From NCBI GenBank assembly GCA_023634235.1, contig JAMKCF010000022.1, positions 5,200,541 through 5,264,540 of the forward strand: a DNA stretch of 64,000 nt. Reading direction: 5' to 3'. This DNA is from Pisaster brevispinus (taxonomy: Eukaryota > Echinodermata > Asteroidea > Forcipulatida > Asteriidae). Positions 1 through 64,000 of this stretch are shown piece by piece (positions within the stretch are counted from its first letter, which is position 1; every line of letters begins with the position of its first letter). Below the pieces are notes generated by a model, which saw nothing but the letters and a program-made list of their open reading frames with translations, was not told the origin of the DNA and did not search any database. The translations under genes and the position numbers were made by a program.

Positions 1-176
1 TCATATGGTTTTGCTCTTATTGTATGGTTTTGCTCTCAAAGTTTTACTTTAATTATATGGTTTTGCTCTTGTTATAGTATACTCTTATTGTATGGTTTTG
101 CTGTTATACACATGGTTTTGCTCTCGTTATACATGTATGTTTTTTCTCTTATACGTATGGTTTTGCTCTTATATAT
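1..176. repeat. Degenerate short tandem repeat
   Basis: About eight imperfect copies of a phrase close to tatggttttgctcttat occur with variable spacers. The array runs in from before the window start. No coding potential is seen. Confidence 0.75.
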
Positions 177-273
177 TTACAAATGCTCTTTAGTCATGAA
201 CGGTTATCAGCTCTCTTGCGGGAGGGGGGGGGGCAAATAAGACCGTCCCAAGAAAACAAATATACATCCACCG

Positions 274-1119
274 CGTTTACACTAGATCCAGAAAGGTGGA
301 TTGAGATCCGGCAATTTTTTAACGACCGCAGATCAAGATCCTGTGTCGCGTTTACACTAGCCTTTAGTCAAGGCGCACCGCGGCACCCCAGCCCAGGTAT
401 CACGCGCGAAAAAAGACTAGCGCTTTCGCCGCTCGCGCTAGTCTTTTTTCGCGCGTGATACCTGGGCTGGGGTGCCGCGGTGCGCCTTGACTAAAGGCTA
501 GCTCCGATCCCACTTTTGAACCGGATGTATATTGGTCATGACGTCACCGCTCCTCGCAAAGAGCTCAAAGGTCACGATTACAGCGCGCCACTTCTAGAAA
601 TAATCATTATCAAGGCGAAGGTAGAATGCAGAAAATACAGTACAGCAAATGATACGGATAACAACGACCATGCAGGTAGAAATATTTGGTAGATGGGAAT
701 TTAAAAAATACAGCAACAAGGCAAGCTCCGAACGTAACGATGTATGTATAAGGACGCTGAAAACAACAAAACGTTTCACACACGCACAGTCCATGTGCAC
801 ACAGCACACACACACATATAAACAGCGACGGATGTCCCACCAAAGCACAAGCAAAAAGCGCGCCATTCGTAGCGAAACCGGAAATGACCACATCGAATTG
901 CGGTGTCTGATCCACCTTTGCGTTTACACTTGTATTTGGAATCCACTTTGCCGGATCTGATCCACCAATTGCTGGATTCAACCCTCCTCGAAAGGTGGAT
1001 TAAAATTGCCGGATCTTGAACCAGGTCTGATCCGGCTTTTTTGCGTTTACACTAGCCGTTAATCCACATTGCCGGATCAGACCCGGGTCTGATCCACCTT
1101 TCTGGATCTAGTGTAAACG
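274..1119. mobile_element. Non-autonomous DNA transposon with perfect 28-bp terminal inverted repeats
   Basis: Positions 274-301 and 1092-1119 are exact inverted copies of each other, starting cgtttacactagatcc on the left. The interior has several more partial copies of the same phrases (gtttacactag, ggatcagac, tccacctttc), so it may be a nest of related elements. A perfect palindrome (357-501) sits inside, beginning at one internal cgtttacactag copy. No transposase frame is visible, and no clear target-site duplication was found. Confidence 0.65.
357..501. repeat. Perfect 66-bp palindrome (hairpin MITE)
   Basis: Arms 357-422 and 436-501 are exact inverted copies; the loop is 13 nt (423-435). 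The arms are GC-rich, with CpG-dense segments such as gcgcaccgcgg, unlike the AT-rich surroundings. The open frame that crosses it is a by-product of the palindrome. It looks like a recent foldback element nested in the larger 274-1119 element. Confidence 0.85.
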
Positions 1120-2336
1120 GGGTCGATGGCGCGTTAGCGCCGCCCCACTGAGTGGGCCAGTTCAGGGTCAAACTGCGCCAAATTGTAGTATGCAACTGCC
1201 GCAGTGAACACCAAGGGTTTAATGACCCAAGAAAAACAATGGATAATTTTTTTAAGCTGTGACGTCAGCTAAATGCTGAATTTTGATTGGCTTTCTGTAG
1301 GGAGATATTAATTGGAAATAATGCATGTGTTACACAGTGCTGGTGGCTATAGAAGAATGTATGAACAACTTCAATGTTTTGGGGTTTATATTTTACTGTG
1401 ATGAAATTATACTATAATTCAGCTTGTAGGCCTATCAGTCTGAGATATAACTGAGATTTCTTGCGGCTACAAGCTTTCCATTTCCCCTTTAGTCTAAAGA
1501 ATTCTTTGCTCGTTTTATACCGTGATGTTTTGAGAAAATGTCAATTCATGTTTCAGTTGAAACTTCAACGTTTGAATGATCTCCCGAAGACCTGAGGTTT
1601 CGATCAAACTTAGTAAAGATGCCACCATTTATACTGAACTAATAATTATTGGTCTCGATAATTAAACTGAAGACGACTGAGAACTGTAAATGCTTTTCCA
1701 CAGTTCGGATTTAAGGTTTTTACAAAAACGTGTTTATCTCATCCCCGATCACAATCACTGGCAGTGAATGATGTCAAGTTTTTACAGAGGGTCTTATCAA
1801 AACAGGCGTTTCGCAAAGGGGCCTACCATACACTTCAAAAGTAAATACTTTCAGTCGCAGCCAAATTTTGGTTTAGCTGTTCCTGAAGAATCAGGTTACT
1901 CTAGAAAATTTATTCGAGCTGAAATACTGGCGAAAATTCTTATTTTCTTTGCCTTAAAATGGCATTTAAAAAAAGTATTTTGTGATTTTCAGGCTTTTTC
2001 AAATAGTAAACAGAAATCAAACTGGCTTTTAATTCAAATTTCATAAAATATATATGGTAAACAACTTTCAAGACGATTTTCATGTCAATATCTAATCATT
2101 TGAACTGCTCATCAAAGCAGCAATTTTAAAATATTCGTTAAGTTCAACGATTTACTTCGCACTTGTTACAATTATTTTTTACTACAAGAATATAACCCGT
2201 GTTTAAAGATCTTTTGTCAATAATTCTTCCAGACCGTTGGGGACATAAACAAGTAAATAGGAGTATTGATTTTGGAAACAATCACTATTTGCCTATCTTT
2301 TTTACTTTGGCACAGTTTGACCTTGAACTGACCCAT
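1120..2336. other. Gene-free stretch
   Basis: AT-rich sequence with only short frames of no recognisable family. Nothing supported. Confidence 0.6.
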
Positions 2337-2413
2337 ACTCGACGTTGCGATCAGTATGCTCTGATCGTCTTCAGGAGAAATTTCTCCTGAAGATAATGAT
2401 CGAAACGTCGAGT
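2337..2413. repeat. Imperfect inverted repeat with 26-nt perfect core
   Basis: The two halves mirror one another (actcgacgtt... against ...aaacgtcgagt). The centre, 2368-2393, is a perfect self-complement starting tcttcaggagaaa. The left half carries about 11 extra nucleotides. It is probably a remnant of a foldback element. Confidence 0.6.
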
Positions 2414-5400
2414 TGTCACGGTTTCTTTCAGAATCATGGACCACTACTCAAAAGAAAATTACACACATGCTGTTACCACAACGTCATCAGTCATCGAGTT
2501 ACAAACAAAATAATAAAAAGTAAAGTTGAACAACACTAAAATCCCGATTTAAATATAAACGGAGAACGTTTTACATATGAGAAGCCCAAAACGGTACATG
2601 CCAAAAGCAACGTTCAACTTGAATAAAGTTTGTTGGGGTGTTGGGGTGTTTGTTTGTTTGTTTGTTTTCAGGAATAAAAACAAGTATGGGTGGAGAGGCA
2701 ACTTTGCTATAGGGAGCAACTTTGCAGGGCGACTTGGCAACTTTGCAAGATGACTATGTTCCCCAACAGTCAAACCGTAGAAGTTGCCGCCAATTGGGAT
2801 ATTATAGGCCCTTAAGGATTCGCCTACCCGCATAAACGACCCATCCGGCGGTGCCGGAAGCGAGTCGGTGGTGATGGTATGTCCAGTATTTTTCCCTGAC
2901 TATTATGTTAAGTCTTCGGTTTCATCAAAATAAAATATTATTTTTTTCTTAAACATTTGCAAGTGAAAAATATTTAAAACCCGTGAAGGCAATTCTCAAA
3001 TTACTTGATATTAAAAAATAATAATAATAATGATACTCAAGGGAACATTATTATCCCTCTAATTAAACCGGGAATAGAATTTTGTAATGGAATAGGCCTA
3101 TAATTTTTAGAACCGGGATGGAATTTCCCAAATTGCGAATTCAATTGAAAAATAGTTATGGGCCTAATTCACGTGGAACGAGCATAATTATCACATCTTA
3201 CTAGTTCTGTATTCTGTGCTGGTTGGCTGACACACGGTCCGTGGGGGTTAACTTATATCCAAATATGACGAGGTTTGAGAGTGAATGGTCGATGTTAGCT
3301 CTCTGAGGTACTGGAAGTTGACAAACTAGTTCACCCGAAATAAACCATGTTATATTTGTTTTACTATACCTCATACATTCAGTAACCGGTACAGTATTAA
3401 AAATAGGAGCAACGTGAACATTAACGTGTGTCGCCATTTTATTATTTTTTTTGGATGTATAGTACTGGTTGTATCAAAAATGTAATTGCTATTACAGGAT
3501 TTAAACCTAATTCATTGGCAACTTGAGGGTTGCAAGTTCAAAAATCGACTTCAGAATTCATGACTAGGGTGAAATGTCAATAACAAATTATGGCCAACGT
3601 CTTGAGGAATATCCCTTTTCGTGGGTTTTCCAAAGAGCAAATCTTAGCCTGGACCTCATCACCACTCTCACTGGTCTGAACATAATAGGACATGTACCTT
3701 TTAAGAAAACATAATGGCCATTGAAGTAGTCTTGAATGCAGTAAAAGAACTAGAACGAACTCAAATGAAAAGAACTAAATCAAGACAGTGTATACACGAA
3801 AATGAAATAGAAGGAACCCGCTAGGTTGATTTTGATTGAACTTAAATGCATGAACATGAAGGCGTGCATCTGCCGAAGAAAATCTATAGGCCAATTGCAT
3901 ATGACGTCACGGCAGCTAACGGTTATATGGCTTCTGACTGGCACCCCCGTGGGCGTTTTATGCGTCCATGTAAGCTTATATCAGTCTTTCTTCATCGCTC
4001 TTCTTCCATCAGTCTTTTGATCAATGCAAACGACCGATTGATGTGATGATCGGAATATTTGCCCCTTTGGCGTTACATAGTCTGTTGCTATCCCTTCTCC
4101 CTAAGCACATCATACCATAGAGTCCATGCTCATACCAAGGCCCTGGGATGGACTGCGGATGGCACAGTGAAAACATTCTGTGTTATCTTGGAAACTCTTT
4201 TAATCACAATTTGCATGGATTGGTTATTGCCTATAGGTACTCCCCCCCTAAAACTAGACATCAGTTTTTTGTTGATACAAAAGGTGTTCGGTGTAGACAT
4301 GCACGTTAGCAGAATTGGTGAATGAAATGAGAACATTTGGTAAACATCATGTCTTTGTGTGAAATATTGACACGAGAAGCTAATTGTGGTTTGAAATATT
4401 TGCATGTTTGAAATAAAATACTTTGATTAAGTCATATTTCAAAACCGATGACTAGCTTATTTCTTATCCAGACATGCTAAGTTTAAACATTGTTTGAACT
4501 TCCAACAAACTTGTAGTACATTTTAAAACTTGTCATGAGAGGGTGATGTCGAACGTAATGATGTCATTACTCCATAAATTGGAAGGCCTATAGGGGTAAA
4601 ACTTTATTTCATACACAGAGAGCAATTCAAAATTCCAGATCATGATAGTTGCAGACTTCAAAGCGGGAAACTTTTTTCTTCAACTTCTGGTTTCACGATG
4701 AGACAATATCAAATAGGGTCATGTAAGTGCAACTTGAACAAAGTAGGTAAATCCCTTTCATAAGATATATAAATTGTCAAAATAGCTTATGTAGTTCAGG
4801 AGGTATGATTTTTCAGAATATTAAACTTTGAATTAATGTAAATCAACACCTGATGACTGTCATGATGACGTCACAAAAGCGCAGTCATGTACTGTTGCCG
4901 ATCTAACTATGTGTTAAACTTAAAGGTTGTGTCAGTTTGTGAAGTGTATTTTTGTTAGCGGACAATCATGGGGAAAAAGAAGAAGAAGTATTTAAAAAAA
5001 ATTAAAAAACACCCCAAAACCGAACAAAAACAAAAGAAGTTCCGAGTGTTGCTCTGAACACCTAATAAAAAAACCCAATGCATAACAGGCTTCAAAACAC
5101 AACCCAAGGTTCCCATTGCACTCCAGGTAGTTCAGAACAACAGATCATTCTTGAAGAAGCTTGACACACATTGGAATAACAAGAAATACCCAAAGCTCTG
5201 GATTACATGTATGGCATTGTTGTCTTTAATTTGCATATACATTTAAGTGCTTTTTAGACATCAAAGGAAGACAGATTTAAACTAGCACTTATACTTAACA
5301 CTAATGCATAACAATTCATGGCGGGCAAACTGTTCCACGAAAACGGGCATATTTAAATTATGTTACATTCATAGCACCATGCATAATTTTAAAATACAAG

Positions 5401-6340
5401 ACATGTGTACATTATGCAATATTTATAACTAGTTGGCTTTCTGTTCATGATCATTCATTTAACTCCATTTTCTACATATTAAATTACTTTGCAAAGGTTT
5501 CTTTAAATATTTTAAAACTTTGGATACAAAATCTTAATTTAAACACATTACCGCTAAATTTTTAAAACTTGTATAATCTGTAAAAGGACATAGTTGTCTT
5601 ATTGTTGGTCAGGTTCCCACACACTCACACAAGCATGACAAGTGTGTAAATCGGGGACGCTACTAATGCCCCTGTTTTTTTCATACTTAAACTTTTTGTA
5701 CACACTTTCCAACTTGGGACCTTCACCCAACAGGATCATCTTTTGTTAGAGGTCCCTGGTTTGAATGTGTATACCTACCCTAGCCCGCACACTCGAGTCA
5801 ATACAGACTCAAGCCCATAGACTTGGGTCATGTCTTCAATACTTATCCAAAGTTTGATTGACTTTCTGTAGCAGCATCTGCCAAAAGGGCCTTAGGTTTA
5901 AAGTGATGCAACAGTGTTTCATCCATCCAACTGGGTCTCCTTGGCGTTAATCTTACCATGCAGGTAATTAAGTAATTTCTACAAAAGTTTTACAAAAACA
6001 ATAATTAAATGTTCTTAGTTTGTTTGTTCTTTTTTTTCCTCAAATACATTCTTTTCCAGGAGATCACTCAGTGTTTGACCCATACTGGTTGGTATTGTAT
6101 ATTCAAATTAGTGGCGGGACTTGTGTAATATATAACTTTAAAAGACAAAGCTTCTAGTGAGAACAAATTACTAATGGTTTAACTTAAACATAGAAATAAG
6201 TCTTCAACCTTCACATAATTTAAACAGCCTCTTTTCTTTTCTTTTTCTTTGCATAAAAAACCCTCACTTTTAATTATTTATTTTGATCTGCAAAACTTTA
6301 TAAAAGGTCTTTTCATGTAAATATTGTACTGTATTGTAAG
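2414..6340. other. Gene-free AT-rich stretch
   Basis: No exon-like frame with splice signals was found on either strand. It may be intergenic or distal 3'UTR of the minus-strand gene that ends at 10325. Confidence 0.5.
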
Positions 6341-6640
6341 CATGAATTCAGCCAATTTGACTTTCAGCTTGACGAATTCAGCTTTCCAGCTTATACTAAT
6401 TCAGCTTGTCGGCTTACATGAATTCAGCTTGTCAACTTACATGAATTCAGCCTGTCAGCTTACAAGAATTCAGCTTGCCAGCTTACATGAATTCAACTAT
6501 TTAGCTTACCACACAAATTCAGCATTTCAGCTTACATGAATTCAGCTTGTCAGCTTACATGAATTCAGCTTGTCAGGTTACATGAATTCAGCTTTTCAGC
6601 TTACACAAATTCAGCTTGTCAGCTTACATGAATTCAGCTT
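6341..6640. repeat. 23-bp minisatellite, about 13 degenerate copies
   Basis: The unit is close to atgaattcagcttgtcagct plus tac and contains an EcoRI-like gaattc in most copies. Copies vary by substitution and small indels. It lies in the gene-poor tract downstream of RhoGDI copy A. Confidence 0.8.
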
Positions 6641-9600
6641 AAAAAATTACACTTTTATACAAGATGTCTTAGCAGTGTTTCAAAGGGGCCAATAATAAAT
6701 ACTTCTGTCCTTTTTCTGAACAATTATAAGAATGAATAAACATCAATTAAATCAAACTTCAAAAACTAACATAAAAACAAATTAAAAAGTACATTAGACA
6801 TATAATTAATTAAATGACATAAACCTGTCAGACCAGTTCAGTTCTAAAATGAACAAAATGTAGTACATAAGTGATCTATTTTGCAATTTGAAGCGGTCAT
6901 TCTTTTTAGTTAGCTAGTCATGAGTGAAGAGTACAAGCCTAAATTTTTCTTTCTTTGCAGACAAATGGTTTGTTTAATTTCTTCTTTCCAAAGCCCAAAC
7001 ATGTCTGCTTGATTTTCCCAACCACTTTTAAACATCACTCTGTTCAAAATTAAAAATGAAAACAAATGGACATCCTCTGTAAACAGCTGGCAAGAAATTT
7101 AAGCACCTCTGATAAAATATAATTATATCTTTCATTTTCTGTCAATAATTGTTGTACACAATGACTTACTGAAGTACACACAGCCTGTAATTACTATCTC
7201 AATTGTATAATGATTATCCTTGTGCTGTTTATACAAAGGAGAATGTGAATTAATGATTAAACCTTTACTTGTTGCCAGAATGCACTTGTAATCTTTGTTA
7301 TATTATTCCAGGCAAATGTTTTATCAAACCTTTCATTATCTGTGACAGATAAAATGCCAACAAAGCTAGTTGTACTAAAGCTATCTAAATGAATCAACTG
7401 CACTGTCGACCAATCTTGTACCGCTCAGCTTGCAGCAAGTTTACTCTCCAATAATAACAGACTTTCAGTTTCAGATTTATGTGTTTGTGGTTGAGTGATA
7501 TACATATGTACACCCACACACTAATGTGTAACCAATGCTGTAGTGTATAAAAGCCATTGTTCATTCAACTGGTTGTTGACTGTTACCATTGCATTAAATG
7601 CTGTCATACAGTATGGTAATTAAAATAGCATCCAAGTAAAAAAAAAATGATAAAGAACGTATAGATGTTAAGCGCATGTTAAATTTTAAAAAGAAGTAAC
7701 CCACAAAATCTCCCCCTTCCCCCCCAAAAAAAAATAATAATAAAAAAACCAATAACAATAATAATAACAAAACAATTTTTTTTAAAGGAATAAATAAATA
7801 TATATTTTTTTAAATCACCCTTTAGAGTGACATTTTGAAATATATGTTTCAGAATTAGAGCTTTCCCTAGCATAATGTTTTAGCTTGAGAAAATAGATAT
7901 AAAGAGAACAAATTCAAGGGTTTCAGTATAAAAAGATAAAAATTTAAAAACGTATTAAGACATGGTGACTCAAAGAGAGGGTATACTTTTGGTAATTACT
8001 CCATAAATTAATGACTATTAAAATTTACTAGGAAAATAGTACTAAAGCTGTTGATAATGTATAACATTTTGAGAAACAATTCCCTTCTAAGGAATTAGGT
8101 TTTCGAGAACATTTCAATCTGAGAAACGTTCATGCATGAAACGTTTCTCAGATTTTGTAGTCCAATTGCAGATTATTCTTCCTACATGGACACAACCGCT
8201 TTAGTTTTTCAGCGCTATCTCAAAAACGCTACCACCTTTTGAAAGGAAATTTTCACAGGTTAGTTTTATTGTTTATCTACATTTACAATGGATTAAAACA
8301 ATCAAATAGTTTTAAAAAGTAAAGGTATACTTTGCCTTTAATTTTGTTTTGTTTGTTGACTAAATTTGATTGTCACGGTCCCAATTATGATGTAACAATT
8401 GTCCTGATGTTTAGTTTAGTTCTGAAAACCTTTCATTACAGGACATTTCCATTTGTGTGATGTCTACAAAACTGAAAGCTTAGACATTTTAATGACAATT
8501 TTGTGCACAGATATGAAAATTCTGGATTAATTTTGCTTAAGAAGCATCTTAATTCTCATACCCTAATTTTTCAAATATAACTTCTGGTTTGGACCGTCAG
8601 GAAGGGTAACTTTGGGATCATGTGCAGGCATGAAATGTGACACTTGTAATGAGGTAAATTAGGGTATGAATTCATGTCACGTCATGCAGTTCAAAAGCTA
8701 TAATTGATTTTAAACAATATCCCTTCACTTGATGTCAGTTGACACCTGATGACAATGTAGTGCTGTTATCTGTTTCATTATTAACAAGTTAAGTCATCAG
8801 CTTCTAAATGCTATATGACTTGACCTGAGGGGACAATGGTATGTTATCTTCTGACCAAGTCATGTACACATCCTATGGGAATAGAAATCCTATGATTATA
8901 TTTCTTACATAATGGACAAGGAGAACTTAAAGTATGCTTGGGTTCCAGCTAGATTCCCCAATTCCTTAATTATGACCTGGCAGCTCAAATTGAAATGTTG
9001 AGCAAAATACAAAGAACCTGTTGCATACTTACAGTTACAATGTATTGACAATAACACCCTGTCTTACAACAGTTATACTAGGTGATTCTTCAATAACTTG
9101 ATTCACCATAATGTTTGTAGAAATGTTAATATACCTGGCAAGATTTCTACACAATCCATGACTATTAAATATTACATAGCACACTTTTCTGTTCACTTAT
9201 AATGAGGCAAACAGTATAAAGGCAATTAATGGCATTTTAAAAACACAATCAAAGAACTTCTAGATTGAAAGTAGTGACATGTACAAATGATGATTTGAAC
9301 CATTTCAAAAGCCTACAAGAGACAATACTTGATACACTCTGATTCTATAAAATGTTTATATAAACCAATTTAACTTTGTGTAGTCTTAGAAAACTCAACA
9401 TACGTGTAAATGCAATTGATCGGAGAAACTTGATCAGAAACTGAAACACTTTACATCACCTTCAACTATGCTTTGGGTATGAGATTTTACTTCTTTTTTT
9501 TTTAGTACACTTAAGTTAACTATTTATGCTAATGTTTATTAGTTGTTGTTCCTTATTACGCGTGCACAACATGACATACATTTACAAGGTGTTTATATAT

Positions 9601-10324
9601 GCATATTTGGTTTCTTGTATTTTTGTCATTTCTTACATAAGGCATCAATGCAATTTTACTTCTTATCAAATGTGTGTGATTTAAGTAGTATTAAATGACC
9701 AGCTTATGCATTATATGCAACAGACTCACATACATAGATGTCCTTGAAAATTGTGCAAACTATTAAAGTTCATAACTCGCCCTTCCACTACATGGCAATT
9801 TCAGTGTTCTTGTTTAAGCTTATCAATTACATAAAAGCGTACTGGAATTGTTAATTAGTCAAATATTACATTGCATCTTGAAAGATACCTGAGCTCCATT
9901 TCACAAAGCCAGGGTTTAGAGTCATATCAAGATGAGTTGCCATAATGATGTGTATTGTGACATCACTTAGCATCAAGATTGATACGCATCTATACATCAA
10001 TCCAATAGCTCTGTGTAAAATCAAGCCCTGTATTTATTACTATTAATTGATAATGCTGTGGTTTACAATTGCATTCAGTCCTACTGATAAAAGGATTCTG
10101 TGTGTTATAGTTCAACCATTGATTTCTTTCTACAATTAAGCATCTTTGTTCTGTACAACTGTATGTATTACAGAGTTGCAAAAAAACTTCACATTTTCTG
10201 GATGGTAAGAAAGTAACACCAAGTGAGCCAATTAATGATACCCATTGAAATGTTTGTTATTTTGTTAGACCCAAGCCCTTGGGTATACAGGTATACAGGT
10301 ATACAGGTGCAATGCGTTTACTCT
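6641..10324. other. AT-rich stretch downstream of RhoGDI copy A, possibly in part its 3'UTR
   Basis: No gene is seen apart from the foldback element at 7978-8340. On the minus strand the first AATAAA after the stop codon lies near 10032-10037, which would give a 3'UTR of about 290 nt. Further AATAAA motifs lie lower down, so the true end is not fixed by sequence alone. Confidence 0.4.
7978..8340. mobile_element. Foldback MITE, copy 1 of a family also at 54420-54806
   Basis: A central hairpin (8116-8130 against 8140-8154, aatctgagaaacgtt) is flanked by longer imperfectly complementary arms ending near gggtatacttttggtaat and aaaggtatactttgcc. The same hairpin and both flanks recur in reverse orientation downstream of the ankyrin gene, including the phrase gctaccaccttttgaaa. 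No coding capacity. Confidence 0.7.
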
Positions 10325-13300
10325 TTAGTCCCAATCAGACTTGATATCGAAGGCCCATTCCCAAGTAAGAAAGACACGTTCATCATCATCCATTAACTTA
10401 CTCTGAACGATGTAATGACCACGAACAAGCGCCCCTTTAGAAAACTCCTCCACTCGTGTTTCATACTCTCTGACCTCTTTAGAAGGACCATAGCTACCCA
10501 ACATATGTACAGAAGAGTCACCTAAACAAAGAAGACATTATACCAAATACTTGAGTTCAGCTGCAAGCAGTCCTAACTCTACAGTAGAGTCAACTAAACA
10601 AAGAAGACATTATACAAAATACTTGAGTTCAGCTGCAAGCAGTCCTAACTCTACAGTAGAGTCAACTAAACAAAGAAGACATTATACAAAATACTTGAGT
10701 TCAGCTGCAAGCAGTCCTAACTCTACAGTAGAGTCACCTAAACAAAGAAGACATTATACAAAATACTTGAGTTCAGTTGCAAGCAGTCCTAACTCTACAG
10801 TAGAGTCACCTAAACAAAGAAGACATTATACAAAATACTTGAGTTCAGCTGCAAGCAGTCCTAACTCTACAGTAGAGTCACCTAAACAAAGAAGACATTA
10901 TACAAAATACTTGAGTTCAGCTGCAAGCAGTCCTAACTCTACAGTAGAGTCAACTAAACAAAGAAGACATTATACAAAATACTTGAGTTCAGCTGCAAGC
11001 AGTCCTAACTCTACAGTAGAGTCAACTAAACAAAGAAGACATTATACAAAATACTTGAGTTCAGCTGCAAGCAGTCCTAACTCTACAGTAGAGTCACCTA
11101 AACAAAGAAGACATTATACAAAATACTTGAGTTCAGTTGCAAGCAGTCCTAACTCTACAGTAGAGTCACCTAAACAAAGAAGACATTATACAAAATACTT
11201 GAGTTCAGCTGCAAGCAGTCCTAACTCTACAGTAGAGTCACCTAAACAAAGAAGACATTATACAAAATACTTGAGTTCAGCTGCAAGCAGTCCTAACTCT
11301 ACAGTAGAGTCAACTAAACAAAGAAGACATTATACAAAATACTTGAGTTCAGCTGCAAGCAGTCCTAACTCTACAGTAGAGTCAACTAAACAAAGAAGAC
11401 ATTATACAAAATACTTGAGTTCAGCTGCAAGCAGTCCTAACTCTACAGTAGAGTCACCTAAACAAAGAAGACATTATACAAAATACTTGAGTTCAGCTGC
11501 AAGCAGTCCTAACTCAACAGTAGAGTCAACTAAACAAAGAAGACATTATACAAAATACTTGAGTTCAGCTGCAAGCAGTCCTAACTCTACAGTAGAGTCA
11601 CCTAAACAAACAAGACATTATACAAAATACTTGAGCTCAGCTGCAAGCAGTCCTAACTCTACAGTAGAGTCAACTAAACAAACAAGACATTATACAAAAT
11701 ACTTGAGCTCAGCTGCAAGCAGTCCTAACTCTACAGTAGAGTCACCTAAACAATGAAGACATTATACAAAATACTTGAGCTCAGCTGCAAGCAGTCCTAA
11801 CTCTACAGTAGAGTCAACTAAACAAAGAAGACATTATACAAAATACTTGAGCTCAGCTGCAAGCAGTCCTAACTCTACAGTAGAGTCAACTAAACAAAGA
11901 AGACATTATACAAAATACTTAGTTCAGCTGCAAGCAGTCCTAACTCTACAGTAGAGTCACCTAAACAAAGAAGACATTATACAAAATACTTGAGCTCAGC
12001 TGCAAGCAGTCCTAACTCTACAGTAGAGTCACCTAAACAAAGAAGACATTATACAAAATACTTGAGCTCAGCTGCAAGCAGTCCTAACTCTACAGTAGAG
12101 TCAACTAAACAAAGAAGACATTATACAAAATACTTGAGCTCAGCTGCAAGCAGTCCTAACTCTACAGTAGAGTCACCTAAACAAAGAAGACATTATACAA
12201 AATACTTGAGCTCAGCTGCAAGCAGTCCTAACTCTACAGTAGAGTCAACTAAACAAAGAAGACATTATACAAAATACTTGAGCTCAGCTGCAAGCAGTCC
12301 TAACTCTACAGTAGAGTCACCTAAACAAAGAAGACATTATACAAAATACTTGAGCTCAGCTGCAAGCAGTCCTAACTCTACAGTAGAGTCAACTAAACAA
12401 AGAAGACATTATACAAAATACTTGAGTTCAGCTGCAAGCAGTCCTAACTCTACAGTAGAGTCACCTAAACAAAGAAGACATTATACAAAATACTTGAGCT
12501 CAGCTGCAAGCAGTCCTAACTCTACAGTAGAGTCAACTAAACAAAGAAGACATTATACAAAATACTTGAGTTCAGCTGCAAGCAGTCCTAACTCTACAGT
12601 AGAGTCACCTAAACAAAGAAGACATTATACAAAATACTTGAGCTCAGCTGCAAGCAGTCCTAACTCTACAGTAGAGTCAACTAAACAAAGAAGACATTAA
12701 AGTAAATCCCTATTCTTTTCCCTGCTGAACGTTGTTTTCGTTGGTAGTCGTCAAAGTGTGTAAGGGAAGTAGCATTTCAAGGGTAGGTTACGTGTGAAAT
12801 GTTTCTGGTTTTCGGATCGAACAGAACTGCATGGCCGGTCCGATAAGATAAATAGTTTGGCAACAAGAATGTAATTTCTAAACGTTGACTGAACGGTAAG
12901 CTTTTGTTACACAACAATATTTTTCAGATCTCGCTACAAGTATGAAAAACAATACATTTTGTCATCATGGGGCCGCAAAAATACCTCGTATTATCCATGT
13001 TCTCATTACAACCGTGCTCATATCTTCCTTTTTTTTAAGACATAGAAACACGCATGGGACAGTTCGGGACTGGTGAAAAACTTCGTATAGACCGGCGTCT
13101 CGTATCTTTCGAGCTCGTATTAACGAGAGTCTACTGTAAATGTCTAATAAATGTAAGCATTTAGCTGTCGACTCCCAAAGCATAAACATCAAGTCTGAGT
13201 CCAAATGGTCGAGTCCCATTCTGAGTCATTAGTCATTGATCATCCTGACTCAAATCAGAGTCTGAGTCACGAGTCAAACAACTCCGTAGCAATACAAGTG

Positions 13301-16300
13301 ATGCCAGAGTTAGTCCCTCTGATTGGCAACAACAAACTGGCATGCTCAGAGGCTAACTGTACTGTATGTGGTCAACTAATGAGGCCCTATCATTAATGGA
13401 TATCAAGTTAACTATCATAACCTTGCTATCAGCTGACTACATTAAAGCAGATTGTGTGTTAGTAATATTACAGATCTTTCAAACTTACACTGCATATGTA
13501 AAGCAGACCGATACGTTTTTTGGAGATACTTCAAACCAAACACAATGTCATTTTTCACCTGCAAAGAGAGAACAATAAGACAACATCAGTTGACACTGAA
13601 ACTCTTTTAAGCATAGCATACAAGCAAGAGTGGAAATGTTGAATGATTGACAGGTTTTTTTTAAAACCTCTGTATAAAAATTGGAAAACATTAATCCTCA
13701 AGCAAACAGAACACAAACCAAACAAATACTGAAAGAATTGGAGCATGTCAAGAACCAAGAACTACTACGCGTTCACTCCATGTCACTACCCAGACAAAAT
13801 AAATGAATTTCGGTATACATCTTACTTTTCATTTGCCATGCAAATAATGATATGATTTTTCCCCCAACTTTTGAATTTTAATTTAATACAATTGTTCAAA
13901 TATCTTGTTAGTAACCATACAACCAGTTTGTATGATGCAACACATCATTTGGATGTTTCCAAAGTACATGGATCCCAGTCAATACCAACATGCAAGGTTC
14001 ACCCCACAGAGCAAATCCTGGACCAAACATCTGTTTCTACCCACTGTGCAGGGTATGTTTTTGGCCCATTCACACTCTACAATAAATGCACAAGATGTCT
14101 GCTTGGTAAAAGGTACATTCCGGGCGAATTGTAACACCTTAAAACCACATGCCCAAACTAGAGGAACAAAACCTCAACGATAAATCAGCCAGATAGGTGG
14201 GACTCACTAACCCCCAGGAGGTGGTGGCTTGCCTAGGAAGAGGAAATCTTGGATCACAGAACCTGAATTCATCACTTTTGGTCACTAGTTTCCCTAGTGT
14301 CATGATAGAATCAGAATCTAAGTCTGGAAGCAATGGTAAAGATGTTGTTTTCGGTAGGGTGGGGGGTTCAATGTGAACCCCACCAAATTGTTATCCAGCG
14401 ACCACATTAACATGGTTGGACCAATGAGGTAGTGGACAGATTGACATTTGTTGTGTTTAAGAAATACATTGGAGAGGTAACTCTGCTATAGAGTGATACC
14501 CGGGAAAGACTACTGCCACTAATTCCTCTGCAGCAGTGTTACTGTTAGTTCTGGAATGGATGGAGTTGGTCTACTTTAGCAGAGAAGTAGATACACAAAG
14601 TACTGTCCGTCATTAGAACTGATAATCGAGTTATTGAGAATCTTCATCGATAAGAAGATCTGGAATTTTTTTTGTGCTTAATACATTACCCCACAATGTG
14701 GATGTACAACAGAAGAAAAACATACATTATTCTCCAATCTGCTCAGTAACATCATTGCGATTCCTGATGACAAACACCTATTCATTTGTGGTGATCTGAA
14801 CGGCCATGCGGGTAAGGCCTTCTGGTGGTCTCAAAGGTTTTCCTGAAGGTACTAGAATTCTAGATTTTAAATTGTGGCTGCTGACCTTGTTGTAACCAAG
14901 ACCTCAGGCTCATCAACTATCATTCTGGTACAGTCTGTTCCCAAATTGAGATATCCTTGCAAGGGGGAATGAGCTTAAGGTGGTACGTGGCGTCAAAGTG
15001 ATAGGTTGAAAAGAAAGAACGTGTCACCCAACACAAGCTGCTTGTCTGGGATCCTGCTCTACAAACCACCATTATTACATCACTGCTATTTCCACAACCA
15101 GCACAGTCCATGGCACCTACGTGAACTATGCAAATGTTCAATGCAGTTGTTGCTGCTGTCAAAACAAATCCTAACTGTACATGTAACTTTCACAAATCTT
15201 GCATAATGTCATTTGTGTGGGAGCTGCTTTGTCAATGTTAAATGCAGGAATACAAGGGAACATTTTAGAAAATTTGTCACAATGTAGTACTTCTGTTGCT
15301 TGAGGAACACGGTGGGTAAAAAGTAAACAGTGCCTACTAAAAAAAAGCACACTCTGTGGAAGATAATCCAAAACATTGTTGATTTACAAATACCAGACAA
15401 ACTGGCACAGCTTACTGTAAATCTGAGTTTAGCTCGAAGCCCAACACCTTCTTTTATTGTGAAGGTCTTCTTCTTCAGCTCATCCAAATCACCTGGAGTA
15501 TAGGGTGTAATAATACAATATTGGCTGAAAGATTATAAAGGATTTGTGAGGCAGTCCAAACTAGAACAAAATGCCAATAGCCCTTAGCCATCTGGATATA
15601 ACTAAACATGTAGCCCAAATTTCAAAGCACTGACAACCATGCAGCATTTTCTGCACTAACACGTACAATGTACGATCGTCATTTCATCCATTAGATACCA
15701 TGCACACTTTGCAAACAAAAAGACACTGCTTACTAGTGAAAAAAAAAACCTGAAAGGGTTTGCTTCTGCAACAGGCCAGTTTTTTCACTTGCAGTCAGCA
15801 GTGTCAAAGCCTATATAGTTCTTATTGATAATGCTCTATATTAATCCTTGAAACAACGCCAATTGGCTCCCAAAAGTGACTGCTTTCACACATGCCTGTT
15901 AGAAACGTTTGATGAGATTGTACACCCATTGGACTAGGTTGGCAGCGTCTTAAAGACACCTAACCTTAAAGCAATACTCTGCAGTACTTTCTGCTTCTTC
16001 AAACCCAAGCCCTAGTAGGACTCATCCTATGTATTGTACACTGATTCATAGTCTGGTCAGGAACAGTAGGTCAGAGAACAGACAAGTCTTACCAGTTAAG
16101 TCAAGGATAATATCTTCACGATCATCCACAATGACGACCAACTTTTCCAGTGTGACCGTGGGGCCTTCACCTGTAACTGAGAGGAAAATGACACACAAGT
16201 AGGTAAAGAAAATGGTATTTCAACCACAAATATTGGATTCGTCAGCTGAAAGCATCCATGTTAATAAACAGGTCCTAAAGTTTGAGAAAATATCATCATA

Positions 16301-19300
16301 TTGGTAAAAAATAATGCTGTATCAATCAGGTTCAGGTTAGGTCAAAGTCGACAAGTCCCTAACCAGAAAGAGTTTGATGCATTTAGCATGTTTGTTGTTC
16401 AGGGTTTCAATTTGGATAGAAAATCCACAAGACCTGCAGGGCTTGTAGCTCAGAATTTGGACCAGAATTTTGTTAAAAACACTAGAATCAAAATGAGAAA
16501 ACACCACAATCAAACTAATTATATTTGCCTGCGTTACAATTGTATAGCAGGCAAAATTTGTCTGATCGTTTGTCAAATGCATTCATGATGTGTCAAAATG
16601 ATATGGGGAAAATGTGTAGGACAGCGTTGTAGATCATACTAGCTTGCCACTTTGGTCACACAGTCAAAGATGAAAATGGGCAACTTTTCCGTTCTTGTTG
16701 AAGCAAAAATTCAAGCCAGTCAAACAATGCTTTTAAACCAACTGGATAAATTAACATCCAATAAGTTTTGCAATTTTCAACAGTAGCTTAAAGAAAACCG
16801 GTGTGAGCCGAGTGATGTGCAAGTTGCTAATATTGAGGAAGTGAGGAAAGACTCTTACAAGTTTTGCAAGTGAGGGAATAAGGAGCAATACAAAGCCAAA
16901 ATCAAAGCTCTCAGAAAAATGAAGGAAGCAGACTTTATATTTCAGGCAGGCAGCAGTTCCAGTGAGATCAGGGACGCGACACTAGAGATCAGAGTGAAGA
17001 GATCTAACCAAAGACACCAGTTAAAGCAGAACATGGTAGTTGTCAGGCTCAACATGAAACACCATCTCCGGTTGGGCGTTTAAAACCAGAAAAACCAGAA
17101 ATGGCTGAAATTAAGAACAATAAGTCAGCTCAGGATCATTCAGATGTTGTTCCCTCTGAAATTTAGGAATTGCTACTTATATTGCTTTGTATAGTTGAGG
17201 TGAGCAAAAAACCTCATGTGGTTAATCCATTAACAAACAAACCCAGACTAGTTCTTGATTGCAGACACATAAACTTACACCTCTACAAAGAATCATTTAA
17301 GTATGAGGATGCACAGGTAGCCCGAGAGGTGTTTCAGACAGGGGATTTTGCAATAACCTTTGATCTGAGATCTGCATATCACCATAACGAAGTAATGGAA
17401 GAGCATCGAAAGTGTTTAGGCTTTGCTTGGGATGATGGATGTGGGAGAAGGTATTATGTGTTTAATGTACTGCCATTCGGGTTGGATACAATATTCACAA
17501 AAGTAACGAGAGCAATCAACAGTTGTAATGTTCCAAGAGCGACGGATTGCCTGGAAGTGCCAATTTAGAGGATGCAGGAGAAAAAGTGATTCAATTGGAA
17601 AGAGTTTGAAGAATCTCTGGGTCTCAATAACCAAAGAAAAATGTGAGTGGAAACCAAAGAGGAGAGCAGTTTGGCTCAGTTTAAATTGGGATTTCGAACA
17701 GGGTGTCATGCATGTCACTGAAAAAAAGAACAAGCAAGCTCAAAGATTCAATCAACCAATTACTGTCAGAATTGTTTGTGCCTATAGCAATAGTACGGGT
17801 TAGGCGGTTGGCAAATATCGCAGGTCAAATTGTATCAATGCATACTATTTTTGGATCATTGGTGCGGCTGAAAACAAGAGAGAAATTTGAATGTGCAGGG
17901 CCAGTTGGAATGCCGTTGTATTGCTATCAAAAGAAGCAAAATCAGAATTAATATTTTGGAGAGAGAATGTAGAGATTGAACAAGGCTAGCAGAATACATT
18001 TTGGATCATGAAGGGATCAAGATGGTGGGAGCTTGGTCAGAAATCAAAAAGTGTGAAAGTTCCACATGGAGAGATCTTGAAGCCGTTTACAGAATGGCAA
18101 GAGACAAAGTACAAGGCCTGGAAGGGCAGAACGTTCAGTTGTAAACAGACATCAAGAATGTGGCTAAGATAATCAAAGTGGGGAGTAATAATCCCAAATT
18201 AAGACAGCAAGTGTTGCAGATCAGAGAGATTTGTGTAGAAACTGACAGAAAGTTGGCCCAGTGTGGATACCAAGAAAAGATAACAAACTGGCAGATGATT
18301 TAAGCTGAAGGCTGATGGTGACCACTAGCAAATCAAGTTTAAGGCCTGTACTAAATTAGACTGCAGCTGGGGTCCTCATTCTTTAGATAGGTTTGCCTGC
18401 GGGTATGATACCCAGTGTCAGAAGTTTAACTAAACGAAATAAACTGGTGGGTACCTCCACTTAAATTAATTGCAAAAACAGTAGACAAGATGGTCACAGA
18501 AATAGCATGTGGAACGTTAGTTGTTCCATACTTGCAGTCAGCACCTTTCTGGCCGAAGGTGTGGAATGAGCTGGATTTTAAGTCCTTGTACAGGCCCATG
18601 AGTTCCTATCATCAGGAAAGTGTAAAAGTGGGATTATATTTGGAAAACAGGGAAGTAGTTTCAAACTAATCACACTTAAAAACACTGTTAATTTATTCTT
18701 TTAGCACTAGGAATTTCTTTAGCGGTCCATCAAGCAATGAGCGAGGCAAGAGTCACGTCAAGATAGCTGACAGAGTTAGCAGACACTATGTTGACCCATC
18801 TGACGGAATCAAGAAGTGAGGCAACCACAACCAAGTACTTGGCTGCATTCAAGAGATGGAAAACATTTATACATGCAGAGGGAGGGGAAGCCATACCGGC
18901 AAAGCCGATACATGTAGCCTTATACACCAGTTTGATTGATTTTAAGGATCCTCTATAAGTGTAGTTCAATCAGTAGTCTATTCAATCAAATGGCATGATA
19001 GGGCTCATAATATTCAAGGGTCAAGTGACCAAACAGGCAATAATTTTATGTACATTTTTTTAAAAACATCGAAAGGAAGATATTCGAAACCAGTTGTAAA
19101 GAAAGACAGTTACAGTTAAGCAAAGTGTTACTTTATGTGATAAATGCAGAGAGTCAGATGACATTCTGGTATTACAAGACCTAGCCATAATTGTTTGGGG
19201 GTTTCTGGTTTTCTCAGTGTTTGACTTTGTACTTAGAGTAAAAGTAAAACAGACTAATACAGAAAAGGTAGTACAGTAACAATTTCAAAAGGCAGCACAA

Positions 19301-20949
19301 AGGCTTGCCCCTCAAATTCTTACAAAATTACTTCGCTAGAGCAGGAATTTGTTTTGGACTCAAACCAGTTTATTTTTCATCCTGGTTACTGTAATAAAGG
19401 TAGAAAAGCATCAGTTAAGAAAAAATAAGCAAATAAGTTACATCAGAGTTTGAGAAACAGTTTTTGAGTCGGCTATGTGAAGTTTATGAAGAGGCAATTA
19501 TTGGTCTCTATTCACTAAGGGCCGGTGGTGCAACGGCTGCCGCAAGGGCATCTGTAAATGACAGGCTATGGAAGAGGCACGGCAGATGGTGAAACACCAA
19601 AGATGTAATGTAGATGATAGCCTGGAACACAGGCTGTCAGTTAGTCAGGCCTTGAAATAGTAAGAGGATGCATTAGTTCATAAACAATTATGTTCAGTGA
19701 ATGATGTTGACTCTGAAAATACAATGATGTTTTTGAACAGCATGATTATCAACAGTATCCATGTGGTTATGGGATCAATGTATATGTACATTGTTATTGT
19801 TGTATAAAGTATAGAAAGATCACAGACAATAATGTTGTGATAATTACTTAAATGTTTATATTAAAAACATTGTTGACACTGAAAACACAGTGAAGTTTAA
19901 AGACACGGTTAATGGTAGCCATCATGTCGTTATAAATGTTGTTAGAGTATGGGAAGATCAGAGCAAGGCACTAACAAAAAGCAACAACCTCTTTCCCGCT
20001 CTTTGAGTTCTAGTATCTAGACAAGCCATACCTTATATTGATGTAACAAATGGTGTAATTCTCTAGGACAGTTTAGAGGAAAAATGACATAAAAGAATAG
20101 ACTTATATTTGCTTGTGTTACCGTTGTATAGCAGGCAAAATTTGATCAGTTATCGAATGCTCTGAAGTGATTGTATGCAAGGAACAAATTGAAATGGGAA
20201 AAATGAGCAGGAAAATGTAGTTGGTCATTCTAGCTTGCGACTTTGGTTCAGGTTAGAACACAGTGGAATGCCTTTGAAAAAGATATGCAAAATTTGTTTA
20301 ATATCAAACAGCAAACCTTAATGAAGTACAATAAGCTAGCAGCCACAAGGTTTTCCAGAGTTCTTTGCTCATTGAGTTTAATCTGTGGTTTTTAATCCCG
20401 TGGGACTTTTCAAGTTGCTGTAAAAGGAATATGCAACAAAATATGTCTGTAAATATGTAATAAGTATTCAAATCACAGTCAAAGTTAATAAATTAAGAGT
20501 CAGCTCCATCTGGTGGTTGAACCACCGGGCAAGCCATCCTATATTGGCGTAACAAATGGTGTAATTCCTTAGCACAGCTCAGAGGAAAAATGATGTATAC
20601 AAAATAGATGAACATACTAACAGATGAACTTTTTTTTAAGCAAACAAATACCTTAGGACATGGGTTAATTGTCTTCTTTACTTTTGCATACTGAACTCTA
20701 AATATGTGATGATACATTTGGAGATACATGTTGCACATGTACATTCATCCATATGGTGAACAAACCTGCTGTAACATCAACATCTTCTCCCAACAAGGAC
20801 CTCTTGTACTTATTCAGGCTTTCATCATCTTTATCCAGTTCTTGTATTTCTTTGAGTGATTTGTGAGGTGGTGGTTTGTAGGTAGCACTGTCTTTTTGAT
20901 CACTTCCTACATCACAATGGGATGCTGGGTTATTTTCTGTTTCAGCCAT
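10325..20949 (-). CDS. RhoGDI: Rho GDP-dissociation inhibitor, copy A (5 coding exons)
   Basis: Coding exons, in order of translation, are 20766-20949, 16093-16170, 15416-15492, 13489-13558 and 10325-10521. All junctions are GT-AG, and the joined frame is open for 201 aa (vertebrate RhoGDI is about 204). The family binds prenylated GDP-bound Rho, Rac and Cdc42, keeps them in the cytosol and blocks nucleotide exchange. Visible landmarks are the N-terminal switch-binding arm (YKPPPHKSLKEIQELDKDDE, residues 24-43), the immunoglobulin-like fold with DLTGDL, IVFGLKYLQKTY (residues about 117-128), LGSYGP, and the closing WEWAFDIKSDWD. Exon 4/5 encodes two more residues than copy B in the loop before LGSYGP, and the usual REIVSG appears as NDIVFG. 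The gene is more diverged than copy B, but no stop or frameshift is seen. Intron 4 ends in a 72-bp array of acceptor copies; introns 1 and 3 carry retroelement remains. The true 5'UTR start is unknown; an acceptor-like site just upstream of the ATG suggests a separate leader exon. Confidence 0.9.
10515..12699 (-). repeat. 72-bp minisatellite made of the RhoGDI-A intron 4 / exon 5 splice junction, 31 acceptor copies
   Basis: The gagtca(c/a)ctaaac core starts at 10515 and recurs every 72 bp to 12674, with one 1-bp deletion near 11918. On the gene strand each unit reads: intron tail, pyrimidine tract tgtcttctttgtttag, then the first ~14 nt of exon 5 (GTGACTCT, then a/t, then CTGTA). Only the copy at 10515-10521 continues into the real exon. 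The other 30 continue into another repeat unit. Units carry either AG-GTGACTC or AG-TTGACTC; both keep the acceptor AG. In the frame set by exon 4, use of any upstream copy would add about 18 codons and end at TAA inside the unit. The matching intron of copy B is only 181 bp and has no such array. The array reads as a long open frame on the plus strand only because 72 is divisible by 3. Confidence 0.95.
14461..15160 (+). pseudogene. Decayed LINE endonuclease (EEP/AP-endonuclease domain) fragment
   Basis: Translating across frameshifts gives the ordered landmarks of a non-LTR retrotransposon endonuclease: WRGN-A near 14470, GMDGVGL near 14555, a FFVL/AY-APQ-like stretch near 14670-14700, then IPDDKHLFICGDLNGHAGK at about 14760-14815, GTRILDF near 14850 and DLVVTKTSGS near 14885. 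Several frameshifts and stops break it. It lies inside RhoGDI-A intron 3, antisense to the gene. The clade cannot be fixed because no reverse transcriptase part is present. Confidence 0.7.
16526..16650 (+). repeat. Terminal repeat A1 of the Ngaro-like element
   Basis: It matches 20103-20250 imperfectly, sharing tatatttgc, ttgtatagcaggcaaaattt and tagcttgc-actttgg. It marks the probable 5' end of the element. Confidence 0.65.
17176..18660 (+). pseudogene. Reverse transcriptase / RNase H remnant of the Ngaro-like element
   Basis: 17176-17568 is an open piece with KPRLVLDCRHINLHLY, FKYEDAQVAREVF, the motif-A-like FDLRSAYHH and YYVFNVLPFGL. The catalytic YxDD segment expected next is not visible: after about 17540 the homology resumes at EWKPKRRAVWLSLNWDFEQG, so a deletion probably removed it. 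RNase H-region pieces follow: RRLANIAGQIVSMHTIFG (about 17800-17860), SSTWRDLEAVYRMARDK (about 18060-18110) and a stretch around 18150-18290. GPHTLDRFACGYDTQ-like and PYLQSAPFWPKVWNELDF pieces extend to about 18580. Many frameshifts and stops. Confidence 0.75.
18725..19659 (+). pseudogene. Tyrosine recombinase remnant of the Ngaro-like element
   Basis: The N-terminal SAM-like part is visible near 18800-18930 (TTTKYLAAFKRWKTFIHAEG, then IPAKPIHVALY). The catalytic C-terminus is at about 19497-19590: GLYSLRAGGATAAARASVND, then RLWKRHGRW and a stop, followed by a DDSLEHRLSVSQALK tail. In related recombinases the triad H precedes S-L-R; here that position (19509-19511) is tat, Tyr. Interrupted by frameshifts and stops. 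Confidence 0.75.
20023..20098 (+). repeat. Repeat B1 of the Ngaro-like element
   Basis: It shares aagccat, tgtaacaaatggtgtaattc and agaggaaaaatga with 20531-20610. It directly abuts A2. Confidence 0.65.
20103..20250 (+). repeat. Repeat A2 of the Ngaro-like element
   Basis: Second copy of the 16526-16650 repeat, lying directly after B1. Confidence 0.65.
20531..20610 (+). repeat. Repeat B2 of the Ngaro-like element (probable 3' end)
   Basis: Second copy of 20023-20098, about 508 bp downstream. It ends some 155 bp before coding exon 1 of RhoGDI copy A. Confidence 0.6.
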
Positions 20950-22092
20950 AATTCAAAATCCTGTGTTCCGCCTTTTTCCTTTTTCTGTATACAAACAAAC
21001 AAACAAACAAGAAAAAGGCCATCAATGTGCTGAAGATTTTGAGCCTCATTCTCTGAAGAGATTAAGCAGAATTACCAACAATTCAAATAGTGCTGACTTG
21101 ATATCAACGAAGTTAACACACTCCTTCATCATAGTTAGTACACACAAATTGTGAAAATGGGTTAAACTCATGCAGTATAATCCTTTCACTATGAATCATT
21201 CAAGGAATAAAGTCAATATGTAAAAAAGGAAAAGAATGTATGGCAACTTCCATTTCAATCAAACAACACGTTTTGTTCATCACTGCACTGTCCTAACGTT
21301 GAGCTACATCCGCAGGAAGTTTCCAACACTTTATATGTTGGTACAGAAACCACAGATGGTCAGATAAGATAAACTATGGTATGGGTACACAGTTAGGTCT
21401 ACAAAACTAATTTTATGTTCGGTGAAGCAGGGTAAAAACTAAAGAAGGCAGGTCGGATTTTAAAACATTTTTACATTACCCCACTTCTAACATGTCTTCC
21501 ATTCTAAACCAGAAGTTGAATTGACAAAGATATTCTATTAGCCTCATTTTGAGGTCTGCAGCCAATATGAAATGTAACTTTGACATGGTTTTTGCGTGTG
21601 AAGTTGCAGTTGACCGTTGGGCTTTCCAAGTGTGATTGATGATGTCATCATGTTTGATAGCTCCCTCTGATGACAAGGTTAAGAATGCATGATTTTAAAT
21701 AGTTTAAAACTTGGCACAATGCCCACATGCCCATCTCAATGCTCAGATCAGAAATTGAAAATGACGTTATGATGACATCAGGTTTCAAATCACACTTCAT
21801 CAAAGTCTATAAATTTCAAAAAGTCATACCTTGAGAGCCACAGCTGTAATATTTGAAGATTTGCATCATTTGTGAAAATTTGATGCATTCTTTGTTTTTA
21901 TAGCAATGAGTATAGGTCTGACCGTCATACCTCATACACATCAGCCTTTACAATAAACCACCAACTTGGTTAGCACAATTTTCACACTAGTGCATCGAGT
22001 CAGACATTTCGCAGGTTGCATTTCTGACTTTTGCTTGGGACCTCAAATTCCCTGAAGTTAAAAGTGAATGAAGTGGCCTTAATAAATTAGTT
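20950..22092. other. Upstream region of RhoGDI copy A
   Basis: It should hold the promoter and any leader exon of copy A, but no clear donor site or promoter motif could be assigned. No other gene is seen. Confidence 0.4.
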
Positions 22093-22600
22093 TAGGCCGA
22101 GTAAAAAAAAAACATGTTTAGCGTCCGGGTTTCTAAAAAAAAGGAAGGAGGAGGGGCTTTTTATTTTTTATTTTTTATTTTCAAGATGGCCATTCTTTTT
22201 TAAATTTCAAATATCCATTGTTTTTTTACTGTTCAAACACACAATACATAAAAGAAACATGTTGGACAAGACATTGAACATGTCCGGACTTTTTCAAAAA
22301 GAGGAGGAGACAGGGCGCTACTATTTACTATTTTCCAATCTTTGGCTTTTTTTCCCAAGATGGCCACCATGCTAAATATGGCTGGCCAAGGTATATTTAT
22401 TCACAGATTTTGTGCTATTTTGTTGCATCAGTACACTAAAAAAGCACAAAACAAATGATTTGTATCATTTTACTGTAATTAGTCTTTTTTTCTTTCTTTT
22501 TTTCCCCTTTTTATGGTTAAAAAAAAAGAAAAAAGGAGGCGGCGGCCAAAAAGGAGGCGGGCGGGGACGCTAAACATGTTTGTTTTTTTACTCGGCCTTA
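22093..22600. mobile_element. MITE with terminal inverted repeats of about 30 bp
   Basis: The left end ggccgagt, then an A run, then acatgtttagcgtcc mirrors the right end ggacgctaaacatgtttg ... actcggcctta. The interior is T-rich on the left and A/G-rich on the right, with purine tracts such as ggaggcggcggcc. No coding frame. The poly-A/poly-T segments differ in length between the ends. Confidence 0.75.
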
Positions 22601-24479
22601 TGGAAATTGGAAATTTATACACTATGGGCACATGTGTACAATGTACATTAAGGAAACTTTACAAGACCGCGAGACTGTAAACCAGTAAGATGGAATTGTA
22701 TTTATTACTCCATAAAACTGTTCCTCAAAATCAAGAGGAAAGTGGCCAGGAATCCCCTCAGAATGCACCACAGAATGCACCACTGGGGCCCTTACTTCTC
22801 CCACGACTTAAAGGCTTGGCATTTACTGTGGGAGAAATTTTGTGATAAATCTCTGTATCCACTTCTGAAATTGGACTGACTGATGATTTGTAGCTAATTG
22901 ATATGAGCTTGTTTTCATTGCTTCTCAGTAGAACATATGCATTAATGGGATATTAAAAATTGTCAATATTAGCCCTCACAGTTTGCGCCCCCCCCCCCCA
23001 TCTGAAAAACATGGATACACCTGTTATTAACTGCATTATGGTTTCAGAGGACACAGATCACAAACAGTGACAAATACTGACATTGCACTTTAGTACAATC
23101 CAAACAGACACAAAGGTGTGAAAATGTCCAATAATGGGTTCTAAATCCATGTACTGCATACAACCATGCCACAGCCTCACATGGCTCTGCAAAGGCCATA
23201 AACTTCCTCTACATAGCATGGTATGTCTGTATCTGTTCACTATCTCCAATCACTTGAGAACAGGATAGCACTGGCTGAATTTGATAGCCAAGGCTAGGCT
23301 TCTTTACACTTTATATTACATCCTGTTTAACCTGCAGTTATCCACTTGGAATAGAGAATGGTGTACATGTTCAGTGCCCCTACCAGGGATACAATTTAAG
23401 TTGTGTACCATTGACCAAACAAATGCATGCATTGATGAGTAAAATGAGCTTAATTGTGTAAGTTCTTTTAGGATGATTGGTGGCTATTATTATTAAGAGA
23501 AAACTGTGGTGGAAATAAGGAAACCTTGTGCATGCTGTTTTCATCTTGTTTAATGTGGGGACTTAGCATACAAAACAGAGATCTTACATTGTAAATTTAT
23601 AATTCAGTGTAATGTAGTACACATAAACTGGTGCACATAAACTGGTGCACATGTACACTGTACATGTACGTACAAGTGCCTCAATAGTAACCATCAAAAT
23701 GTTTACATACGGTAGTATTTATGCAAAAAAATAGTTAGTGGCCTGACGTTTCGACACTAGCAGAGTCTTTCTCGAAGGCTAAATGACAAGACTACAAACA
23801 TAAACAGGTACATGTATACATTACTGATGTAACAAAAGCAGTCAAGTGGAAATAGATGATGCTGAGGAAAATACACAGAGAAAGCAGGCGGCTGAACAGA
23901 AAGGAGGGTAACAAAAGGGGAGGGGGATTGGGGGAAGGGGATGGTTGACCACAAGAGGTGGGGAACACAAAGGACAAAATCAATGATAGTATTTATTATG
24001 GTTTTGTTGTAGTCATTTTGACCAAAGAAATTGTAACAGGCTTCAAAAAGATTAGTTTTTTTCATTCGAGGCCCGTTTGCACAGGTAGCATTGATCAAAT
24101 CAAGTCACTGCAGGTGTATACAAATAAAGCCTTTTTCACATGACAGAACAAAACCAACATTCCTGCCCAATTTTTCTCAATGTTTGCGAAATATTACAAA
24201 ATGAGCTTTGTGTCAAAGGACAGCACTTTTGTACGTTTCACGTTCCTTGCAAAATTTTCTCAAACACTGCAAAATTTTGTAGTAGGTACCAACCTATGAT
24301 AAAAAGCTATGCAAGTGAAATTTTTCGCAAGGAGCCTTGTCCACTCCCTCGCGTGAAATGATCCGTTGTTTATTGTAAAGGCATTCTTTGCAAAAGCAGT
24401 CTTACCACGCGAATGTTTGCACTACCGCTTTTAAAATGTACGTCATGCAAACAATCTAAACCGGAACGCGTTGTATTCA
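22601..24479. other. Intergenic stretch
   Basis: No gene supported. It contains a short dinucleotide-rich palindromic patch near 23630-23675 (repeated cataaactggtgca, then catgtacactgtacatgtac). Confidence 0.5.
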
Positions 24480-24926
24480 AAATAATAATAATATAATAAT
24501 AATAATGCTTCTTATAGCCCTCATATCTGTCACTCAGTGACGCTCAAGGCGCTTCAACATTCAGTATTTTCCTGCAGGGTATTTGGGGCTTCGTTTGAAG
24601 TATGAGACCTACTCCTTTACATAGCACCTTGTAATGGTTTACGAGGTGCTGTGGCGCAATATGCAGCCGATCAAACCAGGAACACGTGGGCGGACCCCTT
24701 CTCTTTTCGATAAGTGCACTGGGTTCTATTACATGCGTTACACAATACACGGGACCAACGGCTTTACGTCCCATCCGAAGGACGAAACAATAATGGTTAA
24801 GTGTCTTGCTTAAGGACACAAGTGTCACGACCTGGACTCGAACCCACACTCTGCTGATCAGACACACAAGAGCTTGGGTCCGGTGCTCTTATCCGCTCCT
24901 CTTATCCGCTCGGCCACGACACGCCA
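24480..24926 (-). mobile_element. tRNA-derived SINE, nearly complete
   Basis: On the minus strand the head carries an A box TGGCCGAGCGG (24906-24916) and a perfect B box GGTTCGAGTCC (24834-24844), as in tRNA-Leu/Ser-like SINE promoters. A conserved body follows (CTTAAGCAAGACACTTAACC, then TTCGGATGGGACGTAAA) and the copy ends in an ATT-rich tail (24480-24508). The head holds a small duplication, gagcggataagag twice. RNA polymerase III would transcribe an active copy. Confidence 0.85.
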
Positions 24927-27094
24927 AAACATGTACGCGTTAGTACTGTACGTCATCTTTAACTGGTACTAGTGATAATTAAGAACAAAAACTTAATAGT
25001 TCAGTGGTAACCAGCTACTGTCTGACTGTAAATTGTAGTCTCGTCGCATGGAATGTTTGATTGTTTGTCAGTTCATTATCAGGTGTCATGTAAAAGCTTA
25101 CAAAATCTCTGAAGCGTGAGATGAGAAGTAAACAATCCATGCTCGTAAAATTCGTCACAAGGAATCTAGGTTTTCTGGGGGATTGTGTGAAAAGGGCTTA
25201 AAACAAAGATTCAATGTGGTTCTTCAGTGAAATATAGTTGCTGAGACCTGACTCCATACATGTATCATGTCATTGCTAACTTCTCATGTGAACGTACAGT
25301 GTATGCATGCATTAAGATTTGTATGTTATGTGTTTTTTACATGGTTCTAGCATGTTTTACTTTGCAACCAGTTTTAGTGTATTGTACACTATATGAAGGA
25401 ATCTGAATTTTAGTTTTTATTACAATTGAAATAAAACCCAATTTGACCTTAATCTTCCAGTCCAAATCAAAAATTGTATTTATACAAAAATATTCCCATG
25501 TCCTTTTTCAGGCCAATAATGGGAAAGTGTACTGAGTTGGAAGGAAGTAAAAAAATAACTTGAAACTGATATTAAAACTACAAAATGTTCTTTTTTTAAC
25601 TTATCTAATCTAAGTGCTCATGCTTTTGATCAAAACTGTTTTACTCTTTATGACTCATGATTTATCATTCAGGATTCAAGATTGATCATACATGATTGAT
25701 GTCACCAGATAGTGCTGTTGTATGATGAACTTGGCAATTAACTGTTTGAGCATGTGTCAAGACCTGTCTTAGGATGTATTAAAAAACAAAAACAACAACA
25801 ACAAAACAAACAGGGCAGGAATTTGGGGCGAAAATACACAAGACTGCAGCCTCAGGGGTTGCAGCTCAAAAACTACTGTCCAGAATTGTTTTACAAGACA
25901 AAATGAAATGAGAAAAAAGAAATTCCCACACTATTTTAAATTAAACGAGCACTAAGAATACATTAATTTATCTCATTTGTATTAAAAGAATTTGTCAATA
26001 ATCTACACTACAGAATTGAAAGATGACTAAAAGTAAAAATAAAAAAACCCACAAGACCACTGAACTTGTCCAGTCATGAGCTTACTGGCCAAATGCTAAA
26101 AACACCTGGCCTCAGGACTGTGGTCTGGTGTTAATTTTGAACTCTCAGACTGAAAAACATTATTTTGTTCAGGAATTGTGATTATTGAAACAACACACTT
26201 GTCCTCCTGACCCGGTCGTACTACACTTTGTTTTACCTGTACAAAGAGAGGGACAGAAGGTACTGGCAATCATGCCTCGAAATATCCCTTTTTCTTTTGG
26301 GCTAAAATTCCGTATCAGACTGCCACTGTCAGGACAGAGGAATATTTCAAAAAAGGAAAACAAAGTTTATGCCACTGTAGCGCTATGTTACAGGGTTATA
26401 GCTGTAAACATACAAGAACATTTTTATAAATTAAGATAACAGAAAGTTTCCATATCTGACTGCCACTTTTGGCAATTTTGTTGCCTTTTTATAGAAATGG
26501 TTCGATCCAACAAAGGGGTCCAACCCACCTGGCCAGCCTCACTGTGACACAGTGTGATGAAGGAGGCCACAATTATAGTGAGCCGAAACTAGTTATTAGG
26601 GCTAGGTTCGAGTGCTGGAACAGAATGATATCTGGATCTGGATCTGAAGTGGAAGTATGCTACTCAACTCCCCTAACAGGGATAAAACGAGTAGGGTGGT
26701 ACAGTCCTTTGTATGCTGTTATTGGTTACTGGCTGTAAAGTTGGGTAACAGTAAATGTAGATTGAAATTGATGCTGGTCTTCTACAATGTCTTTGATGTG
26801 CTGTGGGAGGGCATTCCACTCAGTTTTCTAGACCCAGTAACTGGGACCTGTACTCCTTTTAAAATCTCTTATTACATCTTCAGTCGCACTACACTAGTTT
26901 TTGCAGTACGACCGAAAATGTCAGATGTTTTAAAAAGACCGAAGATATCTAAAAAAGGAGTACAGCACCCTACTGAGTCTAGGCTAGCCCAGGTTGGACT
27001 CCTCCATTGTTGTAACTTTCCGTATTGACTCAGTAGGATGTGAAAACCTGCATGCGCGCCCACAATTTTCATAGCAAGTTCGTCACACTCGTTT

Positions 27095-27226
27095 TAGACT
27101 TAGTGCAAGACCTTGTTTTGATTCGTAATAATTTTCCCCGCTATTGAGATGCTTGGATGATTGATAGAGCCCTCTTGCAGGAAAAATTGTGACCAATCAA
27201 AAAGAGACGGTCTTGCAACGAGACTA
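27095..27226. mobile_element. Small MITE, about 132 bp
   Basis: The ends tagacttagtgcaagacc ... ttttgatt and aatcaaaa ... ggtcttgcaacgagacta are imperfect inverted copies. No coding. Confidence 0.55.
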
Positions 27227-27699
27227 TACTCTCTTGCGCTTCAAGCCCATTGACACCCTGAAGTCGATGGGGTTGCTGCGCATTTTGCACATTTCGCACA
27301 CTTGCTCACACGCCAATCAGTACATGCATGATGTTTAAAACGGAAGCGTGGATCTGCGATTTGTTCTCCAGAATAATGTTTTCCATTGATATTTGTTATA
27401 ATTTTGACCAATCAAAAGTGTTGCTAGTTATGGACATGAAAAATATATGAACAGAATTTAAGCTTCTTAAAACAGGTGAAAATGTATAAAAACATCAGTT
27501 AAAATTGTGTTCGCATTTTCATAGAAAAGGTACCCATCATGCCAGGACGTCATTGAATTTGTAGTGCAACAGACCATGAAAATGAACATGATGAACAGAC
27601 ACCGACTGACTGACGAGGTCAAGGTTGTAGTCCCTATTATTAATCAGCGATGTGAGACATTCACAATGACTGATGAATATCCATCCTCCTGTCCTGATC

Positions 27700-27801
27700 C
27701 TAGTTGCGATGATCGTAACCCTCCGTCGTCTCGACGGTCCGTCGGGAGGCAAGGATGATGGAAGATGGACCATGGACGGAGGATTACGATTATCGCAACT
27801 A
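27700..27801. repeat. Imperfect inverted repeat
   Basis: An arm agttgcgatgatcgtaa ... ccctccgtc is mirrored by gacggaggattacgattatc ... gcaact, about 26 nt each, with two to three mismatches. Confidence 0.55.
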
Positions 27802-28512
27802 TCCCGATCCATTCCGTCAACCTTTCTAGACAGGAGGTTTGGCATATAATTTGACCTAAATTAAGGGAGATAAAGTTGAGGTCAGATTCGACAAATTTGC
27901 CAAGATAACTTTACCTTTTGTTGCTTTGACCGTTTACTTCCTAAAAAGTGCAGAGCCAGCCCAGAGTCCACGCACGGTACAACCACACCAGCCGTTCTGC
28001 TGTCGTAACGTTCTTAAGCGAATAAAAAGACAAAAACCTATCACAACACACATATCCTGATATCCCACCACGAGCACATCGCACTAACCCATGCAGCAGA
28101 CGTCTAGACTTAAGACGGACACCATGCCGCACCTTGTTGGTTTGGATAATTACAATAGTCAGTTCCCCTGAATTATCTTCCACAATTTCTACTTGACCAC
28201 GGCTGACGAACACAGGATTTTATTTAATTTCTCAGCCGACTACTGATTCATGTTCAATCCACTACTGCGCATCCGATATCGTCCGGTTTCACCGAAAGAC
28301 CCCCAAATGTAGACTTTCCTCTAAACAAACATGGTGTCAAAACGAAGAAAACACATTTTAAAAAACACATCAAGTATGCCATGGCACCACAATGTTGTAC
28401 ACAACCCCGTAATGTGAGATAATGTCGCCGAGTCGCCTGATCATGACTCATTTGTTTCTCTGAAGTATTTTTAGTTAAAAGAAACAACTAATTGTTGACA
28501 GGTGTTCTGTTC

Positions 28513-28566
28513 AATAAGTTTTAATAGCTATTTTTTACAATAAGTTTTAATAGCTATTTTTACAAT
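28513..28566. repeat. Two-copy tandem repeat, about 27 bp
   Basis: The phrase caataagttttaatagctat plus a T run occurs twice in a row. Confidence 0.7.
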
Positions 28567-28701
28567 AATTTTGGCTAAAAAAAAACAAAAAACAGGCGAT
28601 GAGTCTTTTAAAGATCCGTAGATAAATTGGAATTTTTAAAAATGATTGAATTTTCTCAATGATAAATAAACAGCTGAGATGAGTATGCAGATATTATCCT
28701 C

Positions 28702-28707
28702 TTTATT
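28702..28707 (-). promoter_or_regulatory. Candidate poly(A) signal of RhoGDI copy B
   Basis: The minus strand reads GAATAAAG here. If used, the 3'UTR is about 2.7 kb. The interval 28690-31440 carries almost no mobile elements, unlike flanking DNA, which fits transcript sequence. Other signals nearer the stop cannot be excluded. Confidence 0.4.
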
Positions 28708-30098
28708 CAACTTTAACGTTTAATTCTCTACCAGAGCCAGCAATTCATAAGCTGTGGCTAACAGATGATCCACCTTTTCAAGGAGAAAAGGCACAGATTT
28801 TAAGACACATCAGAGTTACATAAAGACACTTTTAGTTACATGCAAATAAGAACCAACTACTAAATATCTTCTCGGAGTCAATACAAAATCATATATAGAA
28901 CTATCATATATAGTTCTGAGATGACCCATTGACCCAATACCTTTTCTTTGCGATACTGTAACATGCAAAAAGTCAAAAATTGAAAAAATACAATCCAACA
29001 ATTCTTGCTACACAGTTTGTACAGTACTCTTTTATAATTAAGAACCTTGCTGCAGAGCATTCAAATTAACCTTAAATTATTTGTTCATGACAAATTTCCC
29101 TGACCATTCAATAACTTGTGGTCTCTTCCTAAAAGTTTCAATGTTTTCAATGTTTCCTATGAAGGCAAAGTACCAATAAATCAAAAACTACAGTAAGATA
29201 TTGGTTTTTTTTTAAGAATACATAGGAGAACAAACCCAACATGGATCCACCGATAGTACAAGAATTGATCTCCGTCTTCATTGGCCAAAACATCTTTTGT
29301 ACATGGACCAATTCTATGGCCAGAAATGAGACAATTGCATAAGAAAATTAGGCCAGCAAATATGTGTATAAAAATTATGTAAGATACTCCTACAAAAGAC
29401 TTCCACTGCAATGCATTGTACGTGATTTTTTATAAAATTGGAATGCTTGTAAGTAATCTATAAACACCTGATTAATACTAATTACAGCAATACATGATTG
29501 ACCATTGGATTAGATCTTGACAAACTTATGGTGTTACCCGTTTGTTTGATTTGTTTGTAATAATGGCACAGACTCCAATTCAAAATTATTTAGAGGATTC
29601 CATTTCAAACAAAAACGAAGTAAATCATCTATGATTCAAATCAAAATAATCATGGAACACCTGATGGTTTGATCTCAGGCTGCACATGCCATTTCTCACA
29701 AACATTTTATGTTATCCTGTACAATCTACAGATATGTGATGGATCCTGCATATAAATGAGGATGCTGTTGTGCCTTCATAAAGCACTAATATACATCAAT
29801 ATCAATTTAAATAAGGTAAATCCTAATACAAAAGTTCCCAGGCAAGTATGTCAATTTGTTCAGACAATTAGGAGGCATTGAAGTGTACTCCAAAGTAACA
29901 GCAAAGCATGCAGCTCTGGGCAGTCAGTCACACTTGCTACTGATTTTCTCTATCCATTGCATCTCATGCAAACTCTGTACGGAGTCATCCCTTCCATTTT
30001 ACTAACCTCAATGGTACTCAAGCTTCAATGGTCATTTGGAAAGTTTTGGTCATCACTAGGAAATTATGTTCAACAAAGAAAATTAACTAGAGTGGGAT

Positions 30099-30218
30099 TT
30101 GTGATCTTTGGATTAACGTGCCAGCGCTCTACCAGCTGAGACATCTAGCCCTTATGTAAATGCTAGGGCTAGACGGCCTCGTTGGCAGAGTGCCGGCATG
30201 TTAATCTGGAGGTATACC
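30099..30218. mobile_element. Two tRNA-like SINE heads arranged head to head
   Basis: On the minus strand 30152-30099 begins agggctagatgtctcagc and contains ctggtagagcgctgg. On the plus strand 30165-30218 begins agggctagacggcctcg and contains ttggcagagtgccgg. Both then run into gttaatc. Both resemble the 5' half of a tRNA (A box), and together they make an imperfect palindrome with a 12-nt spacer. Confidence 0.6.
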
Positions 30219-31440
30219 TGTATACTTTGAAATAAAAATTACTCTGAAACATTGTTGAAAATAAAAGGATAACAGTGGGAAAAAATTAATCACATTAATG
30301 TTTTTCATTTTAAGTACAGTCCAGGTACAATTAAATAAGCAGTGATATTTAATGTTGCATAATGTGCATTAAATTAATCCAGTAAGGACCAATCATGTGA
30401 TTCTGTAATACAAGTTATTTGAACTTTCAGCTACATGTACATCTATGGCATTCTGTCACATCAGTAACTTTGGCTATGACTGTTAATTGCAACAACGTTT
30501 AGCAACTCAGCAATGACAGTGATTTATTCATAAAAGATACCAAAGCCATTCACTCTGAAAAAAAAGTATTATACGAGAATGAGCAATAACTAAAAAGACC
30601 TTGTGACCATGTACAGTGATCACCAAAATGTTGCTGAAATATTGTTCATAACTGATGAACTGCACAAGGTCTAAGCTTTCAAGTTGCAGCAGATGGTGAT
30701 CTTGCTTTTACAAATTGAGTTTCTGTATGAAGGCATTTTATCATAAAAACATATACCACTAGTGTTCAGATAACTGTAAAATAAACATCTAATACTAAAA
30801 TATAAACAACTTGCATGGAAAATATCAGTAAGTGTGATAACTCTTATATCACTAACCAGAAAGTAACTATCATGCAACAGAATGTAAAATCCATACCCAT
30901 TTTACTGACAATTTTGGTAGTAAACTGCTACAACTACTTTTGTTTTCAAAACCCTTAATTATTCCTGCTTTTATTGCTCTTTCAGTAAACCAAAGGCACA
31001 ATTACAATAGAAAAAGAATTGAAAACAGCAGATTATTTTGTTTGATACGCAGTGTTGAGAATTCAGAATTTGTTACGCATTTATAATAGATATTGGGGAT
31101 AAAAGCTGCTTCCAAAGCCCCTATGTCACGAGACCCACACCGTTACACAAATAAGTATGCTGCTATTGTCTAATTCATACAACTACTACTAAAAAGGTAC
31201 CCCATGGAAACATTTGTGAAAAGATGTCATTCTGTTAGGTAAGGCGGAAGACTTGGCCAACAGAAATGATTTATACCAGACTTACTGCAAAATTGTAGGT
31301 TACCAGTTGTTTTGGCTTTCATAAAAAGAGAAGAGCTCAGATCTCAGCCACCCATTATTTCAACCACTATTCTGATCATAGAAATATGTCTTCATGATCA
31401 AGATTACAGTTAATACACTCCACATTGAGCAAATCTGAAA

Positions 31441-34400
31441 TCATTCCCAATCTTTTTTCAATTGAAAACTCCATTCCCACTCCAAAATGGAATTTTTATC
31501 ATCATCACTGAATTTGCTTTTGACCACGTAGGTACCTCGATGTAACAAACCAGCAGGGGCTTCCTCGCTTGGTGTTTTGTAGACGTGTGCTTCAGTTTTG
31601 GGTCCATAGCTCCCAACCATCAACTTGTTTTTGTCAACTGAAAACAAACAAATAATCATGTTTACTTCTCAGCGCGTTCACTTTCTAAGACCAAAACAAC
31701 CCTGGATCTAGATTTCGTTGTCAAATATTCAATAACGAAAAGATTGTTTTTACATAATCTAACCAAAGGGAATGTAACAATGTGTATTCCAATTGATCAT
31801 CAAAGGTCTTTCTCTTACCTTTTATTCCTTTTCTATAAACTTCCTGCATGTATCTAAGCCCTGAAACAATCTCACGCTGAACCTGAATAAAACCATACAA
31901 AGGGCAATCAATTAAACATTTAAAGAATCATAATCATTTTTTATTATCTGATATTTATATTTCAAATGTGCTCTTGACTTATTTAATATTGTGTTTGTAT
32001 GTAAAGATATGCAATATTTTCAAATGAGGTACATGTACAAAATGTAGAAATTCTCCATGATGCATTGTAAACTGCAATGAATTCCTTATTAAAAATGTAG
32101 CAATGATAGGACCACACCTACTCTATGACCAACCCAACAGATAGTAAAAATGAGCACTGGTTTTGTGAGAATTACTGCCCCCTAAAAATTGAAGAGCCTC
32201 TGTTACATTAACCCCAGATTTAGTCAACAGCCAATCTTCACCCCCCCCCAAGCGAGGAACAGCGTAGTGAATTGATGTGGTTATGGGTTTCCTCATGGAC
32301 AGCCAGTCATCTACTTGTTGACTGTTAGTGAGTCAAGTGAACACTATCAATTCACTAAAGTGATTGTTCTAACCCCCCCCCCCCTTTTTTTTTAGCTATG
32401 TAGATTTTCCTTATAAGTTAATTATGTTAGTCACATAGATCAGCTACATATCATTCTTGGTCAGTTAAGCTTTATTGAAAGGAGATACTCCTATTCTTAA
32501 ACATTTCCAAATCTTTCAATTCTTTGCATTGTATTGAACTGCATAGGTTTTTGACAAAGCTACCCTAAAAAGTTCCATGGAGTGATGTTTTTCTCAAAGG
32601 ATTATTCTGTTTTCCTATTGATATTTAGAAAATTAGTTTGGTTATATAAAACCTCATAGATTATCATAGAACTTATTCTAAGTTTATATTCAATATTTCC
32701 ATTGATTTGTAATTTGGTGAGGAAAAGTCATGATAGTTTGGAAGTTTCAGCATTCTCTCTCAATTGCTTATTAGTTTACACATGGATATAGCCAGGCATA
32801 GAACGGTCAGTTCTCATGGCCTGAGACAAGGCCCTACTCCCTTGTATGAAATAAACTTAAGCCCTGAGGCTATGGTCAATGGTAGAGGGTAGATTGGATT
32901 CTGTCCCAGTTTAAGCATCACCACTAGGTCTTGCCAAGATCCCCCAAGAAAGAGGGTTTTAAGAATGTATTTCTTTATTCTTTTGGTATTGAGTTAGTTG
33001 GAAAAGGGCTGTGATTTACTATAGTTCAGGAGTAAAGGGTCATGGATTTAATGACAGTAGAGGCACAGTTAGGATTAATGGCCTTCCTCTATGCCTTGAC
33101 CTAGTTTTTACTGTTTACCCGAGTACAACTTTGTATCATATACTGGATGACTGTTAATGAGTAATAAACATTCAGTTCACTAAAGTGGTTGTTCTCATAC
33201 ATCTTTTCAGATGTATGAATAACATTGTAACACAACAAGTGATAAGTGTAACATTAATACACAGCTATTATCAACTCACCCTGAATTCAATGTGTATTTT
33301 GTACGAAGTTCCTTCTTTCAAAACAAAGGGTTTGTTTTTCAAGGTAGCCAAATCACCTGAATGTTAAAGAGAAAAGATCAAATCAACTATTTCTAGCAAA
33401 AACAAGTTGCAGCCAAATCTCTGCATGTAAGCGATTTGAGAGTAATGGTTCTTTCCGCTCGCTCTAGGAATCGAATGGATGAGGTCCTCTGGTGACCAGG
33501 CGTAATTTTTTAGGGAGACCCCCACCTGCCTCAAACTGAGGACGGCCCAAGAAAAGGTTGGCTAAACAAGGCATGCCCTTCTTCCCAATGCTGGTATCCC
33601 ATTGTCAGCAGGTCTCCAAGCTTTGGAAAAAAGTTACAGATTTTATCAAACAAATCAAAACTTGATCATAATTGGGGGAGTTGGGAAATGTTTGAAAAAT
33701 GAAGGCCCAATTCAAGCCACTTGGTCCATTTTTGTGCTTATTTTTGTGTGTGCACCATTTAAATTTTTTTGGGGTGGACTGTTTCTACTTCTTTTCTGAT
33801 TCTGCAGAAAAAGAAAAGTCAGAAATGTGCAGCATTTTAGCGGTTTCTGTCATTAGAGGGTAATTATTAATGGGAACAACAGTGCAAGGACCCGGTCATC
33901 ACTGCGTGATAATAACCTTGGTTGATGGTTGGCCAATGTTAACAGCTTGGTCCAAAACAGCAGCAAGTCACCAACCTGGGCATTACCACGCAGTGAAGAC
34001 CAAGTCTCGCACTATTATTCCCTAAACAAAGTAGTGCATTACATACATCAGATACCTGGTTACCTGGAGGAAATTTGTTTGCACACGACGTATCGTACAA
34101 ACACAACAATACTGCTGATACAACTTTCTTGCAGTGAAAATCAATTTAAGGACTTCAATTTGCCATTTGTGATAAAAAATAACGGATGCCAAGGTGTGGT
34201 CTCAGCAGCTAACATGGAATGCTGACTTTAAACAATAACAAGTTTTTATTGGAACATGTAAACAAAACGAAAACAGTTCAACATGCAGTACAATTGTGAG
34301 ATACCAATTTATCATCGCCCATGAAACGCTCAAAAAATTGTCTGGATTAGTGTCTTCTTTGAAGATGTGATGAAGTGTGAACTATGCAAGTGATCAAAAC

Positions 34401-37400
34401 CTGCCATTGTCCCATGTGTAAGCTTAACATCCTAGCGGCAATGTTGTGATGCTCTTTGATTCAGTAGTTGGTATTGCCAACATTTAATTTGCAACTCTAT
34501 TGATTGTTTATCAAGCTATAGAATAAAGACTCTAAGGTATTTTGTTTGATGGGGATTTTACTATTCTTGCAGAACACAAAAAAGAATGAAACTCGTAACA
34601 AGACCACAAAATAACCTCAGATCACACGTGTTCTTGCTACAACCGCGCTTGATCTTCTGTATTTGGATACATTGAAACATGGGCGGGGCAGTTGCCTCTC
34701 ATAAATGTGGCCGGTCGCCCTGATTCAACTCTTGGCTAAGGCCATATGCAAGTAGAGTTGTGCGTTAGTTCTCTCATATACCAACAATGTGGCCGGCCGC
34801 CCTGATTCAACTCTTGGCTAAGGCCATATGCAAGTAGAGTTGTGCGTTAGTTCTCTCATATACCAACAATATGGCTGGCCACTCTGATTCAACTCTTGGC
34901 TAAGGCCATATATATGCAAGTAGAGTTGTGCGTTAGTTCTCTAATATACCAACAATTTTTTTCTCCAGGCCCTCTAGTTTTCATCCCCTCCAGAAAAAAA
35001 ACCACTTTGATCTGTGGCTGTGCTCTATGGTCATATATGGGTCAATGAGGTTGGCTTCCAAAAAGCACTCTTCAGCATGAACACACACAAATTATCAACC
35101 TCAGAGTTTGTAACTTCTGAGATCATCTTTTGAGAGTTGACTGTAAATGTATTATGGCTGACCAAATTGAATGAAGAAGCAGAAAAACAAATTGTTACCT
35201 AAATTTGCACCAACAAAGTACATGTAATTAATTTAATGTGTCAGTGTACAAAACCTAGAGTTTCACAACTGCCACAATGGCCATTGCCACGATGGCCATT
35301 GCCACCATTGCCGTTCAAGTGGCCATGATGCCTCCTGCAAGTAAGCAAGTAATCCTGTTGATAAGTCCCAGGTATTGGAACCAGGAGAGCAGTGTAAACA
35401 TGTTAACGACATCTATGTATACCATTCATTGCCATAGCACTTCCTGCTCCAAAACGTCATCACTTACCAAAAAGATTACCAGTCACTTTGCTGTGCGCTT
35501 GTCCCCCATAAAACATGGAAATCATATGTTATAGATCAATTAAGTTTTTTTCCTGCAAAGTTTTACCTGTTAGGTCAAGACATATGCCCTCACGTCCCTC
35601 TGGAGCAAACACCAAAGCCTTTACAATGACATTGTTACCCCCTTCATCTGCAATGTGAGAAAACAAAACAAATTTTGGTTTTAAAACAAAACATTCCAAA
35701 GTCATTAAGTACAGGCACACGTATGTTTGTTTTTCATGTTGGCAAACCCATCATTTATCATGAACAATTTTCCTAACTTATGGTGTTCTATATCTGCCAT
35801 CTAGCATCTCGCATAATCAAATCTCGTGTCAAGTTTTTCAGTCTTGCATCTTGCATCTCACGTTAATGTTACAGGTAATTTGATACCCTGTGTTGGTTTA
35901 GATTGATGGCAGGGCCATTATGCTACCACCACCTCCTGTCCTTTTATTGTTTATAATGAAATCATACATGTAGCCGTGTGCAAGTAAGTCATGGGATAAG
36001 ACCATAGGGTGACATGAAAAATATTTTGACAGTATTTGATAAATGCATCATAAAGAGTTTTTTTAAAGACAAGCAAAGAAAAACAATAGGACTAAAGCGC
36101 ACTTGAAATTTAAAAAAAAGCTAAGTTTTATCATTTACAAATCTTCTCCCTGTGTCAAATAAGAAACAAGTATTGAAAGGCAAGCTTGGAAAAAACTTTT
36201 CAGGCATGTACAGTTCTTTATAGTAGGGGGTGGGTTTTGGAAAAAGTGAGACAGAAACGTGAAGGAGCATAGAATGGAAACGGTAGGCCCCCCTATAGAT
36301 TGGATAAACAAGTTTTTTAAAGGGGGTGGCAGAAAAAAGGGGGAGAGAGGTGCTGCATGGTGGAGAACAAAAGATTTTTAACAAGAGTCATCAGGGAATC
36401 GATGGTCAGGGAACCATATAGCATTGTAAACAAACACGGGGTATCAAATTACCTGTTGCCATTTAATGTGAGATGCAAGATGCGAGATTAAAAACATAAC
36501 GCGAAATTTCTTAACGCAAGATTTGAGATGGCAGAAATAGAACACCATATTAACTTGATGACTGCCATCTGTTTGGTTCCCAAAATGTTCAACATTTCCA
36601 CTGTCGTACAAGGTGTACGATGGGGGCAGGGGGTCGAGAAAAATCTATAGTCCGTCAACCTTGAGCACATCCGGTTTAAATTATACGCATAGGTACAGTG
36701 ACCTAAAAACGAGCGAGTGAAGTAACTACTGTGAACTTTGATACTGCTCTACTATGAACCATGAATCCATGAATACTCTACCCACAGCTTATTCATGGAT
36801 GCCACACCTGCCATGCTTTACCGTTCACTCTAAAAGTACTTGTGTTTGCACACAGGGATTTTGCCGCAAGGTTGTCACTGCCAAAAATCATTACCTTGCA
36901 ATCTGACCACCCTAAATGATCCTGCAAACATTTCAATCAGACTTTAAAAAAAACACCACGTCCTTGACTCGGCAATCCTTAAATCACAAAAACAAAATAT
37001 GAATCAAAGTTTAATCATTTCACACCTTTGTCATTATTACATGGACATAGTGATAAGTTTGTACAGGAAGATGCAATCGACTGTATCATAAATATTTCAT
37101 TTTAGATTAGATTGGAAAATCAAGAGTTTTTTCCCAATGTTTTTTTTCCAACATTCATTTAAAAGTGAGGGCATATACTATGAAATCAACATAAGGGAAT
37201 GTCCGAGTGTGTTTCTCTGACTGCAAAAATCAGGATATTGTTGGAATCGGTTTGACTAATTTGATAAAGTGTGACAGACCAGTAAAAAATCTGGTAGACT
37301 ACATGTAGTTAAAAATCAAGCTAAATGGTCCAGATGGCTAAGGGGAAAAAAGGTCAAGGTATTATACAAGATTGCTAGAGATGACAATAGTTGCAGACAA

Positions 37401-38089
37401 TCATGTTTTGTGTGATCGAGCCATGAATTAAAAAACCTGTGAAACCTAGGGCTTAATCCGTTGTGTGAGTCAGGAAAAAATAGTGCACAAATTCAGAATG
37501 TAAACACATTGTCCTTAATTTTGGTTGTAACAACCGAAATCAGCGGTTATGTTTTGTTAAGTTTTCTTGAATGTGACTTCATTTTAAAAGGAAATATTTC
37601 ACAGAGAAGATGGTTTTGGTAAGAAGTTCATCATCAGTAAGCTTTCAGACTAAAATTAAACAATGTAATTCTTACCTATCATGTGTAATACCTTTTAGGG
37701 AAACCCTGTAAGATAATGTACACTAGACATCTTATCCTCTTTACCAAGTACATCAAAAAAATTGGGATCTTTTCAGTTCAAATTTTCATACCATCATCTG
37801 ACTAAAGGAGAAAGATTAACTCCAACAATGCCTTTAACTTTTTGTTAGTGGGTTTGTCACAGTTATAAGTGTACATTCATTGAAACAAGTAAACATAGTT
37901 TATACCTAAAACTTTGTCTGCACCAGCAAGCAAACTTTCCTTATATTTAACCAAGCTTTCATCATCTGCATCCAGTTGTTGTATTTCTTCTAGCGTTTTT
38001 TGTTTTGGTGCTTTGTATCCTGGGGTCAATTCTTCCTCCCCTTCCACATCCACTCCCACTGCAACAGGTTGTTCAGGTTCATCTGCCAT
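31441..38089 (-). CDS. RhoGDI: Rho GDP-dissociation inhibitor, copy B (5 coding exons)
   Basis: Coding exons, in order of translation, are 37906-38089, 35567-35647, 33280-33356, 31819-31882 and 31441-31637. All are GT-AG and join to a 200-aa frame. It extracts prenylated Rho-family GTPases from membranes and holds them GDP-bound in the cytosol. Landmarks are the N-terminal arm with PGYKAPKQKTLEEIQQLDAD and DESLVKYKESLL, an acidic segment before it, DLTGDL, the family signature VQREIVSGLRYMQEVYRKGI (residues 115-134), MVGSYGPKTEAHVY, the loop EEAPAGLLHRGTYVVKSKFS, and a C-terminus ending WEWSFQLKKDWE. It is closer to the vertebrate family than copy A and is likely the canonical gene. Exon 1 starts 5 nt before the ATG, at an acceptor (ttttttggttag), so an untranslated leader exon lies upstream. 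Exon lengths and phases match copy A closely: 184 against 184, 81 against 78, 77 against 77, 64 against 70 and 197 against 197. Confidence 0.95.
34709..34956. repeat. 82-bp tandem repeat, three copies
   Basis: Copies start at 34709, 34791 and 34873 (ggccggccgccctgattcaa type). The third copy has a short at-repeat insertion and a few substitutions. It lies in RhoGDI-B intron 2. Confidence 0.9.
35780..36549. mobile_element. Foldback element with terminal inverted repeats of about 115 bp
   Basis: The left arm, 35780-35900 (atggtgttctatatctgcc ... tttgataccctgtg), is mirrored by 36425-36549 (cacggggtatcaaa ... ggcagaaatagaacaccat), with moderate divergence and small indels. The interior has no transposase. 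It lies in RhoGDI-B intron 1. Confidence 0.75.
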
Positions 38090-38198
38090 GGGTGCTAACC
38101 AAAAAAAGTCAATTTTACTAACAAGTTAGTATGACAAATACACTGTAGTAATAGCCCTGACCAATATCTTACTTCAATACATTCTTAAAAAGTATGTA

Positions 38199-38294
38199 TG
38201 TAGCTCCTACTCCTAGAACTATTCGGTTCGTTCCGCTATCGGTCGGGGAGACGATAGCGGAACGAACCGAATAGTTCTAGGAGTATGTAGCTCC
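38199..38294. mobile_element. Perfect 34-bp hairpin element with flanking direct repeats
   Basis: Arms 38208-38241 and 38252-38285 are exact inverted copies with a 10-nt loop (gtcggggaga). The 9-bp tgtagctcc occurs directly before (38199-38207) and after (38286-38294), as expected for a target-site duplication; the match extends to 12 bp by overlapping the arm end. It lies just upstream of coding exon 1 of RhoGDI-B, in its leader intron or promoter region. Confidence 0.8.
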
Positions 38295-39425
38295 ATGGTA
38301 CATTAACAAGGACATAATGCTTCTTTGATATTGTAACTTGTTAACATTTATTTTGGAGTTAGGGTTAATCGTTTTTAACTTCTTTCGCACTGCCTTCCAG
38401 ATAACTGGATGCCTGATGTTCAACATAGCTACATGTACCTAAAACTTTTATCCTAAAATAGTGAATTAGGTCAGATTAAAAACTGCTTACCAACCTGAAG
38501 GATGTACATGTATACAAAAGTACAAAATGTAACAAGAGAAAATAAAAAATAGAGTAAAGGAATTCAATTTTCAAACAATTTACTAGAAAAATCGTTTTAT
38601 CTGAAAATGAGAAATCCTTGCCCCTCCAAAAGAAAATGTTCCACTTACATACCACAACAGTTACTATTTATGTGTACAAAACCTTTGACTTTCCCTCAGT
38701 CTCAGGGAGGACAGGAATCTTAGGTGGTCTTGTATAATACTGTGTACACATATTGATACTTAAACTAAGTGGTCAGCAAATTTGGGTGGATGGATGACTC
38801 AGCAATCTCTGAAAAGTGTGGGGTTTGGGGGAAAATTTATCTACTTAAATGTTTCAAGAGGCAGATTAAATCTAAATTAAAATGTACTCTACTGATTCAG
38901 AATAGAATCAACTGATCCTGAACAGGTCAAACAGGTGACAATACTTTTCTCGAGGCTTCTTCAGAAGGTTTTTTTTTTTTTTTTCGTCGGTAGATACTTG
39001 GTAAGTTTTAGGACATGATTTACATAGGTAAACTGATCAACTTTTTTGTTTAAGATGTCAAACAGATTGCAACAAAATCAAAGTGAAATCGAAGTGATTT
39101 GTAACTGGTCAAACGACTCCAGTGGAATATTCTTTATCCCTAATGCAAACATCTATTTACAATATCGATATTAAAACAAATTTCAAAGGAGAACAAACAA
39201 TGAGCAAAGGGCAAGAAAAAAACTCAAATCTAGGATTAGGAAATGCAATGTACAAAGGAAAGGGTGGAGCACTACCTTGTTTGGCTGGTCGGTGGCAGTA
39301 ATGACCACAGACAGGACATTCTAAACATAGGACCACAACGTCTTTATTACTTTTACTCACCGATAAGAATAAATAACACAAAAAGCGACTGGTTCTTGGT
39401 TGACTTTCTGGCCACACCTACCTAC

Positions 39426-39493
39426 CTGTTCACACACTGTTCGGTTTAATTATGTTTGAGAGAGAAGTTTCTCGTAAGATCAGGCCCGGAAGT
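39426..39493 (-). promoter_or_regulatory. Candidate promoter and untranslated first exon of RhoGDI copy B
   Basis: The ETS-type motif ACTTCCGG (39486-39493 on the minus strand) is typical of housekeeping promoters. About 60 nt downstream on the same strand is a donor, ACAG-GTAGGT, with the exon edge at 39426. Coding exon 1 has an acceptor 5 nt before its ATG at 38094, so a spliced leader is required. Surrounding sequence to 39700 is richer in CpG than the region. This is inference from motifs only. Confidence 0.35.
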
Positions 39494-39797
39494 AGAGCAC
39501 TCTTATTTCCTTGTATGTATTTTACTATTTCACCCTGCCCTGGCGGCCCGGCTGCTGGTACTCTTCTCTTGAATCGCATTGTCTATCTACGTGGGCCGGG
39601 TATGAATACCATCGACGGTACACGCGCAGCAAGTACTACTAGTACTAGACTCAACACGAGTCGTTTTAGTGGAAACGAGTAAACGTCTGTCCCATGCAGC
39701 AACTCTCAATACGTTTGTTGCAATTTGAGTGCGATTTTATTGTTCTACTCTATGTGAAAGATCACTGCCTGGGAACAACAAATTAGCTACATGGGCT

Positions 39798-40080
39798 TTC
39801 TATGGAAGCGTTTAAGGAACATTATGCCCAAGGGAAAAAAGAAATTATGTCTCATACTAATGACTTGGTACAAACCATAATTATGACTTATCTCATAATT
39901 ATGAATTAGAATAAGTCATTTTTATGACTTATGCCAATTAAGTCATATTTAGGAGATATATCAAATAATTATGACTTGCACATAAAGTCATGAGATGCAC
40001 TGAAGGACTAAATTACCGTCATAATAATGACTTTCTTTTTCTTTTTCTCTCAATGCTCCTTTAGAACGCTTCTATACCTT
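39798..40080. mobile_element. Possible MITE
   Basis: Ends ctatggaagcgtttaagg and ctttagaacgcttctatac are imperfect inverted copies. The interior repeats the phrase ataattatgactta several times. Confidence 0.4.
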
Positions 40081-40358
40081 TCCCATCAAGAACTCAGTTC
40101 TTGTTGCCCTCACGATGTTTCATGGTTTCTTCTAGCGATGCCCCACCGTTTGAATTTGGAAAACGAAGCAGAGGATGTCCTGCTTGTAAAACACCCAAAT
40201 CCAGACTGTAAAAGTCCTCAGTGGGACCCGATGTTAATTAAGGGTTTTTGTTTTACTTCCCATTGGTTTTGTACACAAAGTCAAACCAAGGTCATCCTTA
40301 TCTGTAAAACTACCTGGGTCCCTTTTTCCAAAGTCCTTCATGTGAATAGGTAGAAATG

Positions 40359-40652
40359 TTCACCCACACACTCCCACCCACCACGCATCCCTATCAAGAG
40401 TTCACCCACACACTCCCACCCACCACGCATCCCTATCAAGAGTTCACCCACACACTCCCACCCACCACGCATCCCTATCAAGAGTTCACCCACACACTCC
40501 CACCCACCACGCATCCCTATCAAGAGTTCACCCACACACTCCCACCCACCACGCATCCCTATCAAGAGTTCACCCACACACTCCCACCCACCACGCATCC
40601 CTATCAAGAGTTCACCCACACACTCCCACCCACCACGCATCCCTATGAAGAG
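40359..40652. repeat. 42-bp minisatellite, seven copies
   Basis: Seven units run without gaps, almost identical except a c-to-g change in the last (tatgaagag). The unit is C-rich and purine-poor on the plus strand (cacccacacactcccaccca). Long frames on both strands arise only because 42 is divisible by 3. Confidence 0.95.
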
Positions 40653-41175
40653 TTCTATTGTTTTTTCCTTTGTCCCTGTATTAACATCCTCCCATAGACT
40701 TTGCACACAAAATTCCTTGTGGTATACCTGGGGAAATCTTGTATTCCAATTGTCCTCAGTGTCCATAATGTAGCAAAGAGAGGGACACATTTTCAACATG
40801 GTAAACTACGACTACTCCATGTCCCATTGTCTTGTTTAACTCTTTTTACCCACACCATAATGAAAATGTTCTTGGTAAAAAATCTATACACTCAATCACA
40901 CAGACATGCTTGTCCATGTGGTAAATGGATAACTTATGTGTCATACCCATTGGTTTTGTCACCAGAAAGCATGGACATCCTCGCTCTGTCAAAGTACCTT
41001 GATCCCTTTTGTACGTCCTCCATTTCAATCAGTAGACACCCCCAGATAGTATATACACACAAGATACAAATGTGAGATCTATAACACTTGAGAAAAATGC
41101 TTCTCTTTTTGAGAAAGAGAAAATTGAAAGAGCCACCAAACATATCTTCAGTATCTAAATTACAATCCTGTGTCT

Positions 41176-41181
41176 TTTATT
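41176..41181 (-). promoter_or_regulatory. Candidate poly(A) signal of ALYREF
   Basis: The minus strand reads AAATAAAAG here, about 2 kb after the ALYREF stop codon. 41160-43206 is free of recognisable mobile elements, as expected for a 3'UTR. Confidence 0.4.
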
Positions 41182-43206
41182 TTCTGCACACCTTGACATT
41201 GTGAGTAGCATAAAATAACACCAAGTCATACACGTTGAAAAAACAAAGCTAAAAACTATTACAAGTAACATTAACTAAAAACAGTATTTTACAAATGGCT
41301 ATGTTATACTAGAAAAAGGGATGTGATGGAAATTTGTACACGGCATGAAAACAATCATTTATTCCACTTCACAAACCGAGTCAATCGTGTTGGTACCCAT
41401 CCAGGACCTTCAAGGATGAACATAATAAATGCTATTCAGTTCTTCTGCAGTTATGTGCCATTTGTTTTCTCAACATGTTTCATTTAAAATTAAATAACCT
41501 TGAAGCTAACACAAGTTAAGATGGCTTTGTTAAGCCAGCTTGAGCATGGAGTTCCTACCTAATAAAAGACCAATATGAAACTTATGTTTAAGTGAAGTCA
41601 CCAATTCCAAGATACAAGTCGCGCATGTGTGAGTTCAACACACTTCTGTTCGGACGCAATAACAATCTTGTAACTTGGAAATGGACTTTGACAAGTATTT
41701 TAAAACTTTCAGAATTATTTACATTAACATCAAAACAAGTGACTGTAAAGGCCAAAAACACTCTTGCTTTTCTGGGCAGCCAAGATTTAAAAATGACATT
41801 TAACTGAGAAAAAAAAATTGTAAAAAAGCTACATCAATCTTTTCAAACAGATTTTAACTTACATAATGACTAATAAGGATGTGAAGCAATATGACAAAGG
41901 AATGAAGAAACATGAATTTGTAAAACTAAGTATTACACAATCAACACAAACAGAGCATACAATAAATACATCAAAATGTACATCAACATGTGGACAGTTT
42001 CATTAATGACTCTACTGGAACTTCAAGGACTTGACCATCCTCTTTTTGGTAGCTTTGTTTCTGTTCGATTGGTATTATGTACATATGGATACCGTAAATG
42101 TTCGCAACTATTTATAATTTTAGCATCATTTGATCTTTGTGAAAACAAAATCATGCAATCATTATTTTTAACGCTGTGTTTTCATTATTGTTAGGCAGTT
42201 TACTGCAGTCATTGCTTAATCCTTTGGTACTTCAACATTCCATTTTGACAAGAAAATAACTTCTGTAAATGAAGTTGAGGCATTCCCCTTGATCTAACAT
42301 ATGTGTACTTCCTTAAAAGAAAAAAAAAAGGCATGTTTGAAAGAAGTTTGACGTCATGGCATTCCACATCTTCAAAATTGTTGCATTGGTTAAAAAATAA
42401 AAACAAAAGTTACAGTACTAAAAAAAATGATGGTTCAATTCTTCCTCCGAAACAAAATAGCCAACGGTGATGTCAAGTTCAGTGAATCAACCACTGCCAA
42501 TTCTTTATCTTGAAAATTGTACACTGAAAATTCTATAAATTCCACCACTGATCCTCAAAACTGGAGTGAAAAAAAGAAAAACTCAACTCTTTTCAAGTTA
42601 TTAGTTGTCTTAATGAAGTTGTATTTGCAGTGTTTTTTGCAGCTCCCAGTATTTCAACCCTTTTTAAGGAAGTAAGTTCCTTTGTTGATCTTCAAAATCT
42701 TTACACTAATTGCTTATGAACAATCACATTTTCTCTTACTTCCCCTTTCCAAAATGTTACAATTGAGAATGTTTGTCAATGAAAGGGATACATAGTGCAC
42801 CAAATTAGGAGGCTAATGTTTTGTGCCACAGGGAAAATGGAACATTCATTTTCAACTGCCATGCCCTCTTTCATCTCATCCAGTAAACTTGAAACTTCCA
42901 TGCTGATTTGTCATTTACTTCCATGATATTTGCAAGTGTTATGATTCTGACAAAAAAAATTATAACTTAATAATTCTTTTATGAGTTCAAAGTGTCAAGT
43001 TGTCACAACTAAGCTCAAGGAGTATTGAACAAACGGCACATTACTGTCTGTATCGTTTTCCAGCAGTCCATTCAGGGTTTGACAAAAACATCCATGAATC
43101 CACCCTAACCGAACTATTATCCACAAAATTAAAACTTGACTCAGCTCCTATGTCGTACAGCTTGCCCTTGAAGAAAGTATTCACGTGCCCTGCTCCATTT
43201 CCTTTT

Positions 43207-46200
43207 CTAACTGTCCATCTAGTATGAAAACAGAGAATTAATAACAGTTAATTTTATTAGCATAGTAGATCATGGTAACTTTTAACAAGCTAACAATGAT
43301 TGTTAATCAGAATTTGTGTTTTTTTCTTTCGCTGATAACTGTAGAATTGTTCTGTTCATGTTCAAGGGCAATTCTTTAGGCTGTTTAATTTTTGCATGGG
43401 ACCTCATCTCTTACACATATTTAACTATTAATGCATGTTTGCAAGAACCAGACTATGAGCTTTGATAACTAACACTAACATAAATAATTTGGTTGGTAAT
43501 CAGCTTTATGCTTTGCATTATGTTGGTTTCATGTACATACCAGCTACCTTTCAAATTGATACATTTCTGTGTGTTCATGCGTAGGTGTGGTATGCGTGTG
43601 GTCTTGCCAAAAAAACACAACAGCAACATGCACAAAGAAAAAAAAAGTTGTTTTTGATAGACTTTTACTAACTTAGCACTAGTTCACAGAGCTGTGCCCA
43701 ATTTCATAGAGCTGCTTAACGGTAAGCAAATTTTCGTGCTAACTATAGCAAAAAAAATTGCTTAAGCGTAAGCGTATTTCACAGATTAGCAAGAAAATTA
43801 GGCAGCCATCTTGCGTGTTCACCATGGATTTGCATTGTTACGTCATTCATTTTCATACAGTAAGCACCGGAAGGTTAGCATGCCATTTCGTGTGCTTACG
43901 GTTAGCAGCGCTATGAAATGGAAATCGCACAGTAAGCACAAAATTGGCCCTTAAACAGCTCTATGAAATTAGGCCCAGGGCTTTATATCACATGTTAAAA
44001 CACCCCACATGACCAGTCTTGGACCAATCAGAGTGCATAAACTCTCCGAGCCGACCCATGGGGACCAGCTTAGCTGCTTCTTATTAGCACATGTGGAGAA
44101 TAACGACATCCTAGTTATTGTGATGGAGCTTTTGTACATGCACAGTTATGCACATTTCCACATCTCCTGGTACAGGTGTATCAATGTTCATTGGACTTGC
44201 ACTGTGCCCTATGTATTGTGTACAATAATACCATACTGCATTTAAGACAAGGTTCCCATGATACAAGCAAGGCAGCCTATTAGTCAGTTGGACCTTGCTT
44301 TTAACAAGAGTTAACTGTACTGCATTTCATCCACAATCTTTAAAACTGTACTCATCATAAAACAGGATTTTAAAATTTACATTATTGCTGTCCAATACCT
44401 GGGCATTGTATGCATCAAGCTGTGCATCCAACTCCTCTGCAGTTGGTGTTGGTCCCTTGCTGCCTCCTCGACCACGCCCACGCCCACGCCCCCTAGAGCC
44501 ACCACGTCCTTGGTTTCGCATTCCTCTACTGCTGTTCTGGGTGCGTCTACATGAGAGGTGTTCAAAATTTAAATATATACTTAAAGCACCATAAACTGTG
44601 GAAATACTTTAGGGTGATCTTCAGCATGTTCAAAGTACCGGTACTTACGGAAGTAGGGAATGTTTGCTTCTCCATGTTACTAAGGCATTCATCGCTAACT
44701 TCACAACTAGCCCAGAACATTTGGCGCTTGCCCTTGTAATCTAAGAATTGTAATCACAAGTGCAGAATTCAGCAGTAAGCAGAGCCATGAACTTATACCC
44801 AGATGACAGCAGACTTACCAGGTAAATCCAATGTTTCTGGAAATGTGAGCAAGCTCAGAATAACGTAACTGTATTTTTTCTGATTAACACATTGAGCCTC
44901 AATAAAATCTTATAAGTTCCACATTGGGAATGTATATATTTTTAAGAATAATTTGTTTAAACTGAAGAATAGGGATGATAACATTTTAAAGGAGTTCACA
45001 CTGTGTTAAGACACGCTCATAGTTTAATGTACATATTTCAGGTTTGTTGTTTAGTAGAGCATTCAGAGTAGGCACGGTCAGGTACTTTGAGAATTTGTGG
45101 GTCACATTTGTACATATAAACATTATAGTCAAACAGTGGTGCATATGGTATAGTGGTTTGTTAGTGACCTTACCCTCCTCCTCCTCCTCCTCCTCCTCCT
45201 CTACCTCCTCGTAATCGTCCTCCTTGGTTGTTAACTCTTCCAGTCTGTGGCCTAGGTTGCACTTCATAGTCAGTAGATGATGTCACCAGCTGAATATTCA
45301 TTGGATTACCTACACAGTGTAAAAACAAGACTCAACTAAGACTTGACTCATTGCAAGGTAAAGGGGCATGAGTCTTGGAGTATAAAAACAAAGGTTTATA
45401 TTGACAAAAGTGCCAGTTCTTGATTTTAGAGGCACAAACTTTTATATGCCTCTGCTGAATGCAGACATCATTGCATCAGTGCAAAAATGTTGAACCTCGA
45501 TTTTGCACAAACGTTGTATCTCACACGAAACCGCTCCCTGCAAAAACATCATATCTCAGTGTGTACTTGTTTTTTGTGTAAACCTGGGCTATTTTAAGCA
45601 AGATACAACAATTTGACCCAATTTTTTTTTTCAGACTTTCGCATTCAAATGTAAGTGCTATTTTAGAAGATGCAACATGTTTGCACTGACATGGCGACAT
45701 GTGTCACATTTTTGTAACAGGACACATTTTAATTTCAGAACAAATTTTGCCAGCAGTATTATTTTTTACATTTTGCGTATAATATTAAAAATAATGCACA
45801 AGAAATTGGGTGGCTTTTTCAAATTATGCATATTAACTTTTTGAGCATTCAATATTTAATCACCTTATAAAACTTTTATTTTTAAGCACTGATATGCGAA
45901 CAGTCATACAATTGTAATAGCTTTCAACACAAATATGGATGGCATGACTTCGAAACCCAGGACAAGTTAGCACTCTAAAAAAAATGTACATGTAGTTCTA
46001 TGTTTAAAAGTAAATTACCTGAGAATGCTGCTCAATGGGGCCACAAAAGTACATTGCTGTAAGTTTATCTTTCAGGTTATTTTGTCAATTTTTTAGGTTT
46101 CTCTTGCATTGTACTATATACAATATTATTTGAGAAACATGTTGTAATCTAAAACATAAATAAATATGGCACACAAATACAAACAATATGTTTATGTATA

Positions 46201-49200
46201 TCATGTCAAGACTACAACACTAAATGAGTAAAAATTAATACAATTGCAAAAGTGACACATTACTTTAATGTTGTTACTAATTCACTCTAGCTTTTTCAAA
46301 ATTTTCCAGTACCACCCACATTATCAATTTTAAGAACACCAATCGGAAACAGTTATTTGTGAAGTATTGTTGTAAAAATGATCCATGATTAGTAAGCTTG
46401 ATTTGATAAGTTTTATGTTGAAAACAAGTCAATCTATTTGTCAAAAATATTATTCCAAGAGAAAGACAAGCTCAGTGCTAGCCTCTGTTGTTAAATCATG
46501 ATTGTGGTACCTCAATTCAGTCATTAACCTGAGTGAGACTGCGTGTTGTTGTTTGTTTTCATTTTTTTTGCCACGTTCGAAAAGTTCCTAGTAATACTGA
46601 ATACCGTGGTATTTTGGCAACGGTATACTGTTGATCCAAATATGAAAAAACACTCAAGCTTTTCATTACCCTGGTTTTTCAGACATAGGGACAGAGTATG
46701 GAATTATAAAGAGTGATTTTGACTGTTGATTCTAGCACTTTTGTCTTTGCCTGTATTGGGCAAAAGAAGCATGAAACCATGAGTGCATGCAAGGTGCACA
46801 CTACACAGCGAGCTTGCTGAACAGGTCAACATGTCATCCACTGTTGAATTCATCCAACACAAAACATTCCAAGTAGGTTGTCATGTCAACTGCCCGCACA
46901 CACAAAGCGTAATTGTGTTTACAGGTTCTGCGTTTGTGTGTTGTTGAATAAATCAGGCCACTCTGGGTAGTGTTCTCAGGCAACCAACCAATTATTGTAA
47001 TCATTAAACAAACCTTAACTAATCACCACACAAATGGCGTTGCTGTCTTCTTCTGTTTTAAACTCTACCTTCTTTGATTTAGTCTCAGTAAATCCTTACT
47101 ATGGACTTACACAAATTACAAAGCAAAAACAACAACAAACTTGTAGTGTATCGAAGTTTACCTGCATTAGTTAACTTACCATCCAGAGGTACATTGTTAT
47201 ACTGTTTCATGGCCTTGATTGCATCTGCTTTCCTTTGAAACACCACATCTGCTGTGCCTTGACTTCTACCCGTGCGATCATAATGTACTGCTGCATGTAC
47301 CAGACTACCAAAATCCGCAAATAGCTCCTGGAGTAGTGCATTGGAACAAAACATGACCAATTTATATTGAAAAGTGTTTCACTACGTACCTAGCATTCAT
47401 AGTTGTTAAAGGAAACAATCGAGTGTAAATGATTGTAAAGAGCATAATCAAAGATCATTGATGAATACAAATCTGTTTTTAAGAAATTACACATTGATAG
47501 AATGTGCAGTTGAACATTTGTAGTTAGGTTTTGAAAATGTTTACCTTTCCTCTAAATGCAACACTTGATAACTTATAAATAGTTAGCATCTGTGTAAGTA
47601 CCTGTATATCAGCATCTGAGACACCGTAATCAAGATTTGATACAAGTAGTTTCCCTTCCACACTTTTGCCACCTGCTGCTCCTGCACCTCCTACTCTATA
47701 CTGCATCCTGCCGGTAGTAGCTCCACCTTCATACATATCATGCTGCCACTGATCGGGCACCTGTTTAGGCTGCAAAGAAAAATCACACCATGCTACTACT
47801 TGTATATGTTTCTTTATTGTGTTCACAAATAACAGACTAAAACCAAAGTCAAACTCAAACCTTCATGTTGTCCAGCTAATGACTGTACCTTCAATTGTTA
47901 TAACTTCCTGTAATTTCAATAAATGTAATTTCAATAAATGTAATTTTGTTAGGGAACGGAAAATATCTTAAATTCTTATGATGACAGCATTGAACAACAG
48001 TGAATTGATGACATATTTTAAGGCCACACTAAAACATGGATATCAATCACCAAGGAGATAGTTCCAGGCCTAAGTAAAACAACTTACACACATTGGTTGA
48101 CTCATACTTATCCAACTCATACATACATACACATACCAATCCGTAACAAGCCAATTCGTACAAACACCAAATCTAATAAAGTAATATTGTATATTTACTG
48201 GGATTTTCACTTTAAATAAGCACTAACAGTACGTTACATTGACAGGCGAGGATTTTGAAAAAACGGTGAGAATTTATCATTTTTTGGAATTGCACACACA
48301 AAAATTGTGGAGTGGATTTTTTGGACCAGCGCAAGGCTCAATGAGAGTGCAAAGTACAAATACAGCCTAATTTTTGCAAGATCCAATTTCAAAAAAAAAC
48401 TGTAGGCATGTAAACATGAAGGGCAACAAGTTTTGAATAAGATTTTGTACATGTCATGTCACTCTGTGTTCGTGGAGATGCAGGCCTAGAAATCCGATGC
48501 GAATCCGCGAATCGATTCGCGCGAAGATTCGCGCCCGGCGTTAACGCCGCGAATCTGAGTAGATTCGAGTGAAATTGCCAGCATTCAGAAGGGGAAAATC
48601 ACTTTCTCAGCTTTATATTTGGGTCAACATGAATATATTTTTACTTTTCCGAAGACCCACTAATTTTTAAATTTTTTTTTATTCCCTTAATCCCACACAA
48701 AGTTAAGTTTTTTAAACCACTCACGTCGAGTCGAGTCGTCGTCTGATCCTTAATCCTAAACGGCCGTCGTGCACCGTGCACTCTGATCTGCTTGTTTGTG
48801 TACTGTTGTTGCGACCTCTAAGGGGTACGTTTTCGCGTTCGTAATACAATAACTAGTTCGGTTGAATTTTGGTCGTCGGTAAACACTGGGGGCCTTTCTC
48901 AAACCTCGGCTTGGGCTCCGGCTCCGTGCCGGGGCTCCGTGCCGCGCCGGCTCCGTGTGATACAAAAAATACACACTGCGCCAACAATTTATAACGGAGC
49001 CCAAGCCAGAAACGGAGCCCAAGCCGAGGTTTGAGAAAGACCCCTTGCCAAGGACCGAAACAGTTGTTGGTTCCAGTCGCGAAAACGAACCCCAGTACAT
49101 TTTGTTTTATCCTGTCCACGGATTGGTTGATAGCACAAAAGATCCCATTTTTGGACCAATAGTCTCCCTGGATAGTAAGCTCACGGAATCAATCTGCTTT

Positions 49201-50608
49201 TATACTAGTGGTTACCATGCACCGAGATAGTCGTTTTCCCAAGATAATTGCAATTTTTCTTTTCTCTCCGTTTCTTTTTCTGGACTCCAGTTTATTCTTA
49301 AAAAATCTGAAAACATTGAATAATGATAATTTTAAAGCAATAGTGAGCTTTTATGACAAAGTATTTTATTCTCAAAACATTTTGTGGAAAAATCCAAGGA
49401 CGTACATCGCTGTACTTGGTAAAAATGCTTACAGTCGAGAAAGACTTTTGGCTCCAAAACAAGATCTTTCGTGCTATCGACCAATCCGCAGACAGGATAA
49501 AAACAGATTGAGATGAGGTCACTAAAACTTTCAACAATATGAGGACTGTTAATAAATAATAGTCCATGTCATAAAATTGTTCTTCATGCAAAACTGAAAG
49601 GAAGAACAATGTGGGTTTACATCATAAAAAATGTGCAGTCTTTCACTATTTTCTCCCAAACCTCTTCAGTTTACATTTAAATAATCAATGTATGTCACTC
49701 TAAGGTCACAGAGTTGTTATTTGATTTATGTTTATTTGAATAAAGTGGAAACACTATGAAAAGTATGAACACTGGAGTACTGGAATGTTTTTATGTCCAC
49801 TCATAGTCATAATTGCTTTATTTTCAAACACTACATTTTGCAAATATACTTGTAAAATATGCAACAAAAAAGAGATTCTCCCCAAAAATATGCGAGAATC
49901 CATTCCCCGAAATTTGGGAGAATCTTGGATTCTCGCGAAATTCTTCAGCGAGAATCCATTTTGATTCTCGCGGAGTCATGCGAACTTCTAGGCCTGAGAT
50001 GATAGCAGAACAAACCTCACATATAATTATAAATATTATAAGTAGTAACAAAAAGGCATGCCAACCTTCCGATTTCTGGTGCTTACTTTTTTTACTCTAT
50101 GAAAATGAATAACGTAACACTACAGTGCAAAACCATGATGAACGCGCAAGCTGGCTGCCTAATTTTCTTGCTAACCTGATAAATATGCTTATGCTTACCT
50201 TCATTCAATCAAGCAAATTGTTCTGCTCAATTTTATAATATATTATTATTAAAGCACGAAAATTTGCAGTAGCGCTATGATGGAATTGGGCCCAAATCAA
50301 GTGTGGTATTGGTATAGTGGTAGTGGTACACTTCCCACTCATTACAAATATAACATTTTACAAAATAATGACATTATGACAATTACCCTTGAGTATGGAG
50401 TAGGCCGACCACCACCCCTATTTTGCCGCCTGGCTGGACCAACTCCAGACCCACCACCTCTTGCTGTTCTTCCTCCCCCACCACCACGCGTTTGTTGTCC
50501 ACCACGACCTCCCCCACGGCCACCGGCACCGCGGCCTCTACCACCTCGTTTACCTGGTTTTCTCAACTTAATAATGTCCTCTAAACTCATGTCAATTTTT
50601 TCCGTCAT
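43207..50608 (-). CDS. ALYREF: ALYREF (Aly/REF) mRNA export adaptor, 6 coding exons
   Basis: Exons, in order of translation, are 50387-50608, 47602-47769, 47180-47327, 45174-45309, 44399-44546 and 43207-43218, all GT-AG, giving 277 aa. ALYREF is a TREX subunit that binds UAP56/DDX39B and hands mRNP to NXF1. Visible features are the N-terminal UAP56-binding motif ([16 protein letters not shown], residues 6-21), an Arg/Gly-rich segment to about residue 70, and one RRM from about residue 113 with RNP2-like [10 protein letters not shown] and the RNP1 region [10 protein letters not shown] second RGG region follows, including a poly-Gly run coded by eight consecutive GGA codons at 45176-45199. The C-terminal helix [15 protein letters not shown] is the second UAP56-binding motif. 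The last exon supplies only Met-Asp-Ser and the stop. Exon 5 begins with A completing a GG-split Gly codon. MITEs lie in introns 1 and 5. Confidence 0.95.
43696..43976. mobile_element. MITE family copy 1, in ALYREF intron 5
   Basis: Left end gcccaatttcatagagctg and right end cagctctatgaaattaggcc are inverted copies. The interior has gcttacggttagca-type subrepeats and aagaaaattaggcagccatc. A reverse copy lies at 50130-50293. Confidence 0.75.
45400..45680. repeat. Interspersed repeat, copy related to 63540-63870
   Basis: It shares a gtaaac-tgggctattttaa core, catatctc phrases and the closing gtaagtgctattt with the copy in the RPL3 intron at 63540-63870. It lies in ALYREF intron 3 and cannot be classified. 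Confidence 0.45.
48474..49999. mobile_element. Possible larger inverted-repeat element enclosing another MITE
   Basis: gagatgcaggcctagaa at the left is mirrored by ttctaggcctgagatg at the right. Both ends continue into CpG-rich gattcgcg / gattctcgcg subrepeats (48490-48560 and 49860-49980) with short perfect palindromes such as cggcgttaacgccg. No transposase is seen. It sits in ALYREF intron 1. Confidence 0.45.
48822..49093. mobile_element. GC-rich MITE with nested inverted repeats
   Basis: Outer ends ggggtacgttttcgcg and cgcgaaaacgaacccc mirror each other. An inner 27-bp perfect inverted repeat starts ctttctcaaacctcggcttg on the left and ends gaggtttgagaaag on the right. The right end (gaaacagttgttggtt, cgcgaaaac) is related to the hairpin at 58289-58354. 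Confidence 0.75.
50130..50293. mobile_element. MITE family copy 2 (partial), in ALYREF intron 1
   Basis: Inverted relative to 43696-43976. It contains gctgcctaattttcttgcta and ends at agcgctatgatggaattggg-ccc. One end is missing. Confidence 0.65.
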
Positions 50609-52509
50609 TTTGATCGTAAACTTTGACAGAAATTATGTAGAACACGACTGAAACGACTGCAACCGGATTCTCTTGGACACAGCACTGTAGTGATTAGTGA
50701 ATGTACAAGGATGAAATGGCGGCACAAACCACGCGAAACGTACGCTATCAGGTTCCTGAACGACATTTTTGCATTTATTGCTATAACCGAGTGCTGAGAA
50801 ATCCAATATTTCAGAAGGGAACCCGTCTATGATGAAAGTCGCCCTCTTGTGTTGGCTTACGAACACTGTCTTTGTTTCTTCTCTGGCCAACCGGACTCGA
50901 TCTATTCATCAAGAGACTGAAAAGGCAACATCTGGGACTGTGATGATTGTGGGCCCGGGGGGGGGGGGGGGGGTTGCGGGCTGGGAGAACGAGGTTACTC
51001 TCTATCAAAAAATTAAATATAGACGTTCAATATGCATGGAAAGCTTAGTGACTTTCCCACAAGTCACGAATTGACTTCACATTTTGTGTGCAAATTTGTT
51101 GATATCCCCGGACACATTTTGAAATACCATACGTACGACGAAAGGTTGCTGATGGAACGTAGGGCCTACTTGAAATAATTATATGGGGGGGGGGTCGGCA
51201 CTGCATCAAATATCAGCCATCTAGTTTAAGGAAAGTGTGTTTATGGTGTTTAAATTTGTTTTCCATACCGTATGGAAAATAATGTGTTGGCCTAATTGAT
51301 TGACAAAGTAAACCAATAGAGGCCCATTCGTTTGGGAAGTATGGGAGACAGGCGAATTGGGGTAGGTTCGAGTTCAGGCTGGAGCTATGAATTTAGGACT
51401 AGAACTGCATGTATTGAAATGTTCACGACAAAACGGTGTGGCGATCAATAAGGGAGGCCTGGGTCAAAGTTTTGCCGTGGATGTTGGCACACACAAATTA
51501 CAGTCTATACATTTCGTGTTGTGTTTTATATTTTACTTTAGATTCCCTACTGTCTCACAATTATGTGTAGTGTTTTGACTGTTTTAAGTTAATTAACCAC
51601 GTAGGACCTCATAAGTAGTTTATGTAATAAATAATGCATGCCCAATGGCTCAGCCGAAACCAGTTTGATCTTTTGGGGCATGCACTGCGTAATTTAATAA
51701 TGAGACAAATAAATAGTCACAAACTCAAACATTTAATGTTCCAAGCGTTTAGTGAATGTGTTTATCGGCTGCCGTTATTTCGGTAGAACATAACATACAA
51801 GCAGTCCCCTAATTAACAACTTGACTGCCATGACCCTGTATCTCACCAGAATATGTGTATGTTCAGCTTGGGGTAAAATTAGTTAAACTAATAACGTTGT
51901 TTTGTTCAAGCAGATAGCGTCAAAATAAATTCGAGTCGCGTACCGAATTCATTGCACATTGTGGTGAGTTTGTGTTAATAAATGACAATACAAGCCTGTG
52001 GGTATCCTTTAAATGCATTGAATCGTTCGTTAACAAAGGCACTTTGGCTATACGGGTTTACTGTTATGTGTAAATCATCCATTTGGACTATGATCTTTTA
52101 CAAGAAGTTATTGATTTCCAATGGGTTGGCGTTTTGAAGTGTACATAGAAACAGCCAACCCATTATGGGCTTCATTATGGGCTTCATGTACAAGAAAGAG
52201 GCGGCTAATACTGCCATGGGGCTTGAACCGCTGCGTGTAACGAGAACTATCACTTGTAATACAACACAAACTGAGGAAACCAACAACCGATCAACCCGTT
52301 TGACATTTTGGCATGCTCAGTATGCCTACAAATTGGTCATCGCACCAATGATGATCCCTATAATAGGATTATGCACATACAAACTATAAATTGAAATTGT
52401 AATCTCTCATATTATGGCCGACAGAGATGTGCCAAGTCGGTCTCGGCACTGTGTCAAACAACTATACCATCTTATTCAGCCTTGACAATGTGGGACGCAA
52501 ACTAGCAGG
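50609..52509. other. Intergenic region between the divergent ALYREF and ankyrin genes
   Basis: ALYREF (minus) and the ankyrin gene (plus) point away from each other across about 1.9 kb, so both promoters should lie here. No motif could be assigned confidently. Poly-G runs occur at about 50956 and 51186. Confidence 0.45.
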
Positions 52510-54063
52510 ATGACCGAGAGACTGATGGACGCAGTCTTGTCACTACGCTACCAGCAACTGGAAGCACTCCTACGGAAAAATGTATCTGTCAATACACGGA
52601 ACAGACTTGGCCAAACTCCCCTCATGGTGGCATGTTATGTCTCAAACGAAGAAAAGAGCTACCGCATGTTCAAATTTCTTCTCAGGAAAGGTGCTGATAT
52701 TATGGAATCAGACGACCAGCGAACGAGTGTATTCCAACATGCGTGCAAGCAAGGTCGAGAGCAGATTGCTAGGTGTATCATTCGGGCGATGAGTATAGTG
52801 GCCGTAGACCTAGGTGGAAAGAACCTAGAAGGCCGAACTCCGCTGTTTGATGCCGTGACCAGTGGTAATGAGAGTCTTGTCAGATTCATTGTGAGGTTGA
52901 TGAGGAAGCGTTCTCTCACAGTCGATATACCAGACCATTCTGGTGTGACTCCCCTTATACAGGCGTACAAAATGGGATTCGTTGCAATTGCTCAAGTTTT
53001 AGAGAGAGATGGGAAAGCCAATCCAAGAATTTGTGACACAGAACGACATATGAACTCCCTCGAATGGGCCGAAGAGGCAGCGCAAAAACGACTCCGTGCT
53101 CTAGCACTACACAAGAAGCGCAAGAAGGAGCATCAAATGATTTATCCCCATTTTGATCACCGTAAACTTCCACCATTTCCGTCGCATAAGAGTTCGTCAC
53201 TTCCAGAGATAAAACCTCGATGGGAATGGGCCTCGATTAATACCAAATCCGATACCATTGGCGGGAACACCTGGAACAATGACTCCCAAAGAATTGCAGA
53301 TCGCAATTACAATAGCTCTATCATCGAGGAATCGTTGCAAATGAGTTCCGGTAATAAAGATCCTAACTCTTCAGTTGTAAGCAAGTCTCTAGACTCGGCT
53401 ATGACGCTGCTTGAACTTTCTTCAAAGACAAGCAATAATATACACTTTGCAAAGAACTTTGTGTCAAGCCATTTTGATAAATCAAAGATAAGTGAGTATG
53501 GAAATTTAACGACTGTCAACTCATTACTCACAATATACTCAAGTCAGTGCGGCAGCACCTTCAGACAACCCGCCAAGCCGCCACCACCAGAACCGAAACC
53601 CGTCTTAGAAAAACAACCCAATTACGAAAAAAAGGCATCAACACTTGCCTACATTATGGGGCGTGGTACACTAAGAGTTAAAGATCGAAGATACTACAAA
53701 AAAAGTCGCAAGAGAACCGCTAAAAGAAATCACACGGGACCACATCAGCAAAGCAGAAGAAGCAGTGCAAGCTCGTCATCAGATTCGGCTACTGGGAGGT
53801 TAAGTGTATCTCGTATGAACATCAAAGCTTATGATGGAAGTCACAACAGACGTTCACAAAATGGTAAAGCGATAAGTAATGTAAACGTGGACCAGGATCG
53901 AGCAAATCTCGGTAAACTCAAACGACACTCAAAGTCGGTTTACGATTCGCAGAAACTGAGTCGGGTACCAGAAAATGACCATGGATATCGCCAGTCAGTA
54001 GCACCGAGTCTGAAACCCAGAGACTCTTTACCAAACATAAGAGTAACTGCACCATCTGCTTGA
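52510..54063 (+). CDS. Ankyrin-repeat protein, 517 aa, single open frame
   Basis: One uninterrupted frame from ATG to TGA. The N-terminal 180 residues form about five ankyrin repeats, with the TPLxxA signature visible at GQTPLMVAC (residues 34-42), RTSVFQHAC (71-79), GRTPLFDAV (108-116) and GVTPLIQAY (145-153). A basic, possibly helical stretch (WAEEAAQKRLRALALHKKRK) follows at about 186-205. The remaining ~310 residues are Ser/Lys/Arg-rich and look disordered, with a short proline run (PPPPEPKP) near residue 360. No signal peptide or membrane segment is seen. Such proteins act as binding scaffolds; the partner is unknown, and no named family is claimed. The 5'UTR may be spliced, since an acceptor-like ctagcag precedes the ATG. 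The first clear AATAAA downstream is at about 54909. Confidence 0.85.
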   Translation: MTERLMDAVLSLRYQQLEALLRKNVSVNTRNRLGQTPLMVACYVSNEEKSYRMFKFLLRKGADIMESDDQRTSVFQHACKQGREQIARCIIRAMSIVAVDLGGKNLEGRTPLFDAVTSGNESLVRFIVRLMRKRSLTVDIPDHSGVTPLIQAYKMGFVAIAQVLERDGKANPRICDTERHMNSLEWAEEAAQKRLRALALHKKRKKEHQMIYPHFDHRKLPPFPSHKSSSLPEIKPRWEWASINTKSDTIGGNTWNNDSQRIADRNYNSSIIEESLQMSSGNKDPNSSVVSKSLDSAMTLLELSSKTSNNIHFAKNFVSSHFDKSKISEYGNLTTVNSLLTIYSSQCGSTFRQPAKPPPPEPKPVLEKQPNYEKKASTLAYIMGRGTLRVKDRRYYKKSRKRTAKRNHTGPHQQSRRSSASSSSDSATGRLSVSRMNIKAYDGSHNRRSQNGKAISNVNVDQDRANLGKLKRHSKSVYDSQKLSRVPENDHGYRQSVAPSLKPRDSLPNIRVTAPSA

Positions 54064-54419
54064 AGCCCTTCAATACTGCATCAAGTGTCAAACTGCTTGG
54101 TCGAACTTAATTGGATGTCAACATGTCGGACTTGCATTTAAATGTGTGGTGTACTTTTACTCCACAAGTTGTAATGACCATAACAATTCACTTGGTATAA
54201 TGAGTAAAGGAGAGCTGTTAATATTATAAAACACTTTTAGAAACTACCCCCTTTGAAGTAGTTTTATAGAAAGAGGTACTGTTTCACCCAAAAATGTGAA
54301 TAGGAGAAAGGCATCATAGGCACGACGCCTTTCTCATGTAATAATTATGCAACAAGGGTGTTTATGCATAAGTTGGGATACGCCAAGTACTGGTTTTTGA
54401 CAATTACCAAAAGTATTCC

Positions 54420-54806
54420 TTTAGAGGGAACGTATACCTTCGGTTTTTGGAATTGTTCAATTGTTTTAACCCTACATAAATGTAGATACATACCTATGAA
54501 AAATTCATTTCAAAAGGTGGTAGCGTTTTTGAGATATCGCCGAAAATCTGGAGCGGTTTGTCTATACGCAGGAAGAAAAATCCGTAATTGGAATACACAA
54601 TCTGAGAAACGTTACTGACAGTAACGTTTCTCAGATTCAAATTTCGGGGGATAAAAACTGATACATTTGTCCATAACCAGATTACTTCGAAGGGGAATGA
54701 TTCTCAAAATGCTTTATATTGCCAAAAGCTGCTGTACTTCAAACCAAGAAAGTGTTTATTGCCGTTAGTTTTAAGAGTGATTACCAAACGTATTACAGAC
54801 CCTTTT
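54420..54806. mobile_element. Foldback MITE, copy 2 of the 7978-8340 family (inverted)
   Basis: A central hairpin, 54599-54617 against 54619-54637, with a one-base loop (aatctgagaaacgttactg arm). Flanks include tttcaaaaggtggtagcg and, at the right, agtgattaccaaacgtatt. It lies just downstream of the ankyrin stop codon, possibly within the 3'UTR. Confidence 0.7.
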
Positions 54807-55574
54807 AAGGACAATTATATTCAATTGATGATCGTCAGGCAGCGATGTTAAACATTGTATTAATAACACAAACTATAGTGTTGCATAATTATGTGCTATG
54901 CCTTTAAAAATAAATTGTTTTAGCGTTTCAGAGTGAAATTTGAAACATCATTGATTTCAACAACTAATGGATCTTTACATTCTAAAAAAGGAATTTTTCG
55001 CAAAATAATTTAAGGCCGTTTTGATTGAATATTATCGAAAGTCAGTTATGAACCAAAAACATCCCCGTACAAAAATGTAAAAACCCATTTTTCACAGAAT
55101 CAGATGTTTTGGATGTTGGCACATTTTGCAATGGGAGGGTATTGAATGCAATGGCAATTTACACCATTTGGACGTAAGGTAAGAGACTTGTAGTTTGTCC
55201 CCACTCACATGTTGGGAAAGTGAGTAATCACAAAATTGAATCGGTCATTTCCCTTCCTTTCTAATGGTTTTCAGAGACGACGGGCGAAGATTCAAACCGA
55301 TATCAATCCTCGAGAAATATTTCCGATTACATGTACCGTCATCACAGTTGCTTTTAAATTGATCCAATAAAGTAAGGCACGCATAGGAACATGCACACAA
55401 TCATTGATAACACACTGAAACCGCTGGATTTCTCTGTAATGAAAGTTCAGGTCGGTTGTATATAAAGCCCGATGATATGTATCGATAATGCAATTTGTGG
55501 GATCAAATAATAAGAATTATAGGCCTATTATAACTGGTATTTCTTGACATGAAAACAAAAGAGTGTCTCAAGTG

Positions 55575-55810
55575 AATTCTTACTCACTAGCCAGAGGAAA
55601 CCTGTCAACAATGGAACACCGGGGTTAACCCATACTCTTCCACGATGTAAGTGTTCTAGGTTTACACACGGGACCTATATGGATTTTAATGTCCCATCCG
55701 AAAGACAAAAAGTCTTGCTCAAAGACACAAGTGCCACGACGAACCCACATTCTACTGATCAGAAACACTCGAGTGTAGTGCTCCTAACCACTCGACCACG
55801 ATACGCCACA
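55575..55810 (-). mobile_element. tRNA-derived SINE, truncated or decayed copy
   Basis: On the minus strand it shows the A-box-like TGGTCGAGTGGTTAGGAGC head, GTGGGTTC, then GTGTCTTTGAGCAAGAC, TTCGGATGGGACATTAA and GGTCCCGTGTG, in the same order as the copy at 24480-24926. The B box is damaged by a small deletion. Confidence 0.7.
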
Positions 55811-57060
55811 ATTTTGCCGACTTTTGGCTGTATACTGAAAAACTGTTCTACAACATTTGTAATCAGTATCGTTTGTTTGATCAATCATATAAGTTATCTT
55901 TTCCTTTAATTAAATCTCAGTTATTCAGTGATAAATTCATGGGGTATAATTATTAGCTTTTTTTAAGTATTTCAGATACGCAATTTTGGCGGATTGAATC
56001 ACCATTTTTGTCTTTTTATAACAAGTGAGAAAACAATGTCATTCTGCCTTCTCGTTATTAACGATGATCAAATGGAAATCTGAATCTAGAGGGGTCTGTA
56101 GCGTCATCCGACTTGTCCAGACCCGCCGAGACGGCACGTTACTCAAGGTCATTCCGATTGGGGGAAATCGCTATCCCAATTTTAGAATGCCGTCTGTTAA
56201 ATAATCTCGGAAAGCTGTCTTGCCATTCACTATGTATACACGCCTATAGCCTGGACAAAATAAGCAGCATCATTTGATGTAACAACAATCAGTAACGAAT
56301 ATTGAACTGCATGGATTATGCCTCTGTTAATTAAGGTCAGTCAACGTATGAACCTGGTTAGAAAAAGACAAATCATAGAAAGAAGAGGGTGAAATAATAA
56401 GGGTCACAATTGTTGCCCCAGACTGGCTGTATTCCCGTATAGTATCGTAGTCGGGGCAACTTCGTCAAGTGTGGGGTGTTTGCCACTTGATGCACATCAA
56501 TATCACTGACGTATACAACTACTCACCACATACAACATTCAACGTTCGACACAAAAATAAACTCTCCTGTCAGTAAAAGTAAACAAATGAACAATTATTA
56601 ATTTTTACGACAATAAAGTTAAATATAGTATAAAAAGCTGCAAATATGTTGTATGTTGTTAGCTCTATGGGTGTGTTGATAATAATGAGCTATTTGCTGA
56701 CTGTTCGTGACCCACGGGCCTTCTCTTTACACTTCATATATTTTAAAGGGTAGGAAGTAAATTGCTTATAATTACAATGATATACAGCATTGGTAAACCC
56801 AGTACACGCACCATTAAAGGGACAAAACTGATCGATTTGAATTCATAGCTATATCCATCATGGCTTCTCTGTCATGTTATTGTTGTCCCGTTGAGAAACG
56901 TTATTAATCGGCATGTTTTTATCTCAGGCGAAGGGAGCTAACCTGAGATCTGAACATCTGCTGCTTCCACTGCACTGGCTCACAGCTATGACATTTACTC
57001 GAGTAGGCCCACCATTTATCTTGTGTAGGCCTGTAACATTGTATCACTGTTTCACACGAG

Positions 57061-57367
57061 TCATAATAATACATAAATGACGATTGAAGTGGCTGGGTAA
57101 TATTTAAAAAAAGTGTCACTGCGTGGAAAGAACTTGAATTTGCCACTTACAGGTTTTACAGGAATGCGGGTCTTTGTCGGGTTATCGCTGTTGCTAAGGA
57201 GACAGACGTATTGCTAAAAAAAGAAACTGTGCAAACGTGAGAAATGAAAACATGTAAATGTCAAACGGAGTTGTGTTTACCCATTGTATTAAATCAACAA
57301 ATTGCAGACAGTTAACCCCTGGAAAATTCTTCGTTGTGTAAGCCAATGCTGTTTCTACGCCCGACAT
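57061..57367 (-). CDS. Candidate small gene, two exons, unknown product
   Basis: Exon 1, 57281-57367, starts ATG and encodes MSGVETALAYTTKNFPGVNC then LQFVDLIQW, ending at a GTAAAC donor. A 67-bp intron ends in ttttttag. Exon 2 from 57213 reads QYVCLLSNSDNPTKTRIPVK in frame. From there it either reaches another donor (GTAAGT at 57150) or runs on through FKFFPRSDTFFKYYPA to a stop at 57061-57063. No family is recognised. The frame and splice signals agree, but the short intron and lack of homology keep this tentative. Confidence 0.25.
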
Positions 57368-57646
57368 GATGTGCACATGAGTGTCTTCCTAACAAATTTT
57401 TTGTTTGGTCAGTAAACCAAGGTTATCGAGATAAACACACTTCTGTAAAAAATAAATAAATAAATTTAAAAAAAATAAAAACCAACAAAACCTCCCTGCG
57501 GCAAAGTGATGCAACCCGCTAATGCTGGGAATCTTACATGCCGTACAAAACCAAGAAATCACCCCCCCCCCCAAAAAAGGAAAGAATTACCAATTAAGAA
57601 GATTTAGTACTTTGTAATACCTGATTGTTTTAAAGACCAGGGGTGG

Positions 57647-57782
57647 GGCTAGCTCCCATGGTAACACACGATGTTCACGTGGCTAGCTCCCATGGTAACA
57701 CACGATGTTCATGGGGCTAGTTCCCATGGTAACACACGATGTTCACGGGGCTAGTTCCCATGGTAACACACGATGCTTACGG
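57647..57782. repeat. 34-bp tandem repeat, four copies
   Basis: Copies start at 57647, 57681, 57715 and 57749 (ggctagctcccatggtaaca type), with a few substitutions. Confidence 0.9.
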
Positions 57783-58238
57783 ACAGGCAAACTCACGGAA
57801 GTGTTTACCTGCTGCATGGCGCAAGCTCCAAGGTAGTCACACATACATTAAAGGGACACACCGGCTTACTGTTTACCTAATATTGTGATGTGGAATGACA
57901 GACAACAATTTTTAAATGGTTGTTGTAAAAAAAAATCATCAAAATATCACGTAATTAACGAAAAATGTGAAAAAAACCAAAACGCGGTCAAAGGTCAGCT
58001 TATACGCTTTTCCAGCCGTTGCAACTGTCCAATTTACGTGGCAATGATGCGCGATGTTGTAAGTAGACTGGTGCTCTGTTTATGTATCAATTATAACAAT
58101 GGCGAGGCATGAGGATACAGACTTCATATCCATCAAGCACAAATTCACGTGTAAATAAAAAAAACAGACATGAACCATGCCACTGATATCTATTACCTGT
58201 CAGTATAATAGAGATCAGTGACATGAGCGGACGTCAGT

Positions 58239-58354
58239 CCATAGAGCAAGGTTCCTTGCTCTATGGTCAGTCCTAGTCGAAGTCCGCTCGCGGTCGTAAC
58301 CAATAACTGTTTCGGTTGAACTTGCCATTGAAACAGTTATTGGTTACGACCGCG
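58239..58354. repeat. Two adjacent perfect hairpins
   Basis: The first has arms 58239-58251 and 58254-58266 (13 bp, 2-nt loop). The second has arms 58289-58313 and 58330-58354 (25 bp, 16-nt loop) and resembles the right end of the MITE at 48822-49093. Confidence 0.8.
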
Positions 58355-59087
58355 AAAACTAAACCCCAACCTGTATTCTGTGTACGACGACGTACTATAT
58401 ACTTGCAATAATGGAGAACGTTTCTTCGACATCCAAGGATCGGTACAAAAACATCGCAAGGAAAAACACACAGAAGGTGGTCCAACGAAAAGTAAAAAGT
58501 AAAAGAAAAACCACGATAAATCCAAAGGGAAAGCCAGCAAAAGCAGCAATTTGGGGGGGGGGGGTGGACATTGTGCAGCTATCATAGAAGTAGACCAGCT
58601 GTATGGGATAAATATTCCCCGTCGTCGTCCCGCGTGTGTAGCGCAGGCAACACGTTGCAATAGTTAGGGGATAATAGCTAGGGGTATCAGACTAAAACCC
58701 TCCTACAAAAACCGTAATTGTTGGTCTGGCTCCCTACCCCTCCGACAAGCTCCCACGCTCACGGCTAGACCGGCAAGCTGGGGAGTTCATGCCTCGGGGT
58801 TTGTCTCTCTGGCCCCACGAGACACGGCACCGGCTGTACGGGATATGCCCCAAGGTTTACGTTCCGCTAGCTCCCACGCTGGTGCGCTGTAAAACACGCT
58901 TCGGTTGCACGGACTCTCTGAATGCGAATCTTACGTTCGATTTTTCATCATTATTTACAAATTGTAACAATAATCTGAATACATAGTCTTTTTTTTCAAA
59001 TACTCATGAATAATTTTTAAAAAACAGATTTAAATTTGGTTCAGTAATTTACTTGTATACGGCTGGAAGTAAAACTAACTCCGAAAA

Positions 59088-59135
59088 TCACGTGATTTAT
59101 CCGAACCACTTTTTTGGTTCGGATAAATCACGTGA
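59088..59135. repeat. Perfect 21-bp hairpin
   Basis: Arms 59088-59108 and 59115-59135 with a 6-nt loop (cttttt). Each arm carries the E-box tcacgtga at its outer end. Confidence 0.8.
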
Positions 59136-61300
59136 CATTCGTTTTTTGAAAAATGCTCAAAAACGGCAAAATTTGATGGTTTCTTTTAGGAACCGTTCTT
59201 CTCCATTCCTGGAAGACCTTTGAAGGCATATGTTAGCCTATTTTGTAGCCCAAATAGCCCAACGAAGCCGGTGTGCCCCTTTAAGGATTGAAAGTCGTAT
59301 GCATGTTACAACCTTGTTTCCAAGAGTCAATCAAACGGTCGCAATCTGGTTATAAACAGACGAGATAATCGATCACACATGTGGCTTCTGGGTCACTGCT
59401 GCAGATTTTAGAACGACGGAATTATATGTTTTCATTTCAAAATGAAAGTTGTTTCAGTACGGCACGTGCCCCCCCCCCCCCCCCAATTGATGTCAGTGCC
59501 CCTCGGGTGCACCCCTCCCGCGATTACGTAGATCAAGATCCAGTTTAAAAAAAGGTGCAAATGGAATCTATCATTGATTTGCCAGCAGTGCCCCCTAGAA
59601 AAAATGGTGCCCCCACCCTTGTGCCCCTCCTAAAAAATCCCTTAGTTACGCCGCTAATTACTACACATCAGTAGAGTCAAGATCGTTCTGATAATTAAAC
59701 AGCAGACCAAGATATTTCGCCAGTTTTCACACGTTGACATATCTGTTTTAAATAATCTTTTGTCACAGTTTAAATCAGAAAGCGTAGTTATTATGCCTAT
59801 CACACCAACCCTCCAGAGATAAATATTTCTGTCTGAAATAAGCACATACTGTCAAAGTCGATACAAATTTGAGACCCCCTCCCAGATTATACCATAACAG
59901 GGGGGGGCGGGGCGCAAATACCACCCCCTTGACAGAGATCACAAGATTTTGGGTGGTGCAATTGTTAATTCCGAAACGTGGTTTTAACCGTATTGTGTAT
60001 TAACTTGAGCGGTATAATTTTGACACCAACTGTAAATCTACCCCATTTTCTCAACAGACTCTTTTTACATGATTCATCTTTAGTAATTTGTTGCAGCCAA
60101 GTTTGGTTTCTAGGGGTAAAACTCACATCCCTTTAAAGGTAGCTCAGTTCTGAAATACACGTGTACCTGTTATTATGGCAACTACATGTACATGTGTACT
60201 TCAAACACTGGTGTCCACCAACACATCGCCAACAGAGGTCGCTATCACCCCACACACGTTCAGAGGTGTACAATAACGACCATTTATTTTATTTTTTCAA
60301 CTCCATGAAAGCCATGACCTTAAAATCTTAAATAGAAAAAGTTTCGGGGTTTACATGTTTTTAAATAAAGCTCCGCACAAGAGTTTCTCTCTACTTAGTG
60401 TATTGCACTCACCGCAAAAACGGGCAAGGGGAACAATCATGTGTCACAAGGTCAGGCTGCCCAGTTCAGAAATCCCCCCACACCTCAAAACAGTTTTTAG
60501 TTTGCCGTCTTGGGAGCTTTTTAAATGTTTACTGTTTTAGGGTGTCATGCATACATAAAATCTTTATTTGATTAAAAAAAAAAAAAATTCTCCCAGTATC
60601 GCTTTACAAATCTGTCAGCATACCTCAACTAGCTTCTAATGAGCCTAGGCAACTAAGAAAGGAAACACTATTAGGCAACTTTAATAATCAGATTGTTTGT
60701 CTTTATTCTCCTTCAGAATGTGGCGTCTCCGAGGGTACATGTATTTATCATATCATTGAAAAACACTGCAGTCTTTTTCCTTATAAGAGATGTGAGTGGA
60801 AAAGCAATTGCTTAAAAAAAAACCTTTACTATGCATAAACCAAGTTGATGGTTTCTGTCTAATCTTGACATTTCTTTAAGTAATTTGAGATGGAAAGAAT
60901 GCATTTGTCAAATCTGAAGGGTGATATTGATCACACATTGGGTAAAAATCATTGTAAAAGCGTTGTTAGATGAAAACAAAATGGTATTATAAGTTCTTTT
61001 TTAATAAGCTTTTTGAATGCTATGCTACTCAATGTTACATTTAAACACATTCAATGAGTGTCACTTTAACATTATTCATGTAAAACTTCTCAAGTCATAG
61101 GATAAGGAATATGTGCTTATATAGTTATCATTAATTGATTCTTGTTTTTGTGAACAATTTTATAAAATGTTGGTGAAAGTAAAGTATCTGTTCAACAAGA
61201 AAAGTTAACTGTTTGAGATGCTGTTTTAGAGGCATGGTTCCCACTCAAGGAACCTTAAAGGAGGTTTTCAACTGAGTGATGATCAATAGGAATGATATCT

Positions 61301-64000
61301 TTAAGCTGTGGCTTGCTCTGCCTTGATACGATCCTTCTTCAGAGGGCCCTGAAAATAAACAAATAATGGAAAGAATAAATACCACACAAGTATACACTCC
61401 AGCAGATGTTGCACTATGATCTTAGCATTTCCAGTCATATCACTGGAACTGAATCTTCTGAAGATGAACATGTCAGTGTTTCAGACGTCAAGCCTACTTT
61501 ATCTTAATCCCGGTTCTTCTCGGCACCAACACTTCTCCTGACAGTTAACCACAAGGTTGTTACCCCTTAACCTACTTGGTTACTACTTCCAACACCATAC
61601 AAAGCTTCAAATCCTTGTTTTATCTACTGGTTCGTATAGCACACCTTGGTACCTACATCCCTCTTCTGCTAGCTTGTACTATTATCACTTACCATGAAAG
61701 CTGCCTTCTCCTCATGAGTTTGGAAGCGACCATGACCAAACTTAGAGGTCGTGTCAATGAACTTCAGAGTGATCTTCTCAAGAGCCTTGCGCTTGGTATG
61801 GACCAACATGGACTGAAATGAAAAAACAATATCACTCAGCAAACTCAACTTCAAGTTAACACTTTAAGGCACTCTTATAACAATGATTTTGTGGGATTTA
61901 CAAAGATATGACATCAGAAGGAAGGCAGCATGGATTTTCACCAGTATGTGGTCTGAGTGCCAGCGCAAACTGACACAATCCATGGTTTCTCATCATTCAC
62001 ATACTCACACATATAGTCTATTTACACCAAACTTGACCTACAAGTTGTATTGATTTGATCTGTTTGAAGGCAAGGTTCCTTCCCACTATCAACACAGTTG
62101 AGGCAGAACTGATCAATGTCTATACTCTTGACACTTGATGAGTATCAATACTTACTTTGCGCAGGGTGACAACACGCTTCTTAGGGCCCATGATACATCC
62201 CTTCAGCATCAAGAAGTCATTCTTCACCTCACCATAGTGGGGAAAGCCACCCTATGACAACACAAGCAAATAAACATCATTAGAGCTTTTCTCGATGGTT
62301 CCATCGATGCCTGAACAAAAATAATTGAGTGATACCTTTATAAAAGTTTTAAAAAACACAAAAAAACAACATCAAATAAACAAATTACAAATAACTTGAA
62401 ATCACCTAAGTCAGCACTTTGAATCCATCCATAAATGAATGATTTGATGGACTTACCATTGGATTGATGCTCTTATCTGTGATATCATAATCAGTTGAAG
62501 CGTTGTTCTTGATCAGTTTTCCATCCTTCATATGGTAACCTTCTCCAATGCGGTAGATCTTCTTGTTGACTTCAGTACGGTGGTGGTAGCCCTTCTGACC
62601 AGCACGAGCAACACCATAACCAACACGGGCAGGATGCCAGGCTCCAATACAGGCTACCTTACGTAGACCTTTGTGGGTCTTACGAGGAAGTTTCTTGGTA
62701 CCCCAACGGGAGGTCACACCTACCAGCAAAACATACAAATACACATCACAAATTCCTCATCTATAAAATACAAGTATCTCTCACTCATGAGGAGCAGTAG
62801 CCACAAACAGTGTGGTTACTTGACAGTAGGCTGTGATACATCAGAAGGAAGGCAGCATGGATTTTCACCAGTATGTGGTCTGAGTGCCAGCGCAAACTGG
62901 CACAATCCATGGCTTCTCATCATTATCAAGCCAACGGCTTTGAAATTGTCAAGATAAATGGAATTCTAGTTACCTTTGAATCCTTTTCCTTTGGTGACTC
63001 CAATCACATCCAACATCTCATCCTGTGCAAAGACCTCAGTGACTCGAGTCTGCTTCTCCAGATGTTCCTTTGCCCATTCCACCTTGTCAGCAATAGAACC
63101 TCCATTCAGTTGAACCTCCATGATATGAGCCTTCTTCTGACGCTGGTTCATTAGTTTCATCTAGTGCAAATATTGTCATAATAATACATTCATATTTCAT
63201 CAACATTTTAACATCTTCACAAACTGTCCCATCTAGTGGATTATCCCCCATCCATTGGCATAAAAGTGATGCTATATTCCTGCTTTCACTACATACCAAG
63301 ATCAGGAAAAAACACATTTTGAAAAGATCTGCTTTTCAGTGCCAAGTCTTTGTTTGCATTACAATTATTAATAATTAAAACAGCTATAGAATTTTCACAA
63401 CAAATGTCAATTATAACACCAATATATTACTTCACATTGTATCTATTGACTAGAAGATTGCTTAAAAGATACTAAATGAGAGAAACAAATATTTGATGAG
63501 ATAAAGAAACTTAAGAACCTGCCCAAGACTGCGTTATACAGTGTACTATCATCACATTAGTGTACAAACGTCATATCTTAATTTTGCCAAATTGCACAAT
63601 ATGCTTTGTGCAAAAACTTTGTGCCTCCGCACATATGTATTTGTTTTGTTTACATCTGGGCTATTTTAACCAACAATCCCGGCCATATCTCGTTGCCCCC
63701 CCCCCCCCCCCCACTGGCTCTCATTGCATGGTCTGCGCTCCTAACAACATTGAGCGGGGGAGTGGGTTGTTTAGTGTCACCTGGCCCAAGCATTTTGGCG
63801 GGGATTGTAGATACAATGTTTGAACAATTTCAAGCTCATACGTAAAGTAAGTGCTATTTGAGGAGATAAAGGTCATTGCACTATTATTACCTGAGTATGG
63901 ACAATGACACGGATGACCTTGCAGTACTTCTTCATGGTCTTCAAGTCCTTCTCTATCTCGGCCTTACCAGCATCATCAGCCCACTTCTTGGAAGCTTTAG
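61301..64000 (-). CDS. RPL3: Ribosomal protein L3 (uL3), 3' part; 5' end outside the window
   Basis: Exons in the window, in order of translation, are 63891-64000 (partial), 62974-63160, 62457-62719, 62156-62251, 61693-61812 and 61301-61348. They encode about 273 C-terminal residues of the ~400 usual for the family. uL3 is a core protein of the 60S subunit that reaches the peptidyl-transferase centre. Visible signatures include [135 protein letters not shown] and a basic tail [15 protein letters not shown]. The KTH histidine (methylated in yeast and human uL3) and the WHP tip are conserved. Two introns carry C/D snoRNA-like genes. Confidence 0.97.
61914..61996 (-). ncRNA. C/D box snoRNA-like gene, RPL3 intron copy 1 (83 nt)
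   Basis: On the host strand box C is ATGATGA (61990-61996) and box D is CTGA (61914-61917). Outer flanks pair (tatgtga before box C with tcatat after box D, beyond a TG), forming the terminal stem. A C'-like TGGTGAA is inside. The core is almost identical to 62841-62923. It lies in the intron 61813-62155. Such RNAs guide 2'-O-methylation of rRNA or snRNA; the target was not determined. Vertebrate RPL3 introns are also known snoRNA hosts. Confidence 0.8.
62841..62923 (-). ncRNA. C/D box snoRNA-like gene, RPL3 intron copy 2 (83 nt)
   Basis: Box C is ATGATGA (62917-62923) and box D is CTGA (62841-62844). The terminal stem is formed by tgata before box C and tatca after box D plus TG: a different sequence from copy 1, in the same pairing position. 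Core differences from copy 1 are two single substitutions (c/t), one of them inside an internal helix where pairing is kept as G-C against G-U. It lies in the intron 62720-62973. Confidence 0.8.
63540..63870. repeat. Interspersed repeat in an RPL3 intron, related to 45400-45680
   Basis: It shares tttacatctgggctatttta, catatct phrases and gtaagtgctattt with the ALYREF intron copy. A poly-C tract at about 63697-63712 interrupts it. Confidence 0.45.

Follow-up and report, generated by a model that had tools for sequence, protein, structure and literature searches.

Which acceptor is used when the 3' splice site of an intact gene is repeated many times in front of its last exon, and how can such a repeat grow without destroying the gene? 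The question is raised by one of two RhoGDI genes (copy A) in the window, that is, the whole stretch of 64,000 nucleotides that was analysed (C22:5200541-5264540).

The RhoGDI gene and its repeated junction

According to the splice model, copy A has five exons with an intact frame of 203 aa, and its coding exons extend over 10,625 bp. A slash marks the splice junction here and below.

20766-20949, minus strand: coding exon 1 of RhoGDI copy A (tblastn and splice model)
16093-16176, minus strand: exon 2 of copy A (splice model)
15416-15492, minus strand: exon 3 of copy A (tblastn and splice model)
13489-13558, minus strand: exon 4 of copy A, ending CAGT/gtaagt, phase 1 (tblastn and splice model)
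10522-13488, minus strand: intron 4 of copy A, 2967 bp (splice model)
10521-10522, minus strand: real exon-5 acceptor of copy A, TTTAG/GTGACTCTTC (junction count and splice model; use implied by the protein P0001, see below)
10325-10521, minus strand: exon 5 of copy A, including the stop codon (tblastn and splice model)

The protein matches Rho_GDI (PF02115) from position 9 to position 193 of the 193 profile positions with 192.2 bits, where the curated cut-off is 26.5, and the solved structures related to it by sequence include 1ds6, 1cc0 and 1doa. Its nearest named relatives in the list of 120 matches (out of 168) are from Asterias amurensis (81% identity), Patiria miniata (60%) and Acanthaster planci (58%), so that the animal is most likely a sea star closer to Asterias than to the other two. 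In the comparison with A. amurensis, 56 of the 65 residues of exon 5 and 108 of the 138 residues in the remainder are identical; as judged from these protein sequences, exon 5 is conserved as well as the other exons. Within intron 1, the segment 16519-16656 matches 20103-20247 with 73% identity over about 149 aligned bases, and is probably a dispersed repeat. When positions 10000-17000 were compared with the window at the DNA level, this was the sole match besides self and array-to-array matches, and no match to the second RhoGDI gene (copy B) was found.

The features of interest lie at the downstream end of intron 4.

10508-12699, minus strand: 72-bp minisatellite; the unit carries a pyrimidine tract and AG followed by 14 nt that resemble exon 5, and a candidate branch point is present in the copies examined (TRF and junction count; branch points printed for 8 of the 31 copies)
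10594-12681, minus strand: 30 extra acceptor copies, 15 with AG/GTGAC and 15 with AG/TTGAC (junction count)

Intron 4 ends in 31 copies of its own junction. These were counted on the minus strand as TTTAG/[G or T]TGACTC, with the G of the AG running from 10522 (the real site) to 12681. The spacing is 72 bp in 29 of the 30 steps and 71 bp in the remaining one. The pattern demanded TTTAG; since the series is unbroken at steps of 71-72 bp, no copy was missed by it. TRF reports a period of 72, 30.5 copies, 98% matches and a score of 4132 for the array, which, with its head-to-tail units of 72 bp, falls within the definition of a minisatellite (units of about 10-100 bp). The layout described in the earlier note, an intact RhoGDI gene with 30 extra acceptors before its last exon, is thus confirmed by TRF and the pattern count, together with the gene, strand and intron that it named; and it is indeed the downstream-most acceptor only, the copy at 10522, that leads into the full exon 5.

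In gene orientation the unit opens with the 14 nt that resemble exon 5, continues with a filler and the pyrimidine tract, and closes with TTTAG. Among the 31 junction copies, 27 share the same final 20 bases of intron. The 14-nt exon part is common to the units and exon 5 apart from one fixed mismatch (CTCTACTGTA in the array vs CTCTTCTGTA in exon 5) and the first base, which varies between G and T. This base divides the upstream copies into two classes of equal size, 15 reading AG/GTGAC, as the real site does, and 15 reading AG/TTGAC. There are 11 distinct types among the 30 units, arranged in the order ABABACACACDAEFGBHBIIBJBIIBJBIK, in which the five-unit block BIIBJ is duplicated in tandem and A/B and A/C pairs alternate. 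Seven columns are variable among the 29 full-length (72-bp) units, and one further unit has a deletion. The homogeneity of the array and these higher-order steps look as they would after a recent amplification.

Origin of the array and comparison with the paralogue

The genome searched comprises 549.7 Mb in 512 contigs. A 30-nt core of the unit has 29 matches at up to 3 mismatches, all within the array, and is absent from the rest of the 549.7 Mb at that threshold (repeat counts in this search are lower bounds). The 71-bp unit is missing from these matches because its deletion falls in the core. A query of 200 nt from the array returned at least 13 matches, every one at the copy A locus. The confinement of the core to the array indicates that the amplification took place at this locus; a dispersed satellite was accordingly rejected as the source, the unit being private to this locus as far as searched.

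Other sources were considered for the filler. Its derivation from elsewhere in the window was rejected, the matches being 10-19 nt long with a best E of 0.76, and so was its derivation from the neighbouring terminal-inverted-repeat (TIR) element, where the matches are just 7-10 nt long. A coding repeat on the plus strand (open frame 10494-11756, 420 aa) was also rejected. One of the six frames of the unit is stop-free, which by a rough estimate is about the chance expectation, and no relatives of the plus-strand product 10494-11753 were found at E ≤ 0.001 among the 7987 scored candidates that had the most words in common with it.

12723-13138, plus strand: right half of a TIR element, with 39 further genome copies at 87-90% identity

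This element, which we take to be MITE-like, is situated between exon 4 and the array. It has lost its left half, and 23 bp separate the broken end from the array; the break or deletion thus occurred beside the array. The further copies were recognised by scoring 40 of 857 candidates, of which 39 were other copies at the identity given above. Seven were fetched and six tested, and four of the six have both ends, with lengths of 674-776 bp. The left end is TACAGTCGACTC in three of the four two-ended copies and TACAGTAGACTC in one, with TA outermost. That the break and the amplification of the array are causally tied is only a guess.

Three other minisatellites are present in the window, at 40358-40655 (42 bp, 7.1 copies, 99% alike), 6374-6640 (23 bp, 11.5 copies) and 57645-57782 (34 bp, 4.1 copies). 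A long open frame with ankyrin repeats lies on the plus strand at 52486-54063.

31441-38089, minus strand: RhoGDI copy B, with exons 38089-37906, 35647-35567, 33356-33280, 31882-31819 and 31637-31441 (tblastn and splice model)

Copy B encodes 200 aa and is arranged head to tail with copy A on the minus strand. An 82-bp tandem repeat of three copies (34704-34956) lies within its intron 2. The two genes are strongly diverged, their exon 5 proteins being 48% identical. Copy B had been proposed as a natural control for the effect of the array. Its intron 4 is indeed array-free; however, with a length of 181 vs 2967 bp and a different acceptor (CAG/TTGAC), it is not a matched control.

Choice among the acceptors

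Splice sites were scored with an approximate weight matrix. On this scale the real exon-5 acceptor has 8.20 bits; 13 of the 30 upstream copies have the same score, and 17 have lower ones (4.19-6.92). The proposal that the gene offers 31 equal acceptors therefore holds for the 13 ties, but not for the 17 weaker copies, and 15 of the 30 read AG/T. Outside the array, no scored AG in intron 4 reaches 8.20 bits, and the seven other introns of the two RhoGDI genes contain 0-3 decoys each at or above the score of their own true site (in both cases for the AGs beyond the first 40 nt of each intron). On these grounds a chance origin of the acceptor copies was rejected. The best branch-point candidate is CTGA[A or G], with its A 34-35 nt upstream, in seven of the eight copies printed (of 31), and TTTAC at 22 nt in the upstream-most copy, the remaining one of the eight. 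By their sequence, the array units look like complete 3' splice-site modules, though not all equal ones.

Use of an upstream acceptor may be translated into a predicted product. Exons 1-4 encode 138 aa, to which an upstream acceptor would add 18 residues before a stop, for a total of 156 aa, in both upstream copies translated; the earlier estimate of about 18 codons was accurate. The Pfam match of the predicted 156-aa product stops at profile position 132 of 193. Because the stop would lie within the last exon, classical junction-dependent decay would not be expected. None of four poly(A)-signal hexamers sought in intron 4 of copy A is present, and by that test the array is without a poly(A) site of its own. 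In a simple outcome model, equal competition among the 31 sites gives 1/31, or 3.2%, of full-length product, while commitment per copy of 1% gives 74% and commitment of 10% (0.1) gives 4.2%.

The full-length product is represented by P0001, a protein of 203 aa that is identical to copy A at 201 of 203 residues and at 65 of 65 over exon 5, and that agrees with it at the residues of the exon 4/5 join. P0001 sits on a public contig of 2605 nt, which is too short for the 10.6-kb gene and is thus probably a transcript using the last acceptor. The counterpart of copy B, P0121, is 99% identical to it and sits on a contig of 3864 nt, and the copy B gene covers 6,649 bp. The simplest reading is that P0001 and P0121 are assembled transcripts of the same or a sister species, in which the last acceptor is used. 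P0001 may also come from an animal or a sister species without the array, or from an intronless retrocopy.

A truncated copy A product would be expected near the top of the ranked protein matches. After P0001, the best match among the 120 listed of 168 is 81% identical to copy A, and no truncated product is among them; the matches come from a protein collection, which is ill-suited to rare isoforms, and a single full-length contig gives no proportion of truncated transcripts. With the full-length product found and the truncated one not, the evidence on splicing leans towards tolerance of the array.

It appears reasonably probable, therefore, that the junction segment was amplified in place, that the last acceptor is still the one joined, and that the array is for the most part a passenger which the gene tolerates, with perhaps a little leakage of the 156-aa product. 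The segment that spans the end of intron 4 and the start of exon 5, from the candidate branch point through the pyrimidine tract and the AG to 14 nt of exon, would have been amplified where it lay, by slippage or unequal exchange, to yield a private minisatellite of 31 copies; the acceptor would have been multiplied because the amplified unit contains it. The mature mRNA would join exon 4 to the last copy, leaving the protein unchanged. The last copy would win by exon definition, as the sole copy in front of the real terminal exon, where the coding sequence and the poly(A) site follow, and the choice of an upstream copy would lengthen the last exon by 72 nt per copy. In excerpts of PMC9225289, exon definition is said to favour the sites closest across the exon. 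The same excerpts state that where 3' sites compete at a distance of 20 nt or more the upstream one is favoured overall, and that between long introns the upstream preference among equal 3' sites is significantly reduced, the exons in question being internal, not terminal. They would thus back the success of the last copy only in part.

The overall preference for the upstream one of 3' sites at least 20 nt apart, in those excerpts of PMC9225289, also speaks for a decoy or switch, in which upstream acceptors often capture exon 4, full-length RhoGDI falls with copy number, and a 156-aa protein without the C-terminal part of the fold is made. Such an array would be well served by the 13 upstream copies that tie with the real site and by the branch-point candidate at the same 34-35 nt in seven of the eight copies printed; equal competition would leave 3.2% of full-length product, and a commitment of 0.1 per copy 4.2%. 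We nevertheless consider it unlikely, in view of the known full-length P0001, of the list of 120 matches (out of 168), which includes no truncated form, of the conservation of exon 5, and of the scores of 17 upstream copies out of 30, which are lower than that of the real site. A switch or decoy effect has no support beyond the layout, and P0001 counts against a strong effect. A block of the decoy copies by RNA structure was also considered. The predicted folding of three single array units does not surpass that of shuffled sequences (z = -0.05, 0.31 and 0.29), and four control stretches gave z values of -0.70, -1.56, 0.05 and -0.35. In the two decoys tested (12569-12608 and 12641-12680, minus strand) a stem of 8-9 bp is predicted within the 20-21 nt that directly follow the AG, and none after the real AG, but the folding of these two decoys over the 40 nt downstream of the AG is no better than in shuffles. 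Such a block therefore has no support from the predicted folding of the two copies tested.

A good donor has the consensus GTRAGT. In an unspliced unit AG/GTGACT scores 6.92 bits as a donor, and the four real donors of the gene score 5.64, 9.02, 5.64 and 6.38. The 15 TTTAG/GTGACT copies might thus be acceptor and donor at once, each regenerating a GT in a ratchet-like manner until the array is erased stepwise, with the AG/TT copies as dead ends. Excerpts of PMC8605326 define recursive splicing by tandem acceptor-donor pairs, and according to excerpts of PMC4974935 tandem copies over an intron/exon border can yield a new intron. However, the donor regenerated after joining to exon 4 (AGT/GTGACT) scores 2.74 bits vs 6.38 for the native one, GTGACT is without the G at +5, half of the upstream copies (AG/TT) are unable to participate, and intron 4, with just 2967 bp, is not a long intron of the kind associated with ratchet points. 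Stepwise removal is therefore improbable. It is likewise very doubtful that the two classes act together as a copy-number-tuned element, in which AG/TT copies would divert exon 4 to a stable truncated RhoGDI and AG/GT copies would be re-spliced stepwise, so that the ratio of types and the copy number would set the amount of full-length product and vary it between animals. Finally, an assembly artefact, in which the array is in reality shorter, longer or misassembled, is quite improbable: the copies are nearly identical and no second array haplotype was found in the genome searches with the 200-nt query and the 30-nt core, but 11 ordered unit types, a single unit of 71 bp and the unique sequence on either side would hardly arise by a simple error.

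Related systems and meaning

We return to the preferred reading, of an array amplified in place and mostly tolerated, to compare the locus with systems already described. Turri et al. (1995) reportedly described in IFI6 (G1P3, 6-16) a minisatellite with multiple splice donor sites. Excerpts of PMC4526556 state that two downstream repeat units of IFI6 serve as donor sites and give three mRNA species. In IFI6, as described in these excerpts, and in copy A alike, a splice junction is covered by a minisatellite, the units of which carry splice sites by sequence (31 junctions here). The difference is that donors with reported mRNA use are repeated there, whereas the array in copy A copies the acceptor; the donor-like AG/GTGACT occurs in just 15 of the 30 upstream copies, and by the measure of IFI6 the array is not one of donor units.

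In the potato RdRp gene, according to excerpts of PMC4974935, a tandem duplication across an intron/exon border copies the putative branch site, the pyrimidine tract and the AG, and the resulting new intron, with a donor recruited from the exon, is backed by RNA-seq reads. As in copy A, the duplicated segment spans the end of the intron and the start of the exon. In contrast, there are two copies and an RNA-backed new intron there, and 31 copies, known from the DNA sequence, here. The ratchet points of recursive splicing, as presented in excerpts of PMC8605326, resemble the 15 of 30 upstream copies in which AG is followed by GT, but differ from them by the weak donor GTGACT, the intron of 2967 bp and the repeat array. 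IR1/EBNA-LP of Epstein-Barr virus differs in that its repeats are large and coding, each unit containing exons and a promoter, whereas the unit in copy A holds an acceptor and a stop only.

The remark in the earlier note that no gene with this layout had been described stands in so far as no acceptor-array minisatellite was found among the open-licence PMC papers listed, as judged by their titles and the first part of their abstracts; it is weakened by the close precedents in IFI6 and potato RdRp. Junction-spanning minisatellites are already known, and what is new here is the acceptor side and the number of 31 copies.

The observation is sound and unusual, as far as the sequence goes, and a functional role of the array is a candidate only. 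The array is a natural series of 3' splice sites that compete with one another, at fixed spacing and with near-identical local sequence, in an intact gene that is probably expressed, to judge from P0001. Counts of junctions to each copy would reveal whether the spliceosome picks the first, the last or a random one of several near-equal sites. They would also show how a minisatellite that bears an acceptor grows without destroying its gene.
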